Assembly (NCBI RefSeq): GCF_027352905.1
Contig: NZ_DAIEIF010000051.1
Span: 1-64,000 of the forward strand
DNA length: 64,000 bases
Direction of reading: 5' to 3'
Source: Acidocella sp.
GTDB taxonomy: Bacteria; Pseudomonadota; Alphaproteobacteria; Acetobacterales; Acetobacteraceae
A program made the position numbers and the translations under genes. Below, one piece after another: positions 1 through 64,000 of this stretch (the stretch's first letter is position 1; the number at the start of each line of letters is the position of its first letter). The notes under the pieces were generated by a model. It had not been told where the DNA came from, did not search any database, and worked only from the letters and a program-made list of their open reading frames with translations.

Positions 1-2082
1 GAGGCCGCCCCGGTGACGGCCCGCGTGGGGCAGGCCCCGCCCGGCACCCTGCAACTCAAGCCCGGCGGACGCCCGGCCAAGACGGATGAGGATGAGGACG
101 CGCCGCGCGGCCCCCGCCGCCCCGCCATGCCCGCGCCCAAACGGGCCGCGCCGGTGCCCCCGCCCAAGAAGCTGGGCGATGGCCGCCGGAGCGGGCGCAT
201 CGACGTGCAGGCGGCGCTGGAGGGCGAGGATGAGAAAACCCGCTCGCTCGCCTCCGTCCGCCGCCAGCGCGAGCGTGAGCGCCGCCAGGCCGAGCTGGAA
301 AAGCTGCGCAGCGACGGGGTGAAGGTGGTGCGCGAGGTCGTGCTGCCCGAGACCATCACCGTGCAGGAGCTCGCCAACCGCATGGCGGCGCCCGGCCGCG
401 ACGTGGTGCGCGCGCTGATGAAAATGGGAGTGATGGCCACCATCACCCAGACCATCGACGCCGATACGGCGGAGCTGATCGTCAATGAATTCGGCCATAA
501 GGCGCGCCGCGTGTCGGATTCGGATGTCGAGCTCGGGCTCGAGGGCCAGGTGGATAACGAAGCCGATCTGCGGCCCCGCCCGCCCGTCGTTACCATCATG
601 GGCCATGTGGATCACGGCAAGACCAGCCTGCTGGACGCCCTGCGCCACACGGATGTGGCGGCGGCCGAGGCGGGTGGCATCACCCAGCATATCGGCGCGT
701 ATCAGGTGACCCTGCCGTCTGGCGAGGCCATCACCTTCCTCGACACGCCGGGCCATGAGGCCTTCACCGCCATGCGCGCGCGCGGCGCCGCCGTCACGGA
801 TATCGTGGTGCTGGTCGTCGCCGCCGATGACGGGGTGATGCCCCAGACGATCGAGGCGATCAAACATGCCCGCGCCGCCAGGGTGCCCATCATCGTCGCG
901 ATCAATAAAATCGACCGGCCGGGCGCCGACCCCAACCGCGTCCGCAACGAGCTGCTCCAGCACGAGATCGTGGTGGAGAGCCTGGGCGGCGAGACGATGG
1001 AGGTGGAGGTTTCCGCCTTGAAGAAGATCGGCCTCGACAAGCTGGAGGAGGCGATTCTCCTCCAGGCCGAGGTGCTGGAGCTCAAGGCCAATCCCAACCG
1101 CCCGGCGGAAGGGGCGATCATCGAATCGCGGCTGGACCGTGGCCGTGGCCCGGTGGCGACGGTGCTGGTGCAAAGAGGCACGCTGCACCAGGGCGATATC
1201 GTGGTGGCGGGGGCCCAATGGGGCCGCGTGCGCGCCATGCTGAACGACAAGGGCCAGAACGTGAAGGAGGCGCCGCCCTCCCTGCCCGTGGAAATTCTCG
1301 GCCTCTCCGGCGCGCCGGTGGCGGGCGAGCCCTTCGTCGTCGTCGAGAACGAGCAGCGCGCCCGCGAGATCACCGAATACCGCCAGGCGAAGCTGCGCGA
1401 ACGCCAGGTGGCGGCGCAGACCGCCCTGCGCGGCACGATGGAGGAAATGCTGGCGCGCATCCAGGCCGGGGCGCAGAAAGAGGTCGCCGTGGTGGTCAAG
1501 GCGGATGTGCAGGGCTCGGCCGAGGCCATTGGCGTGGTGCTGGGCAAGCTCGGCAATGAGGAGGTGCGCGTGCGCATCATCTATTCCGGCGTCGGCCAGA
1601 TCACCGAGAGCGACGTGCAGCTCGCCAAGGCCTCCGAGGCGCTCATCATCGGCTTCAACGTCCGCGCCAATGCCCAGGCGCGCGAGCTCGCCCATCGCGA
1701 GGGGGTGGATATCCGCTATTTCTCGATCATCTACGAGGTGGCGGACGATATCGAGAAGCTGGTCAAGGGCAAGCTGGCGCCGGTGGAGCGCGAGAAATTC
1801 CTGGGCTACGCGGAGATCCGCCAGGTGTTCAACATCACCAAGGTCGGCAAGGTCGCGGGTTGCTACGTCACCGAGGGCGTGGTCAAGCGCGGCTGCGGGG
1901 TGCGCCTGCTGCGCGACAATGTGGTGATTCATCAGGGCGAGCTCTCGCAGCTCAAGCGCTTCAAGGACGATGTGAAGGAGGTGGCGCGCGGCTATGAGTG
2001 CGGCCTGTCCTTCGCGGGGTTCCAGGATCTGCGCGTGGGCGATGTGGTGGAATGCTATGAAACCGAAACCGTGCCGGCCTGA
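1..2082 (+). CDS. infB: Translation initiation factor IF-2 (5' end cut by window)
   Basis: IF-2 is the GTPase that places initiator fMet-tRNA on the 30S subunit and promotes subunit joining in the cytoplasm. The frame is open to base 1, so the N-terminus lies outside the window; the GTG at 13 is internal to the gene rather than a supported start. Reading on: a basic Pro/Ala-rich linker, an IF2_N-like segment (about nt 330-490), then the G domain with G1 GHVDHGKT (601-624), G3 DTPGH (742-756) and G4 NKID (904-915). The beta-barrel domain II, domain 3 and the C-terminal fMet-tRNA-binding domain follow to the TGA at 2080-2082. There are 693 residues here; family members in this class are usually longer than 800. 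rbfA overlaps the 3' end, the common infB-rbfA order. Confidence 0.98.
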
Positions 2083-2461
2083 GCGCGGCCCCAGCCAGCG
2101 TCAGCTCCGGGTGGGCGAGGAGATCCGGCATTTGCTGGCGGAGGTGTTCGCGCGGGTCGAGTTTCACGACCCGGCGCTGGCGCGCGAGCATTTCACCGTC
2201 TCCGAGGTGCGGATGTCCCCTGATCTCAAACACGCCGTCATCTTCACCACCGCGCTAGGCCGCAAGGATATCCGCCCGCTGCTGCCCGCGCTGCGGCGGG
2301 CCGCGCCCTTCCTGCGGGGGCAGATCGCCCCGCGCCTCGGCTTGCGGGTGATGCCGGAGCTGAAATTCATGGCGGATGAGGCGCTGGACGAGGCGATGAG
2401 GATCAACGAGCTTCTCCACAGCCCGGCGGTGGCGCGGGATCTTGGACCAGAGCGGGAGTGA
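2057..2461 (+). CDS. rbfA: 30S ribosome-binding factor A
   Basis: RbfA is a small KH-fold protein that binds 16S rRNA during late 30S maturation. The call rests on the typical N-terminal motif [16 protein letters not shown], the body motif [13 protein letters not shown], and its place directly after infB. The ATG at 2057 overlaps infB by 26 nt and gives a 134-residue protein of usual family length. A longer frame reaching back to 1994 would begin inside infB and lacks similarity. The C-terminus holds the conserved [20 protein letters not shown] segment. Translation is probably coupled to infB. The next gene, a Sua5-type enzyme, starts within its last 20 nt. Many relatives have truB here instead. 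Confidence 0.95.
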
Positions 2462-3461
2462 CGCGCCGCGCGTGACCCGGCGGCTGGCAAGCGCGGATGA
2501 GGCGGCGGCGCTCCTGCGCGCGGGCGGTCTCGTCGCCTTCGGCACCGAGACGGTCTATGGGCTGGGCGCGGACGCCACCAATCCCCGCGCCGTCGCCGGC
2601 ATTTACACGGCCAAGGGCCGGCCCCGCTTCAACCCGCTGATCTGCCATTACCCCACCGCCGCGGCTGCGTTCCGCCATGTGCGGGCGAGCCCGCTGGCGC
2701 TGCGTCTGGCGGAGGCGTTCTGGCCGGGGCCGCTCACCCTGGTGCTGCCGCGCCGGGCGGATTGCCCGGTGGCGCTCCTGGCGGGGGCGGGGTTGCCCAG
2801 CCTGGCGGTGCGGGTGCCCGCGCATGATCTGGCGCGGGAGATGCTGAGCCTGGCGGGCCGGCCTGTCGCCGCGCCCTCCGCCAACCGCTCGGGCCGCGTC
2901 TCGCCCACCCGCGCCGCGCATGTGCTGGCGGATCTGGGCGGGCGGATCGACGCGGTCCTGGAGTCCGGCCCCTGCGGGATGGGGCTGGAATCGACCGTGC
3001 TCGATCTCACCGGCGCCCTGCCCGTCCTGCTGCGGCCCGGCTTTATCACCCGCGCGGCCCTGGAGGCGATCGCCGGGCCGCTGGGCGAAGCGGCGGCGCC
3101 GGGCGCGGCTCCGGCGAGTCCGGGCATGCTGGCCTCCCATTACGCGCCGCGCCTGCCCCTGCGGCTGAACGCGGCCCGGCCGCGCCTGGACGAGGCGTTT
3201 CTCGCCTTCGGCCCCGCCAAGGGTGGCGGGCTTATCTTCCAGCTTTCCGCCGCGCGGGATCTGACCGAGGCCGCGGCGCGGCTCTTCGAGGGGCTGCATT
3301 GGCTGGACGCGGAAGGGGCGCGGCTGGGCCTGGCGGGCATCGCCGCCGCGCCGGTGCCCGCCGGGGGGCTGGGCGAGGCCATCAACGACCGGCTGGCGCG
3401 CGCCGCCGCGCCGCGCGAACCGCCCCCCTTGGCAAATCCCCCGTCCCGCCATATCGAGTAG
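2442..3461 (+). CDS. L-threonylcarbamoyladenylate synthase (Sua5/YrdC family)
   Basis: Makes threonylcarbamoyl-AMP from threonine, bicarbonate and ATP, the first step of t6A37 tRNA modification. The YrdC domain spans about residues 12-205, with FGTETVYGLGADA, the KGRPRFNPL segment (K-x-R of the active site) and SANRSGRVSPT (S-x-N). A linker with the HYAPR motif follows, then a C-terminal Sua5 domain to residue 339, so this is the long Sua5 form rather than the short TsaC form. The start used is a TTG at 2442 overlapping rbfA by 20 nt; a GTG at 2472 would remove only ten residues and is equally possible. It is the last gene of the infB-rbfA run; 145 nt separate it from galU. Confidence 0.92.
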   Translation: MDQSGSDAPRVTRRLASADEAAALLRAGGLVAFGTETVYGLGADATNPRAVAGIYTAKGRPRFNPLICHYPTAAAAFRHVRASPLALRLAEAFWPGPLTLVLPRRADCPVALLAGAGLPSLAVRVPAHDLAREMLSLAGRPVAAPSANRSGRVSPTRAAHVLADLGGRIDAVLESGPCGMGLESTVLDLTGALPVLLRPGFITRAALEAIAGPLGEAAAPGAAPASPGMLASHYAPRLPLRLNAARPRLDEAFLAFGPAKGGGLIFQLSAARDLTEAAARLFEGLHWLDAEGARLGLAGIAAAPVPAGGLGEAINDRLARAAAPREPPPLANPPSRHIE

Positions 3462-3606
3462 GGGCTGGGCGGGAGGCGCCGGGCGGAGCGGACATGGCCG
3501 GAATATCATTCGCCGCCGGTTACATTGCTCTCATTTATGTCGTATTTTCGGCCTCATTCTTTCCCGCCCCGTCCGGGGCGGACATACCGCTAACAGGAGG
3601 AAAGTC

Positions 3607-4482
3607 TTGGTCAAACCCTTGCGCAAGGCCGTGCTGCCTGTCGCCGGCCTCGGTACGCGCTTTCTGCCCGCCACCAAGGCCATGCCGAAGGAGATGCTGC
3701 CCGTGGTCGACAAACCGCTGATCCAGTATGCCGTGGACGAGGCGCGAGCCGCGGGCATCGATCAGTTCTGCATGGTCACCGGCCGGGGCAAGACGGCGCT
3801 CATCGACCATTTCGACATCGCCTTCGAGCTGGAGGCGACGCTGGCCGAGCGCAACAAGCGTGAGGCGCTGGCGCTGCTGCGCGAGGAGGCGATGCCCCCC
3901 GGCGCCATCACCACCGTGCGCCAGCAGGTGCCGCTCGGCCTCGGCCACGCCATCTGGTGCGCGCGCACCTTCATCGGCGAGGACCCGTTCGCCATCCTGC
4001 TGCCCGACGATCTGGTGTTGAGCGAGACGCCCTGCACGGCCCAGCTTGCCCAGGTCTATAACGAGACGGGGGGCAATGTCGTCGCCATCTCCGAGGTGCC
4101 GCGCGAGCACACCAACCGCTACGGCATTCTCAGAACCGGGAAGATCGAGGGCGATCGCGTGGAGGTGACCGGGCTGGTCGAGAAGCCGAAGCCCGAGGAA
4201 GCGCCCTCCAACCTTTCCATCATCGGCCGTTACGTGCTGCTGCCGGATGTCATCACCTATCTCTCCCGCATGGAGCCAGGGGCCGGCAATGAGGTGCAGC
4301 TCACCGACGCCATGGCCAAGATGATCGGCAACACGCCCTTCCATGGCCTGAAATTCGAGGGGCGGCGCTTCGATTGCGGCGACAAGGTCGGCTTTCTGGA
4401 GGCGCAGATCGCCTTCTCCCTCGCCCGCCCCGATCTCGGTCCCGCCGTGCGCGGCTTCCTGCAGAAATACGTAAACGCATAA
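3607..4482 (+). CDS. galU: UTP-glucose-1-phosphate uridylyltransferase
   Basis: Converts glucose-1-phosphate and UTP to UDP-glucose, a precursor of envelope polysaccharides. Residues 8-33 carry the nucleotidyltransferase signature ([19 protein letters not shown]); [10 protein letters not shown] and the LTDAM segment are typical of GalU. Length (291 aa) fits the family. The start is a TTG at 3607, chosen because a strong AGGAGG (3595-3600) sits six bases upstream and no better ATG exists before the conserved [11 protein letters not shown] block. A 7-bp hairpin (3564-3581) lies just before the Shine-Dalgarno site. The following phosphohexomutase, 23 nt downstream, supplies glucose-1-phosphate, so the two form a UDP-glucose supply unit. 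Confidence 0.96.
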
Positions 4483-4505
4483 TCCGGTTCGCCTGGAGAC
4501 CCTGT

Positions 4506-5909
4506 ATGAGTTTTATCCATGAATTTCCCGCCAGCTCCCTGCGGGAATACGATATTCGCGGCATTGTCGGGGAATCGCTGGGCGAGGCGGACGCCTTCGC
4601 CGTGGGGCGTATCTTCGGCTCCATCGTCGCCGATGCGGGCGGCAAGACCGTGGTGGCGGGGCGCGATGGCCGCCTCTCCTCCCCCGCCCTCGCGGCGGCG
4701 CTGATCAAGGGGCTGGCCGCCTCGGGCCTGGAGGTCGTCGATATCGGCCAAGGGCCGACCCCTATGCTCTATTTCGCTTCCTTTACCCTGCCCGCCGATG
4801 GCGCGGTGATGGTCACCGGCAGCCACAACCCGCCGAATTACAACGGCTTCAAGATTATGCTGAAGAACAAGCCCTTCTTCGGCAAGGATATTCAGACCCT
4901 GGGCGCGCGCGCCGCCCAGGGCAAGGTCGTGCCCGAGGCCAAGGGCGGCGTGACGCAGAAAGATGTGTCCGACGCCTATGTGGCACGGCTGCTCAAGGAT
5001 TGGGACGGCACGCGCGAGCTGAAGATCGTCTGGGACAACGGCAATGGCGCGGCGGGGGATGTGCTGGCCAAGCTGCTGGCCAAGCTGCCCGGCCGCCACA
5101 TCCTGCTCAACGGCAAGGTGGACGGCAATTTCCCCGCCCATCACCCCGACCCGACCGTGCCCAAGAATCTCGAACAGCTCGTCGCGGCGGTGAAGAAGGA
5201 GAGCGCGGATGTGGGGGTGGCCTTCGATGGCGACGCCGACCGCATCGGCCTCGTGGACAATGAGGGCCATATCCTGTTCGGGGATCAATTCCTGATCCTG
5301 ATGGCGCGGGACGTGCTGAAAGCGCATCCCGGCGCGACGATCATCGCCGATGTGAAGGCGAGCCAAGTTCTCTTCGACGAGATCAAGAAAGCGGGGGGCG
5401 TGCCGCTGATGTGGAAAACCGGCCACTCGCTGATCAAATCCAAGATGGCGGAAACCGGCGCGCCGCTGGCCGGAGAGATGTCCGGCCATATTTTCTATAA
5501 TGATAAATGGTACGGCTTCGATGACGCCCTCTACGCCGCCGTGCGGGTGCTGGGGGTGATCTCGCGCATGGAGGGCACGCTGGCCGATTTCCGGTCCGGG
5601 TTGCCGCGCGTCGTCAATACACCGGAACTCCGCTTCGAATGTCCGGAGGAGCGCAAATTCGCCGTGGTTCAGGAGGTCGCGGCCCGGCTGAAGGCGAGCG
5701 GCGCGCAAGTCTCCGACACGGACGGCGTGCGGGTGACCACCGAGGATGGCTGGTGGCTGCTGCGCGCCTCCAACACCCAGGCTGTGCTGGTGGCGCGGGC
5801 CGAGGCCGGCTCCGAGGACGGGCTGGTGCGGCTGAAATCCGCGCTGGCCGCCCAGCTTGCAGCCTCTGGCCTGGCGCCCAATTTCTCAGAACCGTCAGCC
5901 GGCCATTGA
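4506..5909 (+). CDS. Phosphoglucomutase/phosphomannomutase (alpha-D-phosphohexomutase)
   Basis: Interconverts hexose-6-phosphates and hexose-1-phosphates. All four family signatures are visible: the phosphoserine loop [13 protein letters not shown], the Mg2+ loop [10 protein letters not shown], the sugar-recognition loop GEMSGHIF and the phosphate-binding loop RASNTQ near the C-terminus. The ATG at 4506 follows GGAGAC and gives 467 residues, the usual size; an in-frame extension reaching back into galU is not needed. Whether glucose, mannose or both are used cannot be told from sequence alone; related enzymes (AlgC/ManB type) use both. Its place behind galU favours a role in UDP-glucose and exopolysaccharide or LPS precursor supply. 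Confidence 0.94.
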
Positions 5910-5914
5910 GCCGG

Positions 5915-5928
5915 TTGACGCAGGTCAA
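5915..5928 (+). promoter_or_regulatory. FNR/FixK-like operator (TTGAC-N4-GTCAA)
   Basis: A perfect inverted repeat TTGAC-GCAG-GTCAA lies 53 bases before the ATG of the downstream host-attachment gene. It fits the general Crp/Fnr consensus TTGAY-N4-RTCAA. If the site is centred at -41.5, transcription would start near 5963 and a TAAATT hexamer (5951-5956) falls at -12 to -7, the class II activation geometry. The factor is not known; a Crp/Fnr protein is encoded at 46382-47116 but no link is shown. Confidence 0.55.
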
Positions 5929-5947
5929 CGCCAAGTTGGCCTCCGAC

Positions 5948-5966
5948 TCATAAATTCAATTTATGA
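5948..5966. promoter_or_regulatory. 19-bp AT-rich palindrome before the host-attachment gene
   Basis: TCATAAATT and AATTTATGA form perfect 9-bp arms around a single central C, ending 15 bases before the ATG at 5982. It would overlap the -10 region of the promoter inferred from the adjacent FNR-like site and so could be a second operator, or only an AT-rich start-site region. Its core resembles the palindrome in the ars promoter (46280-46293). Confidence 0.4.
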
Positions 5967-5981
5967 ATAACGGAGCGTTGC

Positions 5982-6419
5982 ATGAGACGGCATAAAGACA
6001 TTCTGGTGGTTCTGCTCGATGGGGAGCATGCGCGTTTCGTCCGGCCTGATGAGGAGGGCAATGTGCTGCATACCGAGCGCCGCTTTGGCCCGGACCAGTT
6101 ACGGCGCCATTCGGACGAGGTGCAGACCGACCGGCCGATCGACCCGCATCACGACCATCCGCATGAGCGGGCCAAGGCCCGCTTCGCCGCCTTTATCGGG
6201 GCGGAGATCAATGCCTTGGGCGCCGAGGGGTTCGAGGGGCTGGTGATCGCCGCGCCCGCCCATATCCTGAATTATGTGCAGGAAGAGTTGCGGGCGGATA
6301 TAAGGGCCAAATTGCTCGGCACCGTCGCCAAGGATCTCACCAAGACCCCGGATGACGAGCTCTGGCCGCACCTGAAAGACTACGTGCCGCCGCCCACCCC
6401 GGACCGTTTCATCAAATAA
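5982..6419 (+). CDS. Host attachment family protein (baeRF family 12-like)
   Basis: Resembles the family named protein required for attachment to host cells, which has an eRF1-domain-1-like fold (bacterial archaeo-eukaryotic release factor group). Seen: an N-terminal VVLLDGEHARFV strand-turn-strand, a His/Asp-rich stretch (DPHHDHPHERAKARFA), LVIAAPAHILNYV in the middle and LTKTPDDELWPHL near the C-terminus, all usual for this family; 145 aa is full length. No signal peptide or membrane segment. The molecular function is not established for most members; a release-factor-like or ribosome-associated stress role has been suggested. The upstream FNR-like box suggests oxygen- or redox-dependent expression. 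Confidence 0.8.
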   Translation: MRRHKDILVVLLDGEHARFVRPDEEGNVLHTERRFGPDQLRRHSDEVQTDRPIDPHHDHPHERAKARFAAFIGAEINALGAEGFEGLVIAAPAHILNYVQEELRADIRAKLLGTVAKDLTKTPDDELWPHLKDYVPPPTPDRFIK

Positions 6420-6440
6420 CCGCGGCCCAGCTCCCGCTCT

Positions 6441-7037
6441 TCAGGCCGGGCGGAGCGGGGAGCATCCGACCAGACGCGCCCGCAGCTTGCCGATGCGCCC
6501 CACCCCGGCCAGCCGCCGGTCAAGAAACGCCATGGTCTTTTCCGCCTCGGGCGAGGCGTCGCTCAGCCAATAAAACAAGGTGGCGGAAAGGATCGCGCCC
6601 AATATGGCGCGCTTGCTGTACCAGGACATATCGGCGCTCTGGTCGCCAGCGGCGTGCCACACCGCATCCGCCATCCGGGCGATGATGCGGGCCAGGCGCG
6701 GCGCGTTGCCGGGCAGCACCAGCCAGGCGAGGGCGCGGCGCGCCGCCTCCTTCTCCCCCGCCATCAGGGCAAAACGGGCCGCCGCCGCGGCCCGGACCCG
6801 CGCGGTCAGTCCCGCCCCTTCCATTCCGCCGCGCTGGCGGGCGATCATCCGCTCGTCGCCGAGATGGAAATAGGCCTCGATCATCTCGCCCCGCCCGCCA
6901 GGAAAGAGGAGCCGCGCCTCATCCGGGTTGCGCCCCAGGCCGGCCAGCGCCGCGCGCAGGGCTTTCTCCGTCCAGCCATCGAAGGCGGCGTTCTGGGCGA
7001 GCGCGTCGATCAGCGCCGCCTGCTTCTCGTCGATCAT
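6441..7037 (-). CDS. COQ9 family protein
   Basis: COQ9 proteins are lipid-binding, TetR-fold-like accessory factors for ubiquinone biosynthesis, helping the COQ7-type hydroxylation step in eukaryotes; the bacterial role is inferred from that. The 198-aa protein has a helical N-terminal part (ALIDALAQNAAFDGWTEKAL resembles a degenerate HTH), and the C-terminal segment with DQSADMSWYSKRAILGAI and ATLFYWLSD is the COQ9 signature. It overlaps def by 4 nt (ATGA), so the two are co-transcribed away from rpsU. COQ9 next to rpsU is a common alphaproteobacterial arrangement. Confidence 0.88.
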   Translation of the reverse strand: MIDEKQAALIDALAQNAAFDGWTEKALRAALAGLGRNPDEARLLFPGGRGEMIEAYFHLGDERMIARQRGGMEGAGLTARVRAAAAARFALMAGEKEAARRALAWLVLPGNAPRLARIIARMADAVWHAAGDQSADMSWYSKRAILGAILSATLFYWLSDASPEAEKTMAFLDRRLAGVGRIGKLRARLVGCSPLRPA

Positions 7038-7567
7038 GCCGGAATCTCCCGCGGGTAACGCTCGATCTCCTCATTATAGCCGAACAGCCGCAAATCCTCC
7101 ACCCGCATGGGGTAGAGAACGCCGTCGAGATGGTCGGTCTCGTGCTGGACGACGCGGGCGGCGAAACCGGAGAGGATCTCCTCGAAAGGCTCGCCCGCCT
7201 CGTCCAGCCCGGCGAGCCAGACCTGCCGCCAGCGCGGCACGGCGGCGCGCAGGCCCGGAATGGAGAGGCAGCCCTCCCAATCCGTCTCCCGCCCCGCCGC
7301 CTCGACCGGGGTGAGGATGGGGTTGATGACGGCGCGGGGCGGGATTTCCGCCCCGGCTCGCGCCCGGCTGGCGGGGACATGAAAGACGAATAGCCGCAGC
7401 GGCACATGCACCTGCGGCGCGGCGAGCCCGACGCCGCCCGCATCCGCCATCGTCTCGGCCAGGGCGCAGATCAGCCCCTGGATATCGGGCGCGGCGGCGT
7501 CTTCCACCGGCGCGGCGCGGGCAAGCAGCACCGGATGCCCGAGGCGGGCGATTTTGAGGATCGGCAT
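7034..7567 (-). CDS. def: Peptide deformylase
   Basis: Removes the formyl group from the N-terminal methionine of new proteins; a metalloenzyme of the cytoplasm. Motif 1 GVGLAAPQV (residues 45-53), motif 2 EGCLSIPG with metal ligand C100, and motif 3 QHETDHLDG with H142, E143 and H146 are intact, so it should be active. Length 177 aa is usual. The ATG at 7565-7567 lies 142 nt from the divergent rpsU start. COQ9 follows with a 4-nt overlap. Many bacteria pair def with fmt; fmt is not in this window. Confidence 0.96.
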   Translation of the reverse strand: MPILKIARLGHPVLLARAAPVEDAAAPDIQGLICALAETMADAGGVGLAAPQVHVPLRLFVFHVPASRARAGAEIPPRAVINPILTPVEAAGRETDWEGCLSIPGLRAAVPRWRQVWLAGLDEAGEPFEEILSGFAARVVQHETDHLDGVLYPMRVEDLRLFGYNEEIERYPREIPA

Positions 7568-7596
7568 ATTTGCATGATAGCCCTGGAGGAAACGGC

Positions 7597-7625
7597 TTGG
7601 CGAGAGCGGAGCGCAATGCTATATG
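7597..7625 (+). promoter_or_regulatory. Probable sigma-70 promoter of rpsU
   Basis: A -35 like element TTGGCG (7597-7602) is separated by 17 bases from TATATG (7620-7625), which is preceded by TGC. A start near 7632 would leave a leader of about 78 bases before the GTG of rpsU. It is the only well-spaced pair found in the def-rpsU gap. Confidence 0.5.
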
Positions 7626-7709
7626 AGCGCCGAAGGTCGCGGGGCAGCCCTGAATATGGCTGCGGTCCGCTTTTAGTTTTGGCATTTTTTTCAAGGAGTT
7701 GACGGCCCG

Positions 7710-7913
7710 GTGCAAGTTCTCGTCCGTGACAATAACGTCGATCAGGCGCTGAAGGCGCTCAAGAAGAAACTTCAGCGTGAAGGCGTATTCCGCGAGATGA
7801 AGCTCCGCCGCCATTATGAAAAGCCCTCCGAGCGCCGCGCCCGCGAGGCCGCCGAGGCGGTGCGCCGCGCCCGCAAGATGGAGCGCAAGCGGATCGAGCG
7901 CGAGGGTTTCTAA
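7710..7913 (+). CDS. rpsU: 30S ribosomal protein S21
   Basis: Small basic ribosomal protein needed for initiation on the 30S subunit. The 67-residue sequence begins with the family start [19 protein letters not shown], continues with [20 protein letters not shown], and ends in a basic helix ([14 protein letters not shown]). The start is GTG at 7710, with AAGGAG at 7693-7698 upstream. The gene stands alone on its strand between its own promoter (7597-7625) and a strong hairpin terminator (7953-7988), so it is probably monocistronic. Confidence 0.97.
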
Positions 7914-7952
7914 GCCCTCCGCCCTTCAGGGCGCATCTCCGGCATGTTGACC

Positions 7953-7988
7953 AAACCGCGGAGCCCTCAGGGTTGCCGCGGTTTTTAT
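7953..7988 (+). terminator. Rho-independent terminator after rpsU
   Basis: Perfect 9-bp arms AAACCGCGG (7953-7961) and CCGCGGTTT (7976-7984) enclose a loop that itself contains CCCT/AGGG, and the right arm runs into a T-rich tail (TTTTTATT). It lies 40 bases after the rpsU stop and 5 bases before the convergent stop of the TusA-like gene, so it may serve both directions, though the T-tract favours rpsU. Confidence 0.85.
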
Positions 7989-7992
7989 TGGC

Positions 7993-8241
7993 TCATCCTT
8001 TTTTGAGCACCAGCACATGCGCGCCATCGGACTGGGGCAGCAGGTCGAGCGGCTCATGTCCCTGATCCGCCGCGGCGCGCGGCACGTTGCGCAAGGGCTC
8101 CTCCCCGCGCAGCCTCACCAGGAGGATCTGGCCCGGCCGCAGCGCATCCAGCGCCAGGCGCGTGCGGACATAGGTCATCGGGCAGGTCTCGGCGGTGATG
8201 TCGATGGCTTTGTCGTGAGCGGGGAGATTGGCCGGGTTCAT
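7993..8241 (-). CDS. TusA/SirA-family sulfur carrier-like protein
   Basis: TusA-family proteins carry sulfur on a cysteine for tRNA thiolation, molybdenum cofactor synthesis or sulfur oxidation. Residues 14-22 show the family start DITAETCPM with the conserved C20-P pair; the LRPGQILLVRL strand and LLPQSDGAHVLVLKK end also fit. The ATG at 8239-8241 is preceded by GAGAAGG and gives 82 aa, the usual length; the longer frame to 8325 would cross the promoter region of the divergent Fur gene. Only 55 nt separate the two starts. Which sulfur pathway it serves cannot be told. Confidence 0.88.
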   Translation of the reverse strand: MNPANLPAHDKAIDITAETCPMTYVRTRLALDALRPGQILLVRLRGEEPLRNVPRAAADQGHEPLDLLPQSDGAHVLVLKKG

Positions 8242-8296
8242 GCGCCTTCTCGTTAATACTGGACCGGGGCCGCGAGTTGGGCCACAAGGCAGGGAA

Positions 8297-8707
8297 ATGG
8301 ATATAAGCATCGAGCGCCTGTGCATAGAGAACGGGCTGAAGATGACAGGTCCGCGCCGGGTGATCGCGCGGGTGTTGTCCGAGGCGACCGATCACCCGGA
8401 TGTGGAGGAGCTGCACCGGCGGGCGAACCGTATCGACAGCCGCATCTCGCTCGCCACCGTTTACCGCACCGTGCGCCTGCTGGAAACCAAGGGCATCCTC
8501 TCCCGCCGCGATCTGGGCAGCCGCCGCGCCCGCTATGAGCCGAGCGGCGAGGCTAATCATTTCCATATGGTGGACCGGGATTCCGGCGCGGTCATCGAGT
8601 TCGAGGCGCCGGAGATCGAGGCGGCGCTGCGCGAAATCGGCCGCCGGCACGGGCTGGAGGTGGGCGTCATCAAGATCGAGTTATTCGGCCGGCGGGCGGG
8701 GCCATGA
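8297..8707 (+). CDS. Fur-family transcriptional regulator with altered metal motif
   Basis: A 136-aa Fur/Irr-type repressor. The winged-helix DNA-binding part (residues 1-80) has LKMTGPRRVIARVL, HPDVEELHRRA and the recognition segment ISLATVYRTVRLLE. The dimerisation part follows (IEFEAPEIEAALREIG, HGLEVGVIKIELFG). Where most Fur proteins have HHDH, this one has EANHFHMVD, so part of the usual metal site is changed, and no CxxC is present. ATG 8297 follows AAGGCAGGG. The stop overlaps the start of the OlsB-like gene by 4 nt, so they are co-transcribed. It could be a Fur, Mur or Irr variant; iron response is not assured. Confidence 0.88.
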   Translation: MDISIERLCIENGLKMTGPRRVIARVLSEATDHPDVEELHRRANRIDSRISLATVYRTVRLLETKGILSRRDLGSRRARYEPSGEANHFHMVDRDSGAVIEFEAPEIEAALREIGRRHGLEVGVIKIELFGRRAGP

Positions 8708-9540
8708 ACCAGCAGAGCGTGCCGGAATTGCCGCGCTTCGCCCTCGGCAACGCCGCGCCCGGCTTCGCGGAAGTGAGGGCTGGCAATCTCGGCGTGCGGC
8801 TGGCGGCGGCGGATGATGAGCTGACCGCCGCCCAGGCGCTGCGCTACCGCGTCTTTTACGAGGAGATGGGCGCGAAGCCCGACGCCGCCACCCTGGCCAG
8901 CCGGCTGGACCGTGACGAGTTCGACGCCATCGCCGACCATCTCCTGGTGGTGGATCACGATCTCGGCGAGGGCGCGGCGGGGGTGGTTGGCACCTACCGG
9001 CTCATCCGCCAGGAGGCGGCGGAGGCTTTTGGCCGCTATTATTCCGAGAGCGAATACGACATCACGGCCTTGAAGCGCTTTGCCGGCCGCAAGCTGGAGT
9101 TGGGCCGCAGCTGCACCGCCGCCGCCTACCGCAACCGCATGGTGATGCAGCTGCTCTGGCGCGGCATAGCCGCCTATGTGTTCCATCACGGCATCGACCT
9201 CATGTTCGGCTGTGCCTCGCTCACCGGCACCGACCCGGACGCGCTCGCCGCCGAGTTGACCTATCTTGCCCTCAACCACACCGCGCCGGAGCAGATCCGC
9301 CCGCGGGCGCTGCCTGGGCGCTATGTGGAGATGCGCCGCCTGCCGGCGGAGGCGATGGACCCCAAAGGGGCATTGATACGGCTGCCGCCGCTGATAAAAG
9401 GCTATTTGCGGCTCGGCGGCTTTGTCGGCGATGGCGCGGTGATCGACAGCCAGTTCAACACGACCGATATCGCCATCGTCGTGCAGACCGATCTGGTAAC
9501 CGAGAAATATTACCGCCACTATGAACGCGAGGCCCGGTGA
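8704..9540 (+). CDS. OlsB-like L-ornithine N-acyltransferase (GNAT)
   Basis: A 278-aa protein of the acyl-ACP-dependent GNAT group (PF13444 type) that includes OlsB, which forms 3-hydroxyacyl-ornithine, the first step of ornithine-lipid synthesis. Seen: LTAAQALRYRVFYEEMGA near residues 38-55, the DEFDAIADHLLVVD segment, VGTYRLI, and LELGRSCTAAAYRN, followed by LMFGCASLTGTDP; these are the family landmarks. The partner OlsA is not adjacent. It overlaps the Fur-family gene by 4 nt, which suggests regulation together with metal or phosphate stress; the latter is inference. An autoinducer-synthase-like or haemolysin-type annotation is the usual alternative for this family. Confidence 0.82.
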   Translation: MNQQSVPELPRFALGNAAPGFAEVRAGNLGVRLAAADDELTAAQALRYRVFYEEMGAKPDAATLASRLDRDEFDAIADHLLVVDHDLGEGAAGVVGTYRLIRQEAAEAFGRYYSESEYDITALKRFAGRKLELGRSCTAAAYRNRMVMQLLWRGIAAYVFHHGIDLMFGCASLTGTDPDALAAELTYLALNHTAPEQIRPRALPGRYVEMRRLPAEAMDPKGALIRLPPLIKGYLRLGGFVGDGAVIDSQFNTTDIAIVVQTDLVTEKYYRHYEREAR

Positions 9541-9589
9541 GGCGCAGCCGAACCCCTGCCAGCCCGCGAGCGGAAGGAAGACTGGAACG

Positions 9590-10096
9590 ATGGCCGAAGA
9601 CGACCTGAACACGCCCGAATCGCTGCTGCCCTATGACGAATGGACCCAGGACGCGCTGCGCCAGGTGGTGGCGAGCGCGCTTCGCCATGTCGCCGCCCAT
9701 GGGCTGCCGGGCGGGCACCATTTCTACATCACCTTCAAAACCGGCTATCCCGGCGTGGTCATCCCCGACCGGCTGCGGACGCAATATCCGGAGGAGATGA
9801 CCATCGTCCTCCAGCACCAGTTCCACTCGCTGATGGTGGATGAGGCGGGCGAGGCGATGTCCGTGGGGCTGAGCTTCTCCGGCATTCCCGCGACGCTGAC
9901 CATTCCCATCGCCGCCATCACCAGCTTCGCCGATCCGGAGGTGCGCTTCGGCCTGCAATTCGCCGTCGAGACGCCGGAGCCGATCAAAGCATCCGATATT
10001 CCCGAGCCGCAGGGCGACGACGTGCCGGCGCGCCCCACCGACGGCCCCGCCGATGTGGTGAGCCTCGAAGCTTTCCGCCGCCGCCAGAAAGACTGA
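9590..10096 (+). CDS. sspB: SspB-like ClpXP adaptor protein
   Basis: Alpha-type SspB, which tethers ssrA-tagged peptides to ClpX. The 168-aa protein has the compact beta domain ([54 protein letters not shown]) and then an acidic, Pro-rich disordered linker ([15 protein letters not shown]). It ends in a short C-terminal motif, [13 protein letters not shown], of the kind that docks on ClpX. ATG 9590 is preceded by GGAAGGAAG; the longer frame to 9521 overlaps the upstream gene and lacks family similarity. Fumarase begins 10 nt after its stop. Confidence 0.9.
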
Positions 10097-10106
10097 GGTC
10101 CGACCG

Positions 10107-11753
10107 ATGAACGCACCCTTGCAGCGCAGCCCCGGCTTCACCTACTCCCCCATGTTTCCGCTGGAGCGCGACGACACCCAGTACCGGCGGCTCGATATTG
10201 GCGGCGTCTCCACCATCGAGGTGGAGGGCAAATCCGTGCTCAAGATCAGCGCCGACGCGCTGGCGGAGCTGGCCTTCGCCGCGTTTCACGACGTCTCGCA
10301 TCTGCTGCGGCCCTCGCATCTGCAACAGCTCGCCAATATTCTGAAGGACCCCGAGGCGAGTGAGAATGACCGCTACGTGGCCCTGGAGTTCTTGAAAAAC
10401 GCGGCCATCGCCGCGCGGGGCGTGTTGCCGATGTGCCAGGATACCGGCACCGCCCTGGTCTTCGGCAAAAAAGGCCAGCGCGTCTGGGTGGAGGGCGATG
10501 AGGAGGAGGCGTTCTCCTGGGGGGTCTATCGCACCTATACCGAGACCAATCTGCGCTACTCCCAGATGACCCCGCTCTCCATGTTCGAGGAGAAGAACAC
10601 CGGCAACAACCTGCCGGTGCAATTCGACATCATGGCCGCGCCGGGCGAGCACCACGCGGATGAGTTCCATCTGCAATTCATCGCCAAGGGCGGCGGCTCC
10701 GCCAACAAGACCTTCCTGTTCCAGGAAACCAGGGCGACGCTGACCCCGGAGAAGATCTATTCCTTTCTGGAAGCCAAGATCAAAACCCTCGGCACCTCGG
10801 CCTGCCCGCCTTACCATCTCGCCATCGTCATCGGCGGCACCTCGGCGGAGCTGAATCTCAAAACCGTCAAGCTCGCCTCCACCCGCTATCTCGACCATCT
10901 GCCGACGGCGGGGGATATGAGCGGCCATGCCTTCCGCGATTTGGAAATGGAGCGGAGGGTGCTGGAGATCACCCGCAGGATCGGCATCGGCGCGCAGTTC
11001 GGCGGCAAATATTTCTGTCACGATGTCCGCGTCATCCGCCTGCCCCGCCACGGCGCCTCCCTGCCGGTCGGGCTCGGCGTCTCGTGCTCGGCGGATCGTC
11101 AGATCAAGGCGAAGATCACCCGCGAGGGCGTGTTCCTCGAACAGCTGGAAACCAACCCGGCGAAATACCTGCCCGAGATCACCGGGGAGCATCTGGGCGG
11201 CGAGGTCGTGCCCATCGATCTCAACCGCCCGATGCCCGAGATCCTTGCCGATTTATCCCGATACCCCGTGAAGACCCGCGTGGCGCTGAGCGGCACCATG
11301 GTGGTGGCCCGCGATATCGCCCATGCCAAGCTGAAGGAGCGGCTGGACCGGGGCGAGGGACTGCCGGATTACATCAAGAACCACCCGGTCTATTATGCCG
11401 GCCCGGCGAAAACGCCGGAGGGCATGCCCACCGGCAGTTTCGGCCCGACCACGGCGGGGCGCATGGATTCCTATGTGGATGAGTTCCAGGCCGCCGGCGG
11501 CTCGCTGATCATGCTGGCCAAGGGCAACCGCTCCCAGGCGGTGCGGGAAGCCTGCCACAAGCATGGCGGCTTCTATCTCGGCTCCATTGGCGGCCCGGCG
11601 GCGGTGCTGGCCCAGGATAATATCAAGAAGGTCGAGGTGCTGGATTATCCCGAGCTCGGCATGGAGGCGGTCTGGAAGATCGAGGTGAAGGATTTTCCCG
11701 CCTTTATCGTGGTGGACGACAAGGGCAATGATTTCTTCGCCGGCCTCGCCTGA
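10107..11753 (+). CDS. Class I fumarate hydratase (4Fe-4S)
   Basis: Reversible hydration of fumarate to L-malate in the TCA cycle by an oxygen-sensitive [4Fe-4S] enzyme. The 548-aa single-chain protein has the three cluster cysteines expected for the family: C110 (PMCQDTG), C233 (SACPPYH) and C327 (VSCSADR). Other family blocks are [30 protein letters not shown]-like at 298-303, and [17 protein letters not shown] in the C-terminal swivel domain. The ATG at 10107 is 10 nt after sspB. No class II fumarase is in the window. Confidence 0.95.
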
Positions 11754-11765
11754 GGCGGCGGCGCG

Positions 11766-12161
11766 ATGAAATTCACCGTCGACCGGATCGACCACGTGGT
11801 GATGGTCTGCCGCGATCTGCAGGTGACGGCGGGCTGGTACCAGCGCGTGCTCGGCATGGAGCGCGAGGAATATGGCGGCAAAAACCGCACGGCCCTGCGC
11901 TTCGGCGCGCAGAAGATCAATCTGCACGAGGCCGGGCATGAGGTTGTCCCCCACGCCCAGGCGGCCCAGCCCGGCACGCTCGATCTCTGCTTCGTGGTCG
12001 CGGTGCGGCCCGAGGATGTGGTGGCGCAGCTTCATGCCTGCGGCGTGAGCATCGAGCGGGGGCCGGTCTCGCGCATCGGCGCGCTGGGGGATATCATGTC
12101 GGTTTATTGCCGCGACCCGGATGGCAATCTCATCGAGCTGGCGTCGTATCTGGGACCCTGA
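11766..12161 (+). CDS. VOC-family (glyoxalase/bleomycin-resistance fold) protein
   Basis: A 131-aa vicinal-oxygen-chelate protein with two beta-alpha-beta modules. Metal-ligand-type positions are visible: the His of RIDHVVMVCRD near the N-terminus, the H of INLHEAGHE in the middle, and the E of NLIELASY at the C-terminus. It most resembles the small stand-alone VOC proteins often annotated as virulence-like or glutathione-transferase-related; the substrate cannot be predicted. It starts 12 nt after the fumarase stop, and its TGA overlaps the queA ATG by one base, so it could be translationally coupled to the queuosine genes. Confidence 0.85.
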   Translation: MKFTVDRIDHVVMVCRDLQVTAGWYQRVLGMEREEYGGKNRTALRFGAQKINLHEAGHEVVPHAQAAQPGTLDLCFVVAVRPEDVVAQLHACGVSIERGPVSRIGALGDIMSVYCRDPDGNLIELASYLGP

Positions 12162-13192
12162 TGCGCCTTTCCGATTTCGGGTATGAATTGCCGCCGGAGC
12201 TGATCGCGACCGCGCCCGCCCGCCCGCGCGACGCCGCCCGGCTGTTGCATGTGGCGGGCGATGGCGGGTTGGGGGATCATATCGTGCGCGATCTGCCCGC
12301 CTTGCTGCGGCCCGATGACCTGCTGGTGGTGAACGACACCAAGGTGATTCCAGCGCGGTTGACGGCGCGGCGCGGCGCGGCGTCCATAGGCATCACCCTG
12401 GACCGCCGCCTGGATGATGGCAATTGGCGGGTGCTGCTGCGCAACGCGCGGCGGGTGCGGCAGGGCGATATCTTGACCATCGGGCCGGATTTCGCCGCCG
12501 AGGCGGTGGAGGTTTCCGAGGGCGGCGCGGCGGTTCTGCGCTTCATCGCCGAGGATTTCAGCGCGGCCCTGGCGCGGTCCGGCGCGCTCGCTTTGCCGCC
12601 CTATATCGCCCGCCCCGCGGGCGTGACCGAGCAGGACAAGCAGGATTACCAGACCCTCTTCGCCACCCATGAGGGAGCGGTGGCGGCGCCGACGGCGGGG
12701 CTGCATTTCACCCCGGCTTTGCTGGCGGCGTTACAGGAGCGGGGGGTAGAGCTGGCGCGGGTGACGCTGCATGTGGGCGCCGGGACGTTTCTTCCGGTGC
12801 GGGCGGAGCGGATCGCCGAGCATAAAATGCATGCTGAGCGGGGGGTGGTGACGGCGGAGACCGCCCGGCGGGTCAACGCGGCCAAGGCGGCGGGGCGGCG
12901 GGTCGTGCCTGTCGGCACCACCGCGCTGCGTTTGCTGGAGGCGGCCGCGCCCTCCCCCGGCGTGCTCGCCCCATTCGACGGTGAGACGGATATCTTCATC
13001 ACGCCCGGCTATGAGTTTAGGATCGCCGACGCGCTGTTCACCAATTTCCATCTGCCCCGCTCCACCCTGCTGATGCTGGTCGCCGCCTTCGCGGGAATGG
13101 AGCGGATCAAGGCGGCCTATGCCCACGCCATCGCGCGCGGCTACCGTTTCTATTCCTATGGCGATGCCTGCCTGCTGGAACGCGCCGGGTGA
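12161..13192 (+). CDS. queA: S-adenosylmethionine:tRNA ribosyltransferase-isomerase
   Basis: Transfers and isomerises the ribose of SAM onto preQ1 in tRNA, giving epoxyqueuosine. Family features: MRLSDFGYELPPELIA start, RDAARLLHV, DLLVVNDTKVIPARL, YQTLFATHEGAVAAPTAGLHFTP, LHVGAGTFLPVR and the ITPGYEFRIADALFTNFHLPRSTLLMLVAAFAG-type C-terminal region. The ATG at 12161 gives 343 aa, the usual size; it shares one base with the upstream VOC stop. The stop overlaps the next gene's GTG by 4 nt. First gene of the queuosine operon. Confidence 0.96.
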   Translation: MRLSDFGYELPPELIATAPARPRDAARLLHVAGDGGLGDHIVRDLPALLRPDDLLVVNDTKVIPARLTARRGAASIGITLDRRLDDGNWRVLLRNARRVRQGDILTIGPDFAAEAVEVSEGGAAVLRFIAEDFSAALARSGALALPPYIARPAGVTEQDKQDYQTLFATHEGAVAAPTAGLHFTPALLAALQERGVELARVTLHVGAGTFLPVRAERIAEHKMHAERGVVTAETARRVNAAKAAGRRVVPVGTTALRLLEAAAPSPGVLAPFDGETDIFITPGYEFRIADALFTNFHLPRSTLLMLVAAFAGMERIKAAYAHAIARGYRFYSYGDACLLERAG

Positions 13193-14319
13193 GGCCAGGC
13201 TGGGGCCTGCTAGGGCTGCTGGCCGCCGGGCTGCTCGGCCTGCGCCTCGCCGCTTATGCGCTGATCGACGGCCGCGCCGCCGCCCTGGCGCATGATCTCT
13301 GCCGCTGGGATTGCCTCTGGTATGTCCATACCGCCATGGCGGGGTACGACCGCGCGCCGATCATCAGCACCTTCGATTACAGCATGGCCAATTGGGCGTT
13401 TTTGCCTCTGTACCCCCTGTTGATGCGGGGGCTGATCGCGGCGGGGCTGGGCGGGGCCGCCGCCGGGTTCCTGCTCGCCAATCTTTGCCTGCTCGGCTTC
13501 ATGCTGCTGGGTTATGCCTATCTCGCCCGGTTGCGGGAACGCCCGGACCCGCTGCTGTTCTTCGGTTTTCTCCTGGCCTTTCCCTATGGGTTCTACCTCT
13601 CACTGCCCTATACGGAGAGCCTATACGCGCTTCTGGCCACCGGGGCGCTGCTGGCGCTGCGGCGGGGGCGGAACGGGATGGCGGCATGCCTGATCTCTCT
13701 GCTCGGCGTCACGCGGGTAACGGGGATCGTGCTGCTCCCGGCCCTGGCCTGGCGGCTCTGTACTCCCGCCTGGCGCCAGTTGCGGCGGGGCCAGGCGAGG
13801 CAAGCCGCGCTCACCGCCGCCGACGCGCTGCTGCCCTTGGGCATCGCCGCTCTCGGCCTCAGCCTGTTCATGGCGTATCTCTATTTGCACGTGGGCGACG
13901 CGCTCGGCTTTCTCCATATCCAGGCGGGCTGGCAACGCCATTTTCAGGACCCGTTTTATATCCTGGCCAAGGGGTTGATGGCGCTGGGCATGCCCGGCTT
14001 TTCCCTGGCGGAACGGCTGCACTCCGCCGGGCTGGCTCTCGCCGCTTGCCTGGGATTGGCGGTGGCGGTGTGGACCGCCCGGCGGGGCCAGGGCATGGAA
14101 GCATGGTTCCTGGCGGCGACGGTGCTGCTCGCCGCCTCGTCCAGCCTCGTTTCCCTGCAACGCTATACTTTGGCCAATCCGGTCTTTCTGCTGTCTCTGT
14201 TCCGGTTTCTCTCGGAAGGCGGGCGGCGGCGCTATCTGCCCTGGTTCACCCTCGCCTGCATTCCGGCGCAATACTGGTTTTTGCGCCATTGGCTCGCGAA
14301 TGGCGCGGATCTCGTCTGA
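13189..14319 (+). CDS. PIG-V-like membrane mannosyltransferase within the queuosine operon
   Basis: A 376-aa integral membrane protein with about nine hydrophobic segments. It resembles the PIG-V/GPI-mannosyltransferase-2 family of GT-C enzymes, which use lipid-phosphate sugars: W40-D41 and W44-Y45 followed by G52-Y53 in the first extracytoplasmic loop, FLPLYPLLMR (71-80), and a YTES motif at 141-144 after FPYGFYLSLP. The acidic residues in the first loop are the expected catalytic positions. It starts with GTG at 13189 overlapping queA by 4 nt, and its end overlaps the next gene by 20 nt. The acceptor is unknown; the queuosine location may be accidental, since a membrane enzyme facing the periplasm is not an obvious tRNA modifier. 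Confidence 0.75.
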   Translation: MRPGWGLLGLLAAGLLGLRLAAYALIDGRAAALAHDLCRWDCLWYVHTAMAGYDRAPIISTFDYSMANWAFLPLYPLLMRGLIAAGLGGAAAGFLLANLCLLGFMLLGYAYLARLRERPDPLLFFGFLLAFPYGFYLSLPYTESLYALLATGALLALRRGRNGMAACLISLLGVTRVTGIVLLPALAWRLCTPAWRQLRRGQARQAALTAADALLPLGIAALGLSLFMAYLYLHVGDALGFLHIQAGWQRHFQDPFYILAKGLMALGMPGFSLAERLHSAGLALAACLGLAVAVWTARRGQGMEAWFLAATVLLAASSSLVSLQRYTLANPVFLLSLFRFLSEGGRRRYLPWFTLACIPAQYWFLRHWLANGADLV

Positions 14320-14893
14320 AACCTGGAGCTGGGCGCGGCGCGGGCTGGGGCTGGCTCTGCTCGCGGGGGAGGCCGTGATCGTGCTGGGCGGCGCCATGGC
14401 GCCGCGGGTGAGCCCCGATTATCGCGCCTTTTTCATCACGCATGAGCGGACATGCTGGCTGCCGCCCGGGGCGGCGGCAACGCGCCAAAGCCTGGCGCGG
14501 CGGCCGGGGCTGGATTTCGCCCGGCTCACGCCGGCGGAGGCGTGCTATATGCTGCCGCCCGGCTGGCGCGCCACCGCGCGCGGAGCGGCGATGCTAAAGC
14601 CCAACGCCAGCATCCTGCTGCCGGTGCCGCCCGGCGCAACCGGGCTGGCGCTCACCCTGGCGGGGCCGCTCCGGGGCGGCTCCCAGAGGCTCATTCTCAC
14701 AACGGATCAAGGCGGGCGGGCAACCATCACCCTGCCGGCGGGAGGCGGGGAGGTGAGCGTGAGCCTGCCCGTGGAGAATGGCGGGGCGTTGCGGGTGATC
14801 CTCGCCCAGCCCGGGCTGTTTGCTCATGGCCATGCCGTTCTGCGCCGGGCCGTCTGGCAGTTTTCCTCCGGCGCGGCTAAGCGCGTGCCATGA
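14300..14893 (+). CDS. Membrane-anchored beta-rich protein of unknown function
   Basis: A 197-aa protein not assigned to a named family. One N-terminal hydrophobic helix (about residues 14-33) could be an anchor or uncleaved signal. The rest is predicted soluble, with two cysteines ([10 protein letters not shown] and [10 protein letters not shown]) that could form a disulfide outside the cytoplasm. It then shows a Gly/Val/Leu-rich beta pattern with [20 protein letters not shown], resembling carbohydrate-related beta-sandwich domains; that resemblance is weak. It overlaps the PIG-V-like gene by 20 nt and tgt by 4 nt, so it is translated with both and is a likely partner of the glycosyltransferase. 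Confidence 0.65.
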
Positions 14894-16017
14894 CCCCACC
14901 GGATTTTTCCTTCTCCCTCACGGGCCAGGATGGCCATGCCCGCGCCGGACTGCTGCGCACCGCCCATGGCGAGGTGCCCACCCCCTGTTTCATGGCCGTG
15001 GGCACGGCGGGGACGGTGAAGGCGATGACCGCCGACGCCGTGCGCGCCACCGGCACCCGGGTGGTGCTCGGCAATACCTATCATCTGATGCTGCGGCCGA
15101 CGGCGGAGCGTGTGGCGCGCCTCGGCGGCCTGCATAAGATGATGGACTGGCCCGGCCCGATCCTCACCGATTCCGGCGGCTTCCAGATCATGTCCCTGGC
15201 CAAGCTGCGCAAGCTCGAGGAAAAGGGCGTCACCTTCCGCTCCCATATCGACGGCACGGCCCATGAGCTGACGCCCGAGCGCGCCACCGAGATCCAGCAT
15301 CTGCTCGACGCCACCATCACCATGCAGCTGGATGAATGCACCAAATTTCCTGCGACCCATCACGAGGCGCTGGAGTCGATGGAGCTTTCCCTGCGCTGGG
15401 CGCGGCGCTCGCGCGACGCCTTCGTCAAGCGCCCGGGTTACGGCCAGTTCGGCATCATGCAGGGCAATGTCTTCGAGGATCTGCGCCGCCGCTCCGCCGC
15501 CGCGCTGGTGGAGCTGGATTTCGAGGGCTACGCGATCGGCGGCCTCGCGGTGGGAGAAGGCCAGGAGACGATGTTCGAGGTGCTGGATTACTGCACGGAT
15601 TTCCTGCCCGCGCGGAAGCCGCGCTACCTGATGGGCGTGGGCACGCCGGACGATCTTCTGGGCGCCGTGGCGCGCGGGGTGGATATGTTCGACTGCGTGA
15701 TGCCCACCCGCGCCGGGCGCACCGCCCGCGCCTTCACCAGCAACGGCATTTTCAACATGCGCAACGCCCGCTTCCAGGACGATGCGCGGCCGCTGGATGA
15801 AAGCTGCGCCTGCACCGCTTGCACCCGCCACACGCGGGCTTATCTGCATCATCTCTTCCGGTGCGAGGAAATGCTGGGCCCAATTCTCCTCACCACCCAT
15901 AATCTCACCTATTATCAGACCGTGATGCAGGGCGCCCGCAAGGCCATCCTGGACCAGAACTATGAGTCCTACTGCGCCGATGTGCGCGGCAATTGGCAAA
16001 GAGGGCCAGACGCATGA
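14890..16017 (+). CDS. tgt: tRNA-guanine transglycosylase
   Basis: Exchanges G34 for preQ1 in tRNAs with GUN anticodons. Visible: D94 in [11 protein letters not shown] (general acid/base), FDCVMPTR at 267-274 holding the nucleophile aspartate region, and the zinc site C306-x-C308-x2-C311 with H337 (TTHNL). [15 protein letters not shown] and [10 protein letters not shown] bind the base. 375 aa is full length for bacterial Tgt. ATG 14890 overlaps the preceding stop by 4 nt, and queF starts at the last 4 nt of this gene. Confidence 0.97.
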
Positions 16018-16467
16018 GCACTGACGACCGTTACGCCGGGCTGCGACAGCTTGGCACCAAAACCGAACAGCCCCGCAGCCCCGAAGAGGCCGTGCTGGAA
16101 CGCGTGCCCGCCAGAACCGGCGGCAAGCACGCCATGGTGCGCTTCGTCTGCCCGGAATTCACCTCCCTCTGCCCAATGACCGGCCAGCCGGATTTCGGCC
16201 ATATCGTCATCGACTACATCCCCGACCAATGGCTGGTGGAAAGCAAGAGCCTCAAGCTCTTCCTGCAATCCTTCCGCAACCATGGCGGCTTTCACGAAGC
16301 CTGCTTCTTGATGATCGCTGACCGGCTGGTGGACTTGCTCGCCCCGAAATGGCTGCGCCTCGGCGCTTATTGGTACCCGCGCGGCGGCATTCCCATCGAT
16401 GTGTTCTGGCAGACCGGCAAACCGCCCGAGGATGCCTGGATCCCGGACCAGGGCGTGCCCCCCTACC

Positions 16468-16481
<14 letters not shown>
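16014..16481 (+). CDS. queF: NADPH-dependent preQ0 reductase (7-cyano-7-deazaguanine reductase)
   Basis: Reduces the nitrile of preQ0 to the amine of preQ1. The short unimodular type (155 aa): nucleophile C53 in [11 protein letters not shown]60 as proton donor, and the NADPH-binding motif ESKSLK at 76-81 followed by FHE (93-95). ATG 16014 overlaps tgt by 4 nt; upstream in-frame codons to 15993 are inside tgt. It supplies the substrate of the adjacent Tgt. The preQ0-forming genes queC, queD and queE are not in the window. Confidence 0.96.
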
Positions 16482-17523
<1,042 letters not shown>

Positions 17524-17703
17524 CCTGGCGCACGCCCTCGATGGCGCTGAGCGCGACAACGAGGCGGGAGACGGGCTGCGGCCGGACAGCACCAAGGCAG
17601 AATTCCATGAACTGCAACAGCCCCTGACCCGGAAAACCGAGGAATTGCATCATGTTCCCGTCATGCTCCAAATCGGGTTATATCGCGAGCGGAGGGTGGC
17701 GGC

Positions 17704-18552
17704 ATGGCCAATGACAAGCAGAAAACCTACTGGACCGAGGTGGCGGGACCGAAATGGCTGCGGCTGAGCGGAGCCATGGAGGCGCGGCTGGAACCGGTGA
17801 GCGAACTCGTCATCGAACGCGCCCGCCTCCAACCCGGCGAGCGGGTGCTGGATGTGGGATGCGGCACGGGGTTGACGAGTCTGGCCGCCGCGCGCGCCGT
17901 TGGCCTCAACGGCGATGTGCTGGGCGTGGATATCGCCGCGCCGATGATCGAGGCGGCCCGCGCCATGGCCGAGCGGGAGCGGGCGGTGAATTTGCGATTT
18001 ACCCTGGGCGACGCCCAGACCGAGACCTTTCCGCCGCCGGCGCAGGCGCTGATCTCGCGCTTCGGCGTGATGTTCTTCGAGGACCCGGTGGCCGCCTTCA
18101 CCAATCTTCGCCGCAACGCCGCGCCGGGCGGGCGCCTGATTTTCGCCGCCTGGGGACCGGTCTCGGCCAACCCGCATTGGCAAAAGCCGCTGGAACTGGC
18201 CGAGGCGCTGCTCGGCCCCGGCCAGCCGCGCCGGCCCCATGCGCCCGGTCCGCAGGCTTTCGATGATCCCGATTATGTGCGCGCCATTCTCCGCGATTCC
18301 GGCTGGCACGATTATGAGGTGGAGGTGGTGCCGGTTTTCCTGCGCGGCGCCTCGCTGGATGACGAGGCGCGGGTCGCCTGCTTCATGGGGCCGTCCGGGG
18401 CCTTGCTGGACGAGAAAAACGCCACGCCCGCGCAGCGGGAGGCGCTCTGCGCCGCCATCCGCGCCGCTTTGCCCGATTATACCCGGATGACGCCGGAAGG
18501 GCGGGTGCTGCTGCCGGGGACCATCCACCTGCTCACCGCCCGCAACACCTGA
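17704..18552 (+). CDS. Class I SAM-dependent methyltransferase
   Basis: A 282-aa Rossmann-fold methyltransferase. Motif I is VLDVGCGTG (about residues 48-56), followed by the acidic end of strand 2 (GVDIAAPMI), the LGDAQTETF loop and the RFGVMFFEDP post-II region, then AAPGGRLIFAAWG. It resembles ubiquinone/menaquinone-type and general small-molecule methyltransferases; the substrate is not predictable. ATG 17704 is preceded by GGAGGGTGGCGGC. It stands 180 nt after queG and 86 nt before the HdeD gene, with no overlap, so probably its own unit. Confidence 0.85.
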   Translation: MANDKQKTYWTEVAGPKWLRLSGAMEARLEPVSELVIERARLQPGERVLDVGCGTGLTSLAAARAVGLNGDVLGVDIAAPMIEAARAMAERERAVNLRFTLGDAQTETFPPPAQALISRFGVMFFEDPVAAFTNLRRNAAPGGRLIFAAWGPVSANPHWQKPLELAEALLGPGQPRRPHAPGPQAFDDPDYVRAILRDSGWHDYEVEVVPVFLRGASLDDEARVACFMGPSGALLDEKNATPAQREALCAAIRAALPDYTRMTPEGRVLLPGTIHLLTARNT

Positions 18553-18638
18553 ACGCGGCCGCGCGCCGGGGACTTGCCAGCGCCGCCTGGCGCGCCAATT
18601 CTCGACTAATCACAACCAACCGACAGGAGCGCTCGACC

Positions 18639-19196
18639 ATGCTGACCGACCCCCTTATCCCCGGCGCCTTCCATGAGCGGCTGCGCAGCATCTCCCCCCG
18701 CCTGTTCTGGCTGGGATTGCTGCTGACCCTGCTCGGCATCGCCGCCATCATCTTCCCTGAATTCAGCACTTTGGCCGCCACCCTGCTGACCGGCTGGACC
18801 CTGCTGATCGCGGGGGTGCTGATTTTCATCAGCTCCTTCTGGATTCACGGCACCGGGCCGTTCTTCGCCGCCAATCTCTTCGGCCTGCTCTCAGGCGTGG
18901 CGGGGGTGTTTCTCCTGTTCAACCCGCTGGCGGGGGCGGTCGCGCTCACCCTCATCGTCGGCATCATGTTCATGTTCCAGGGGGCGTCCGAGCTGGTCTT
19001 CGCCTTCGAGACGCGCCCGGCCAATGGCTGGGTCAGCATGCTCGTCTCCGGCATCGCCTCCATCATCCTCGCCATCATCATCGTCTCGGGCTGGCCGGGC
19101 ATTTCCGCGATCGCGCTCGGCATTCTGCTCGGCGTTAATTTCCTCACCACCGGGATCGCCTATATGATGGTCTCCCGCGCCTTCAAGGCGAGCTAG
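18639..19196 (+). CDS. HdeD-family (DUF308) membrane protein
   Basis: 185-aa inner-membrane protein with six hydrophobic segments, arranged as repeated pairs of helices: LFWLGLLLTLLGIAAIIFP, LAATLLTGWTLLIAGVLIF, then FFAANLFGLLSGVAGVFLLF and so on. This is the DUF308/HdeD pattern. In enterobacteria HdeD is linked to acid resistance at high cell density; the function here is not known. ATG 18639 follows GACAGGAGC. It converges with the glycosyltransferase gene, and the two coding regions overlap by 14 nt at their 3' ends. Confidence 0.85.
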   Translation: MLTDPLIPGAFHERLRSISPRLFWLGLLLTLLGIAAIIFPEFSTLAATLLTGWTLLIAGVLIFISSFWIHGTGPFFAANLFGLLSGVAGVFLLFNPLAGAVALTLIVGIMFMFQGASELVFAFETRPANGWVSMLVSGIASIILAIIIVSGWPGISAIALGILLGVNFLTTGIAYMMVSRAFKAS

Positions 19197-20022
19197 CGGG
19201 GCATCCCGCCGGTTTCTCGAAAAAGAGCGGGTCGATGCCCAGTGCCGCGAAACACTCCATGAGACCGTCCACGCCGACCTGGTATTTGGCCGCCTCCGTC
19301 ATCACGGCGTGATAAGCGGCCTCCCCCTCGTTGATGTGGAGAAGAAGATGCCAGCCCGGACCGCGAAATGCGGCGAGGGCCCGCGCATCCGTTATATCCA
19401 CAAAGGGCCGCAGCTTTTCCTGGCTGGCTTTGATCTGCTCGGCCCAGGGCTTGTGGTGGAAATGCATATAGACGAATGGGGTGGCGAGGCTGGCCGCGCC
19501 GCGCCCGGAAATGTCGGTATGCGAGCCGTGATCGACCGCGCCGAGATGGCCGGCGGTGAAAAACACTTTCTGATACGGCAACGGCAGAAACCGCCCCGGC
19601 AGGCCGAGAATGTTCAGCAGGTTTTCCTTGACCTCCAAAATCTCCGGCCTGCCCTGGAAGATGGCGAGGGCGGCCAGGATCTCCTCGCGCCGGCAGGTAT
19701 AATCGCCCGCCGCGCGCCGCAGGGCTAGAAACTCGTCGCAATCGAGCGGCAGGAGAAAATCATACCCGCCCCGGCGTTCCATCTCCCGCAGCCGTTCCGT
19801 CACGAACTCGCCTTTTCTGGTATAGTCGGCTCCGGCGGGCAGGCGCAGAACGCTGAGCCCCTCCCCCTCGTACCAATCGAGCGTGTTGACCACTCTGGAA
19901 TCAGCGGAGCCATGGTCGATGACGCAGAGATTTTCCAGCCCGAAGAGGTGGGCGTGGTACAGCAGCCAGGGTTCCAGGGCGTTGACCTCGTTTCTCTGCA
20001 TCACCACGCACCCGACTCGCAT
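19183..20022 (-). CDS. Family 2-like glycosyltransferase
   Basis: 279-aa soluble protein of the Glyco_tranf_2_4/GT92-like group. Seen: [23 protein letters not shown], the RNE motif typical of this group; [11 protein letters not shown]; and a DxD-type motif in [12 protein letters not shown] (about residues 91-102), which should bind metal and nucleotide sugar. [17 protein letters not shown] later is also usual. No membrane segment. Donor and acceptor are unknown; related proteins act in surface polysaccharide decoration. It is a single minus-strand gene between HdeD (convergent, 14-nt overlap) and ettA (divergent). Confidence 0.82.
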
Positions 20023-20143
20023 GATCCGCTTCCTCTCGTGGATCTGTCTATCAGCCGCGCGCCGGGGCGGCCAGCCGCCAGGTTGCCCCGCCGGGAGGGC
20101 GCCTTTATACCCGGCGCAATTCGCAGAGTTTCTAGGATCGCCA

Positions 20144-21823
20144 ATGGCCGCTTACCAATATATCTATGTCATGAAGGACCTCACCAAAGCCTATCCGGGC
20201 GGACGTGAGGTCTTCAAAGGCATCACCCTCTCCTTCCTGCCCGGCGCCAAGATCGGCGTGCTGGGCGTGAACGGCGCGGGCAAATCCACGCTGCTCAAGA
20301 TCATGGCCGGGATCGAGAAGGAACATGGCGGGGAGGCCTGGGCGGCGGAAGGCGCCAGCGTCGGCTATCTCTCCCAGGAGCCGCAGCTCGAAGCGGATAA
20401 GACGGTGGGCGAGAATGTCGCCGAGGCGTTCAAGGACGTGCGCGCCGCCATCCAGCGCTTCAATGAGATTTCCGAAGCGTTCATGGAACCCATGGATGAC
20501 GACAAGATGAACGAGATGCTGGCCGAGCAGGCCCGGTTGCAGGAGGTGATCGACGCCGCCGACGGGTGGGATCTCGACCGCCAGATCGAGATCGCGCTCG
20601 ACGCGCTGCGCTGCCCGCCCGCCGACGCGCCGGTGACCAACCTCTCGGGCGGCGAGCGCCGGCGCGTGGCCCTTTGCCGGCTGCTGCTGGAAAAGCCCGA
20701 CCTGCTGCTGCTCGACGAGCCGACCAACCATCTCGACGCCGAATCCGTATCCTGGCTGGAGCGGACGCTGCGCGATTATGCGGGGACGGTGGTGCTCGTC
20801 ACCCATGACCGTTACTTCCTCGATAACGTCACCAACTGGATTCTCGAAATCGAGCGCGGGCGGGCCTACCCGTATGAGGGCAATTACTCCGCCTGGCTGG
20901 AACAGAAGCAAAAGCGCCTCGCCCAGGAGGAGAAGGAGGAACCCGCCCGCCAGCGCGCCCTGGCCGAGGAGCGGGAATGGATCGCCTCCAGCCCCAAGGC
21001 GCGCCAGACCAAGAACCGCGCCCGCATCCAGCGCTATGAGGAAATGCTCGCCAAATCCCAGGAGCAGGCGGGGGGAGTGGCGGAGATCGTCATCCCGCCC
21101 GGCCCGCGCCTGGGCGGCACGGTCATCGAGGCCGAGCATCTCTACAAGGGATTCGGCGACCGCGAGTTGATCGCCGATTTGAATTTCAAGCTCCCGCCCG
21201 GCGGCATCGTTGGTGTCATCGGGCCGAACGGCGCGGGCAAATCCACCTTGTTCAAGATGATCATCGGCACCGAGAAACCGGATTCGGGCGCGCTGAAAAT
21301 CGGCGATACCGTCAAGCTCGGCTATGTCGACCAGTCCCGCGACAGCCTGGATGACAACAAGACCGTGTGGGAGGAAATCTCCGGCGGCACGGATGTCATC
21401 TATCTCGGCAAGCGGGCCGTGCCCTCGCGCGCCTATGTCGGCGCCTTCAATTTCAAGGGGCCGGACCAGCAAAAGAAGGTAGGCGTGCTTTCCGGCGGCG
21501 AGCGCAACCGCGTGCATCTCGCGAAAATGCTGAAAACCGAGGCCAATGTCATCCTGCTCGACGAGCCGACCAACGATCTCGACGTGGACACGCTGCGGGC
21601 GCTGGAGGAGGCGCTGATGGAATTCCCGGGCTGCGCGGTGATCATCTCCCATGACCGCTGGTTTCTCGACCGGCTCGCCACCCATATCCTCGCCTTCGAG
21701 GGGGAGAGCCATGTGGAATGGTTCGAGGGTAATTTCCAGGCCTATGAGGAGGATAAGCGCCGCCGCCTCGGCCAGGAGGCGAGCGAGCCCCACCGCCTCA
21801 AATACCGGCCGCTGACACGTTAG
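20144..21823 (+). CDS. ettA: Energy-dependent translational throttle protein EttA (ABC-F)
   Basis: ABC-F ATPase that binds the ribosomal E site and gates translation in response to the ATP/ADP ratio. Two nucleotide-binding domains: Walker [10 protein letters not shown] (from residue 41) and GPNGAGKST (from residue 360), signatures LSGGERRRV and LSGGERNRV, and Walker [13 protein letters not shown] and [11 protein letters not shown]. The linker with [17 protein letters not shown] and [17 protein letters not shown] is the ABC-F interdomain motif. ATG 20144 gives 559 aa, the standard EttA length, and the start [15 protein letters not shown] matches the family; the much longer frame from 19883 runs through the divergent glycosyltransferase. 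Confidence 0.95.
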
Positions 21824-21847
21824 CCCCGTTGCGGGGTTCGCTGGCGC

Positions 21848-22372
21848 GTGACCGTGTCATCGGCCTGGATTATCGCCACGGCGCGGACGCGGATGACGCC
21901 GGTGGGATATTGGGATCTGCCGGATCTGGTGCGGCTGAAGGGCGACCCGCGCGCCTTCGCGCTGATGCTGGGCGGGGTGCGCACACCCGTCCAGACCGCC
22001 GAGGATCTCGCCCATGACATCCGGGACTGGGGGCGGCATGGCCATGGCATGTGGGCGGTGCGCGCCCGGCGGGGACAATTTCTTGGCATCACCGCGCTGA
22101 TGCACCGCCCGGATGGACGGGGCGTGGCCTTGCGCTTCGCCTTTCTCCCCCAAGCCTGGGGGCTTGGCCTGGCCAGCGAAACCGCCTCCGCCGCGCTGAC
22201 CTACGGGCATGACGCGGCGGGGCTGGAGCGGATCGTCGCCGTCGCGCGGGAGGATAATCTCGGCTCCTTGCAGGTGCTGGGCTCCATCGGCATGTTCCGT
22301 GCCGGCGAATTCAACCGGAACGGGAATTTAATGATTGTTTATCAATCCGTTAAAACCGGCAAGGCGGGATGA
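21848..22372 (+). CDS. GNAT-family N-acetyltransferase (RimJ/RimL-like)
   Basis: 174-aa acetyltransferase. The acetyl-CoA binding strand-loop-helix is seen as LRFAFLPQAWGLGLASETASAAL (Q-x-x-G-x-G/A type, near residues 98-120), followed by GLERIVAVAREDNLGSLQVLGSIGM, characteristic of the RimL-like branch that acetylates protein N-termini or small amines. The start is a GTG at 21848, 24 nt after ettA; the first dozen residues are poorly conserved, so a later GTG is possible. Substrate unknown. Confidence 0.8.
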   Translation: MTVSSAWIIATARTRMTPVGYWDLPDLVRLKGDPRAFALMLGGVRTPVQTAEDLAHDIRDWGRHGHGMWAVRARRGQFLGITALMHRPDGRGVALRFAFLPQAWGLGLASETASAALTYGHDAAGLERIVAVAREDNLGSLQVLGSIGMFRAGEFNRNGNLMIVYQSVKTGKAG

Positions 22373-22436
22373 ATTCGGCGTAAGCCAGCCAATTCTCTCT
22401 TGCCCGCGGGCCGGGTTTTGGGGCTTAGAATGGCAA

Positions 22437-22688
22437 GTGACCCGGCAAGAGCATAGTTCGATTTTAAGCTTTCTCGATGGTGTGCTGAACGCGCCCGCCG
22501 AGCCGCTGGACGTGGAGGCGGACGCGATCATCCGGGCTTATTTCAAGCGTCATCCCGACATCGCCTATCGCCTCACCCGCTTCGCCATGGGAGCGGCACC
22601 AGCGCCGGCGCCGGCGGAGCCGGGACACCGGCGCAGGCTCTGGCTGGCCCCCCTTTTCGAGCGGCGGGTCAAGGGCGCGCTCACCTGA
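22437..22688 (+). CDS. Small hypothetical protein
   Basis: An 83-residue frame from a GTG at 22437 lies between the acetyltransferase and the aminotransferase. The part EPLDVEADAIIRAYFKRHP followed by IAYRLTRFAMG looks like a real amphipathic protein segment and faintly recalls the DUF2076 N-terminal pattern, but I cannot assign it. A Pro/Ala stretch and a basic tail follow. The frame can be extended upstream to a TTG at 22335 inside the previous gene; no clear ribosome-binding site supports either start. Could be a genuine small gene or the remnant of a longer one. Confidence 0.4.
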   Translation: MTRQEHSSILSFLDGVLNAPAEPLDVEADAIIRAYFKRHPDIAYRLTRFAMGAAPAPAPAEPGHRRRLWLAPLFERRVKGALT

Positions 22689-22690
22689 CA

Positions 22691-22720
22691 CCCCGCTTGC
22701 GGGGAGACGCGCTTGCGGGG
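22691..22720 (+). repeat. Small hairpin plus direct repeat GCTTGCGGGG
   Basis: CCCCGC-TT-GCGGGG (22691-22704) can form a 6-bp hairpin, and the 10-mer GCTTGCGGGG occurs twice (22695-22704 and 22711-22720), 16 bases apart, in the short gap before the aminotransferase. No T-tract follows, so it is not a convincing terminator. Confidence 0.35.
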
Positions 22721-22726
22721 TGAGCC

Positions 22727-23950
22727 GTGAGTGCATACACCCCGCCCATGCAGCATTTCGCCCCCCGTATCGGCCGCACGGCGCTGGCCGCCACCTTCGC
22801 CATGGCCGCCCGCGCCCGTGCCTTGCGGGACGAGGGCAAGGATGTGATCTCCCTCTCCCTGGGCGAGCCCGATTTTCCCACTCCCGCCCATGCCGTCGAG
22901 GCGGCGCACGCGGCGGCCCTGCGGGGTGAAACCAAATACCCGCCCTTGGCCGGGACCGAGGCCTTGCGGGCCAGGGTGGCGGCGCGGTTCGCCGCCGAGC
23001 ATGGCGTTGCCACCCGGCCGCAGGACGTGCTCATCACCAATGGCGGCAAGCAAGGCATTTTCAACGTGGTCATGAGCCTGGTGGCGGCGGGCGAGGAGGT
23101 GCTGATCCCGGCCCCGGCCTGGGCGGGCTATGAGCAGACGGTGAAATTCGCGGGGGGGGCGCCGGTTTTCCTCCCCTGCCCGGCGGAGGCCGGATTCCTG
23201 TTGCAGCCCGAGACGCTGGCCCACGCCATCACGCCGCGCGCCAAGCTGCTGATCCTCAATTATCCCAGCAACCCCTCGGGCGCGGTGATGCCCGCCGCCG
23301 GGCTGGAATCGCTGGCGGCGGTGATCCGGCGGCATCCCCAGCTCTGGGTGCTTTCCGATGATATCTATGAGCGGCTGATTTTCGGCGGCGCGGCGCATCA
23401 TACGCTGCTGGGGGTGGCGCCCGATTTGCGCGAGCGGGTGGTCACGCTCTCCGGCGTCTCCAAAACCTATGCGATGACCGGCTGGCGTCTCGGCTGGTGC
23501 GTGGGGCCGGCCCCGCTCATCGCCGCCGCCACCATCGTCCAGGCCACCGCCACCTCCGGCGTGTGCTCCCTCAGCCAGGCGGCGGCGCTGGCGGCGCTCA
23601 CCGGCCCGCAGGAGTTTCTGGCCGAACGGGTGGCCGCCTATGAGCAGCGGCGCGACGCGGCAATGGCGATCTTGAGCCAATGCCGGGGCCTTGCCTGCCC
23701 CCGGCCCGAGGGCGCGTTTTATCTCTTCCCCGCCATCGCGGGTTGCCTCGGCAAGACCACGCCCGGCGGGCGGGAATTGGCCTCGGACGATGATTTCGCC
23801 ATGGCCTTGCTGGAGGAGGCGCTGGTGGCCGTGGTGCCCGGCTCCGCCTTCGCCATGAGTCCTCATATCCGCATTTCCACCGCCAGCGCCCTGCCCCAGC
23901 TGGAGGAAGCCTGCCGCCGCATCGCCCGTTTCTGCGCCAGTTTGTTTTAG
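22727..23950 (+). CDS. Class I/II pyridoxal-phosphate aminotransferase (AspC-like)
   Basis: 407-aa fold type I aminotransferase. Seen: SLSLGEPDFPTPAH near the N-terminus, TNGGKQGIFNVVMSLVAAGEEVLIPAPAW-type cofactor loop, ILNYPSNPSGAV (PLP-binding Asn), LSDDIYERLIF (Asp/Tyr to the pyridine N and O3') and the Schiff-base lysine in SGVSKTYAMTGWRLGW. The C-terminal substrate Arg lies in SPHIRISTA. This pattern matches the aspartate/prephenate aminotransferase subgroup Ib of alphaproteobacteria. The start used is GTG 22727; other near starts exist before MQHFAPRIGR. No biosynthetic neighbours narrow the substrate. Confidence 0.9.
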   Translation: MSAYTPPMQHFAPRIGRTALAATFAMAARARALRDEGKDVISLSLGEPDFPTPAHAVEAAHAAALRGETKYPPLAGTEALRARVAARFAAEHGVATRPQDVLITNGGKQGIFNVVMSLVAAGEEVLIPAPAWAGYEQTVKFAGGAPVFLPCPAEAGFLLQPETLAHAITPRAKLLILNYPSNPSGAVMPAAGLESLAAVIRRHPQLWVLSDDIYERLIFGGAAHHTLLGVAPDLRERVVTLSGVSKTYAMTGWRLGWCVGPAPLIAAATIVQATATSGVCSLSQAAALAALTGPQEFLAERVAAYEQRRDAAMAILSQCRGLACPRPEGAFYLFPAIAGCLGKTTPGGRELASDDDFAMALLEEALVAVVPGSAFAMSPHIRISTASALPQLEEACRRIARFCASLF

Positions 23951-24009
23951 CGCCTTGCATCCGCGCCGCGCCGGGCCACATCCCCGATTACCCATGAGGA
24001 GGAAGTGAA

Positions 24010-24441
24010 ATGAGCGTCAAACAGGTTCTCTACACCGCCCACGGCCATGCCACCGGGGGGCGCGCCGGCAAGGGGGGAACGGATAACAACCGGCTGAACG
24101 TGACGTTGAGCGTGCCCAAGGCCATGGGCGGCGATGACGGGCCGGGGACCAATCCGGAGCAATTATTCGCCGTCGGCTACTCCGCCTGCTTTCTCGGCGC
24201 GTTGAAAGTGGTGGCGGGCAAGGCGAAGGTGACGCTGCCGGAGGAGACCAAGGTCGCCGCCGATATCGGCATCGGCCCACGCGAGGATGGCGGCGGGTTC
24301 GGCATCACCGCCGCGCTGGCCATCTCCGCCCCCGGGGTGGACAAGGCGGTGCTGGAGGATCTGGTGCAGAAGGCGCATATCGTCTGCCCCTATTCCAACG
24401 CCATCCATAAAAGCGTGGATGTGAAGCTGAGCGTGGCCTGA
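24010..24441 (+). CDS. ohr: Organic hydroperoxide resistance protein (Ohr/OsmC family)
   Basis: Thiol peroxidase that reduces organic and fatty-acid hydroperoxides. 143 aa with the two catalytic cysteines C60 (GYSACFLGAL) and C126 (HIVCPYSNA) and the Ohr-type N-terminus VLYTAHGHATGGRAG. The NPEQLFAVGYSACF block separates it from OsmC proper. A strong AGGAGGAAG precedes the ATG. No adjacent OhrR-type MarR regulator is seen, unlike many ohr loci. It converges with the radical-SAM gene 78 nt away. Confidence 0.93.
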   Translation: MSVKQVLYTAHGHATGGRAGKGGTDNNRLNVTLSVPKAMGGDDGPGTNPEQLFAVGYSACFLGALKVVAGKAKVTLPEETKVAADIGIGPREDGGGFGITAALAISAPGVDKAVLEDLVQKAHIVCPYSNAIHKSVDVKLSVA

Positions 24442-24475
24442 GACTGCGTCCAACCTTCGCGCGCGGCCGCCCGCC

Positions 24476-24521
24476 GGCCCTGCGGGCCGATACCGGTCAG
24501 CCCCCAGGGTCTGCCGGTATC
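24476..24521. terminator. Possible bidirectional hairpin between ohr and the radical-SAM gene
   Basis: Two inverted repeats stand side by side: GGCCC/GGGCC (24476-24488) and GATACCGG/CCGGTATC (24489-24496 and 24514-24521) with CAG/CTG continuing inside. The second touches the stop codon of the minus-strand gene. Neither has a T-tract, so intrinsic termination is only possible, not shown. Confidence 0.35.
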
Positions 24522-26127
24522 ATTCGAGCGCCAGGAAGGTGGCGAGCGGGTCTTTGAGTTCGTTGATGTTGGCGAAGAGGTAATTCGCGAGGCTGGGCGG
24601 CTCGCCCGGGCGGGCCGGCAATTCCGAATAGACGTTCAACGTGCCGTCCCAGCCGATGCGCAGATTGAAGGGCCGCGGCGCCGGACCCTTCGCCACGGTC
24701 TGGCCCGCCTGTTCTGGCGGCTGCGAGGCGGGAAGGGCGCGCCGCCCTTCCTCACGGTCATACCCTTTCCCCTCGGGGGGCAGCAGCAGCACGATGCGCT
24801 CCGCGGGAAAGCGCTTCATCTCGGCCGCGAGCCATGCCCATTCTGAAGTAGAGAGAAACTCATCCTCGCGGAACTGCGCTGGAATTTGCGGCATGTCCAT
24901 GGTGGAGCGCAACTCCGCCTGCCAGCCGAGTTTTTCCTCGAGCAGCAGGGCGACCAGCTCCGGCAATTCCCGCAGATTGGAGCGATACGCCATGAGGTTG
25001 TAGCGGATGCGGGGGGCTTGCGGCGCGGCACGGAAAACATCGAGCAGCAGCGCCCAGTTTTCCAAAAAGATGTGATACCGCGCGCCCTTGCGCATTTTCT
25101 CGTAGATATCCTTATCCAGGCTCTCCAAAGAGATATTGATGTGGTCCATGCCGGATTCGGCCAGCGCCTCGAAAAAGGCGCGCGGCTGGCGCTTGGCGAG
25201 GTTGGTGGTGAAGAACAGCTTGCGGCGGTATTCGCGCGGCACACGCTCGATGAACTGGATGAGGCGGGGATGCAGCGTCGCCTCATGCAGGCAGGAGAGC
25301 CAAAAATTACCGTCGGTCACGTAGGGGATCAGCCGCAGCGCCGAGGCGAAGGTCTCGTCGCTCATCACATAGGTTTTGTTGGTCTGGGAATAATCATAGA
25401 CGCAGAAGGGGCAGCGGAGATTGCAGTTATTGACGATATCCATCGCGACGTGATGGATGGGCTGGAACTCGCGCTTGAGGGCCGGAGCGGGCGGCAGACG
25501 ATCATCGGCCCCATGAACCCGCACGAAAACCCGGTCGCGCTCGGCCTCCGTGAGTTCACGATCGAAGAGCAGGAAAAAGGCATAGGTGCCGTCTCCCACC
25601 CCTACCTGACGCAGCACCTCATTGAACTGATTGGCGGGATGGCGGTGAAGGAGGATATCCCCCTCGGGGCCGGGCAGGAGAATATCGACGGTGACGCGGC
25701 GGGCGGGATCCGAGAGATCCCGCGCCCAGCCAGCGATATGACGGACGGAACATTCATCGACGAAACCCTGATAGGGGCCTTGCCCGGGCGGCGCTATGCG
25801 CAAGCCAGGGGCGAGTTCCAGCCGATGCTTGGCGCCTTTGGGACGGACCAGGAGCTGGTCCCGCTGCGCCTCGCTCAAGGGCGGGTCGAACCGCGCCTCG
25901 AAGCCGTAGCACCCGTCTCCCACCCCGACCTCGACCAGCGCCGGGCTGAGCTGGTCCGCCCGCCCGCGCGCCAGGACGCGGTCCCGCAGAAAGCCCGGCA
26001 GAACCACCTCATATTCCAGCCGGGCGGCGGGATCGTTGAGATCGCGCAGCCAGCCCTTCACATGCGCCACGCTGCGCTCGTCGATATAGCCTTGATAATG
26101 GGGCGCCAGCCCGGTCATGCCGTCCAT
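24520..26127 (-). CDS. Radical-SAM protein with tandem N-terminal GW-R/A-D repeats
   Basis: A 535-aa protein of unusual build. Residues 11-105 and 118-213 are two copies of one domain: YQGYIDERSV/YQGFVDECSV, then GWLRDL/GWARDL, VVLPG/ILLPG, and VGVGDGCY/VGVGDGTY. A radical-SAM domain follows with C235-x3-C239-x2-C242 (CNLRCPFC), MDIVNN before it and INISLESLDKD later. No SPASM cysteine cluster is obvious at the C-terminus, though KGPAPRPFNLRIGWDGTLNVY sits where such enzymes read a substrate. The repeat domain resembles modules linked to glycosyltransferases in Rhodospirillales. The reaction is unknown. ATG 26125-26127; a second ATG three codons on is equally possible. A single gene, divergent from nrdAB. 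Confidence 0.8.
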   Translation of the reverse strand: MDGMTGLAPHYQGYIDERSVAHVKGWLRDLNDPAARLEYEVVLPGFLRDRVLARGRADQLSPALVEVGVGDGCYGFEARFDPPLSEAQRDQLLVRPKGAKHRLELAPGLRIAPPGQGPYQGFVDECSVRHIAGWARDLSDPARRVTVDILLPGPEGDILLHRHPANQFNEVLRQVGVGDGTYAFFLLFDRELTEAERDRVFVRVHGADDRLPPAPALKREFQPIHHVAMDIVNNCNLRCPFCVYDYSQTNKTYVMSDETFASALRLIPYVTDGNFWLSCLHEATLHPRLIQFIERVPREYRRKLFFTTNLAKRQPRAFFEALAESGMDHINISLESLDKDIYEKMRKGARYHIFLENWALLLDVFRAAPQAPRIRYNLMAYRSNLRELPELVALLLEEKLGWQAELRSTMDMPQIPAQFREDEFLSTSEWAWLAAEMKRFPAERIVLLLPPEGKGYDREEGRRALPASQPPEQAGQTVAKGPAPRPFNLRIGWDGTLNVYSELPARPGEPPSLANYLFANINELKDPLATFLALE

Positions 26128-26320
26128 GCGTTTAAACTAAGCCAGGGGCGCGGGGCCGCGCAACCGCCCTGTTTCAGGCGAGTCGGGGGTGGAGTCCCAG
26201 CCGGGTTGACGGCTGAGGCGATAAGAACAAAACTAGAACTCAATGAGCCGGGCTCCGAACGCGGCCAGAGATTCCGCAGGCAGACTCGAAAAACCGATGC
26301 CACCGCGCGGAAGCCCTCAA

Positions 26321-26336
26321 ATCGCATAAATAGTAT
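26321..26336 (+). promoter_or_regulatory. Putative NrdR box 1
   Basis: ATCGCATAAATAGTAT matches 10 of 16 positions of the NrdR consensus ACACWATATATWGTGT. It is the weaker half of a pair: its centre is 32 bp from the second box, the spacing (16 bp between boxes) expected for tandem NrdR sites before ribonucleotide reductase genes. Confidence 0.5.
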
Positions 26337-26352
26337 TCATTGGACGAATTGC

Positions 26353-26368
26353 TTACTATATGTTGTTA
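26353..26368 (+). promoter_or_regulatory. Putative NrdR box 2
   Basis: TTACTATATGTTGTTA matches 11 of 16 positions of the NrdR consensus and 11 of the 12 core positions (ACWATATATWGT). It ends 37 bases before the nrdA ATG and contains TATATG, which may also be the -10 region, so NrdR binding would block transcription. Confidence 0.6.
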
Positions 26369-26405
26369 TCGAAGACGCTCACACCAAACAGGGAACCGGC
26401 GAAAG

Positions 26406-28268
26406 ATGAATATGATGACGAAGCCTGAGGCCGCATTGCTCGACGATGCCGTACAATTGCCAGGCCGTTATCAGGTGCGGGTGGACCGCTCCCGCGATGC
26501 GCTGCTGACCGATTTCGGCCGGGCGACGCTGGATGACCGCTATCTCCTGCCTGGCGAGAGCTATCAGGATCTCTTCGCCCGCGTCGCCTCCTATTACGGT
26601 GACGACCAGGCCCATGCCCAGCGGCTTTATGACTACATCTCGAAAATGTGGTTCATGCCGGCGACGCCGGTGCTTTCCAATGGCGGCACGGATCGCGGTT
26701 TGCCGATCTCCTGTTTCCTGAACGAGGCAACGGACAGCCTGGAGGGGATCGTCGGGCTGTGGAACGAGAATGTCTGGCTCGCCTCGAAGGGCGGCGGCAT
26801 CGGCTCCTATTGGGGAAATCTGCGTTCGATCGGCGAAAAGGTGGGGCAGAACGGCAAGACCTCCGGCATCATTCCCTTCATCCGGGTGATGGATTCGCTC
26901 ACCCTCGCCATTTCCCAGGGTTCGCTGCGCCGGGGTTCGGCGGCGGTCTATCTGCCCGTCTGGCATCCGGAGATCGAGGAGTTCGTGGATATGCGCCGGC
27001 CGACCGGGGGCGACCCCAACCGCAAGGCGCTCAACCTCCATCACGGCGTGCTGATCCCCGACGATTTCATGCGGGCGGTGGAAAAGGACGAGATCTGGGG
27101 CTTGCGCTCGCCCAAGGATGGCAGCGTGGTGCGCTCGATCTCGGCGCGGGCGCTCTGGATCCGCATCCTCACCACGCGGATCGAGCAGGGCGAGCCCTAT
27201 CTCATCTTCTCCGACCATGTGAACAATGCCCGCCCCGAGCAGCACAAGCTGGCGGGGCTGGAGGTGAAAACCTCCAATCTCTGCGCCGAGATCACTTTGC
27301 CCACCGGGGTGGACCAGCATGGAAAACAGCGCACCGCCGTGTGCTGCCTGTCCTCGCTCAATCTGGAAAAATGGTTCGAATGGCAGGAGGATGAGCGTTT
27401 TATCGAGGATGTGATGCGCTTTCTCGACAATGTGCTGGAAGATTTTATCCAGAAAGCCCCGGATTCGATGGCGCGGGCCAAATATGCCGCCGCGCGGGAG
27501 CGCTCCGTTGGGCTGGGCGTGATGGGCTTCCACTCTTTTCTGCAGGATAACGGCATCCCCTGGGAGGGGGTAATGGCGAAGGTGTGGAACATCCGCATGT
27601 TCAAACATATCCGCGCCCAGGCGGACGCGGCCTCCCGCAAGCTGGCGGTTGAACGCGGCCCCTGCCCGGATGCCGCGGAATACGGCATCGGCGAGCGCTT
27701 CTCCCATAAGCTGGCGATCGCGCCGACGGCCTCGATCTCAGTCATCGCCGGTAACGCCTCGCCCGGTATCGAGCCAATCAGCGCCAATGTGTTCTTGCAG
27801 AAAACGCTCTCAGGCAGTTTTTCCGTGCGCAACCGGGCGCTGAAAAAGCTGCTGGCCCAGCACGGCCGGGATGATGAGGAGACCTGGTCTTCCATCACCC
27901 TCAATAAAGGGTCGGTGCAGCATCTGGAATTTCTCACCGCGCAGGAGAAGGACGTGTTCAAGACCGCCTTTGAGCTCGATCAGCGCTGGGTGGTGGAGCA
28001 CGCGGCGGACCGCGCCCCCTTCATCTGCCAGAGCCAGTCGGTCAACCTGTTCCTGCCCGCCAATGTGCATAAGCGCGATCTGAACCAGATTCATTATCAA
28101 GCCTGGAAAAAAGGGGTGAAGTCGCTTTATTACTGCCGCTCCCTCTCCATCCAGCGCGCTGACAATGTATCCGAGCGCCGGGAGAAGGCGGAGGTGAGCC
28201 CCGCCCCGGCAGAGGTGGCGCCGCCGCCGGCCACCGGCAATTATGAGGAATGCCTGGCCTGCCAGTAA
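26406..28268 (+). CDS. nrdA: Ribonucleotide reductase class I, alpha subunit
   Basis: Catalytic subunit that makes deoxyribonucleotides. The active-site triad N291-C293-E295 (TSNLCAE) is seen, with SCFLNEATDSLEGI near the N-terminus carrying the first redox cysteine, CCLSSLNLEKW the second, the KSLYYCRS radical-transfer tyrosine pair, and a C-terminal CLACQ tail that re-reduces the active site. ATG 26406 gives 620 aa. The protein starts directly with the ten-helix barrel region (ALLTDFGRATLDDRYLL); there is no room for an N-terminal ATP-cone, so dATP feedback at that site should be absent. nrdB follows 24 nt later; two NrdR boxes lie upstream. Confidence 0.95.
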   Translation: MNMMTKPEAALLDDAVQLPGRYQVRVDRSRDALLTDFGRATLDDRYLLPGESYQDLFARVASYYGDDQAHAQRLYDYISKMWFMPATPVLSNGGTDRGLPISCFLNEATDSLEGIVGLWNENVWLASKGGGIGSYWGNLRSIGEKVGQNGKTSGIIPFIRVMDSLTLAISQGSLRRGSAAVYLPVWHPEIEEFVDMRRPTGGDPNRKALNLHHGVLIPDDFMRAVEKDEIWGLRSPKDGSVVRSISARALWIRILTTRIEQGEPYLIFSDHVNNARPEQHKLAGLEVKTSNLCAEITLPTGVDQHGKQRTAVCCLSSLNLEKWFEWQEDERFIEDVMRFLDNVLEDFIQKAPDSMARAKYAAARERSVGLGVMGFHSFLQDNGIPWEGVMAKVWNIRMFKHIRAQADAASRKLAVERGPCPDAAEYGIGERFSHKLAIAPTASISVIAGNASPGIEPISANVFLQKTLSGSFSVRNRALKKLLAQHGRDDEETWSSITLNKGSVQHLEFLTAQEKDVFKTAFELDQRWVVEHAADRAPFICQSQSVNLFLPANVHKRDLNQIHYQAWKKGVKSLYYCRSLSIQRADNVSERREKAEVSPAPAEVAPPPATGNYEECLACQ

Positions 28269-28292
28269 GGCGCAGATGATTGAGGGGGACGC

Positions 28293-29327
28293 TTGGCCCC
28301 ATTCTTGAAAGCGATGACAATGATCATGATTCCCGCCTCCGAGGTGGAGCCGAAAATGGACCTGTTGACCGAGAACCCTGTCTATAAGCCCTTCCGTTAT
28401 CCCTGGGCCTATGAAGCCTGGCTCACCCAGCAGCGCGTGCATTGGCTGCCGGAGGAAGTGCCGCTCGCCGAGGATGTGCGGGACTGGCACAAAAATCTCA
28501 CCGAGGCCGAGCGCCACCTGCTCACCCAGATTTTCCGCTTCTTCACCCAGGCGGATGTCGAGGTGAATAATTGCTACATGAAGCAATACGCCCAGGTGTT
28601 CAAACCCACCGAGGTGCTGATGATGCTCTCAGCCTTCTCCAATATCGAGACCGTGCATATCGCCGCCTATTCCCATCTGCTGGACACGGTGGGAATGCCG
28701 GAGGTGGAGTACCAAGCCTTCCTCAAATACAAGGAGATGAAGGACAAATACGATTACATGCACGGTTTCACGATGGACAGCCGGCATGAGATCGCCAAGA
28801 CCCTGGCGGCCTTCGGCGCCTTCACCGAAGGGCTGCAATTATTTGCCACCTTCGCCATCCTGCTCAATTTCCCGCGCTTCAACAAAATGAAGGGAATGGG
28901 GCAGATCATAACCTGGTCGGTGCGCGATGAATCGCTGCATTGCGAGAGCATCACCAAGCTGTTCCGGACCTTCATCGCCGAAAATCCCCAGATCTGGAGG
29001 GAGGAGTTGCGCCGGGACATTTATTTGACATGCGCGACCATCGTCGATCATGAGGATGCCTTTATAGACCTCGCTTTTGAGTTGGGCGCTGTGGAGGGGT
29101 TGGCGGCGGAGGAGGTGAAGCGCTACATCAGATATATCGCCGACCGGCGTTTGGGTGGGCTTGGCCTCAACCCGCTTTTTCACGTCGAGAAAAATCCTTT
29201 ATCTTGGTTAGATGAAATGCTGAATGCGGTGGAGCATACTAATTTTTTCGAAAACCGTTCCACGGAATATAGTAAGGCGGCGACAGCGGGATCGTGGGAC
29301 GAGGCGTTTGCCGAATTTGAAGGTTAA
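28293..29327 (+). CDS. nrdB: Ribonucleotide reductase class I, beta subunit
   Basis: Holds the dinuclear metal site and radical. With the start used here the ligands are D88 (TQADVE), E119 and H122 (ETVH), and the EXXH pair in RDESLHCES. Y126 stands three residues after H122, the spacing of the radical tyrosine in E. coli NrdB, so a tyrosyl-radical enzyme is likely rather than the Tyr-less class Ic. The start is uncertain: TTG 28293 follows GAGGGGGAC, while ATGs at 28314 and 28320 or at the MDLLTENPVYKPF block would give shorter proteins closer to typical relatives. Co-transcribed with nrdA. Confidence 0.94.
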   Translation: MAPFLKAMTMIMIPASEVEPKMDLLTENPVYKPFRYPWAYEAWLTQQRVHWLPEEVPLAEDVRDWHKNLTEAERHLLTQIFRFFTQADVEVNNCYMKQYAQVFKPTEVLMMLSAFSNIETVHIAAYSHLLDTVGMPEVEYQAFLKYKEMKDKYDYMHGFTMDSRHEIAKTLAAFGAFTEGLQLFATFAILLNFPRFNKMKGMGQIITWSVRDESLHCESITKLFRTFIAENPQIWREELRRDIYLTCATIVDHEDAFIDLAFELGAVEGLAAEEVKRYIRYIADRRLGGLGLNPLFHVEKNPLSWLDEMLNAVEHTNFFENRSTEYSKAATAGSWDEAFAEFEG

Positions 29328-29350
29328 AAATTAAATTTTTTTAATTTTAT
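29327..29350 (+). terminator. AT-only hairpin after nrdB
   Basis: AAAATTAAA (29327-29335) and TTTAATTTT (29340-29348) form a 9-bp stem made only of A/T pairs right at the nrdB stop codon, with a TTTT loop. Such a stem is weak, so termination is doubtful; it marks the start of an AT-rich stretch that is striking in this GC-rich genome. Confidence 0.35.
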
Positions 29351-29554
29351 GCGGGCGGTTTCGTCGCAGTTCATTGAATTTATTTAATTCTATCGTAGTC
29401 TTTGCACCAGAAAGATTAAAAAACCATTCACACCCCTACTGGGAATATGTCATGCTAATTTCTAAGAAAAGTTGAGGAGCGAGCCGGCCACCCGATAGCT
29501 CACCCTGAGCGGTTTCCGACACAGGCGGACCATCCTTTGGATATGGATTGTTAG

Positions 29555-29845
29555 ATGACAGGTTTGACAGAACGAGACGACGAAACCGACCTCCACCCCC
29601 CGCGCTCAACGTCTGGAGCCCCGCGCTATAGCCGCCGATTATCGGATAAAATTCTTATTGCTTTCCATCATGCTTGCGATCAGGGCGATTACGAGGTCGC
29701 GGAGCAGCTCTTGCATACGCTGGAATCCATGCTCACGCGCCGCACGGTGCCGCCCGACACCAACCGGCGCAAGAGCATAGAAAGCTTGGTGGCGGCGCAT
29801 GAGCGTCTTTGGCACCTGCGCCACCCCGAAAGCCAGCCCGCCTGA
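29555..29845 (+). CDS. Small conserved-looking helical protein, function unknown
   Basis: A 96-aa protein with a polar, Pro-rich N-terminus (residues 1-27) and a compact helical body: RLSDKILIAFHHACDQGDYEVAEQLLHTLE, then ESLVAAHERLWHLRHPE. The helix-turn-helix-like AEQLLHTLE repeat resembles a single TPR/Sel1-type unit. I have the impression of similar short proteins in other alphaproteobacteria but cannot name a family. It follows a 227-base AT-rich intergenic region that must hold its promoter. No signal peptide or membrane segment. Confidence 0.65.
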   Translation: MTGLTERDDETDLHPPRSTSGAPRYSRRLSDKILIAFHHACDQGDYEVAEQLLHTLESMLTRRTVPPDTNRRKSIESLVAAHERLWHLRHPESQPA

Positions 29846-29863
29846 ATCTGCGCGCCAGCAGCC

Positions 29864-30544
29864 TTAACTCGTATATTTCAAATAACGCTCTTCCCCATTG
29901 ATATGGAAAGCCATGCCCGCCCATTGATCCTGCTGGTCATACCATAAGGATAAATGGAGCCGGCCGGTCAGGTCGAAACGTTGCGCGAGTATCGTTCCTC
30001 CGTCTGCGGTCGGCACGTGATTCCAGCCGGGGGATTGGGAAATGGCCGGATAATGCTGGCCGGTTTCGACATTGAGGAGCATGGCGGTGAGCAATTGCTT
30101 GTTCCAATAAGTCAGCGGCAATAGAGACGGAACCCCGGTATATTGGTAATTCCCGGTCTTGGTGCTTTGCACCGCGTAGCCGCCGGCTATCCGGCTGGCC
30201 CGCACCGAAAATAACTTGCCGTTATGGTTGACCTTGCTTTCCAGCTCCGTAAAGGCGCCGCCGCTCCAGCTCTCCGTCGCGGCGGCCTGATAACGAAAGA
30301 CGGGAATGCCCGCCACCCTCACCAGGAAATCGGCATTGATGGCGACGTTCAGATCATCTCCGCGCCGGGTGAAGACCATGTGATGCTCGCCGATCGGCGC
30401 ATTGTTGCGCAGCACCTTGAAGCGCATTTCCCCGCTTGGCGGCACCGAGGCCGGGAGGGCGGCCGCCGCCGGCCCCGCCGCCGCCAAACCGGCCAGGCCC
30501 GCCATAAAACCCCGCCGCTCAATTTTTGACCCCCACAATCCCAT
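29864..30544 (-). CDS. Exported DUF6134-like protein
   Basis: About 226 aa, with a twin-arginine-like signal (IERRGFMAGLAGLAAAGPAAAA) in the first 30 residues. The mature part is beta-rich: MRFKVLRNNAPIGEHHMVF, FRYQAAATESWSGGAFTELESKVN, then LPLTYWNKQLLTAMLLNVETGQ and LSLWYDQQDQWAGM near the end. This pattern (a lipid- or polymer-binding-like beta clam reading IGEH, YWN and WY) matches the DUF6134/DUF3108-type exported proteins. Function unknown. ATG 30542-30544 is used; an ATG nine bases upstream is possible. Divergent from the SixA-like gene. Confidence 0.7.
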   Translation of the reverse strand: MGLWGSKIERRGFMAGLAGLAAAGPAAAALPASVPPSGEMRFKVLRNNAPIGEHHMVFTRRGDDLNVAINADFLVRVAGIPVFRYQAAATESWSGGAFTELESKVNHNGKLFSVRASRIAGGYAVQSTKTGNYQYTGVPSLLPLTYWNKQLLTAMLLNVETGQHYPAISQSPGWNHVPTADGGTILAQRFDLTGRLHLSLWYDQQDQWAGMAFHINGEERYLKYTS

Positions 30545-30617
30545 AAGATTCATCCAGCTAGATTCGTTCCCACGAGATGGGGGCGACACGCCGCTTCCGC
30601 CATGGCACATTCTGGCC

Positions 30618-31148
30618 ATGCACCAGTTGATTCTCCTGCGCCATGCCAAAGCCGAGCCGGAGCGCGCAGGCCTCACCGACCATGAGCGCGCCCTGACCGG
30701 CGAGGGACGCCAAGCCGCGAGCCGGATCGGCCAGGCGATGCGCAAGGCCGGGCTGGCCCCGGAGGTGGTGCTCGTCTCCCCGGCCCAGCGGACCCAGGCC
30801 ACCCTGGCGGCGCTGGAAGAAACGCCCGTCTGGGATGAATGGCCGAATATCGAGACGATGCCGCAACTCTATATGGCGACGCCGTCGCAAATCCTGCAAA
30901 GCCTGCGCGACCTGCCCGAGACCGTGCGCAGCGCCCTCGTTATCGGCCATAATCCCGGGCTGCATGAACTCGCCTTGCTCCTGGCGGACCCGGCCCGTGC
31001 CAACGCCCCCATCGCCCGGATCGATGAGGGCTTTCCCACGGCGGCTCTCGCCGAATTGCTGGTTCCTGGTCCCTGGCGGCAGCTCAGACCCGGCCAAGCC
31101 AGCCTTACCCGGTTTTTATTGCCCGCTGATGTCAGTGATGCCCGCTGA
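30618..31148 (+). CDS. SixA-like histidine phosphatase
   Basis: 176-aa histidine phosphatase of the SixA branch. The catalytic phosphohistidine motif LILLRHAKAE is at residues 4-13, VSPAQRTQAT supplies the second arginine, and VIGHNPGLHELALLL the second histidine. SixA in enterobacteria dephosphorylates a phosphotransfer protein; the substrate here is unknown. ATG 30618 fits the conserved MHQLILLRHAK start; the longer frame from 30402 overlaps the divergent DUF6134 gene. The 3' end overlaps the convergent MFS gene by 17 nt. Confidence 0.87.
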   Translation: MHQLILLRHAKAEPERAGLTDHERALTGEGRQAASRIGQAMRKAGLAPEVVLVSPAQRTQATLAALEETPVWDEWPNIETMPQLYMATPSQILQSLRDLPETVRSALVIGHNPGLHELALLLADPARANAPIARIDEGFPTAALAELLVPGPWRQLRPGQASLTRFLLPADVSDAR

Positions 31149-32574
31149 GCGCCGCGCCGGCGTTGCGCGCCAGCTTGGCGCAAAAAGGTACCGAGCCTAG
31201 CGCCATGATGCTGACGATGAGAAAGGCGCCTGAGTAATCCCGCTGGGTTGGGGAAACGTGCCCGCTGGCCCAGGCCAGGAGTTCCAGCGCGGCGGCGCCC
31301 ACCACCACCCCCAATGTGAGGGTGAGTTGCTGAATGGTGGAATATAGCGTCGTCGCGGCCGACATGCGCGCACGGGGAATGTCGCCATAGGCGATGGTGT
31401 TGAAGGCCGTGAATTGCAGAGAGCGGAAAAACCCTGACACGAACAACACGGCTTCCATCAGCCAGGTTGGCCAGGAAGGGGTGAAGGCTGCCGTGAGCGC
31501 CATGGTCAGCACCGCCGCCAGCCCGTTCCATATCAAGACCGAGCGGAAGCCGAACTGGGCCAAGGCCGGTTTCGCCGCCAGCTTCATCAACAAGGCTCCC
31601 AGCCCCGCCGTGAAGGTGATGAAGCCGCTCTGCAAGGGCGTTTTGCCGAAGCCGAGCTGGAGCATCAACGGCAGCAGAAACGGAATCGCCCCCACCGGGA
31701 TGCGGAACAGGCTGCCCGCCAGCAGGGAGATGGCGAAAGTCGGCACGCGCATGAGCGAGAAATCGAGCACGGGGTTGGACGCCCGCCGCGCGTAAAGACC
31801 ATAACACAGCCAGGCGGCACTTCCGCCCAAGAAAGCGCCGATCGTCCAGGAAACCGGAACCAGCCCCCGGCCCGCCGTTTCCAGGCCGATCATGATAAGG
31901 GCCATGCCGAGCCCGGAGAGCAATATGCCAGGCACGTCCAGCCGGCCGCCGCGCCCTTCCACCCGGATTTCCGGAATGTACCTGGTCACGGCGATCACGC
32001 CGATAACGCCGATGGGAATGTTGATGTTGAACACCCAGCGCCAGGAGGTCACCGAGAGGATGAAGCCCCCCAACGGTGGGCCCATGATAGGTCCCAGCAA
32101 GGCGGGCATGGTCAGCCAGGACATGGCGGTGACCATTTGTGCGCGGCTCACCGAATTCAGCAATAAAAGCCGGCCCACCGGCAGCATCATCGCCCCGCCC
32201 AGGCCTTGCAGCACGCGCGCCCCCACCAGCGCCGGCAGGCTGGGCGCCAGGCCGCAAAACAGCGAACCCAGGGTGAAAATGACGATGGCGGCGCGAAAGA
32301 CCCGGCGCGCGCCGAAATGATCCGCTACCCAGCCCGAGGCGGGGATGAACACCGAAAGCGAGATCAGATAGGAAGTGATCGCCACGCTCATATAGACCGG
32401 CTCGGCCTTGAAGCTGCGGGCCATGGCGGGCAGCGCCGTGCTCACCACGGTGGAATCAAGGTTCTGCATGAACAACGCGACCGCGATGATGACCGCGGTC
32501 AGACGCATGCGCGATTCCGATATTTCCGGCTCCGCCTCGGCGGCGGAATTGGCGGGCGATTCCCTATCGGCCAT
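31132..32574 (-). CDS. MFS multidrug exporter, DHA2 (EmrB/QacA) type
   Basis: 480-aa transporter with about 14 hydrophobic segments. Motif A-like DHFGARRVFRAAI, motif B region GARVLQGLGGAMMLPVGR, and the DHA2 motif GPIMGPPLGGFI are present; LDSTVVSTALPAM in helix 1 is the D1 motif of drug:H+ antiporters. Probably exports drugs or other amphiphiles using the proton gradient; no adjacent EmrA-like adaptor is seen, so it may work without an outer-membrane partner. Its 3' end overlaps sixA-like by 17 nt; Trm112 follows upstream at a 6-nt gap. Confidence 0.9.
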   Translation of the reverse strand: MADRESPANSAAEAEPEISESRMRLTAVIIAVALFMQNLDSTVVSTALPAMARSFKAEPVYMSVAITSYLISLSVFIPASGWVADHFGARRVFRAAIVIFTLGSLFCGLAPSLPALVGARVLQGLGGAMMLPVGRLLLLNSVSRAQMVTAMSWLTMPALLGPIMGPPLGGFILSVTSWRWVFNINIPIGVIGVIAVTRYIPEIRVEGRGGRLDVPGILLSGLGMALIMIGLETAGRGLVPVSWTIGAFLGGSAAWLCYGLYARRASNPVLDFSLMRVPTFAISLLAGSLFRIPVGAIPFLLPLMLQLGFGKTPLQSGFITFTAGLGALLMKLAAKPALAQFGFRSVLIWNGLAAVLTMALTAAFTPSWPTWLMEAVLFVSGFFRSLQFTAFNTIAYGDIPRARMSAATTLYSTIQQLTLTLGVVVGAAALELLAWASGHVSPTQRDYSGAFLIVSIMALGSVPFCAKLARNAGAALSGHH

Positions 32575-32580
32575 GTCGGT

Positions 32581-32775
32581 TTAAGGGTCGAGCGGCCGGG
32601 CTTCCTCGGCCAGCATGATGGGAATGCCATCGCGGATCGGGTAGGCGAGCCGCGCCTTCTCGCTGATCAGCTCGTTATGGGCACGGTCATAGATCAACCT
32701 GCCCCGGGTCACCGGACAGATCAGCATCTCCAGAAGCCGCGGGTCGAGGCACGGTTGGGGGTTGGGGTCGGTCAT
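32581..32775 (-). CDS. Trm112/UPF0434-family protein
   Basis: 64-aa protein with the Trm112 pattern: [21 protein letters not shown], then [24 protein letters not shown]. Only one cysteine of the zinc-ribbon remains (MLICPVT), as is common in bacterial members. In eukaryotes and archaea Trm112 activates methyltransferases; the bacterial role is unclear. ATG 32773-32775 is used; a TTG at 32784 overlapping the upstream stop would add three residues. Third gene of the thioredoxin-LON-Trm112 run. Confidence 0.85.
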
Positions 32776-32780
32776 GCGGT

Positions 32781-33443
32781 TCAACTCGCTTTTGGGGGCG
32801 CGCCGTCATTGGCCCCGCCGTGAAAAGATTCGATTTCCAGCAGGGCCCGCAGCACCTCGGCGCGCCGGTCAGGGTCCTTGGCCTCCAATAAGGCCTGTTT
32901 TTCTTCCGGTGAGAACGGGCAGGCCATGCACAGGGCGATGACGAGAGCGGAATCGTTCATCTGCCGGATCGTCTCCCAATTGGCCTCCACCCCAGCGGCG
33001 GCAAAGTAGCGCTCCAGGGCGAGAAGCAGCGCCTCCCGCGGAAATGGCAGATTGGAGGGGAGCGGCTGCAAATCCGCCGCGAACCCAGCCAAGCCAGCCT
33101 GGACCCGCCGGTAACCACGCCGCATGCCGATTTCCTCGGCGATGGTAAAGCGGATCAGTCCCGTCAAAGTGATGAGATACCGCCCATCTCCGGTTTCGTC
33201 GAAGCTGGAAATTCGTCCAAGGCAGCCGATGCGGAACAATCCCGGCCCGGTCTCGCCCTCTGGCAAACGCTTATCCGGTTGCACCATGCCGAGATACCGC
33301 CCCTCCCCCAGCGCATCCTCCACCATGGCGAGATAACGCGGCTCGAAAATATTCAACGGCAGCTTGCCATGCGGCAGCAAGAGGGTACCCGCCAGGGGAA
33401 AAATGGCGAAAACCTCAGGAAGAGAGCCAGGCAAGGTCTCCAT
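32781..33443 (-). CDS. LON substrate-binding domain protein
   Basis: 220-aa stand-alone N-terminal LON domain without the AAA+ or protease parts. Seen: [64 protein letters not shown], both family hallmarks, and a helical C-terminal half with LALERYF. Function unknown; such proteins may bind unfolded or damaged proteins. Its ATG directly follows the TGA of the thioredoxin-like gene, so they are translationally coupled. Confidence 0.9.
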
Positions 33444-34397
33444 TCAGCTAAACAGCAGGGTGGAAAGCCTGCGGCGCGCCGCCATCGTCGCCGGGTCATC
33501 CATGCCCCAGGCCTCGAAGAATTTCAGTAATTGCAATCGCGCCGCGTCGTCGTTCCAGGCCCGGTCGCGGCGGATGATCTCCAGCAATGCCTCCGCCGCC
33601 TCCGCCCGCGCCCCGGCGGCGTTGAGGGCGGTGGCAAGCTCGTAACGCGCGGCATGGTCGTCTGGATTGGCGGCGAGACGCGCTTGCAACCCCGCCATCG
33701 CGGCCTGGGCCTTGCGCCCTTCTTCCGCCAGGGCGAGCGCTGCCCGCGCGCCGGTGATCTCGGCATGCTGTGCGAGGCCGGCCGGGGCCTGGTCGAGCAC
33801 TTGCAGGGCTTGCTGCTCATCCCCCAAGGCGAGCAAGGCGCGCGCCAGCCCGCCCCAGGCCTCGGGCTTATCCTGTGTTTCCTGCAAGGCCGCGGAAAAA
33901 TATTGCGCCGCCTGTTCGGGCTGCCCCGCCTCCAACAGCGCCTTGCCTTCGGCAATCAGATCCTCGCCCGGTGCAGAAGAGCCAGCGAGCTTCAAAAGCG
34001 CCTCCACAAAGCGCTTCAACTCGCTCTCCGGCAGCGCGCCTGAGAACGTGTCGGCAATCTGCCCCTGCCAGAAGGCGACGACGGTGGGAACGGATTGCAT
34101 CGGCAATCCCATCCGGGCCAGCTGACTCACCAATTCCCGGTTCTTGTCCACATCGATCTTGACCAGCCGCACCCGCCCGTTCTGGGCGCGGACGACCCGC
34201 TCCAGCGCGGGGGTCAGCGTTTTGCATGGGCCGCACCAAGTGGCCCAAAAATCCACCATCACCGGGATCTCACGGGAGGCGTCGATGACATCCGTCATGA
34301 AATTCGCCTGGTCGCCATCCATGATGACAGTCGGGGTCCCAGAGGGGGAGGCGTCCGGCGCGGTATTGAACATCGTGGCCATGTGTTCCGTTCCCAT
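33444..34397 (-). CDS. Thioredoxin-TPR co-chaperone-like protein (CnoX/YbbN type)
   Basis: 317-aa fusion of a thioredoxin domain (about residues 25-135; active site WCGPCK in VDFWATWCGPCKTL, cis-Pro in MQSVPTVVAF) with four helical TPR-like repeats (140-317). E. coli YbbN/CnoX lacks the CxxC motif; here it is intact, so redox activity is likely in addition to holdase activity. The start is the ATG at 34395-34397; a second ATG five codons in is possible. A palindromic CTATATATAG at 34418-34427 may be the -10 region. First gene of the operon with LON and Trm112. Confidence 0.9.
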   Translation of the reverse strand: MGTEHMATMFNTAPDASPSGTPTVIMDGDQANFMTDVIDASREIPVMVDFWATWCGPCKTLTPALERVVRAQNGRVRLVKIDVDKNRELVSQLARMGLPMQSVPTVVAFWQGQIADTFSGALPESELKRFVEALLKLAGSSAPGEDLIAEGKALLEAGQPEQAAQYFSAALQETQDKPEAWGGLARALLALGDEQQALQVLDQAPAGLAQHAEITGARAALALAEEGRKAQAAMAGLQARLAANPDDHAARYELATALNAAGARAEAAEALLEIIRRDRAWNDDAARLQLLKFFEAWGMDDPATMAARRRLSTLLFS

Positions 34398-34497
34398 CAG
34401 AAAGAAAGGTCTTTGAGCTATATATAGGAAGCTCCGGAACTCTTATAGCCTGAAGCCCGCCGGAGACCGGCACCCTGGAGGACCAGCCACACGGAGC

Positions 34498-35523
34498 TCA
34501 ACGCAGCACGGCGCGAAAGAGATCGAGCCAGAGCGTGGTGACGGCAGCCTCGCAAAATTCGTTCAAAAAGCGCTGGCGCCCGGCTGCCGCCAGCTGGGCG
34601 CGCCCAGCACCGTCGCCGAGCAGTCTCCGCGCCGCCGCCGCCAGGCGAACATGGTCGTCCACTGGCACCAGAACCCCATCCTCTCCGTCGCGGATCACTT
34701 CCCGCGGCCCTTCGGCGGCGGCGGCCAGAACCGGCGTGGCAGCGGAAAACGCCTCCAGCACCATATTGCCCAAAGGCTCGTGACGCGAGGAGGAGACGAA
34801 GAGATCAGCCGCTTTCAGCAGCGCCCCGGTGTCACGCCGCCAGCCGGGCAGCCTGACCCGCGCCGCCAATCCCAACTCCGCCACCAGCGCCTCCAGCTGG
34901 GGACGTTGCGGCCCTTCCCCGGCAATCACGCAATAGACCTCCGGTAACCCGGCCAGGGCGCGGATCAACGTATCAAACCCTTTGACCTCATGGAGACGGC
35001 CGAGGCCGAGCAGCAGGGGCGCTCCCTCCGGGATGGCGAATTCAGCCCGCGAGGCGGGACGCGCCGCCGCAAAATCCTCGACGAAATTGGGGAGATAAAA
35101 GGCCCGGCCAGAGGGAAACCCCGCATCGGCTATGTATGAGACGATGCCATGCGTGTTGCCGACCAGATAGGTGCAGGAACGGAAATATTTGAGATCATAA
35201 TAGCCGCCGAGCCGGCCGATATTGACCCAGGGCCCACGCGGCAGATGAGCGGCGGCGCGGCTCATCCAGGCCATGGCGATATCGGGCTGGAAGGCCTTGA
35301 GGGCGCGGTTGATGCCAGGCGAGGTACGGAAATCGAGCCTGCTGCCGAAGCGGAACCCGGCCGGCTCCAGCCCCAGGGCGGCCAGCCGCGCGGCCCGGCC
35401 CTCCTCCCTGCGGATGATGGGCAGCACCTCCTGCCCGGCGCGGGCAAGCGCCCCGGTCATCCGCTCGTAAAAAAGCTCGGCCCCGCCATTAACGGCCCCG
35501 GCCATGACCTGGGCGATGCGCAT
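34498..35523 (-). CDS. Family 4 glycosyltransferase
   Basis: 341-aa GT-B fold enzyme. N-terminal Rossmann half starts MRIAQVMAGAVNGGAELFYERM (G-G-A loop). The C-terminal donor-binding half has LLGLGRLHEVKGFDTLIRAL, VIAGEGPQRPQLEAL, VRLPGWRRDTGALLKAADLFVSSSRHEPLGNMVLEAF (E-x7-E motif) and the usual TPVLAAAAEGPREVI. Adds sugars to a surface lipid or polysaccharide; exact substrate unknown. One base separates its ATG from the stop of the upstream MFS gene. Confidence 0.88.
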   Translation of the reverse strand: MRIAQVMAGAVNGGAELFYERMTGALARAGQEVLPIIRREEGRAARLAALGLEPAGFRFGSRLDFRTSPGINRALKAFQPDIAMAWMSRAAAHLPRGPWVNIGRLGGYYDLKYFRSCTYLVGNTHGIVSYIADAGFPSGRAFYLPNFVEDFAAARPASRAEFAIPEGAPLLLGLGRLHEVKGFDTLIRALAGLPEVYCVIAGEGPQRPQLEALVAELGLAARVRLPGWRRDTGALLKAADLFVSSSRHEPLGNMVLEAFSAATPVLAAAAEGPREVIRDGEDGVLVPVDDHVRLAAAARRLLGDGAGRAQLAAAGRQRFLNEFCEAAVTTLWLDLFRAVLR

Positions 35524-35524
35524 G

Positions 35525-36724
35525 TCAAACGGCCCGGCGCTGTTCCGTATTAGGCAGGAGGGCGGCGGCGAGGCCGATCAAGGGCAGCAGCGCGCAAATC
35601 TTGTAAACCTCGACGATGCCAACCCGGTCCGCCAGCGCCCCCAGCACCGCCGCGCCGATGCCGCCCATGCCGAAGGCCAGGCCAAAGAACAGGCCGGAGA
35701 CCGCGCCCGTCTGACCCGGCAGCAGTTCCTGCGCATAAACGACGATTGAGGAGAAGGCCGAGGACAGGACAAAGCCGATAATGATGGTGAGCACGACCGT
35801 CAGCCCCAGCCCGGCATATGGCAGGGCCAAGGCGAAGGGGGCGACGCCGAGAATGGAGCCCCAGATCACGGCTTTGCGGCCGATGCGGTCCCCCAGCGGC
35901 CCGCCGATCACCGTGCCGGTGGCGGAGGCGGCCATGAAGGCGAACAGATGGAGTTGCGCCGCCTGGGTGCTCAGGCCAAAACGCTGCATCAGATAGAAAA
36001 TATAATAGCTGGTGAAGCTGGCGATATAGAAGAATTTGGAAAACATCAGCGCCATCAGCACGGCAAGGGCACGCAGCACCACCGCCCGCGGCAAGGCCGG
36101 CCCTGCTTTGGCATGGCGGGCGACGCGGCGGGTATGGCCCTGGGCGCGATACCATTGGCCGAGCGCGGAGAGAATGGCGATGCCGCCCAGGGCCAGCAAC
36201 GCGAACCAGGCGATGCTGGCCCGGCCCCGGGGCAGCACGAAAAAGGCCGCGAGCAGCGGCCCCATGGCCTGGCCAAAATTGCCCCCGACCTGGAAAATCG
36301 ACTGAGCCAGCCCGTGCCGCCCGCCGGAGGCCAACCGGGCGATTCGCGAGGCCTCGGGATGAAAGATGGAGGAGCCGACCCCGAGCAGCCCGGCCCCGAG
36401 CAGGAGCGTCGCGTAGCTGGGGGCGAAAGCGAGCACGATGAGTCCCGCCAGGGTGAAGCCCATGCCAACAGGCAACGCGAAGGGCTGCGGACGCCGGTCC
36501 GTGAACAGCCCGATCAGCGGTTGCAGCAAAGAAGCGGTGATCTGATAGACCAGGGTCAGCGCGCCGATCTGGCCGAAGCTGAGATCGAAGCCGCCCTTGA
36601 GGATGGGATAAACCGCGGGCAGGAGCGATTGCAACAGATCGTTCAGCCCGTGGCACAGGCTGGCGGCGCCCAGGGCGATGCTGGCGGTCGCGGCGCGTTG
36701 CGGCGCCAAAACTGTCTGGCTCAT
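35525..36724 (-). CDS. MFS transporter, Fsr (fosmidomycin-resistance) type
   Basis: 399-aa 12-helix transporter. LCHGLNDLLQSLLPAVYPILK in helix 1, the LTLVYQITASLLQPLIGLFTDRR loop and GVGSSIFHPEASRIARLASGGRHG are signatures of the Fsr family. Start chosen at ATG 36722-36724 (GGGGGTCTCG upstream) because the family begins near MSQT; an extension to 36757 adds unrelated residues. Natural substrate unknown; E. coli Fsr exports fosmidomycin. It is the upstream partner of the GT4 gene. Confidence 0.88.
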   Translation of the reverse strand: MSQTVLAPQRAATASIALGAASLCHGLNDLLQSLLPAVYPILKGGFDLSFGQIGALTLVYQITASLLQPLIGLFTDRRPQPFALPVGMGFTLAGLIVLAFAPSYATLLLGAGLLGVGSSIFHPEASRIARLASGGRHGLAQSIFQVGGNFGQAMGPLLAAFFVLPRGRASIAWFALLALGGIAILSALGQWYRAQGHTRRVARHAKAGPALPRAVVLRALAVLMALMFSKFFYIASFTSYYIFYLMQRFGLSTQAAQLHLFAFMAASATGTVIGGPLGDRIGRKAVIWGSILGVAPFALALPYAGLGLTVVLTIIIGFVLSSAFSSIVVYAQELLPGQTGAVSGLFFGLAFGMGGIGAAVLGALADRVGIVEVYKICALLPLIGLAAALLPNTEQRRAV

Positions 36725-36834
36725 CGAGACCCCCCGCGCCCGGCGCGAGGCGGGCAATTGCCAAAGGCGGGCAGTTTAGGCTGGCGCGGGGCCGGGGCAA
36801 CCCCTTGGTGCCGCATACCCGCCCTTCCTGGCCT

Positions 36835-38250
36835 TTATTTGCCGGTGAGCAACCGCTCGATCAACTGCTTCACCGTGGGGATGAAACCGTTGGAATAAAA
36901 CGGGTCCGTGGCGAAGCGGTGGGCGTTATGGCCGGCGAACATCAGATTATTATCCATCGCCGCCTCGTCGTCATCCGCCGCGTGGGCAATGGCCTGCAAG
37001 GTCTTCTGGATGCAGAAGCTGCGCGGATCGGCCTTCTTGCCGTTATCGTAGCTGGGCGGGGTCTGAGACCAATTGGAAAAACGGCACTGGCTGAGGCAGC
37101 CCATGCAATTCACTTGATCCGCATGGATTTCCCGCGCCTTGTCCGGCGTGACGAAAATCAGCGTCGAATCCGGAGTGCGCAGCGCCTCGGTGAATCCCTG
37201 GCCCTCCCATTCCTTGGCGCGGGCAAGATCCGGCGCGGTGAGAAAGACGGGACGCTTGCGGGCGCCCACGCCATACTCCACCACATGCTCGCCCACGGCC
37301 TCGGGGCTATAGGCCACCTGGCGCTCACTGCGGGCGCGCAATTCCCTTAAAAAATCATTGTTGACCGCGGAGGAATAAAACCCGGTTGGGGAGAAGCGGT
37401 TGAGCGTCACATCGCCGGGCTTGAGCTTGAGCAGCCGCTCCTTCCAGCTTTGCGGGATCGGACTCTCCTTGGTCAGGAGCGGGCGGGTGCCGAACTGGAA
37501 GGCGATCGGCCCGATTTCCGGGTTTTCGATGTAATCCTTCCACTCATCCAAGGCCCAGACGCCGCCCGCCATGATGATCGGTGTGTCATGCAGGCCAAAT
37601 TCCCGCATGGTTTTGCGCAGCGCCACCAAACGGGGATAGGGGCTTTCCGGTTTCTCCGGGTCCTCAGAATTGGAGAGGCCGTTATGCCCGCCCGCCAGCC
37701 AGGGGTCCTCATAAACCACGCCGCCGAGCAGATGGGCCACCTTGAAATAAGCGCGCTTCCATAAGGCGGAGAAGGCGCGGCCGGACGAGACGATGGGGTA
37801 ATAATAAACATTGAAACGCGCCGCGATTTCCGAGAGCCGGTAGGGCATGCCCGCGCCGCAGGTGATGCCGTTGACGATTCCCTTGGTGCGCTCGAGAATC
37901 CCTGTAATGACGCGTTCCGCCCCGCCCATCTCCCAAAGAATATTGGCATGGATGCGGCCTTTGCCGCCGGAAATCTCCCAGGCCTGGCGGGCCTGCGCCA
38001 CCCCGCCCTCAATGGCGTAGCGGATGAGTTCCTCATGCCGTTCCCGCCGCGTGCGGCCATGATAAATTTGCGGAATCACCCGCCCCTGCGCGTCGTAGCT
38101 ATCCGCGTTCACCGCCGAAAACGTGCCCACCCCGCCGGAGCGCGCCCAATGCCCGGCGCTGCGGCCATTGGAGGCGGAAACGCCTTTGCCGCCCTCGACC
38201 AGGGGAAGAATATCCATGCCACCCATACGGATGGCGTTAATCGCTGCCAT
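36835..38250 (-). CDS. Nitronate-monooxygenase-like FMN oxidoreductase with C-terminal Cys motif
   Basis: 471-aa TIM-barrel flavoprotein of the 2-nitropropane dioxygenase/FabK superfamily. Seen: GVSASNGRSAGHWARSGGVGTFSAV at the start, IVNGITCGAGMP, then DTPIIMAGGVW and FQFGTRPLLT that should hold the FMN phosphate. It is longer than the usual 320-350 aa. The extra C-terminal part includes C382-x2-C385-x3-C389 (NCMGCLSQC) and another Cys in SFCIQKTLQ, which could bind a metal or iron-sulfur cluster. Reaction unknown. The gene is monocistronic and divergent from moeB. Confidence 0.8.
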   Translation of the reverse strand: MAAINAIRMGGMDILPLVEGGKGVSASNGRSAGHWARSGGVGTFSAVNADSYDAQGRVIPQIYHGRTRRERHEELIRYAIEGGVAQARQAWEISGGKGRIHANILWEMGGAERVITGILERTKGIVNGITCGAGMPYRLSEIAARFNVYYYPIVSSGRAFSALWKRAYFKVAHLLGGVVYEDPWLAGGHNGLSNSEDPEKPESPYPRLVALRKTMREFGLHDTPIIMAGGVWALDEWKDYIENPEIGPIAFQFGTRPLLTKESPIPQSWKERLLKLKPGDVTLNRFSPTGFYSSAVNNDFLRELRARSERQVAYSPEAVGEHVVEYGVGARKRPVFLTAPDLARAKEWEGQGFTEALRTPDSTLIFVTPDKAREIHADQVNCMGCLSQCRFSNWSQTPPSYDNGKKADPRSFCIQKTLQAIAHAADDDEAAMDNNLMFAGHNAHRFATDPFYSNGFIPTVKQLIERLLTGK

Positions 38251-38383
38251 TCACCAAAAACCTTACAACCGGGCCGCGCCCCTGCCGGAACACAGCTTGA
38301 TCGCCCCTTTTAACAGATTGACACACGGCGTGAAGGGCTTTCGCGATTTGTCCGGCCCTGCGGAAGCGGAATATAACCGGGGC

Positions 38384-39139
38384 ATGGATTTGAATTTCTC
38401 GGAAGCGGAGATCCAACGTTATTCCCGCAACATTCTGTTGAAGGAGCTGGGGGGGACCGGACAGGCCCGGCTGAAGGCGGCGCGGGTGCTCATTATCGGC
38501 GCGGGCGGGTTAGGCTCGCCGGTGGCGCTTTATCTGGCGGCGGCTGGGGTAGGCTGCATTGGGCTCGCGGATGGGGATGTCGTGGAGCTTTCGAATCTAC
38601 AGCGCCAGATTCTCCATGCCACGGATAAGGTGGGTCAGCTTAAGGTTGATTCCGCCGCCGCCGCCCTCCAGCGCCTCAACCCGCTGGTGAGTTTCCGCCG
38701 CCATGCCGGGCGGGTAACGGCGGAGAACGCGGCGAGTCTTATAGCGGAATACGATCTGGTCTGCGACGGCACGGATCATTTTCCATCACGGTTTCTGATC
38801 GCCGATGCCTGCGCCGCCGCCCGCAGAACCCTGGTTTCCGCCGCCGTGCTGCGCTTCGAAGGACAAATCTCCACCTTCAAGCCGCATGAGGGCGGCCCCT
38901 GTTACCGCTGCCTTTACCCGGAACCGCCGCCGGAAGGGCTGGTGCCGCCTTGTTCCGAGGCGGGGGTGCTGGGCGCGGTGACCGGGGTGATGGGGGCGCT
39001 GCAAGCCACCGAGGCGGTTAAGGAACTCACCGGGATCGGCGCGTCCCTCTCGGGCTATTTGCTGGTATGGGACGCTCTGGCGGCGGAGTTTCGCAAGATC
39101 CGGCTGAGAAAGGATCCGGCATGCCCCGTTTGCGGCTGA
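38384..39139 (+). CDS. moeB: ThiF/MoeB/HesA-family adenylyltransferase
   Basis: E1-like enzyme that adenylates the C-terminal glycine of MoaD- or ThiS-type sulfur carriers. 251 aa with RYSRNILLKELGGTGQ, the P-loop-like VLIIGAGGLGSP, ADGDVVELSNLQRQILH, the arginine finger region, and zinc cysteines CYRC in the middle plus a C-terminal CPVCG. MoeB (molybdopterin) is favoured by length and the absence of a rhodanese domain, but ThiF cannot be excluded; no moa or thi genes are adjacent. ATG 38384 fits the family start; the next gene overlaps by 19 nt. Confidence 0.9.
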   Translation: MDLNFSEAEIQRYSRNILLKELGGTGQARLKAARVLIIGAGGLGSPVALYLAAAGVGCIGLADGDVVELSNLQRQILHATDKVGQLKVDSAAAALQRLNPLVSFRRHAGRVTAENAASLIAEYDLVCDGTDHFPSRFLIADACAAARRTLVSAAVLRFEGQISTFKPHEGGPCYRCLYPEPPPEGLVPPCSEAGVLGAVTGVMGALQATEAVKELTGIGASLSGYLLVWDALAAEFRKIRLRKDPACPVCG

Positions 39140-39645
39140 TTGCTATTCCGCTGCTGGCGCTCTGGCTCGCCGCCGCCGCACCGGACCCCGGCAACGGCCC
39201 CGGCCCCGCCCTTGGCAGCGTCACCAAGCTGCCGGTGCCGCGCTTCGTCTCGCTGCGCTCCGACGAGGTGAATTTCCGCGCTGGGCCCGGGTTCCAATAT
39301 CCAGTCAACTGGATTTACCAGCGGGAGGGGCTGCCGGTGGAGATTATTGGCGAGTTCGATGTCTGGCGGCAGGTGCTGGCACCCGATGGCGGCACCGGTT
39401 GGGTGCATGAGGCAACCATCCGCGCCCTGCGGGGTTTTTACGTGACGGTGGAAAAGGCGGCGTTGCGCAGCGCTCCCGGGCCGGGCGCGCCAATCGTGGC
39501 GTATCTTCAAGAGGGTGTCACGGGCCGGTTGCTGCGCTGCCCCGCGGATGGCGATTATTGCAAGGTCTCCACCAAATACGAAACCGGCTATCTGGCGCGG
39601 AGCGATTTCTGGGGCACCTTTCCGGGCGAGGCGGTCAAACCCTGA
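39121..39645 (+). CDS. Exported bacterial SH3-domain protein
   Basis: 174-aa protein with an N-terminal signal peptide (LIAIPLLALWLAAAAP) and two SH3-like repeats: LRSDEVNFRAGPGFQYPVNW at about residues 42-61, and VEKAALRSAPGPGAPIVAYL at about 110-130, each followed by GWVHE- or GYLARS-type ends. Such domains bind peptidoglycan or cell-wall partners in the periplasm. ATG 39121 lies inside the moeB end (19-nt overlap), so the two are co-translated, though no functional link is evident. Confidence 0.86.
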   Translation: MPRLRLIAIPLLALWLAAAAPDPGNGPGPALGSVTKLPVPRFVSLRSDEVNFRAGPGFQYPVNWIYQREGLPVEIIGEFDVWRQVLAPDGGTGWVHEATIRALRGFYVTVEKAALRSAPGPGAPIVAYLQEGVTGRLLRCPADGDYCKVSTKYETGYLARSDFWGTFPGEAVKP

Positions 39646-39653
39646 GGAGAAAG

Positions 39654-39673
39654 GGGGCGCCTCCGCGCGCCCC
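39654..39673. terminator. Hairpin between the SH3 gene and the liv operon
   Basis: GGGGCGC (39654-39660) and GCGCCCC (39667-39673) form a 7-bp GC stem with a 6-base loop in the 39-base gap between two convergent genes. Read on the minus strand the stem is followed by CTTTCTCC, a weak T-rich tail, so it could terminate the liv operon. Confidence 0.5.
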
Positions 39674-39684
39674 TCTCTCATTCA

Positions 39685-40791
39685 TCACGGCTTCAACGCA
39701 TAGACGGCGTAATTGCCATCATGCCAGCGGTAGATGGCATAAGCGGCGTTGATCACGTCGCCTTTGGAATCGAAGCTGACCGGTCCGAGCACCGAGGGCC
39801 AGGGGCCGCCGGACTTCATCTCGGCTGCCACTTTGGTCGGGTCGGTGGTGCCTGCCTTGTTGGCCGCCTCGGCCCATATCTGCACGGTCGCGTAGGAGTA
39901 CAGCACATAGCCGGTCGGGTCCTCGTTCAGGGCCTTCAACTCGGCCACCGCCTTGGCCGCGGCTGGGTCCTGCTCCGCCGGAGGCGAGAAGGTCATCAGC
40001 GTGCCCTCGGCGGCTGAGCCGGCGATCTGCCACAGGGCGGAGGTGACGGCCGCATCCTCCGAAAAATATTGCGGGTGAAAGCCCTGCTGCGCGCCCTCGC
40101 GCATGATCAGCCCCATATCCGAATAATAGCCGCCGAGATAGACCAGGGTGATGCCCTGCGATTTGAGCCGGGAAATCAGCGCGGAATAATCCTTATCACC
40201 GGCGGTATAGGAGCCGTTATAGGCGACCTTGATCCCCAGCTTGCCCAGATTCGCGCGAACCTGATCGGCGATGCCTTTGCCATAGGTGGAGTTGTCATCC
40301 AGCACCGCGACTTTGGCCTGGGGAAAATGCTTGGCGATATATTCCGCCGCCACCTTGCCCTGCTGATCGTCGCGGCCACAGGAGCGGAACGTAAAAGGGC
40401 CGCCATTATCCGTATAGGCGGGGTTGGTCGAAGCGGGCGAAATCTGGATGATTCCGGCATCGGTATAGACTTTGCTGGCCGGAATGGAGGAGGCGGAGCA
40501 GAAATGCCCATCCACCATCACCACCCCATCGGAGACCAGCGTATTGGCGGCGGATACCGCCTGCTTGGGGTCACAGGCATCGTCCACCACGTAAGGAACG
40601 AGTTTTTTTCCTACCACACCGCCCGCCTTGTTGATATCGCTGACGGCGAGATCGAATCCGGTTTTCATCTGCACGCCAAAGGCGGCGTTGGAGCCGGTGA
40701 GCGGCCCCGCCATGCCGATTTTGACCTGGGCCTGGGCCAAGCCGGTGCCGAGCGCGAGCAGGGCGGCTGTACTGAATAAAATATGACGCAC
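39685..40791 (-). CDS. Branched-chain amino-acid-type ABC transporter, periplasmic binding protein
   Basis: 368-aa type I periplasmic binding protein of the Liv family. Signal peptide HILFSTAALLALGTGLAQA, then VKIGMAGPLTGSNAAFGVQMKTG, the usual family start, GGVVGKKLVPYVVDDACDPKQAV, and the TTDPTKVAAEMKSGGPWPSVLGP-type end. The start is GTG 40789-40791, preceded by AGGAG; the longer frame to 40860 has no signal peptide at its start. It is the last gene after livF. Ligand is probably leucine-type amino acids, but related proteins take up amides, urea or aromatic acids. Confidence 0.9.
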   Translation of the reverse strand: MRHILFSTAALLALGTGLAQAQVKIGMAGPLTGSNAAFGVQMKTGFDLAVSDINKAGGVVGKKLVPYVVDDACDPKQAVSAANTLVSDGVVMVDGHFCSASSIPASKVYTDAGIIQISPASTNPAYTDNGGPFTFRSCGRDDQQGKVAAEYIAKHFPQAKVAVLDDNSTYGKGIADQVRANLGKLGIKVAYNGSYTAGDKDYSALISRLKSQGITLVYLGGYYSDMGLIMREGAQQGFHPQYFSEDAAVTSALWQIAGSAAEGTLMTFSPPAEQDPAAAKAVAELKALNEDPTGYVLYSYATVQIWAEAANKAGTTDPTKVAAEMKSGGPWPSVLGPVSFDSKGDVINAAYAIYRWHDGNYAVYALKP

Positions 40792-40856
40792 GTGATGCTC
40801 CTGTTGCTGCTTCTGGTGGATGACAAAAAAATTATGCACCCGAAATTTGCGGGGTT

Positions 40857-41576
40857 TCAATGGGCACCTTCTAGATAGGCCGCTCTGATTTCGGGCTTGG
40901 CGAGCAATTCGGCGCCAGTTCCCTGCATGGTCAGCTGACCATTGACCAAAACATAGGCGCGTTGGGCCAGGCGCAGCGCCTGGTTGGCGTTCTGTTCGAC
41001 CAGCAACACCGTTAAGCCGGTTTCCCGGTTCAATTCCCGGATCGCCCCGAAAATCTGCTTGATGACCAGCGGCGCCAAGCCAAGGGAAGGCTCGTCGAGG
41101 AGCAGGAGCTTGGGCATGCTCATCAACGCCCGGGCGATGGCGAGCATTTGCTGCTCCCCGCCCGACAGCGTGCCCGCGCGCTGGCCGAAACGCTCCTCCA
41201 GACGGGGGAACAGGGTGAAGATTTTTCTGAGGTTGGCGGCATAATCCCGGTAATCCACCACCTGGGCGCCCATCAACAGATTTTCCTCCACGCTCATGCG
41301 GGGAAAAACGCGCCGCCCCTCCGGCGATTGGGCGATGCCCTTGCGGGCGATCTGATAAGCGGGCAGGCCAGTTATATCCTCGCCATAATACATCACCCGT
41401 CCGCTGCGGGCGCGGGGATCGCCGAAGATCGTCATCATCAGAGTACTCTTGCCCGCGCCATTGGCACCGATGAGCGTGACGATCTGATTTTCTGGAACCT
41501 CGATGCTCACTTCGCGCAGCGCCTGGATCGGGCCGTAGAAACTACTGACCCTGTCGAGCTCCAGCACATTGCTCAT
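40857..41576 (-). CDS. livF: Liv-type ABC transporter ATPase F
   Basis: 239-aa ATPase. Walker A GANGAGKST, signature LSGGEQQMLAIARALM, Walker B LLLLDEPSLGLAPLV, and the LivF-specific GIAQSPEGRRVFPRMSVEENLLMGA. ATG 41574-41576 overlaps livG by 4 nt; the very long frame above it is a shadow of livG. Works with LivG under the LivHM membrane pair. 65 nt separate it from the binding-protein gene. Confidence 0.94.
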   Translation of the reverse strand: MSNVLELDRVSSFYGPIQALREVSIEVPENQIVTLIGANGAGKSTLMMTIFGDPRARSGRVMYYGEDITGLPAYQIARKGIAQSPEGRRVFPRMSVEENLLMGAQVVDYRDYAANLRKIFTLFPRLEERFGQRAGTLSGGEQQMLAIARALMSMPKLLLLDEPSLGLAPLVIKQIFGAIRELNRETGLTVLLVEQNANQALRLAQRAYVLVNGQLTMQGTGAELLAKPEIRAAYLEGAH

Positions 41577-42400
41577 GCCGCGTGTTCCGCCACCGGCGCA
41601 TCGGGGTCGTCTTCCTCGCCCTCGCCAAGATAAGCGCCGATGACCACCGGATCGGCGCGGATCTCGGCGGGGGTGCCATCCGCGATCTTCTTGCCATGAT
41701 CGAGCACGATGATGTGATCGGAAAGGTTCATGACGACACCCATATCGTGCTCGATCAGCAGGAGTGAGCAGCCGCCCTCGCGGATTTTCCGCAACAATGC
41801 ATTGAGGCCGGCTGACTCGCGCGGGTTGAGTCCGGCGGCGGGTTCGTCCAGGCAGAGCAGCGCCGGTTCGGTGCACATGGCGCGGGCGATTTCCAGGCGC
41901 CGTTGCGCGCCGTAAGGCAGCGCCCCGGCGGGGTCGTCGGCGCGCTCGACCAGCCCTGTTTGTTCCAGCCAATGCCGGGCAAGCTCGATGCCCCGGCGCT
42001 CCGCCGCGCGATAGCCGCCAATGCCAAGAACCCCCAGCACGCCAAAGCCGGTGGCCGCCTGCAACCGGTTGTGCTGCGCCACCATCAGGTTTTCCAGCGC
42101 CGTCATGCCGCCGAACAGCCGGATGTTTTGGAAGGTGCGCGCCACGCGGCCCTTGCGGGCGATGGCATGGCCCGGCAGTTTCTCCAGTTGCACGGCCTTG
42201 CCCGGCTCCGGCGAGACCGCGATGCTGCCCGCGCTTGGCTTGTAAAACCCGGTGATGCAATTGAACAGCGTGGTTTTTCCAGCGCCGTTGGGGCCGATGA
42301 TGGCGGTGATATGGCCACGCGCGGCGGTGAAGGAGACGTTATTGACGGCGGTGAGACCGCCGAAGCGCATGGTGAGATTGGTAACCGTGAGAACATTCAT
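41573..42400 (-). CDS. livG: Liv-type ABC transporter ATPase G
   Basis: 275-aa ATPase. LTMRFGGLTAVNNVSF, Walker A GPNGAGKTT, FNCITGFYKPSAG, and FQNIRLFGGMTALENLMVAQHN are LivG hallmarks; signature ALPYGAQRRLEIARAM and Walker B LLCLDEPAAGLNP follow. ATG 42398-42400 lies 5 nt after the livM stop. A C-terminal acidic tail (GEGEEDDPDAPVAEHAA) is a little longer than usual. Confidence 0.94.
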   Translation of the reverse strand: MNVLTVTNLTMRFGGLTAVNNVSFTAARGHITAIIGPNGAGKTTLFNCITGFYKPSAGSIAVSPEPGKAVQLEKLPGHAIARKGRVARTFQNIRLFGGMTALENLMVAQHNRLQAATGFGVLGVLGIGGYRAAERRGIELARHWLEQTGLVERADDPAGALPYGAQRRLEIARAMCTEPALLCLDEPAAGLNPRESAGLNALLRKIREGGCSLLLIEHDMGVVMNLSDHIIVLDHGKKIADGTPAEIRADPVVIGAYLGEGEEDDPDAPVAEHAA

Positions 42401-42405
42401 GCGCC

Positions 42406-43686
42406 TTAACCCCGCCCCTGGGAAACGAGATCCGCACCGATGACCCCGCCCCTCTTGCCAAGCGTGACGGTGGGGCGGCGGGTGGAGATGAAACCGCGGG
42501 GCCGCACGATCATGATGATCACGAGCGCCAGCCCGAAGATGAGCATGCGATAGATCTGCAAGGATTGTAGCATTTGCGGCACGCCGATCATCACGCATGC
42601 GGCGAGGACCACGCCGAGCTGGCTGCCCGCGCCCCCCAGCACGACGATGGCAAGCACGGTCGCCGATTCCATGAAGGTGAAGGAATCCGGACTGATGAAG
42701 CTCTGCCGCGCCGCGAAGAAGCAGCCGGCGAATCCGCCGAAGAACGCGCCGATGGCAAAGGCGGTGAGCTTGGTGTTGCGGACATTGATGCCCAGCGAGC
42801 GGCAGGCGATCTCATCCTCGCGCAGCGCCTCCCAGGCGCGGCCGAGAGGCTGCTTGCGCAACCTTAGGGTCACCCAATTGGTCAGCAGCGCCAGAGCCAG
42901 GATGATGTAATAAAGATAGGCGGTGCGCTGCCAGGGCGCGGGCGTGATGTGAAAAAACCCGGCAAACGTGCCTGGTCCGCCCGCCATGGAGAAGCGCAGC
43001 CCGAACAGGCTGGGTTGCGGCATGCCGAGCAGCCCGTTGGGGCCGCCGGTGAGCGACACCCAGTTGGTGATGACCAGCCGGATGATCTCTCCAAATGCCA
43101 GGGTGACGATGGCGAGATAATCCCCACGCAGCCGCAACACCGGAAACCCCAGGCACACACCCCAGAAGGCCGCCAATATCCCGGCGATGGGCAGGCACTC
43201 CCAGAAACCCAGCCCGAAATTCAAGGAAATAAGCGCGAAACTATAGGCGCCCACCGCGTAGAACGCGACATAGCCAAGATCCAGCAGCCCGGCGAGTCCC
43301 ACCACGATGTTGAGCCCCCAGCCCAGCATCACATAGGTCATGATGAGCACGCCCAGGTCGATATAGGCATTTGGCAGGCCGGGGAGCAGCGGCATGAGAA
43401 CAGCGAAAACCAGCAGCACCGGCGCGATGAACCGCCCGGCTCCCTGGAGCTTGATGGTAAATCGGGGGGCGAGCGGCGCCGGATGCCAGCGCGCCCAGGC
43501 GAGGAGGCCGAGCCGGGCGAGAAAGACCGCGCCCACCGCCAGCGCCAGAGCTTGCGGCCGTGTGCCCAGGGTGAGATTGCCCGCTTGGTTATTGCTGAGG
43601 GGCAAGCCTATGAACGGGCCGAAAATGAGGAAGGCGAAAAACGCGACGGCGGCCGCGTCCTTCAAATCGCGGGCGAGCGGCCTCAT
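42406..43686 (-). CDS. livM: Liv-type ABC transporter permease M
   Basis: 426-aa membrane protein with about ten hydrophobic segments; the permease core has LGWGLNIVVGLAGLLDLGYVAFYAVGAYSFAL and the EAA-type loop RAWEALREDEIACRSLGINVRNTKLTAFAIGA, both LivM signatures. An N-terminal extension of roughly 100 residues with two helices precedes the core, as in many alphaproteobacterial LivM. The ATG overlaps the livH stop by 4 nt. Confidence 0.94.
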   Translation of the reverse strand: MRPLARDLKDAAAVAFFAFLIFGPFIGLPLSNNQAGNLTLGTRPQALALAVGAVFLARLGLLAWARWHPAPLAPRFTIKLQGAGRFIAPVLLVFAVLMPLLPGLPNAYIDLGVLIMTYVMLGWGLNIVVGLAGLLDLGYVAFYAVGAYSFALISLNFGLGFWECLPIAGILAAFWGVCLGFPVLRLRGDYLAIVTLAFGEIIRLVITNWVSLTGGPNGLLGMPQPSLFGLRFSMAGGPGTFAGFFHITPAPWQRTAYLYYIILALALLTNWVTLRLRKQPLGRAWEALREDEIACRSLGINVRNTKLTAFAIGAFFGGFAGCFFAARQSFISPDSFTFMESATVLAIVVLGGAGSQLGVVLAACVMIGVPQMLQSLQIYRMLIFGLALVIIMIVRPRGFISTRRPTVTLGKRGGVIGADLVSQGRG

Positions 43687-44591
43687 ACTTTTTCCACCTC
43701 GTGCCGGCCGAGCAGCCCGCTGGGCATAAACATCAACACGATGGCGAGGATGGAATAAACCGCCGCGTCCTTATACGCGACGGTCGCATAGCCGGACCAG
43801 AACGCCTCGATGAGGCCGATCAGCAGCCCGCCCAGCACCGCGCCCGGCAACGAGCCGATTCCGCCCAGAACCGCGGCGGTGAACGCCTTTATGCCGGCGT
43901 TGAAGCCGATATAAAAATCGATCACCCCGTAATATAGCAGGAACATCACCCCGGCGAAGGCCGCGAGCGCGGAGCCGATGATGAAGGTGAGGCTAATCGT
44001 GCGGTCGGTGTCGATGCCAAGCAACGCCGCCATTTTAGCGTCCTGCTCCACCGCGCGCATGGCCCGGCCCAACGGGGTTTTCGTGACAAGATAGGTGAAG
44101 CCAGCCAGCACGGCGATGGTGACAATGACGATGGCGAGCTGCATCCAAGAGAGCTGAACGACGAATCCTCCCTGATTCATCAAAGTGACGCCTCCTGGAA
44201 TCAGGCTGGGAATGGCGCGCTCGAGCGCTCCCTGACTGACCTGGACATAATTTTCCAGAACGATCGACATCCCGATGGCTGAGATCAGCGGCGCCAGGCG
44301 GAACGAGCCGCGCAGGGGGCGGTAGGCCACCCGCTCGATGGAAAAGCCGTAAACCCCACAGATGATGGCCGAGGCGATGAAGGCCACCAGCAGACCAAGC
44401 GGAACGGAAGTGAGCCCCGTGAGGGCGGTGAGGACAATGATGCCGACAAACGCGCCGATCATGAACACATCGCCATGGGCGAAATTGATCATGCCGATAA
44501 TTCCATAGACCATGGTGTAACCGATGGCGATCAACCCATAGATCATGCCCAGGGTGAGGCCATTGATAAGCTGCTGCAGCGCGTAGGCCAT
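43683..44591 (-). CDS. livH: Liv-type ABC transporter permease H
   Basis: 302-aa membrane permease: QQLINGLTLGMIYGLIAIGYTMVYGIIGMINFAHGDVFM is the standard LivH start, and GRAMRAVEQDAKMAALLGIDTDRTISLTFIIGSALA the EAA-like loop, then GAVLGGIGSLPGAVLGGLLIGLIE. First gene of the five-gene importer operon. An inverted repeat (44621-44636) lies 29 nt upstream of its ATG and could be an operator. Confidence 0.95.
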   Translation of the reverse strand: MAYALQQLINGLTLGMIYGLIAIGYTMVYGIIGMINFAHGDVFMIGAFVGIIVLTALTGLTSVPLGLLVAFIASAIICGVYGFSIERVAYRPLRGSFRLAPLISAIGMSIVLENYVQVSQGALERAIPSLIPGGVTLMNQGGFVVQLSWMQLAIVIVTIAVLAGFTYLVTKTPLGRAMRAVEQDAKMAALLGIDTDRTISLTFIIGSALAAFAGVMFLLYYGVIDFYIGFNAGIKAFTAAVLGGIGSLPGAVLGGLLIGLIEAFWSGYATVAYKDAAVYSILAIVLMFMPSGLLGRHEVEKV

Positions 44592-44620
44592 GCGATCCTT
44601 TGCGGAGGGACTATGCGCTT

Positions 44621-44636
44621 ATTGGATATGACCAAT
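44621..44636. promoter_or_regulatory. Inverted repeat upstream of livH
   Basis: ATTGG-ATATGA-CCAAT: 5-bp perfect arms with a 6-base centre, 29 bases before the livH start on the minus strand. A TTGACT on the minus strand lies just upstream and could be a -35 element. Short arms make chance occurrence possible. Confidence 0.3.
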
Positions 44637-44775
44637 GCGTTTCAGTCAATGCCCCATTTACCCTGTCAGCCGCTTAGCCTGGCAGGCCCAGGAAAAGCCC
44701 GAACTTCTGGCGTTGACCGGCCTCTGATCTCCCGAGATCAATGCCTGGGCAGCGCGGACAGTCTGACGATTGGCA

Positions 44776-45492
44776 TTAAATTGATTTTTGATTGACCCGC
44801 AGCGACAATTCCTCAGCGGATTCCTTGCGTTCGCTGTAACGGTCCACCAGATATGCTGCGCTATCGCGGGTCAGCAAAGTGAATTTCACCAACTCCTCCA
44901 TGACATCGACGATACGGTCGTAAAACGCGGAGGGTTTCATCCGGTCGTTTCCGTCGAATTCGGTGAAGGCCTTCGCGACCGATGACTGGTTGGGGATGGT
45001 GATGAGGCGCATCCAGCGCCCGAGAATGCGGAGCTGATTGACCGCGTTGAAGCTTTGCGAGCCGCCACAGACCTGCATGACAGCCAGGGTTTTACCTTGA
45101 GTCGGGCGGACGGCGCCGAGGGACAAGGGAATCCAGTCGATTTGCGCCTTCATCACGGCGCTCATAGCGCCGTGCCGCTCCGGCGAGCACCACACCATAC
45201 CCTCGCTCCAGGTCACCAGATCGCGTAATTCGCGCACTTTCGGGTGGTCCGCCTCGGCATCGTCCGGCAAGGGCAAGCCCGACGGTTGGAAGGTGCGGGT
45301 CTCGGCGCCGAAACGCGTGAGAATACGCGCCGATTCCTCCGTGACCAGCCGGCTGAAAGACCGCTCGCGCACCGAGCCGTAAAGCAGGAGAATCCGGGGA
45401 GGATGCCGGCTGGCCCGCGGAGGAAACAAGCGCTCTGCGTCAATGGGGGCGAATGAGGCTTCATTCAAATTAAGAACCGTAGAGTCAGCCAC
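44776..45492 (-). CDS. arsH: ArsH-type NADPH-dependent FMN reductase
   Basis: 238-aa flavodoxin-fold protein. [20 protein letters not shown] binds FMN phosphate; [24 protein letters not shown] and [22 protein letters not shown] are ArsH hallmarks. ArsH oxidises trivalent organoarsenicals or relieves oxidative stress. The start is a GTG at 45490-45492, overlapping arsC by 8 nt, because the family begins close to [10 protein letters not shown]; the longer frame to 45531 only adds residues translated from arsC DNA. Last gene of the ars operon. Confidence 0.9.
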
Positions 45493-45910
45493 GGATGCCA
45501 GCCCGGCTGGCATCCACCACGGCCTCGCCATCCTCCTTGGCGAGGGCGCCGCGTTGAGGATGGGGTAAAATTTCCAGCACCATCTCCGATGGGCGGCAAA
45601 GCTTCACCCCAAGCGGCGTGACCACGATAGGGCGGTTGATGAGAATGGGATGCGCCAGCATGGCGTCGATCAGCTGATCGTCGGTCAGGCTCGGGTCGTC
45701 CAGCCCCAGCTCATCATATGGCGTGCCCTTTCGGCGCAGAATGTCCCGGACCGGGACCCCCATCCTCCGGATGAGATCCGTGAGTTCCGCCCGGCTTGGC
45801 GGTGTTTTCAAATATTCGATGACCACCGGCTCCTCGCCGCTGTTGCGGATGAGGCCGAGCACGTTCCGCGAGGTGCCGCAGGCCGGATTGTGATAAATGG
45901 TAATCGTCAT
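45485..45910 (-). CDS. arsC: Arsenate reductase, glutaredoxin-coupled type
   Basis: 141-aa ArsC of the E. coli plasmid R773 type. Catalytic C11 in [11 protein letters not shown], and the [23 protein letters not shown] block with the three arginine/anion positions. Reduces arsenate to arsenite with glutathione and glutaredoxin. The C-terminus extends some 20 residues past the usual end. It lies 18 nt after arsR. The product arsenite needs an exporter, which is not encoded here. Confidence 0.94.
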
Positions 45911-45928
45911 AGCTTGGCCTCCAGCCTC

Positions 45929-46261
45929 TCAGGCACGAGCGGGTTCATTGCAATAAGGCGGCGCGCACGTCGTATCCTCGCCTTGGCAACAATGTTCGGT
46001 TAAATAAGCGAGGAGGTCATTCATGGTGGCGAACGCAGCGGAATAAATCAGGGAGCGGCCTTCCCGGGCGAAGGTGACGAGGCCGGCATGGCGTAATTCC
46101 TTAAGGTGAAAGGATAGCGTCGCGCCAGCCAGCCCGAGGCGAAGCCCCAGCTGGCCCGCGGCCACGCCTTGCGGCCCCGCTTGCACCAATGCGCGGAAAA
46201 TTTCGAGCCGGGTTTCCTGCGCGAGCGCAGCCAGAGCAGCCACCGCAATCGTCTTTTCCAT
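45929..46261 (-). CDS. arsR: ArsR/SmtB-family arsenite-responsive repressor
   Basis: 110-aa winged-helix repressor. The DNA-binding helix is in LGLRLGLAGATLSFHLKELRHAGLV, and the wing REGRSLIYSA. The alpha-3 CVC motif of classic ArsR is absent; instead the C-terminus has C91, C92, C99 and C104, matching the Acidithiobacillus-type ArsR, whose arsenite site uses a vicinal Cys pair plus a third Cys near the C-terminus. First gene of arsR-arsC-arsH. A 14-bp palindrome overlapping a TTGACA lies 19 bases upstream. Confidence 0.92.
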   Translation of the reverse strand: MEKTIAVAALAALAQETRLEIFRALVQAGPQGVAAGQLGLRLGLAGATLSFHLKELRHAGLVTFAREGRSLIYSAAFATMNDLLAYLTEHCCQGEDTTCAPPYCNEPARA

Positions 46262-46279
46262 TTTTCCACAGTTATGGAA

Positions 46280-46296
46280 ACATAAATTTATGTCAA
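46280..46296 (-). promoter_or_regulatory. ars promoter -35 with overlapping operator palindrome
   Basis: On the minus strand TTGACA (46296-46291) overlaps the perfect 14-bp palindrome ACATAAATTTATGT (46280-46293). An ArsR dimer bound there would occlude RNA polymerase. The -10 match is weak (TAACTG at 16 bp), and the start codon follows within 10 bases, so the transcript may be nearly leaderless. Confidence 0.55.
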
Positions 46297-46381
46297 GCCA
46301 GGCCCCGACCCGCCCGGCATTGGCTCGGCTATAGTCGGGTTTCCCTCATCATCCCGGCTAGTCGCCTCAGGAAAGGAAGTC

Positions 46382-47116
46382 TTAGGACGGTAGCGGATAA
46401 ATCCCGTGCAGTACCGTGTCGAAATGCTCCTCGATCGCGGTGGTGCAGGCGCAGGAGCGGGCGCGCAGCCTCGCCTCGTCGAGCACGGTGAACAGGCCGC
46501 GCCCCGTGGCGATCAGCCCCTCCGCCCGTAGCTGACCGATGGTTCGGGTGACAAAGGTGCGGCCGACGCCCAGCATCTCAGCCAATTGCTCATGGGTCAT
46601 GCGGAAGGTGCTGCCCTTGGTGCGGGCCCCCGCCGCCAGCAGCCATTTCGCCGTGCGCTGGGCGATGGTATGGGTGGCGTTGCAAGCTGCGGTTTGCAGA
46701 AGCTGAGCGATCAGACAATCCGAATAGCGGGACAGCCAATGGCGGAGCGCGATCGATTCCAGCTTCGCTTCCTCCAACGCGCGAGTTTTGATCCGGAAAA
46801 ACCGTCCCGCCGCCGCAACGCGGGAGGAGGCGAAGGCAGGAACGAACCCGTTGGAAACGATGCCGCCGATCGCGCCTTCCCGGCCTATCAGAGCTACCTC
46901 GACGGAGCGGGTCTCATCACTACCCACCAGAAAGGCGGCCATAGCCGAGCCGCTGGGAAACCAGGTGTTGCAAACTTCCTCTCCCGCGCGCTGGAGGGTA
47001 TGTCCCTCGGCAAAATCGAAAACCAGCATATGCGGCACCAGCCGCATGAGATCGTCCCGGTGCAGTTTCGCGAGCAGGGCGTTTTCCAGTAATTCCTCCA
47101 CAGAGGGGATCGGCAT
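46382..47116 (-). CDS. Crp/Fnr-family transcriptional regulator
   Basis: 244-aa regulator: an N-terminal cyclic-nucleotide-binding-like beta roll (residues 30-115, FDFAEGHTLQRAGEEVCNTWFPSGSAMAAF) and a C-terminal winged helix (FRMTHEQLAEMLGVGRTFVTRTIGQLRAEGLI, about 168-200). The cNMP-binding RxS phosphate motif and the Fnr N-terminal cysteine cluster are both absent, so the signal is unknown. A CAC pair (RARSCACTT) occurs near the C-terminus. It is divergent from the phytochrome-like kinase, 272 nt apart, and may act with it. Could also bind the FNR-like site at 5915; that is speculation. Confidence 0.88.
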   Translation of the reverse strand: MPIPSVEELLENALLAKLHRDDLMRLVPHMLVFDFAEGHTLQRAGEEVCNTWFPSGSAMAAFLVGSDETRSVEVALIGREGAIGGIVSNGFVPAFASSRVAAAGRFFRIKTRALEEAKLESIALRHWLSRYSDCLIAQLLQTAACNATHTIAQRTAKWLLAAGARTKGSTFRMTHEQLAEMLGVGRTFVTRTIGQLRAEGLIATGRGLFTVLDEARLRARSCACTTAIEEHFDTVLHGIYPLPS

Positions 47117-47128
47117 GGGCTGGCTCCG

Positions 47129-47344
47129 TCAAAGAAGGCGCGTGCGTCCACTTGTGAACCGACAAGCGGAGCGGGATATGTTACTCAACGACATATAAAT
47201 GAAAACGGGCCAGCCATGACGATACGAGGGACATTTCACCATCGAGGTTTCTTGCGCGCGCCGAGGTGGTGTTGCGGGTTGTGCCGCAATCTTCGATGGT
47301 TTCACGCCCCTGAGCAAGCGGTTTCTTCGTGCCTTGGCGGTCAT
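47129..47344 (-). CDS. Possible small basic protein
   Basis: A 71-residue frame in the gap between the Crp/Fnr gene and the kinase. Its ATG (47342-47344) is preceded by GGAGACGCAGC, a good ribosome-binding site. The sequence begins MTAKARRNRLLRGVKPSKIA, strongly basic, and carries two isolated cysteines later. No family is recognised, and the last 20 residues look like non-coding translation. It could equally be chance. Confidence 0.28.
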   Translation of the reverse strand: MTAKARRNRLLRGVKPSKIAAQPATPPRRAQETSMVKCPSYRHGWPVFIYMSLSNISRSACRFTSGRTRLL

Positions 47345-47388
47345 GCTGCGTCTCCAATAGCCGCGTTGATGCCGGTCCTGAACGGACC

Positions 47389-49380
47389 ATGAATTCTGGC
47401 GGGCGGACTGGATTTGTGGATTGGCCTGGGGACGATCAAGCCTCCCGCGCCGCCGCTGCCATACAGCCGCACGGAGCTCTGCTGGTTTGCGACGCCGAGA
47501 TGCGGCGGGTGTTGCATGCCTCGGCCAATCTCGGCCAATTTTTTGATACGCCTGATTTTGTGCCAGGACTGAGCCTGGATGAGCTGGCGGGCGGCGGGCT
47601 CGCGCATGATTTACGCAACTCGGCGGCGCGGGCGGTGGGTGGGCAGACCCCGGGATTTGCCTTGCGGCTGGAGCGGGAGGGCGGGGCGGCGCCGCTTGCC
47701 GCCACCATCCGTCCTGGCCAGGGCCATCTTTTTATCGAAATCGAGCCCGGGGCGCGGCCGGAGGACGAACGGGGCGTGTTCGAAGCCCTTCATCACGCGC
47801 TGGCGCGCCTCGGCCAGGCCCCGCCCATGCCGGAGGCGCTGGCCACAGCCGGGGCGCGGGCGCTGCGCGCTTTGCTAGGGTATGACCAGGTGCTGGCCTG
47901 CCGCTTGAACGGGACAGAAGATGCTCAAGTGATTGGGGAATCCAAGGCGGGTCCGCTCGGGAGTTGGCTGGGGCAGCGGCTGTCCGCCGCCACGTTTTCC
48001 TCCGGAGACGGACGAGACCTGGCGTTGCAATTCCTGGTGGATACGCGGGCTTTGCCCGTGCCGCTCATGCCCGCGCCGGGCGTGACGCTGGCGGATCTCG
48101 CCACCTGCCAGCTGCGCGCCCTGCCGCCCTGTCAATGCGTGCAGCTCGAAGAGAGGGGCATGCGTGCCTCGCTCTCTCTTCCTCTCATCGTTCAAGGCGC
48201 ACCCTGGGGTTTTCTTCTCTGCCTTGCCACCGCGCCCAAACTGGCGCCGCTGCCTTTGCGCATTGCGGCGGAGATATTCGTGGAACAACTCTCGCTGCGC
48301 GTCGCGTTGGCGGGAAATAACGGCGCGGTGCGGCAGAGCGAACTTGCGGCTGAGGAGCGGCTGCGGACGGAATATCGCCGCCGTATCCTTTATGACGAGC
48401 TGAACCACCGGGTGAAGAACATCATCGCATTGGTGAAATCCATCGCGACCCAGACAGGCATCTATGCCACCGATATCCGTGAATATAGCGAAGCGCTGGA
48501 AGGCCGGCTAAACGCCCTGGCCTTTGCCCATGACCAGTCTCTCTCCAGCATAGACTCGGGACTGTTGATGACGCTGATCGAGGCGGAGGCGGGACTTCAC
48601 CGCCTGGGCGCGGATGCGACACGCATCGTGATCAGCGGGCCGCCGCTCAGCCTCAAGGGCGAGGCGTTCAACGCGACCGCCTTGGTGGTGCATGAATTGA
48701 TGACCAATGCCGCCAAATACGGGGCGCTTTCCCAACCGCAAGGACGGCTGGAAATTCTTTGGGAGCTAACCCCAGCCGGGGATTGCCGCCTGATCTGGCG
48801 GGAATCGGATGGGCCGCGGGTCGCCCCGCCCCGGCGGGAGGGGTTTGGCAGCAAATTGATCCGCAGCATCGTCGAATATGATCTCAGCGGGCGGGCACGG
48901 CTCGATTATGCCCCGGCGGGTCTTACGGCTGAATTGCTGATTCCCGCGCGCAACGTGGCGGGAAGTGCGACGGAGGCCGTAATCCCTCCCGCGCCAAAAC
49001 CGGATCTGGGCCGTCTGCTTACCGGCCAACGTATACTGGTGGTAGAGGATCAATTTCTCATCGCCCTCGATACAGAAAAGAACCTGCGCCAATTGGGTGC
49101 GGATGAGGTCTATCTTTGCCGAGGAGTGGAGGAGGCGGAAGCCCTGTTGGCGGCGCGGCCGGTTGATCTGGCCATTCTCGACCTCAAGCTGGGCGCCGTG
49201 ATGTCCCTGCCGCTGGCGGCTCGGCTACGCGCCCGTTCTATTCCCTTCGTATTCGCCACCGGCTATGGGGATAACGTTATGATCCCCCGCGCCTATGCGG
49301 CGATTCCGGTGATTCGTAAACCTGTGACGTTGAGCGCGCTGGCTGAGGGCATGGCCCGGGCAACGCTGCGAAAAGGTTGA
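47389..49380 (+). CDS. Phytochrome-like HWE-family hybrid histidine kinase
   Basis: 663-aa signalling protein: PAS_2 domain (about 8-120, IQPHGALLV at 25-33 and LHASANLGQF), GAF domain (about 130-310), an HWE/HisKA_2 kinase (H340 in ELNHRVKN; N-box ALVVHELMTNAAKYGAL; RESDGP; GFGSKLI) and a C-terminal receiver with D598 (ILDLKLG). The PHY domain is missing. In the GAF domain the phytochrome motifs are lost: SAATFS in place of PASDIP, QCVQLEERG in place of HLEYLRNMG, and CLATAP after the core. The N-terminal biliverdin cysteine is also absent. So it probably does not bind bilin. ATG 47389 is chosen; GTG 47329 is possible. Confidence 0.88.
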   Translation: MNSGGRTGFVDWPGDDQASRAAAAIQPHGALLVCDAEMRRVLHASANLGQFFDTPDFVPGLSLDELAGGGLAHDLRNSAARAVGGQTPGFALRLEREGGAAPLAATIRPGQGHLFIEIEPGARPEDERGVFEALHHALARLGQAPPMPEALATAGARALRALLGYDQVLACRLNGTEDAQVIGESKAGPLGSWLGQRLSAATFSSGDGRDLALQFLVDTRALPVPLMPAPGVTLADLATCQLRALPPCQCVQLEERGMRASLSLPLIVQGAPWGFLLCLATAPKLAPLPLRIAAEIFVEQLSLRVALAGNNGAVRQSELAAEERLRTEYRRRILYDELNHRVKNIIALVKSIATQTGIYATDIREYSEALEGRLNALAFAHDQSLSSIDSGLLMTLIEAEAGLHRLGADATRIVISGPPLSLKGEAFNATALVVHELMTNAAKYGALSQPQGRLEILWELTPAGDCRLIWRESDGPRVAPPRREGFGSKLIRSIVEYDLSGRARLDYAPAGLTAELLIPARNVAGSATEAVIPPAPKPDLGRLLTGQRILVVEDQFLIALDTEKNLRQLGADEVYLCRGVEEAEALLAARPVDLAILDLKLGAVMSLPLAARLRARSIPFVFATGYGDNVMIPRAYAAIPVIRKPVTLSALAEGMARATLRKG

Positions 49381-49415
49381 CCGAACATCCATCTCCGCTT
49401 ATTGGCAAGCACGCG

Positions 49416-49492
49416 GCACCCGTAGCTCAGCTGGATAGAGCGCCACCCTCCGAAGGTGGAGGCCACACGTTCGAATCGTGTCGGGTGCGCCA
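49416..49492 (+). tRNA. tRNA-Arg (anticodon CCG)
   Basis: 77-nt cloverleaf. Acceptor GCACCCG (49416-49422) pairs with CGGGTGC (49482-49488), discriminator G, and CCA is encoded (49490-49492). The D-arm region is GCTCAGCTGGATAGAGC, and the anticodon stem CCACC/GGTGG encloses CTCCGAA, giving anticodon CCG for codon CGG. The T-arm ACACG-TTCGAAT-CGTGT is regular. It stands 35 bases after the kinase gene. Confidence 0.97.
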
Positions 49493-49505
49493 CTTCAAAA
49501 CAAAA

Positions 49506-49685
49506 CTATGATCCCTCGGACTTCAATCCCGTGATGCAAGCCTCGGCATAGGCAACGTCGCCGCGGCGCGTGATCGCGCGCGGATGGGTGCGGCGATAAT
49601 CGCCATTCTCCAGCTTATAAAGCGGGATCGCGGCTGGCGACAGCCGGGTCCGCCCGCCAGCGCCAAACGAGCGGCGCTGGCGGAG
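49506..49685 (-). pseudogene. Possible 3' fragment of a protein gene beside tRNA-Arg
   Basis: On the minus strand a frame closed by in-frame TAGs on both sides (upstream at 49686-49688, stop at 49506-49508) encodes a protein-like tail: IPLYKLENGDYRRTHPRAI, then TRRGDVAYAEACITGLKSEG. No usable start codon exists in it. It reads more like a real C-terminus than random translation of GC-rich DNA, so it may be the remnant of a truncated gene, perhaps from rearrangement next to the tRNA. The parent family is not recognised. Confidence 0.35.
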
Positions 49686-49694
49686 CTAGTCCGG

Positions 49695-50504
49695 CTAAAG
49701 CGGACAATCCTTACGGAATTTCGGCGCCCGTTTTTCACGGTGAGAGCGAACGCCTTCTTTCACGTCCTCGCTTAGGAAACCCAGCATCTCGAATGCAGTC
49801 GAAGCATCAAAAATGGGGCCAGCCTGACGCATCCAATTATTGAGCGAATATTTCGTCCAACGGATGGCGCTTTGCGAGCCATTGGCAAGCTCCACGGCAA
49901 CATCCAGGGCGGTCTGCTGCAGCACGTCGTCCTCGACGCACATCGATACCAGGCCAATACGCTCAGCCTCCTCGCCCGTAACCTGGCGGCAAGTGAGGAG
50001 ATAATATTTGGCTTTGGCCATCGAGGTTAGTAACGGCCAGATGATGGCCGCCACGTCGCCTGCGGCCACGCCAAGCCGGGGGTGGCCGTCCACGATCCTT
50101 GCCTTCTTCCCCGCGATAGAGATATCGGCGAGAATACCCACCACGAGCCCGGCGCCCGCCGCCGGCCCGTTGATCGCCGAAATGATCGGTTTATTGCAAT
50201 TGATGATGTTGTAGACGAGATCCTTGGCTTCCTTCCATGTTTTCATGATCTCGGTGGAGTTGCCGATCATGTTCTCGATCAGGCTGAAATCCCCCCCCGC
50301 GGAAAACGCCTTACCCGCGCCGGTGACAATGACGGCGTTGATGTCCGGGTCACGGTCGATGTCCAACCAAAGATCGGTCATCTGGGTGTGGGTCTCGGCA
50401 TCCACCGAATTGAAGGTTTCTGGACGATCGAAGGTGATCCGCAATACCCGTTCAGCCGGATAATCGAACTTCAGCTTGTGATATTTTTTATAACGGTCTG
50501 ACAT
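49695..50504 (-). CDS. Enoyl-CoA hydratase/isomerase family protein
   Basis: 269-aa crotonase-fold enzyme. ITFDRPETFNSVDAETHTQM, the first oxyanion-hole strand AFSAGGDFSLIE, and the second oxyanion glycine in INGPAAGAGLVVGILADISIAG are in place. The usual catalytic Glu pair of hydratases is not clearly seen (GHPRLGVAAGDVAAI aligns with the region), so isomerase, hydrolase or lyase activity is possible. Last gene of the acyl-CoA cluster, 20 nt after the dehydrogenase large subunit. Confidence 0.88.
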   Translation of the reverse strand: MSDRYKKYHKLKFDYPAERVLRITFDRPETFNSVDAETHTQMTDLWLDIDRDPDINAVIVTGAGKAFSAGGDFSLIENMIGNSTEIMKTWKEAKDLVYNIINCNKPIISAINGPAAGAGLVVGILADISIAGKKARIVDGHPRLGVAAGDVAAIIWPLLTSMAKAKYYLLTCRQVTGEEAERIGLVSMCVEDDVLQQTALDVAVELANGSQSAIRWTKYSLNNWMRQAGPIFDASTAFEMLGFLSEDVKEGVRSHREKRAPKFRKDCPL

Positions 50505-50524
50505 TTAGTTTTCCCTTTCCTGAA

Positions 50525-51676
50525 TTAATCCGGCAGTTCCAGCACTGCCTTGGCGAGAATATTGCGTTGGATCTCGTTGGCGCCGCCATAGATCGTTGTC
50601 GGTCGCGCCTTATAGAAGCTGGAGAGAACATCCATGCCCACATTGCCGACCTGCAGCGGGCCCAGCGTACCGCCATCGGGACCGGCGGCCTCGACCATCA
50701 GCTCGGTGATGCGCTGGAACGTCTCTGTTACCCAGATTTTGAGCATCGAAACATCGGAGCCCAGCGTCTCGCCGCGCTTCAACTGGTCGGCGAAACGGGT
50801 ATAAAGCGCCGCATGATCCTCCACGTCCAGCGCCGCTTGGGCGAAGCGGTCCCGGAACACCGGATCCTCAAAGGCGCCACGCCCGCGCGCGAAGCCTTCC
50901 AATTGAATAAGAGCATTCTGCGCGAGGTTGGGTGAGCCGATGAAAATGCGCTCGAAACTGAGCAGCGCCTTCGCCATCGTCCAGCCCTTGTTCATCTCGC
51001 CGACCAGATTCTCACGCGGCGTGCGGGCATTATCTAAAAATACCTCGCAAAACTCCTCTTCTCCCGCGAGGGTCTTGATCGTGCGCACCGTGATGCCGGG
51101 CTGATCCATCCGCGCCAGCAGAAAGCTGATGCCCTGCTGCTTCTTCGGCGCGTTGGGGTCCGTGCGCACCAGCATGAAAATATGGGTCGAATCATGCGCC
51201 ATCGTCGTCCAGATTTTTTGGCCGTTGATGACAAACTCATCACCTTCCAGCGCCGCGCGCGTCCGTAAATTAGCGAGATCGGAACCCGCTCCAGGCTCGG
51301 AATAGCCCTGGCACCAGATGGTCTCGCAAGACAGGATCCGAGGAAGCCAATAGTCCTTCTGCGCCTGGGTGCCGTATTTGATGATCAGCGGCCCGACCAT
51401 CTGCACTCCCATGTCGCGGCCTCGGACAATTCCCCAGCGCTGCTGCTCCTCATAGAAGATCAGAAGCTTCGCGGCATTCAGCCCCATGCCTCCGTATTCC
51501 GCCGGCCAGGCCGGGGCAACCCAGCCCTTGGCGTGCAGTTTTTTATGCCAATGCTCGATTTCGGCAAATTTTGGGCGGTGCGAGAGATTCCGTAACTCCG
51601 CCGGATATTCCGTTTCGAAAAATCGCCGAACTTCCTTGCGAAACTCGGCGTCACTCATCTGGTTCCAATCGGTCAT
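50525..51676 (-). CDS. Acyl-CoA dehydrogenase, large subunit of a heteromeric pair (PimC/FadE28-like)
   Basis: 383-aa flavoenzyme. GYSEPGAGSDLANLRTRA binds FAD and substrate, and IYGGANEIQRNILAKAVL is the C-terminal signature. The YGGANE form lacks the MCAD-type catalytic Glu, but E242 (SFERIFIG) stands at the alternative isovaleryl-CoA dehydrogenase-type position. Together with the next gene, which lacks a full active site, this matches the alpha2-beta2 dehydrogenases known from pimelate and steroid side-chain degradation. Its start shares one base with the stop of the small subunit (TAATG). Confidence 0.9.
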   Translation of the reverse strand: MTDWNQMSDAEFRKEVRRFFETEYPAELRNLSHRPKFAEIEHWHKKLHAKGWVAPAWPAEYGGMGLNAAKLLIFYEEQQRWGIVRGRDMGVQMVGPLIIKYGTQAQKDYWLPRILSCETIWCQGYSEPGAGSDLANLRTRAALEGDEFVINGQKIWTTMAHDSTHIFMLVRTDPNAPKKQQGISFLLARMDQPGITVRTIKTLAGEEEFCEVFLDNARTPRENLVGEMNKGWTMAKALLSFERIFIGSPNLAQNALIQLEGFARGRGAFEDPVFRDRFAQAALDVEDHAALYTRFADQLKRGETLGSDVSMLKIWVTETFQRITELMVEAAGPDGGTLGPLQVGNVGMDVLSSFYKARPTTIYGGANEIQRNILAKAVLELPD

Positions 51677-52806
51677 TATGCCGCCTCCTCCCGCTCACGC
51701 GCTTCCAGCCAAAGGCGGCGATGATAAACATCGTCCCCCAGCCATGCGGTCAATACAAGCGCGCGGTTCAGATAAAGCCCGATATCAAATTCATCGGTGT
51801 AGCCGACAGCGCCATGAAGCTGGATCGCCTCACGGGTGATCTTGCGCGCGGCGACACAGGCCCGCGCCTTGGCCCGGCTGGCCTGCCTGGCCCGCTGACG
51901 CGGATCATTGGTTTGATCCATACGCGCCAACGCCTCCCGTATACCCGCCGCCGCCACTTCCTGCATGATGCGTTGATCGACAGCGCGGTGTTGGAGCACC
52001 TGGAACGCGCCAATGGGTTTGTCGAATTGTTCGCGAGTCTTGATGTAATCGAGAGTGATTTCAAAAGCGCGCTCGCTGAGGCCCACCAGCTCGGCGGCGG
52101 CGAGGGCGGTGGCATCGCTCACCGCCTCGCTCAGAGCGGTTTCCACGGCGGCGCCCTCGGCGAGACGCTCAGCGGGCGTACCATTAAAAGCGAGCTCCGC
52201 CATGACGCTGCCGTCTGCTTGTGGCCTTTCCTCTATGGAAAGATTTGCAGCCCCTTTTTGCACCAGCGCCAGAACCGGACCGGCGCCGCCTTGCGCCACC
52301 ACGAGATAGCCCGACGCCCCACGGCTACCAACGACCCAAGCCTTGCGGCCATCGAGCTTACCATCCGTGTAACGGCAGGCCCGGGTCTGCGCCACGCCAC
52401 GCGGTCCGCGCTCTTGCCAGGCCGGCGCCAGCACGGAATTGCCTTCCAGCGCCGCACTCAGCGCGGCATGAGCTGGGCAAAGCCGGTACAGGAGACCAAT
52501 CGTAAGCCCGGCCATGGCCACGATGGGTTCCGGCGCGAGCACGCGCCCCGCCTCCTCCGCGACGACCCCCGCCGCAACCAGACCCATGCCAAGTCCGCCT
52601 TGTTTTTCCGGTATCGCCGCGCCAAACGCGCCAGCCTCCGCCAGTTCGCGCATAAGACCGGCATCCCAGCCCTGCGGCGCGCCCCGGAGTTTGCGGGCAC
52701 GGCCAACCCCGCCCGCCCGGTCGAAAAGAGTGCGAACGCTTTCGCGGAACAGCCGCAGCTCGTCCTGATTTTGGGATGTCATATCAGTGCTGGTCATTTG
52801 GCCCAT
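51676..52806 (-). CDS. Acyl-CoA dehydrogenase, small subunit of a heteromeric pair (PimD-like)
   Basis: 376-aa dehydrogenase homologue. LMRELAEAGAFGAAIPEKQGGLGMGLVAAGVVAEEAGR and TLDYIKTREQFDKPIGAFQVLQHRAVD are family blocks; AIQLHGAVGYTDEFDIGLYLNRAL closes the fold. The EIQR-type FAD end is missing and no catalytic Glu is visible, as in small subunits of heteromeric dehydrogenases. The ATG at 52804-52806 is preceded by GAAGAAG; ATGs 3 and 8 codons downstream are alternatives. A palindromic operator candidate lies 71 nt upstream. Confidence 0.88.
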   Translation of the reverse strand: MGQMTSTDMTSQNQDELRLFRESVRTLFDRAGGVGRARKLRGAPQGWDAGLMRELAEAGAFGAAIPEKQGGLGMGLVAAGVVAEEAGRVLAPEPIVAMAGLTIGLLYRLCPAHAALSAALEGNSVLAPAWQERGPRGVAQTRACRYTDGKLDGRKAWVVGSRGASGYLVVAQGGAGPVLALVQKGAANLSIEERPQADGSVMAELAFNGTPAERLAEGAAVETALSEAVSDATALAAAELVGLSERAFEITLDYIKTREQFDKPIGAFQVLQHRAVDQRIMQEVAAAGIREALARMDQTNDPRQRARQASRAKARACVAARKITREAIQLHGAVGYTDEFDIGLYLNRALVLTAWLGDDVYHRRLWLEAREREEAA

Positions 52807-52876
52807 ACTTCTTCGTTGTGAATGGCTTCAAAATGCGTTGGCGGAAGGAATCAGCCGCCTTCGGGTTATCCCATAA

Positions 52877-52892
52877 TCTAACAATCATTAGG
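52877..52892. promoter_or_regulatory. Candidate operator, copy 1 (TCTAAC-N4-ATTAGG)
   Basis: Imperfect palindrome TCTAAC-AATC-ATTAGG: 4 of 6 pairs match, with the inner CTAA/TTAG exact. It lies in the 131-nt gap before the dehydrogenase pair and has the same half-site and the same 4-base spacer as the perfect copy at 56506-56521. Confidence 0.45.
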
Positions 52893-52937
52893 CTATCGCC
52901 CCCTCCGGCCAGCGTCAATCGTGGATGGCATTCCCGC

Positions 52938-54062
52938 CTATGGCAAACCAAGTTCCCGATTGTGCTGCCCCAGCGGACTTGCCTGCCCCACCCGGTCAGC
53001 GGGTGCGCGAAAATCAGGCGCGAGTGGCAAAGGCAAGGCCGGCGCCTCGCGATCCGCTATGCGCAACTTACGCGCAAAGACGCCACGCGCGGTAAAATGC
53101 GGGTCCCGCGCGGCCTCGGCTGGGGTTTTCAAGATGGTGCAGCAACAATCAGCGGCCTCTAGCAATGGCGCCCAATGGGTGGAAGGCCGGGCGGCGAGCC
53201 GGCGAGCCACCTCCGCCGCGCAGGCGGCGGGATTACGCTTGTCGTCGCGCAACTCCGCTGGCTGGCCGATGACATCGCAAAACGCCTGCCAAAATTTTTC
53301 CTCCACCGCGCCGACAGCAATAATACGGCCATCCGCCGCCGGGTAGAGGCGATAACGCGCCAACCCGCCCGTCAGCCGGCTGGCAGCATTGGGGATGTCT
53401 TGCCCAGCCACAACCGCCGCCGCATGCGCCCAATAGGCGAACATGAACGCGCCCTCTGCCATCGCGATATCGAGATGCGTGCCCTCGCCGCCCTGGTCGC
53501 GCGCCCGCAGCGCCAGGAGAATATTGACCACGGCGGGATAGGTGCCGCCGCCAATATCGGCCACCAGCGCGAAGGGCATGGTGGGGTTTTCATCCGGACC
53601 GCGACTGAGCGATAGAATTCCCGCATCACCGACATAATTCATGTCGTGGCCCGCAGCGTTCGCCTTGGGGCCGGTTTGGCCGTAACCGGTAATCGAACAG
53701 TAAATGAGGCGGGGATTAATGTTGCGTACCGCCTCATAACCGAGACCGAGACGGTCCATCACACCCGGACGGAATTGCTCGACCAGCACATCCGCCCGCT
53801 CCAGCAGCGGCCGCAACGCCTCCACCGCGCCCGGCGCCTTGAGGTCGAGCGTCACCGATTTCTTGCCTTGATTGAGAATGGCGAAGCCTATGCTTTCACC
53901 TTCGATCTTCGGTTCCGTTGCCCGGGCATCCTCGCCCGTTCCAGGCCGCTCGAATTTGATTACTTCCGCCCCGGCCTCGGCCAGCATCAATGTTGCCATC
54001 GGCCCCGGCAGCAAGGTGCTGAAATCGAGAACGAGAATTCCCGTGAGCGGTTGCCGGCTCAT
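52938..54062 (-). CDS. Alpha-methylacyl-CoA racemase-like family III CoA-transferase homologue
   Basis: 374-aa protein of the CaiB/BaiF superfamily. VLDFSTLLPGPMATLMLAEAGAEVIKFERP and DLKAPGAVEALRPLLERADVLVEQFRPGVMDRLGLGYE are superfamily blocks. Two features favour the racemase branch: AGHDMNYVG with H139, and D169 in VADIGGG, 30 residues apart like the H126/D156 acid-base pair of mycobacterial racemase. It would interconvert (R)- and (S)-2-methylacyl-CoA so that (S)-specific dehydrogenases can act. The start overlaps the hydratase stop by 4 nt. A CoA-transferase function is the alternative. Confidence 0.82.
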   Translation of the reverse strand: MSRQPLTGILVLDFSTLLPGPMATLMLAEAGAEVIKFERPGTGEDARATEPKIEGESIGFAILNQGKKSVTLDLKAPGAVEALRPLLERADVLVEQFRPGVMDRLGLGYEAVRNINPRLIYCSITGYGQTGPKANAAGHDMNYVGDAGILSLSRGPDENPTMPFALVADIGGGTYPAVVNILLALRARDQGGEGTHLDIAMAEGAFMFAYWAHAAAVVAGQDIPNAASRLTGGLARYRLYPAADGRIIAVGAVEEKFWQAFCDVIGQPAELRDDKRNPAACAAEVARRLAARPSTHWAPLLEAADCCCTILKTPAEAARDPHFTARGVFARKLRIADREAPALPLPLAPDFRAPADRVGQASPLGQHNRELGLP

Positions 54063-54916
54063 TTGAATCTCGCGGCTCCGTTATTCAGCACCATAACACC
54101 TCGCGCGGGTATCGAGGCACGGAAACGGGCTTCCCCGCCCTCTTCCCAGATATCGAAACGCACCGTCTCGCCGGGATATACCGGAGAGGAGAAACGGACA
54201 TCGAGCCCGATTAGCCGGCTCGCGTCGTAATCGAGCAACGTCTTTAAAATCGCCCGGGCGGCGAGACCATAAGTGGCGAGACCATGCAGGATCGGCCGCT
54301 CGAAACCGGCGGCGCGCGCCACGTCTGGGTCGGCGTGGAGCGGGTTGTAATCACCGCTGAGCCGGTAAATCAGCGCCTGGCGCGGCAGGGTGGTCAACTC
54401 GCACACATGGTCCGGCGCCCGCTCGGGCAATACGGCAGGGGCAGGACCGGCCCGGTTCTCGCCGCCAAATCCACCATCGCCGCGGCAGAAGGCCGACATG
54501 GTGACCCGGGCCAGCGTCTCGCCGCTATCCGCGTTGATGATATCGCGGCTTTGATAGATAACCGCACCCTTGCCCTCGCCCTTATCCGAGATAAAGTCGA
54601 TCTTCGGGCGGCCAATAATAGTGCCTTTCACTGGCAGCGGCTTATAGATATCAAGCCATTGCTCGCCGTGGAGCACCTTCTTCCAATCCACGCCCGTTTT
54701 GGGGTTGCGTAACCAGAAGCCGGGATAGCCCAACACAACCGGCATGGAGGGAACCGTTTTCAACCCGTCCTCATAGACGAATTGCAACTCCTTCTTGTCG
54801 CACGGATCCTCGCCAAAACCCAGCCCCAGCGCATAAAGCATGGTATCGCGCTCGGTCACGGTTTGCCTGATTTCATCGAACTCCCAGCTTGAAAGCGCAG
54901 CAATATCCAGTGGCAT
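54059..54916 (-). CDS. MaoC/MFE-2-type enoyl-CoA hydratase
   Basis: 285-aa protein with two hot-dog halves, like the hydratase-2 domain of peroxisomal multifunctional enzyme type 2. The N-terminal half has TERDTMLYALGLGFGED and LKTVPSMPVVLG; the C-terminal half carries the catalytic motif YRLSGDYNPLHADP (D189, N191, H194) and GFERPILHGLATYG. Hydrates trans-2-enoyl-CoA, usually to the (R)-3-hydroxyacyl-CoA. ATG 54914-54916 follows AAGGGGG; the longer frame to 55111 runs into the thiolase-like gene. Follows the thiolase-like gene by 20 nt. Confidence 0.9.
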   Translation of the reverse strand: MPLDIAALSSWEFDEIRQTVTERDTMLYALGLGFGEDPCDKKELQFVYEDGLKTVPSMPVVLGYPGFWLRNPKTGVDWKKVLHGEQWLDIYKPLPVKGTIIGRPKIDFISDKGEGKGAVIYQSRDIINADSGETLARVTMSAFCRGDGGFGGENRAGPAPAVLPERAPDHVCELTTLPRQALIYRLSGDYNPLHADPDVARAAGFERPILHGLATYGLAARAILKTLLDYDASRLIGLDVRFSSPVYPGETVRFDIWEEGGEARFRASIPARGVMVLNNGAARFK

Positions 54917-54936
54917 CGGTTCCCCCTTTGATGATG

Positions 54937-56088
54937 TTAGAGCGTGGCGGCAGACCCCAGAATAGCGGTGACCTGGCTGGTGAGAACACCGCCATTGCCA
55001 TGCGCCAGCGCCAGGTTCACATCCTTGATCTGCAATCCAGGCGCATCGCCGCGAATTTGGCGGGCGGCCTCTATGATGGTGAAAATGCCGTACATGCCGG
55101 GATGCACGCATGAAAGCCCGCCGCCATTCGTGTTCACCGGCAGCACCCCGCCCGGGGCGATCCGCCCGCCCTCGACAAAAGTCCCGCCCTCACCTTTCTT
55201 GCAAAAGCCAAGATCCTCCAAAAACAAAATTGTATTGATGGTGAAAGCGTCGTAAAGCTCCACCACATCTATATCCGCAGGCTTCACCCCCGCCGCGGCG
55301 AAGGCGCGCTGGCCGGATTCGCGTGCCGCCGTCACGGTGAAATCCGGCATCTGGGAGATCTGACGGTGGGCGCTCTCGGCAGCGCTGCCCAGCACATAAA
55401 CGGGGGGCTTGGGAAAATCCTTTGCCCGTTCCGCCCGCACCAGCACCACCGCGCCACCGCCATCGGTGACGAGACAGCAATCCCGCACGGAAAGCGGGTC
55501 GCAAACCATGCGCGCTGACAGCACTTGCTCTTGCGTCAGCGGCCCGCGCTCGAACGCCTCCGGATTCTGCTGCGCCCAGCCGCGCGCGGCCACAGCCACA
55601 TCAGCCAGCTGCTCGCGAGTCGTGCCGAATTCATGCATATGACGCGCCGCCGCCAACGCATAAGCGGAAATAGGGTAACGCGGATTGTAGGGGGCCTCAT
55701 AAGGTGGCGGACGGGAGACCGTGACCAGCTTGCCCGAGGCGGTGCGCTGGTTGGAACCATAAACGATCAGCGCCACATCGCAAAGCCCGGCCTCCAGCGC
55801 CATCGTTGCCGAGGTCAGGTAATTCACGAAAGACGAACCGCCGGTCATCGTGCCTTCCACGAAGCGGGGACGGATGCCGAGATATTCCGCCGCCATAAGC
55901 GCGGGCATGCTGTCTTCCATCATGGTGCAGAACAGCCCGTCCACGGCGTTCAGCTTGAGTCCGGCATCGCCAAGCGCCGCCAGCGCCGCCTGGGCCATGA
56001 TCTCATAGGCGGTCAACCCATGCGCTTCACCAAAACCGGCATGGCCTGTGCCCACGATCGCGGCTTTGCCACGCAATTGGTTCGTCAT
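54937..56088 (-). CDS. SCP2/Ltp2-type thiolase-like protein lacking the nucleophilic Cys
   Basis: 383-aa thiolase-fold protein. AAIVGTGHAGFGEAHGLTAYEI and ITQM-type blocks, ELYDAFTINT (Y279 where SCP2 thiolases have His), and NTNGGGLSCVHPGMYG near the C-terminus are family features. Where thiolases have the acyl-accepting Cys (NCATGSS-like), this protein reads TMTGGSS, with M81 in its place. It therefore should not do normal thiolysis. Ltp2-type aldolases of steroid side-chain degradation also lack this Cys and work with a DUF35 partner, which is exactly the neighbour here (4-nt gap). ATG 56086-56088 chosen; the extension to 56148 covers DUF35. Confidence 0.85.
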   Translation of the reverse strand: MTNQLRGKAAIVGTGHAGFGEAHGLTAYEIMAQAALAALGDAGLKLNAVDGLFCTMMEDSMPALMAAEYLGIRPRFVEGTMTGGSSFVNYLTSATMALEAGLCDVALIVYGSNQRTASGKLVTVSRPPPYEAPYNPRYPISAYALAAARHMHEFGTTREQLADVAVAARGWAQQNPEAFERGPLTQEQVLSARMVCDPLSVRDCCLVTDGGGAVVLVRAERAKDFPKPPVYVLGSAAESAHRQISQMPDFTVTAARESGQRAFAAAGVKPADIDVVELYDAFTINTILFLEDLGFCKKGEGGTFVEGGRIAPGGVLPVNTNGGGLSCVHPGMYGIFTIIEAARQIRGDAPGLQIKDVNLALAHGNGGVLTSQVTAILGSAATL

Positions 56089-56092
56089 GGTT

Positions 56093-56470
56093 TTATCCCT
56101 CCGCCGGCTTGCAGAGAACCGCCGCGCCCCCCGCGGCCTCGCCGACATAGGCGGTCACTACCATGCCGATCTTTACCTCTTGCGGAGCAAGCCCTTCCAC
56201 CCGGCTCATCATCCGCACGCCTTCTTCCAACTCCACCATGCAGATATTGTAGTCACCGCCATGTTCCGGTTTCTGCCGCACCACGGTGGTGGTGTGTATT
56301 TCGCCCCGTCCGGATACCGGATGCCAGGCGAATTCCATGGCGTGGCAATGGGGACAGACAAGGCGGGGAAAGAAATGAAATTTACCGCAGGAGCGGCATT
56401 TCGGCAAAATGATTCTGCCCTCCGCCAACCCGTTCCGGAACATTTTATCCGGATGCCCGGTAGTTTCCAT
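56093..56470 (-). CDS. DUF35 OB-fold/zinc-ribbon acyl-CoA-associated protein
   Basis: 125-aa protein with an N-terminal rubredoxin-like zinc ribbon (CRSCGKFHFFPRLVCPHCHA: two CxxC pairs) and a C-terminal OB fold (GRGEIHTTTVVRQ, YNICMVELEEGVRMMSRV). DUF35 proteins form complexes with thiolase-like enzymes and channel acyl-CoA substrates. The ATG is preceded by AAGGG. It begins a unit with the thiolase-like gene; a perfect TCTAAC-N4-GTTAGA palindrome lies 36 nt upstream, suggesting an own promoter. Confidence 0.9.
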   Translation of the reverse strand: METTGHPDKMFRNGLAEGRIILPKCRSCGKFHFFPRLVCPHCHAMEFAWHPVSGRGEIHTTTVVRQKPEHGGDYNICMVELEEGVRMMSRVEGLAPQEVKIGMVVTAYVGEAAGGAAVLCKPAEG

Positions 56471-56505
56471 CCCTTGGTCCTTTCCTGGTCGCTTCCGCGC
56501 AACAA

Positions 56506-56521
56506 TCTAACGGATGTTAGA
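56506..56521. promoter_or_regulatory. Candidate operator, copy 2 (TCTAAC-GGAT-GTTAGA)
   Basis: Perfect 6-bp arms around a 4-base centre in the 77-nt gap between two acyl-CoA genes, just upstream of the DUF35 gene. Such 16-bp palindromes are typical TetR-family operators. No TetR gene is in the window. Confidence 0.55.
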
Positions 56522-56547
56522 ATTTTGGCAACCCGGGCTCCGTCCCT

Positions 56548-57714
56548 TCAATATGATTTGGGCAAGCCTAACGCATTTTCGGCGATAAAGGATAAGATGA
56601 GCTGCGGTGTGATCGGGGCGATCCGGAACAATATTGCCTCTCGCACCAGACGCTCTACATGATATTCCTTGGCGTAGCCGAAACCGCCGAAGGTCAGCTG
56701 GGCAGTCTGCGTCGCTTTCACAGCGGCCTCGCCGGCAAGATACTTGGCGGCATTCGCCTCATTGCCGCAAGGCTTGCCCGCATCATACAAGGCTCCGGCA
56801 TGCATGGCCATCAGATTAGCGGATTCAAGCTCAGCCCAGGACACCGCAAGCGGATGCTGCACGCCTTGATTCTGGCCAATCGGCCGGCCGAAGACCACAC
56901 GCTCATTGGCATAGGCTGCGGCGCGTTTGAGCGCGTTGCGGCCTATGCCGACGGCCTCCGCGGCGATCAACACCCGTTCCGGGTTGAGCCCGTGGAGGAT
57001 CTGACGGAAGCCCTGCCCTTCTTCCCCGATCAGGTCTTCAGCGGGAATCGGCAGACCGTCGATGAACAACTCATTTGAATCCACGCATTTACGGCCCATT
57101 TTCTCGATCTCGCGGACATCGACATAATTACGGTCGAGATCGGTATAAAATAGGCTTAACCCCTCAGTCGGCTTCTTTACTTCATCCAGCGGAGTGGTAC
57201 GCGCCAAAAGCAGGATTTTATTCGCCGTCTGGGCGGTGGAAATCCACACCTTCTGGCCGTGGACAATATAGCGGTCGCCCTGACGTACCGCCCGGGTCTT
57301 GAGCTTGGTCGTGTCGAGGCCTGTCGTTGGCTCTGTGACTCCAAAACAAGCCCGCTCCTTGCCAGCGATCAAAGGCGGTAAATAGCGCCGCTTCTGCTCG
57401 TCAGTGGCGAATTTTACCACTGGATTGAGACCAAAAATATTCATGTGAATCGCGGAGGCGGCGCTGTTGCCCCCACCCGATTCGGCGATGGCCTGCATCA
57501 TGATGGCTGCCTCGACGATGCCTTGGCCCGAGCCGCCATATTCTTCCGGAATGGCGATGCCAAGCCAGCCGTCCTTAGCGAGCTTCTGATGCAGCTCTAC
57601 CGGGAAGCCCCCCTTGCGGTCGCGTTCAAGCCAGAAGGCATCGTCGAATTCCGCGCAAATTCGTAAAATCGCTTCCCGGATATGCGCCCGTTCCGGCGTC
57701 ATTTCATAACTCAT
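56548..57714 (-). CDS. Acyl-CoA dehydrogenase (helix-G Glu type)
   Basis: 388-aa dehydrogenase. IPEEYGGSGQG, FGVTEPTTGLDTTKLKTRA, HGQKVWISTAQTANKILLLART and RVVFGRPIGQNQGVQ are the FAD/substrate blocks. At the MCAD catalytic position the sequence reads RIAPIT, with no Glu, but E246 (GLNPERVLIA) lies where isovaleryl-CoA dehydrogenase has its base. It is a paralogue of the gene at 62801-63973 (same FGRPIGxNQG and LILSFIAE endings). 12 nt after the MaoC stop region; ATG with GGGGAAATGAA. Confidence 0.9.
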   Translation of the reverse strand: MSYEMTPERAHIREAILRICAEFDDAFWLERDRKGGFPVELHQKLAKDGWLGIAIPEEYGGSGQGIVEAAIMMQAIAESGGGNSAASAIHMNIFGLNPVVKFATDEQKRRYLPPLIAGKERACFGVTEPTTGLDTTKLKTRAVRQGDRYIVHGQKVWISTAQTANKILLLARTTPLDEVKKPTEGLSLFYTDLDRNYVDVREIEKMGRKCVDSNELFIDGLPIPAEDLIGEEGQGFRQILHGLNPERVLIAAEAVGIGRNALKRAAAYANERVVFGRPIGQNQGVQHPLAVSWAELESANLMAMHAGALYDAGKPCGNEANAAKYLAGEAAVKATQTAQLTFGGFGYAKEYHVERLVREAILFRIAPITPQLILSFIAENALGLPKSY

Positions 57715-57726
57715 TTCATTTCCCCT

Positions 57727-58209
57727 TCATTCCGGCCGCCGCCGCACCAACAATTTCCAAATTCCCTCGACCACGATTTCGCCGCGCTGGTTCGTTACCT
57801 CGCGTTTAAGCGACAAGACGCCACGATCCGGCTTTGACGTCTCCCGCTTGTCCTCGACAACCACCCGCAACCCGATCGTGTCGCCAATGAAGGCCGGCTT
57901 TGGAAAACGGCAATGCATGTCCAGCAATCCCAGCAGGGACGGCTCGAGAAAATTGTTAAGCAGCATCCGAGTGAAGAGCCCGGACATCACGGCAACCACC
58001 AGCAAACCATGGGCAATGCGCTGGCCGAAAGGGGATTTTCCCGCATATTCGGCATCCACATGCAGCCGGTTGAAATCACCGGAGAGGCAAGCAAAGGCTG
58101 TAATATCAGCCTCGGTGATCGTGCGGGTCGCGCCTTCAAAACAATCCCCGACGGCGAGATCCTCCCAAAAGATCTGCTCGTCCTTCAATTTGTTGAAATC
58201 GACTGTCAC
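57727..58209 (-). CDS. MaoC-family (R)-enoyl-CoA hydratase
   Basis: 160-aa single hot-dog protein. The (R)-hydratase motif is visible as CLSGDFNRLHVDAEYA with D45 and H50, and RIAHGLLVVAVMSGLF follows. The N-terminal YWED-like segment (QIFWEDLAVGDCFEGATRTITEADI) is usual. Length suits a homodimeric PhaJ- or mesaconyl-type hydratase. The start is a GTG (58207-58209) overlapping the ligase stop by 4 nt. Confidence 0.9.
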   Translation of the reverse strand: MTVDFNKLKDEQIFWEDLAVGDCFEGATRTITEADITAFACLSGDFNRLHVDAEYAGKSPFGQRIAHGLLVVAVMSGLFTRMLLNNFLEPSLLGLLDMHCRFPKPAFIGDTIGLRVVVEDKRETSKPDRGVLSLKREVTNQRGEIVVEGIWKLLVRRRPE

Positions 58210-59729
58210 CCTCTATCCTCCTGAAGATGAAGCTGGGCGAGTACCTGCTCCTTCAATTCGCCTTTGAGAACGCGGCCGGTGAGATTGCGCGGCACCGACT
58301 CCATGAACACAACGCGGCGCGGCCGCTTGTAACGCTCAAGCCGGGCCTCGGCATAAGTGATCACGTCTTCCTCGCTCAACGAGGCGCCTGGAGCCGGGAC
58401 GATCACCGCGCAGATCAACTCGGTCCAATGGGGATCGGGCAGACCGATGCAATGCGCCTCGGCAATACCGGAATGGTTAATGAGGAGTTCTTCGATATCT
58501 CCTGCATAAATATTGATGCCGCCGCTTTTGATGATATCGCGCTTGCGCCCGGCGAACCAGAGCAGCCCGTTTTCATCCATCCGGCCCAAATCACCCACTG
58601 TCACATAGTCGCCACGGCGGGTTTCGTTGGTGAGTTCGTTTTCCTTATAATAACAATCGAAGCGAGATTCGCTGCGTGTGCAAATTTCCCCAACCTCGCC
58701 CAGCGGAACCTCATTAAGGTCATCATCCAGTAATTTCAGTTCGACTCCAAAAAAGGGACGGCCCACGCAATTGCCGGTCATGTGCGCGCGCAAATCGGCG
58801 GCGCGAAGATTGGCGTACGGGCCGGCCTCGGTGGAGGCGGCGTAAATATTCAAGGCATCGCCGAAACGCGCTAGAATTTTGGCTTTTAAATCAGGGAAAA
58901 TCTCTCCCGCGCCAGATTGTAGCGTGCGCACCGATGAAAGATCGGCGTCATCGAAACCCGGCACTTCGGTGAGACGCTGCAGCATCGCCGGCAGCAGCAT
59001 GGTCGCGGTGATCCGCTCGGTTGTGATCAGGCGAAGCGCTTCCTCGGCCTCGAAACGCTCCATCAGATACACGGTGCCGCCCAGATAAAGTGGCAGCAAA
59101 GTATAGGCGCAACCCGCCGAAAGGCAGATGGGCAAGGCGCAAAGCATCCGATCATCTGGACGAAAACCCTGCTCGATCGCCCGCTCTTCCATGCCATAAC
59201 GGCTGCGTAGCGCGCCCTTCGGCACACCTGTCGTTCCGGATGTATGCAGCATGATGGTGGTGCCCCCTTCCCCCGGTGGCGGATCAGGCGGGGTGGCAGC
59301 GATCATATCCGCCAGCAAAGGCAGGCCGGTATTGCCAGCACGCTCGCCCAGCACCAACATTCCGGGTACGGCATCCCGAAACAACCCGGCATGCTCCAAT
59401 ACCGTTTCATCGAGCAGAAGCAGAGCGCTATCCGCCCGGCGCACCACCTCAGCCATAATCTCCGGCTTGATTCGGTAATTCACCGGCGCCGGAATCGCGT
59501 CCAGCCCGGTGATCGCGATATAGGCGGCAAGAAAATCCGGGTGATTCTCGGCGATGATCGCTACCTTATCGCCTGGGGCGATGCGCTGGCCGTGCAGAAC
59601 CGTCATCATCCGCTCGACCCGGTCCTGAAACGCGGCGTAGGATTGAGGCTGGCCCTTGAAAACCACCGCATCCTTTTTGGGAAACCGCTTGGCATTCAGG
59701 CGTAGCGCCTTCAGGAAGGTCATGGGCAT
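58206..59729 (-). CDS. AMP-dependent acyl-CoA synthetase
   Basis: 507-aa ANL-superfamily ligase that activates a carboxylic acid with ATP and CoA. P-loop MLHTSGTTGVPKGAL (residues 160-174), IYAASTEAGP as motif A5 (usually YGxTE), TVGDLGRMDENGLLWFAGRKRDIIKSGGINIYAGDIEE (A7-A8) and a C-terminal catalytic lysine in TGRVLKGEL. Substrate unknown; it resembles long-chain, cyclohexane- and crotonobetaine-type ligases. It is the only ligase of the cluster and suggests that a free acid is taken up. Confidence 0.92.
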   Translation of the reverse strand: MPMTFLKALRLNAKRFPKKDAVVFKGQPQSYAAFQDRVERMMTVLHGQRIAPGDKVAIIAENHPDFLAAYIAITGLDAIPAPVNYRIKPEIMAEVVRRADSALLLLDETVLEHAGLFRDAVPGMLVLGERAGNTGLPLLADMIAATPPDPPPGEGGTTIMLHTSGTTGVPKGALRSRYGMEERAIEQGFRPDDRMLCALPICLSAGCAYTLLPLYLGGTVYLMERFEAEEALRLITTERITATMLLPAMLQRLTEVPGFDDADLSSVRTLQSGAGEIFPDLKAKILARFGDALNIYAASTEAGPYANLRAADLRAHMTGNCVGRPFFGVELKLLDDDLNEVPLGEVGEICTRSESRFDCYYKENELTNETRRGDYVTVGDLGRMDENGLLWFAGRKRDIIKSGGINIYAGDIEELLINHSGIAEAHCIGLPDPHWTELICAVIVPAPGASLSEEDVITYAEARLERYKRPRRVVFMESVPRNLTGRVLKGELKEQVLAQLHLQEDRG

Positions 59730-59743
59730 CGACGGCTCCTCCG

Positions 59744-60910
59744 TCAGCTGAACGCGGATAGGCCCAGAATTTCGCGTCCGATGATCAGGGTTTGAATTTC
59801 CGAGGTGCCCTCCGGGATCAGGCCGCCCCGTGTATCGCGGAAAATCCGTTCAATGGGATAATCCGTGCTGTAGCCCATGCCGCCATGCGCCTGCAACGCC
59901 ATGGACGCGACCTCATGCGCCGCCTCGCTGGCATAGAGCTTGGCGATGGAACACTCCCGCCGCGCGCTCAAGCCTTGATCCATCGCCTGGGCGGCACGAT
60001 CCGTCAAAGCCCGGGCCGCCTCGGTGCGCACCGTCATATCCACAATCAGCTTCTGCACCAATTGGAAACCGCCGATCGTCTTGCCAAACTGCTTGCGGGT
60101 TTTAACGTAATCAGTCGCTAAATCCAGCGCCGCCTGGGCCGCGCCCACCGCACCCGCCGCCACGTTGAGCCGGCCGTAATTCAATCCAGTAAGGATCGCT
60201 TTCAATCCTTGCCCTTCCGGCCCCAGCAGGTTTTCCCGAGGGATGCGCGCATCGCGGAACCCGAGCTGCGAGGTGGCCGTGGCCTTGACGAACATGGTGC
60301 CGACCCGGCTCGCCTCGTACTCCGTTTCATCGCGATCGACCAGAAACAGGCTGAGACCGCCATCGCAACGCGGCGAAAAAGTCCGAGCCACCAGAACTCC
60401 CAGGCGGCCGTTCACACCATTGGTGATCCATAATTTATTGCCGTTGACAAGCCAGTGATCGCCCCGCTCCTCCGCCCGGGTGGTGACACTCGCCACATCC
60501 GACCCATGCTCCGGCTCGGTGATCCCGACCCAGACGGGCAATTCGCCACGTAATAACGGCTCCAGCCATTTACGCTTCTGCCGCTCATCTCCCAGATGAT
60601 GCAGGAGTGCCACGACGATGTTCAGGGTGTTCAGCAAAACCCGCAAAGACAACCAGCGATACCCGGCCTCTTCCATCATCATCGCCCACGCGCGATAGGT
60701 AAGACCGAAACCACCCGCCTCCTCCGGCAGGAGGCCTCCCACATAGCCGAATTCGCGCAACTGCCCGATGAGTTCCCAGGGAAACGAGCCTCGCGCCTCA
60801 CTTTCGGCGATACGCGATTCGGACAGGTTCTTACCCATGAACGCGCGAATGCTCTCCCGCAGCATCCGCGCCTCGTCGCTCAGCCCATCTGCGGCTGGGG
60901 CCTCAGCCAT
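59744..60910 (-). CDS. Acyl-CoA dehydrogenase (MCAD-type Glu)
   Basis: 388-aa dehydrogenase. VGITEPEHGSDVASVTTRAEE, NGNKLWITNG, TRKQFGKTIGGFQLVQKLI, LQAHGGMGYSTDYPIERIFRD and the FAD end IPEGTSEIQ are present. E367 in IPEGTSEIQ is the MCAD-type catalytic base, while the helix-G position is Gly-Arg (LNYGRLN), so it uses the alternative site to its two relatives in this cluster. ATG 60908-60910 lies 8 nt inside the SDR gene end. Confidence 0.92.
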   Translation of the reverse strand: MAEAPAADGLSDEARMLRESIRAFMGKNLSESRIAESEARGSFPWELIGQLREFGYVGGLLPEEAGGFGLTYRAWAMMMEEAGYRWLSLRVLLNTLNIVVALLHHLGDERQKRKWLEPLLRGELPVWVGITEPEHGSDVASVTTRAEERGDHWLVNGNKLWITNGVNGRLGVLVARTFSPRCDGGLSLFLVDRDETEYEASRVGTMFVKATATSQLGFRDARIPRENLLGPEGQGLKAILTGLNYGRLNVAAGAVGAAQAALDLATDYVKTRKQFGKTIGGFQLVQKLIVDMTVRTEAARALTDRAAQAMDQGLSARRECSIAKLYASEAAHEVASMALQAHGGMGYSTDYPIERIFRDTRGGLIPEGTSEIQTLIIGREILGLSAFS

Positions 60911-61652
60911 ACCGGCCGCCGGTGATGTGCAGCGTCTCGCCTGAAATATATCCCGCCGCTTCGGAGACCAGAAAAAGCACCCCATTGGCGATATCACGCT
61001 CAGTGCCCAGGCGTGGAACGGTGTTCATCGCCAGTGCCCGCTGCTTGATCTTCTCGTAATGGGGTAAAGCGGCGATCATCTCAGTGGCGATGAAGCCTGG
61101 CGCGATGGCATTGACCGTGACGTTGAAGCGGCCTTGTTCCATCCCGAGCGCGCGGGTGAAACCGATGATGCCCGCCTTGGCGGCGGAATAATTTGTTTGG
61201 CCTGGATTGCCGAAATGCGCCCGGGAGGAGATATTCACGATCCGGCCGTATTGCTGCTTCATCATATGGGGCACGACCGCCGCTGAGCAGAGATACGCGC
61301 CCTTGAGTATGACCTCGACAACCGCGTCCCAATCCTCCTCCGGCATCTTGGTGATGTAATTGTCGCGCGGAAAGCCCGCATTATTGACGAGAATATGGAC
61401 CGTGCCGAACGCCTCGACCGCTTTATCAACCATTGCCGCCACGCTGGCCTTGTTTCGGACATCGCAGGGCACTCCGATCACCTCATAACCCTCGACGGCC
61501 AGGGCGCCCCGCGTGGCCTCGGTGGTATCGGGATTGATGTCGGTAATGACGATTTTAGCGCCTTCCTCGGCCAGGGCCCTGGCGGTGACCGCGCCTATGC
61601 CCCGCCCAGACCCGGTGACGATCGCCACTTTATCCTTCAAGCCGAGATCCAT
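60903..61652 (-). CDS. Short-chain dehydrogenase/reductase (FabG-like)
   Basis: 249-aa classical SDR. Cofactor motif TGSGRGIG (residues 13-20), CDV at 63-65, NNAG (90-93), S142/S143, Y155 and K159 (YSAAKAG). D38 after strand 2 (ITDIN) favours NAD(H), so it probably oxidises a 3-hydroxyacyl-CoA made by the MaoC hydratase. ATG 61650-61652 follows AAGGGGGG. It lies between the dehydrogenase and the CoA-transferase genes. Confidence 0.92.
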   Translation of the reverse strand: MDLGLKDKVAIVTGSGRGIGAVTARALAEEGAKIVITDINPDTTEATRGALAVEGYEVIGVPCDVRNKASVAAMVDKAVEAFGTVHILVNNAGFPRDNYITKMPEEDWDAVVEVILKGAYLCSAAVVPHMMKQQYGRIVNISSRAHFGNPGQTNYSAAKAGIIGFTRALGMEQGRFNVTVNAIAPGFIATEMIAALPHYEKIKQRALAMNTVPRLGTERDIANGVLFLVSEAAGYISGETLHITGGRYG

Positions 61653-61668
61653 GCCATCACCCCCCTTC

Positions 61669-62799
61669 TCAATCTTTCCCGCAGAATTCCGTAAGAACGG
61701 CCTGGGTATGCTCACCCAGCGACGGCACCGGTCCGTAATGGCGTTCGGCCCCGCGAACGATTGGCGCCGGAGCTGGAAACGATATTTCCCCCGCAGCGCT
61801 TCTCACCGTGATCCGTCGCAAATGCGGGTGGCGGGAAAGCGCCTCCATATCGTTCACCTCCGCAAAGGCGATGTCCGCCTTGGTCAAATGCTTGAGCAAC
61901 TCCGCCGCTGACAGCGCGCCGAACGCCTGCGCCACGGCAGCGTCGGTCTCGGCCCGGTTGGCGACCCGCAGCACTGTACTCGCAAAACGTGGATCGGAAG
62001 CCATCCAGGCAAGTCCGGGCACGCCCGCGCAAAACGCCTTCCATTCCCTCTCATTCTGAATGGAAATGAGAACTTGCCGCCCATCCGCAGTGGAAAACAC
62101 CCCATAAGGCGCAATGGAGGTATGCGAAAGCCCCGAGCGTTTTGGAGGATTGCCCTGCTCGGCGTTGTAGAGCGGCACGGCCATCCAATCCGCCATCACA
62201 TCGAACATCGAGATGCGGATATCTGCGCCCTCACCCGTGCGTCCCCGTCCGATCAGCGCCTCTAAAATGGCGGTCTGCGCGGTAACGCCGGTTGAGATGT
62301 CAACGACGGATATGCCAACGCGCGCCGGCCCTTCCGGGCCGCCGGTAATGGAAGCCAACCCTGATTCGGCCTGGATGAGCAGGTCATAAGCTTTGCGGTT
62401 GGCGAGCGGTCCCTCATCTCCATAACCTGTGATGGAGCAACAGATGAGCCGGGGATAGGCAGCGCGGAGGGATTCGATGGAAAGCCCAAGCCGCGCCATC
62501 GCCCCTGGTTTCAGGTTTTGAATCAGCACATCGGCCTGGGCGATGATGGCCCGCAATTGTTCGCGTGCCTCGGGCTGCGTCAGATCGAGCACCACCGATT
62601 CCTTGCCGCGGTTCAGCCAGATGAAATAAGAACTCCCCGCAGGCGTCGCCGCGTCATAATACCGGGCGAAATCGCCTTCCGGGCGCTCGATCTTGATCAC
62701 CCGCGCGCCGGCATCAGCCAGACGCGCGCTGCAAAATGGCGCGGCGACGGCCTGTTCGATACTGACGACCAGCAATCCCTCCAGCGGCAACGCACTCAT
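61669..62799 (-). CDS. Family III CoA-transferase (CaiB/BaiF)
   Basis: 376-aa CoA-transferase. VSIEQAVAAPFCSARLADAGARVIKIERPEGDFARYYD is the usual start. LNRGKESVVLDLTQPEAREQLRAIIAQADVLIQNLKPGA is the superfamily core, and D167 in VVDISTG matches the catalytic Asp of formyl-CoA transferase. The racemase His is absent (RKAYDLLIQ), which separates it from the gene at 52938. Probably moves CoA between acids, sparing ATP. ATG 62797-62799; the upstream dehydrogenase stop is one base away. Confidence 0.9.
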   Translation of the reverse strand: MSALPLEGLLVVSIEQAVAAPFCSARLADAGARVIKIERPEGDFARYYDAATPAGSSYFIWLNRGKESVVLDLTQPEAREQLRAIIAQADVLIQNLKPGAMARLGLSIESLRAAYPRLICCSITGYGDEGPLANRKAYDLLIQAESGLASITGGPEGPARVGISVVDISTGVTAQTAILEALIGRGRTGEGADIRISMFDVMADWMAVPLYNAEQGNPPKRSGLSHTSIAPYGVFSTADGRQVLISIQNEREWKAFCAGVPGLAWMASDPRFASTVLRVANRAETDAAVAQAFGALSAAELLKHLTKADIAFAEVNDMEALSRHPHLRRITVRSAAGEISFPAPAPIVRGAERHYGPVPSLGEHTQAVLTEFCGKD

Positions 62800-62800
62800 A

Positions 62801-63973
62801 TCAATACGACCTTGGCATGCCGAGCACATGCTCGGCGATGAAACTCAGGATGAGATTGGTGGAGATCGGCGCCACTTGGTAAAGCCGGGTTTCGCGGAAT
62901 TTACGCTCAACATCATATTCCGCCGCAAAGCCGAACCCGCCATGGGTTTGCACGCAGGCCTCCGCCGCCTCCCAGGCGGCCTCCGCGGCGAGCATCTTCG
63001 CCATATTGGCCTCGGCACCGCAATTCTCTCCGGCTTCGAACAAGCCGGCGGCTCGATGCACCATCAATTCCGCCGCCCGCATCCGCGCATAGGCTTTGGC
63101 AATGGGGAACTGGATACCCTGATTCTTACCGATCGGCCGTCCAAACACCACCCGCTCATTGGCATAAGCGGTTGCTTTATCGATGAACCATTTGGCGTCG
63201 CCAATGGATTCAGAGCCGATCAGGATACGTTCCGCATTCATGCCTGAGAGGATATAACGGAAACCCCTACCCTCTTCGCCAATCAGATTCTTGGCGGGAA
63301 CCATCACATTGTCGAAAAACACTTCTGTGGTGGAATGGTTCATCATGGTGGGAATAGGACGAATGGTAAGCCCTGCCTTCTTGGCCTCGCGCATATCCAG
63401 CAGAAAAATGGACAATCCGTCCGTGCGCTTTTTCACCGCGTCCAGCGGCGTGGTGCGCGCCAGCAGCAGCATCAGGTCGGAATACTCCGCCCGCGATGTC
63501 CAGATTTTTTGGCCGTTGACGATGTAATGATCACCTTCCCGGCGCGCCACGGTGCGCAGAGAGGCGGTGTCGGTGCCGCTGGTCGGCTCCGTCACCCCGA
63601 AGGCCTGCAAACGTAACTCGCCGCTGGCGATTTTGGGCAGATATTTAGCCTTCTGTTCCGGGCTGCCATGGCGCAGCAGCGCGCCCATAATATACATCTG
63701 CGCGTGGCAGGCAGCGCCATTGCAGCCCGCGCGCTGCACCTCTTCGAGGATCGCCGCGGCCGCTGAAAGGCCGAGTCCCGAGCCGCCATATTCTTCCGGA
63801 ATAAGCGCCGAAAGCCAGCCTCCCTCGGTTAAGGCTTGGACGAATTTAGCCGGATAAGCATCCTTGCGGTCCAGTTCTTGCCAATAAGAGCCTGGAAACG
63901 CGGCGCAAAGCTTGCGCACTTCGGCGCGGATCTCAGCATGCGATTCCTGCTCTGCGGCTTTAGAGGTGGTCAA
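62801..63973 (-). CDS. Acyl-CoA dehydrogenase (helix-G Glu type, paralogue)
   Basis: 390-aa dehydrogenase. LIPEEYGGSGLGLS, AFGVTEPTSGTDTASLRT, NGQKIWTSRAEYSDLMLLLART and RVVFGRPIGKNQGIQ are FAD/substrate blocks. The MCAD position reads QVAPIS without Glu; E248 (GMNAERILIG) is the likely base. It ends LILSFIAEHVLGMPRSY, close to the paralogue at 56548-57714. The start is a TTG at 63971-63973 with AGGAGTAGGATA before it. It is complete; the 27 bases to the window edge hold no further gene, so the cluster may continue outside. Confidence 0.92.
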   Translation of the reverse strand: MTTSKAAEQESHAEIRAEVRKLCAAFPGSYWQELDRKDAYPAKFVQALTEGGWLSALIPEEYGGSGLGLSAAAAILEEVQRAGCNGAACHAQMYIMGALLRHGSPEQKAKYLPKIASGELRLQAFGVTEPTSGTDTASLRTVARREGDHYIVNGQKIWTSRAEYSDLMLLLARTTPLDAVKKRTDGLSIFLLDMREAKKAGLTIRPIPTMMNHSTTEVFFDNVMVPAKNLIGEEGRGFRYILSGMNAERILIGSESIGDAKWFIDKATAYANERVVFGRPIGKNQGIQFPIAKAYARMRAAELMVHRAAGLFEAGENCGAEANMAKMLAAEAAWEAAEACVQTHGGFGFAAEYDVERKFRETRLYQVAPISTNLILSFIAEHVLGMPRSY

Positions 63974-64000
63974 TATCCTACTCCTGATTCCGTTTTCCGT

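Follow-up and report, generated by a model that had tools for sequence, protein, structure and literature searches.

The igr-type gene set ChsE1-ChsE2/ChsH1-ChsH2/Ltp2 is known from Mycobacterium and, as ORF40-44, from Comamonas testosteroni, according to an excerpt of PMC12502768. In an excerpt of PMC12329534, the steroid aldolase Ltp2 has a YDHF motif with Tyr344 as the acid and the bile-acid aldolase Sal has a YDCY motif with the catalytic Cys304. Here, we analysed a window of 64,000 nucleotides (the whole stretch of DNA under study) of an Acidocella genome, in which an earlier note had read the genes at 50525-56470 as a set for the beta-oxidation of 2-methyl-branched or sterol side-chain-like acids. 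Our analysis suggests that the cassette at 49695-56470 encodes a single step, the removal of an alpha-methyl branch, in a catabolism of isoprenoid-type (methyl-branched) acids which was acquired horizontally, and we give this reading, including the candidate substrate class, a probability of roughly 0.55. All of the enzyme families are known already and it is their combination which would be new. No description of the cassette or of the combined plasmid system (igr-like alpha-branch, HMG-CoA-lyase/MCC and Atu genes) was found in the open-access literature.

All six ORFs of 50525-56470 are present on the minus strand and could be assigned Pfam domains. They are enclosed in a run of 21 genes on this strand which ends at 49695 and extends past 56470, up to ~72808 of the contig. 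The limits given earlier are too narrow, since the adjoining ECH1 is a member of the conserved cassette. The seven-gene cassette (the six genes and ECH1) is complete and in the same order in 12 of the 80 loci fetched, mostly of Roseobacters, and is therefore more than a chance assembly; these 80 loci, which also supplied the THIO alignment columns, are the best of at least 589 scan matches. Protein identities in the complete loci are 58-92%, and 89-92% for ECH1 in all 12. Genome-level comparison covered 11 of these 12 loci (all but L040) and nine hand-chosen contrast genomes, seven of them not Rhodobacterales. The true start of the hydratase is probably residue 66 and that of THIO, from the ORF overlap, probably Met21, both downstream of the ORF starts. 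Details of the features are presented in Table 1.

Table 1. Features of the cassette and its surroundings in the window.
Feature	Position	Strand	Basis or remark
tRNA-Arg(CCG), adjoins end of run	49416..49492	+	
ECH1, crotonase-family protein (PRK07327 subfamily), last conserved-cassette gene	49695..50504	-	420 bits, cut-off 292
ACDL, FAD-binding-type large subunit, heteromeric acyl-CoA dehydrogenase	50525..51676	-	Pfam, PDB match, Glu242
ACDS, degenerate small subunit	51676..52806	-	no Acyl-CoA_dh_M Pfam match; PDB match
131-bp gap; transglutaminase-like and 149-aa MaoC genes here in plasmid homologues	52807..52937	.	
MCR, 2-methylacyl-CoA racemase-like, CoA_transf_3 domain	52938..54062	-	His139/Asp169, tree
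MFE-2-type double-domain enoyl-CoA hydratase 2	54059..~54916 (ORF to 55111)	-	MFE-2_hydrat-2_N + MaoC, YRLSGDYNPLH motif; probable start
THIO, SCP2-thiolase-like, predicted retro-aldolase	54937..~56088 (ORF to 56148)	-	Thiolase_C_1; YDAF + His349, no nucleophilic Cys; probable start
DUF35/ChsH2-C protein, predicted THIO partner	56093..56470	-	ChsH2-type DUF35, Zn-ribbon Cys25, 28, 39, 42
ACD3, acyl-CoA dehydrogenase	56548..57714	-	89% to R. indicus plasmid gene
MaoC-like hydratase	57727..58209	-	75% to R. indicus plasmid gene
LIG1, acyl-CoA ligase	58206..59729	-	73% to R. indicus plasmid gene
ACD4, acyl-CoA dehydrogenase	59744..60997	-	76%
SDR, FabG-like oxidoreductase	60903..61715	-	80%
CaiB2, CoA-transferase-type family III protein	61669..62829	-	Tyr replaces racemase His
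ACD5, acyl-CoA dehydrogenase	62801..64000, on to ~64036 past window	-	MCC/HMG-CoA-lyase module next

The dehydrogenase genes ACDL and ACDS adjoin each other, and their best PDB matches are the two subunits of one entry, Tcur3483 for ACDL (6wy9/6wy8, 187 bits) and Tcur3481 for ACDS (6wy8_A, 104 bits), a pair which we take to be ChsE1/ChsE2-like. Glu242 of ACDL, presumably the IVD/LCAD-type catalytic position, is present in 12 of 12 homologues, and the middle domain finds no Pfam match in ACDS. The layout of a large subunit with a catalytic Glu beside a degenerate small subunit is thus that of ChsE1/ChsE2, and the heteromeric-type pair proposed in the earlier note is borne out. The same can be said of the MFE-2-type hydratase, which has the N-terminal MFE-2 domain followed by MaoC, peroxisomal MFE-2 as its best PDB match (191 bits) and an intact YRLSGDYNPLH, which we take to be the hydratase-2 motif; Asp254 and His259 are each conserved in 13 of 13 homologues.

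The H139/D169 pair ascribed to the racemase-like protein is found at exactly these positions. Asp169 is common to racemases and CoA-transferases and His139 alone tells them apart; this His, part of a GHD motif, is present in 12 of 12 MCR homologues, and the seven non-racemase rows of our tree have Tyr or Phe at its position. MCR groups with MtMCR, apart from the CoA-transferases (support 100/99, in a tree of ten rows with one reference racemase), although its path to MtMCR (2.11) is hardly shorter than that to the closest transferase-type row (2.23). A clustering with CoA-transferases, named beforehand as contrary to the proposal, is therefore ruled out by the tree, and the transferase-like neighbour CaiB2 serves as the contrast. 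Taken together, the racemase, dehydrogenase pair and hydratase assignments back the 2-methylacyl-CoA logic of the earlier note.

The thiolase-like protein has a Thiolase_C_1 domain and is better read as retro-aldolase-like. Its nucleophile position is occupied by Met101 in the alignment to 7yvy, so that it lacks the nucleophilic Cys of SCP2-type thiolases; among the best 80 of at least 589 relatives, a Cys is present there in only two, while Tyr299, Ala301 and His349 are present in all 80. For His349 this count is partly a product of selection, since the residue is part of HPGMYGIF, one of six patterns used in the scan, but it is also invariant in a set of 34 rows, six of which, at 41-47% identity, were found without the motif scan. 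Half of eight wider homologues have YDSF instead of YDAF. Neither the Ltp2 set (YDHF/Tyr344) nor the Sal set (YDCY, Cys304) is present in THIO and these best 80 of at least 589 relatives, which have His349 and Ala301 instead. The absence of a nucleophilic Cys, together with retention of the Tyr of the steroid retro-aldolases, leads us to predict a DUF35-dependent retro-aldolase from the sequence. The expected DUF35 protein is encoded in the run and is of the ChsH2 type, each of its four zinc-ribbon Cys residues being conserved in 13 of 13 homologues.

Of the enzymes whose function is known, those most similar to the AlphaFold model of THIO (pLDDT 84.6) are Sal (Z 48.9) and Ltp2 (Z 47.9), followed by the DUF35-linked acetoacetyl-CoA thiolase 6esq (47.2), a Pyrococcus thiolase (45.9), benzoylsuccinyl-CoA thiolase (44.0) and classical thiolases (~34). 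As true thiolases of the same branch score nearly as high, we do not take the fold as proof of an aldolase. Two further points speak against the retro-aldol reading: steroids are the known substrates of retro-aldolases with this fold, and a plain 2-methyl-3-hydroxyacyl-CoA could be processed by a dehydrogenase and a thiolase.

The run continues past ACD5 with an MCC-type carboxylase, an HMG-CoA lyase, a citryl-CoA-lyase-like protein and a hydratase. The carboxylase (67845-69452) is MCC-like (592 bits, 411 for GCC), and leucine-type chemistry would therefore also fit its module. The genome holds, in addition, an AtuA module on the separate contig C4 (AtuA at C4:3154-4476, PF07287, 476.8 bits; the window lies on C46), which matches Roseobacter-type loci at 61-89%. 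The C4 carboxylase has Gly at the MCC Phe191 position, as in geranyl-CoA carboxylase, and the four other carboxyltransferases of the genome (C46, C19, C5, C1) keep Phe. Overall it is closer to MCC than to GCC (588 vs 427 bits), and its alignment shows no gap where GCC has a 3-residue deletion before the pocket Gly.

The cassette racemase is encoded on 39 plasmids at 69% identity or more (45 records, six at 60.0% or less left out), 20 of which belong to one species. Of the 39 plasmids, 37 also carry the HMG-CoA lyase encoded next to the cassette (at least 84%), 36 carry AtuA ('acyclic terpene utilization', at least 81%) and 35 have all three; 99 of 136 and 7 of 44 rows, below 60%, were left out of the other marker searches. 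MCC-type carboxylase genes are annotated beside AtuA and HMG-CoA lyase on the plasmids viewed at that place. Among the 45 records, 14 are predicted to be conjugative, 4 mobilizable and 27 non-mobilizable. The record source fields describe the carriers as mostly marine, many from algal cultures. This co-occurrence with terpene-degradation genes suggests a shared isoprenoid pathway. An isoprenoid-type substrate, as offered in the earlier note, is supported by AtuA and HMG-CoA lyase on the plasmids and in the genome itself; its plant origin is not, the carriers being mostly marine, and no finding speaks for a hopanoid-like acid.

The distribution is patchy, and the gene set is shared almost gene for gene between the small genome of the window and Roseobacter-type plasmids: each of 22 picked ORFs at 49695-75022 matches Roseobacter-type loci (a set including Enterovirga and Roseibium) at 56-92%. 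All six plasmid regions viewed carry the transglutaminase-like and MaoC genes inside the cassette, of which no remnants were found on C46, the gap between ACDS and MCR included; weak MaoC/PaaK matches correspond to other genes of the run. In congeners the best matches reach only 49-50% for THIO, 52% for ECH1 and 51% for AtuA, and judged by these three proteins they are without close copies. G+C is lower at ~48-102 kb than at either contig end, and at third codon positions it amounts to 0.70-0.89 in a sample of 12 genes preceding the run and to 0.61-0.74 in 15 from the run onward, a signal which is only suggestive because the fall starts before the run. A tRNA-integrated island was considered, as the tRNA-Arg gene adjoins the run, but is disfavoured: a search of the 142-kb contig for an exact repeat of the final 14 or more bases of this gene gave nothing, and the two integrase hits of the whole genome are on C53 and C6, none on C46.

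From these observations we infer the reactions and the substrate, and also that the modules work together in a single pathway. MCR would epimerise 2-methylacyl-CoA, which ACDL/ACDS would oxidise to 2-methyl-2-enoyl-CoA, and the hydratase would add water to give 3-hydroxy-2-methylacyl-CoA. THIO/DUF35 may then cleave this product by a retro-aldol reaction to propionyl-CoA and an aldehyde or ketone, with Tyr299 as the putative base and His349 as the proposed acid. Beta-methyl branches would be handled by the HMG-CoA-lyase module and by the C4 AtuA module with its partly geranyl-CoA-carboxylase-like enzyme.

A steroid substrate, the sterol or bile-acid side chain of the earlier note, would require the cassette to be a diverged version of the igr set (ChsE1E2-ChsH1H2-Ltp2) and to take off the C3 side chain, with the ring attacked elsewhere or left as product. 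The kinds of enzymes are the same as in the igr set (excerpt of PMC12502768), and the T. curvata match of the dehydrogenases and the likeness of the THIO model to Sal and Ltp2 point the same way. However, KshA, the ring gene searched for, gives no KshA_C (PF19298) hit in the genome itself (0/1, stated completeness 99.04%), which weakens a 9,10-seco ring pathway, and only partial hits in 3 of 10 cassette genomes, two of them just above the cut-off. THIO has YDAF/His rather than YDHF/Tyr (Ltp2) or YDCY/Gln (Sal), DUF35 is unfused to a MaoC domain and the viewed plasmid regions carry carboxylases and AtuA, so that we consider a steroid side chain the least likely of the alternatives. In an alicyclic, aromatic or dicarboxylic acid pathway (pimeloyl, naphthenic or aryl-alkanoate type), a PimC/PimD-like pair would act with THIO/DUF35 cleaving a ring or aryl side chain. 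Such a pathway could draw on the PaaK-type ligase of the neighbouring module and on carriers such as Frigidibacter (oil-production water) and the phenanthrene-degrading Sagittula MA-2. The nearest NCBIfam models are indeed pimC for ACDL and pimD for ACDS, but with 296 and 138 bits against equivalog cut-offs of 624 and 653, which weakens the straight-chain dicarboxylate family held out earlier as the contrary case. As the published PAH cluster of MA-2 is on plasmid p6 and the cassette on p5, PAH degradation was set aside, and the racemase-clade member points to an alpha-methyl carbon; this pathway seems quite unlikely.

Catabolism of branched-chain amino acids or short branched acids is also unlikely. 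Here, MCC/HMG-CoA lyase would serve leucine, the MmsA-HIBCH-HIBADH-like genes at 75061-79760 valine and the cassette isobutyryl- or 2-methylbutyryl-type acids, all co-located without an isoprenoid substrate. The adjoining MCC-type carboxylase and these valine-type genes agree with it, but the aldehyde dehydrogenase and HIBADH-like genes have no match in the Roseobacter loci, and it is difficult to reconcile with the presence of five copies of the carboxyltransferase in a genome of 2.3 Mb and of an AtuA module whose carboxylase has the pocket Gly of GCC. To our knowledge, a ChsE-like heteromer and an MFE-2 hydratase would be unusual for C4-C5 acyl-CoA.

Returning to isoprenoid-type acids, we tentatively propose that thiolase-fold proteins which have the YDAF motif and a separately encoded DUF35 partner form a third retro-aldolase class beside Ltp2 and Sal, for non-steroid methyl-branched substrates. 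With the linked carboxylase and AtuA modules they may constitute a pathway, encoded on plasmids, that allows marine bacteria associated with algae to mineralise isoprenoids with both alpha- and beta-methyl branches. If true, this would open isoprenoid turnover in the sea to gene-based tests and add a third type of active site to the DUF35-partnered aldolases; relatives of THIO are common (at least 589, the motif checked in the best 80).

In comparison to the igr set, the cassette shares a two-gene acyl-CoA dehydrogenase, a MaoC-fold hydratase and a DUF35 with a thiolase-fold aldolase-like protein in one operon; it differs in the DUF35 standing alone, the single-chain MFE-2-type hydratase, the added racemase and crotonase, the YDAF/His active site and the absence of KshA. 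ACDL/ACDS have the large/small layout of the pimeloyl-CoA dehydrogenase PimC/PimD, their nearest curated models, with scores far under the equivalog cut-offs. MCR shares clade, GHD motif and Asp with MCR/AMACR (PDB 1x74, 8rmw), with a match of 194 bits only, and its activity is predicted. With the Atu/Liu acyclic terpene and leucine pathways (Pseudomonas; Thauera linaloolentis, excerpt of PMC4847356), the genome and plasmids share AtuA, biotin-dependent carboxylases, HMG-CoA-lyase-like and acyl-CoA dehydrogenase genes, but here the genes are not in atuABCDEFGH order, are joined to an alpha-methyl-branch module and encode carboxylases which are MCC-like overall. Finally, THIO shares fold, catalytic Tyr and a DUF35 partner gene with Sal-Shy(DUF35) (PDB 9myr, excerpt of PMC12329534) and Ltp2-ChsH2(DUF35) (PDB 6ok1), at 35% identity to Sal and 33% to Ltp2, and is set apart by Ala as the second motif residue, where Sal has Cys and Ltp2 has His, and by its third position, which is His349 in THIO, Gln352 in Sal and Tyr344 in Ltp2.

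All six genes described in the earlier note lie at the positions assigned to them, on the minus strand and with the domains named; the end point had to be extended, since the crotonase ECH1 also belongs to the feature. This seven-gene cassette forms the end of a co-directional run of 21 genes, in which the largest intergenic gap is 131 bp as measured from ORF ends. Beyond the window the run comprises, in the order of transcription, ECH2, an acyl-CoA dehydrogenase, a PaaK-like ligase, a carboxyltransferase, a biotin carboxylase, HMG-CoA-lyase-like and citryl-CoA-lyase-like genes and ACD5. A Crp-family regulator and an HWE histidine kinase with PAS, GAF and receiver domains adjoin a tRNA and the run and are possible regulators.

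Positions of the features discussed (C46 is the contig bearing the window)
Feature	Contig or record	Positions	Strand
Crp-family regulator	C46	46382-47116	-
HWE histidine kinase	C46	47329-49380	+
Run of 21 genes	C46	~72808 to 49695	-
Cassette	C46	49695-56470	-
ECH1	C46	49695-50504	-
CaiB2	C46	61669-62829	-
Citryl-CoA-lyase-like gene	C46	64046-64840	
ORFs compared with Roseobacter-type loci	C46	49695-75022	
Valine/isobutyryl-CoA-type set	C46 (L006:13061-17760)	75061-79760	+
Second block	C46	84795-90272	
Third dehydrogenase of that block	C46	87942-89093	
AtuA, Sagittula sp. MA-2 p6	NZ_CP126151.1	153397-155175	
Alkane 1-monooxygenase set, Phaeobacter sp. G2	cassette plasmid (L124 15827-29387)	60826-74386	

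The racemase-like protein MCR carries the H139 and D169 pair noted before. A phmmer search of the PDB ranked AMACR/MCR at the top (194 bits against at most 170 for CoA-transferases), and MCR groups with MtMCR at 100/99 in a tree of 10 rows with one reference racemase, with the closest transferase-type row lying only slightly farther from MCR in path length (2.23) than MtMCR does (2.11). None of the seven non-racemase rows has the racemase His, its place being taken by Tyr or Phe; the Asp is common to all 10 rows, transferases included. CaiB2, the run's other family III protein, is placed with the transferases in the same tree and its PDB ranking is reversed (a CaiB/BaiF protein at 216 bits, AMACR at 63). 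The racemase reading proposed earlier is supported, as MCR stands apart from the CoA-transferases in this small tree.

The MFE2 hydratase matches peroxisomal MFE-2 1s9c (191 bits) and contains YRLSGDYNPLH, which we take to be the hydratase-2 motif, with Asp254 and His259 present in 13 of 13 homologues. For the large and small acyl-CoA dehydrogenase subunits, ACDL and ACDS, the best PDB matches are the two subunits of a single solved heteromer, Tcur3483/Tcur3481. Their closest NCBIfam models are pimC/pimD, with scores far under the cut-off. ACDL retains Glu at the LSFER site, presumably the catalytic position, in 12/12 homologues; ACDS gave no middle-domain match in the Pfam domain search.

The complete order DUF35-THIO-MFE2-MCR-ACDS-ACDL-ECH1 occurs in 12 of the 80 loci retained, as the best, from a scan with at least 589 relatives of the thiolase-like protein THIO; one of these is Enterovirga, and the other 11 bear names of Rhodobacterales type or Ahrensia. 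One further locus, on an incomplete contig, holds the first four cassette genes. Each of the six plasmid regions viewed has two genes that C46 lacks, one transglutaminase-like and one for a 149-aa MaoC protein, placed between MCR and ACDS. Upstream, each has two divergent CoA-transferase genes, and most also have genes for ETF subunits, an acyl-CoA dehydrogenase, a Liv-type ABC transporter and crotonases there.

Homologues of ACDL at 80-90% were found in 39 plasmid records and the cassette racemase (MCR match of at least 69%) in 39, of which 20 are from P. pseudonitzschiae. HMG-CoA lyase is present on 37 of these racemase plasmids, AtuA on 36 and all three together on 35. On Sagittula MA-2 p5, an HMG-CoA lyase/MCC-type module begins ~2 kb past the cassette operon, with a nitronate monooxygenase gene and an IS5 transposase in between. 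Plasmid p6 of this strain, described for PAH degradation, has AtuA at 83% and no cassette racemase match. AtuA at 81% or more was detected in 9/11 cassette genomes versus 1/9 contrast genomes, a contrast confounded by kinship, and the AtuA neighbour in R. indicus is annotated as 'acyclic terpene utilization AtuA family protein'. An entry route for hydrocarbons may be encoded on the Phaeobacter sp. G2 cassette plasmid, which bears genes for beta-oxidation and for alkane 1-monooxygenase, rubredoxin, an aldehyde dehydrogenase and a 'choline dehydrogenase'.

Matching modules are present in the source assembly of the window. All 22 ORFs picked from C46 match the Roseobacter-type loci at 56-92%, including ACD3, MaoC, LIG1, ACD4 and SDR; apart from ACD3, these keep their order on R. 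indicus pRIdsm_01. The start of contig C4 holds an Atu module (61-89%), of the pathway for beta-methyl branches outlined in PMC4847356, and contig C19 a crotonase pair and SDR (~74-78%). At the position of Phe191 in human MCC beta, Gly is found in the C4 carboxylase and in both of its plasmid counterparts, and Phe in every other copy examined, whether from this genome or from plasmids; the Gly/Phe rule for this pocket comes from PMC4673880, whose residue numbering we matched to the human MCC chain. The overall score of the C4 carboxylase and its lack of a 3-residue deletion both favour MCC.

Five DUF35 matches (on C9, C33, C46 and two on C34) and five carboxyltransferase matches seem many for a 2.3-Mb genome. 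The citryl-CoA-lyase-like protein of C46 is stand-alone (PRK06224.1-5, 359 bits) and is kept at 83-84% beside the cassette or HMG-CoA lyase in three fetched regions (L026, L112, L116). The valine/isobutyryl-CoA-type set beside the run consists, in series, of an aldehyde dehydrogenase, an acyl-CoA dehydrogenase, an HIBCH-like gene (ECH_2, 416 bits) and a 3-hydroxyisobutyrate dehydrogenase-like gene, the first and last of which have no match among the Roseobacter loci. Four genes of the second block, for a crotonase, a nitronate monooxygenase-like protein and a pair of acyl-CoA dehydrogenases, have counterparts at 54-69% on plasmids of R. indicus and S. alexandrii, where they follow downstream of the cassette; a third dehydrogenase has a 45% match elsewhere.

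The relatives examined were 36 congeners and 24 class members, many with incomplete genomes; the best identities (THIO 63%, ECH1 65%, AtuA 57%) all came from outside the genus, and those within it were 50%, 52% and 51%, respectively. Such patchiness among relatives, as against ~81-92% to Roseobacter-type loci for the same three proteins, supports horizontal transfer of these genes, in one direction or the other, though C46 showed no transfer machinery.

In established pathways, an alpha-methyl branch calls for a racemase and a beta-methyl branch for a carboxylase and a lyase. Since both gene kinds are linked on plasmids and again in the source genome, the substrates are best explained as methyl-branched compounds of isoprenoid type, and may be phytol/pristane-like, farnesyl-like or algal terpenoid acids. 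A steroid, an amino-acid or an alicyclic substrate each appears improbable, and the 'plant' or 'hopanoid' substrate suggested earlier found no support.

THIO belongs to the PRK06158 subfamily (651 bits, cut-off 421). Its AlphaFold model (pLDDT 84.6, pTM 0.87) has the uncharacterised thiolase 4u4e as top structural match (Z 50.5) and scores 48.9 with Sal 9myr, 47.9 with both Ltp2 6ok1 and T. brucei SLP, 47.2 with a DUF35-linked acetoacetyl-CoA thiolase, 40-46 with other thiolases of the same branch and ~34 with classical thiolases. Sal/Ltp2 and the same-branch thiolases score close, and therefore the fold cannot decide between aldolase and thiolase. We predict that THIO is a retro-aldolase acting with its DUF35 partner, and the absent Cys and the retained Tyr carry most of the weight in this. 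The thiolase nucleophile position is Met101 in THIO and Cys in just two of its 80 best homologues (of at least 589; identity of at least 50%), in all 80 of which Tyr299, Ala301 and His349 are invariant, for His349 partly through selection because one pattern used to fetch the loci contains it. Remoter proteins found without patterns, when aligned, likewise keep Tyr299, Phe302 and His349 throughout; at position 301, eight such rows divide into four with Ala and four with Ser. His349 may serve as the acid. In the known aldolases, with roles taken from PMC12329534, the catalytic residues are Tyr294, His296 and Tyr344 in Ltp2 and Tyr302, Cys304 and Gln352 in Sal; the residues aligned with them in THIO are, in the same order, Tyr299, Ala301 and His349.
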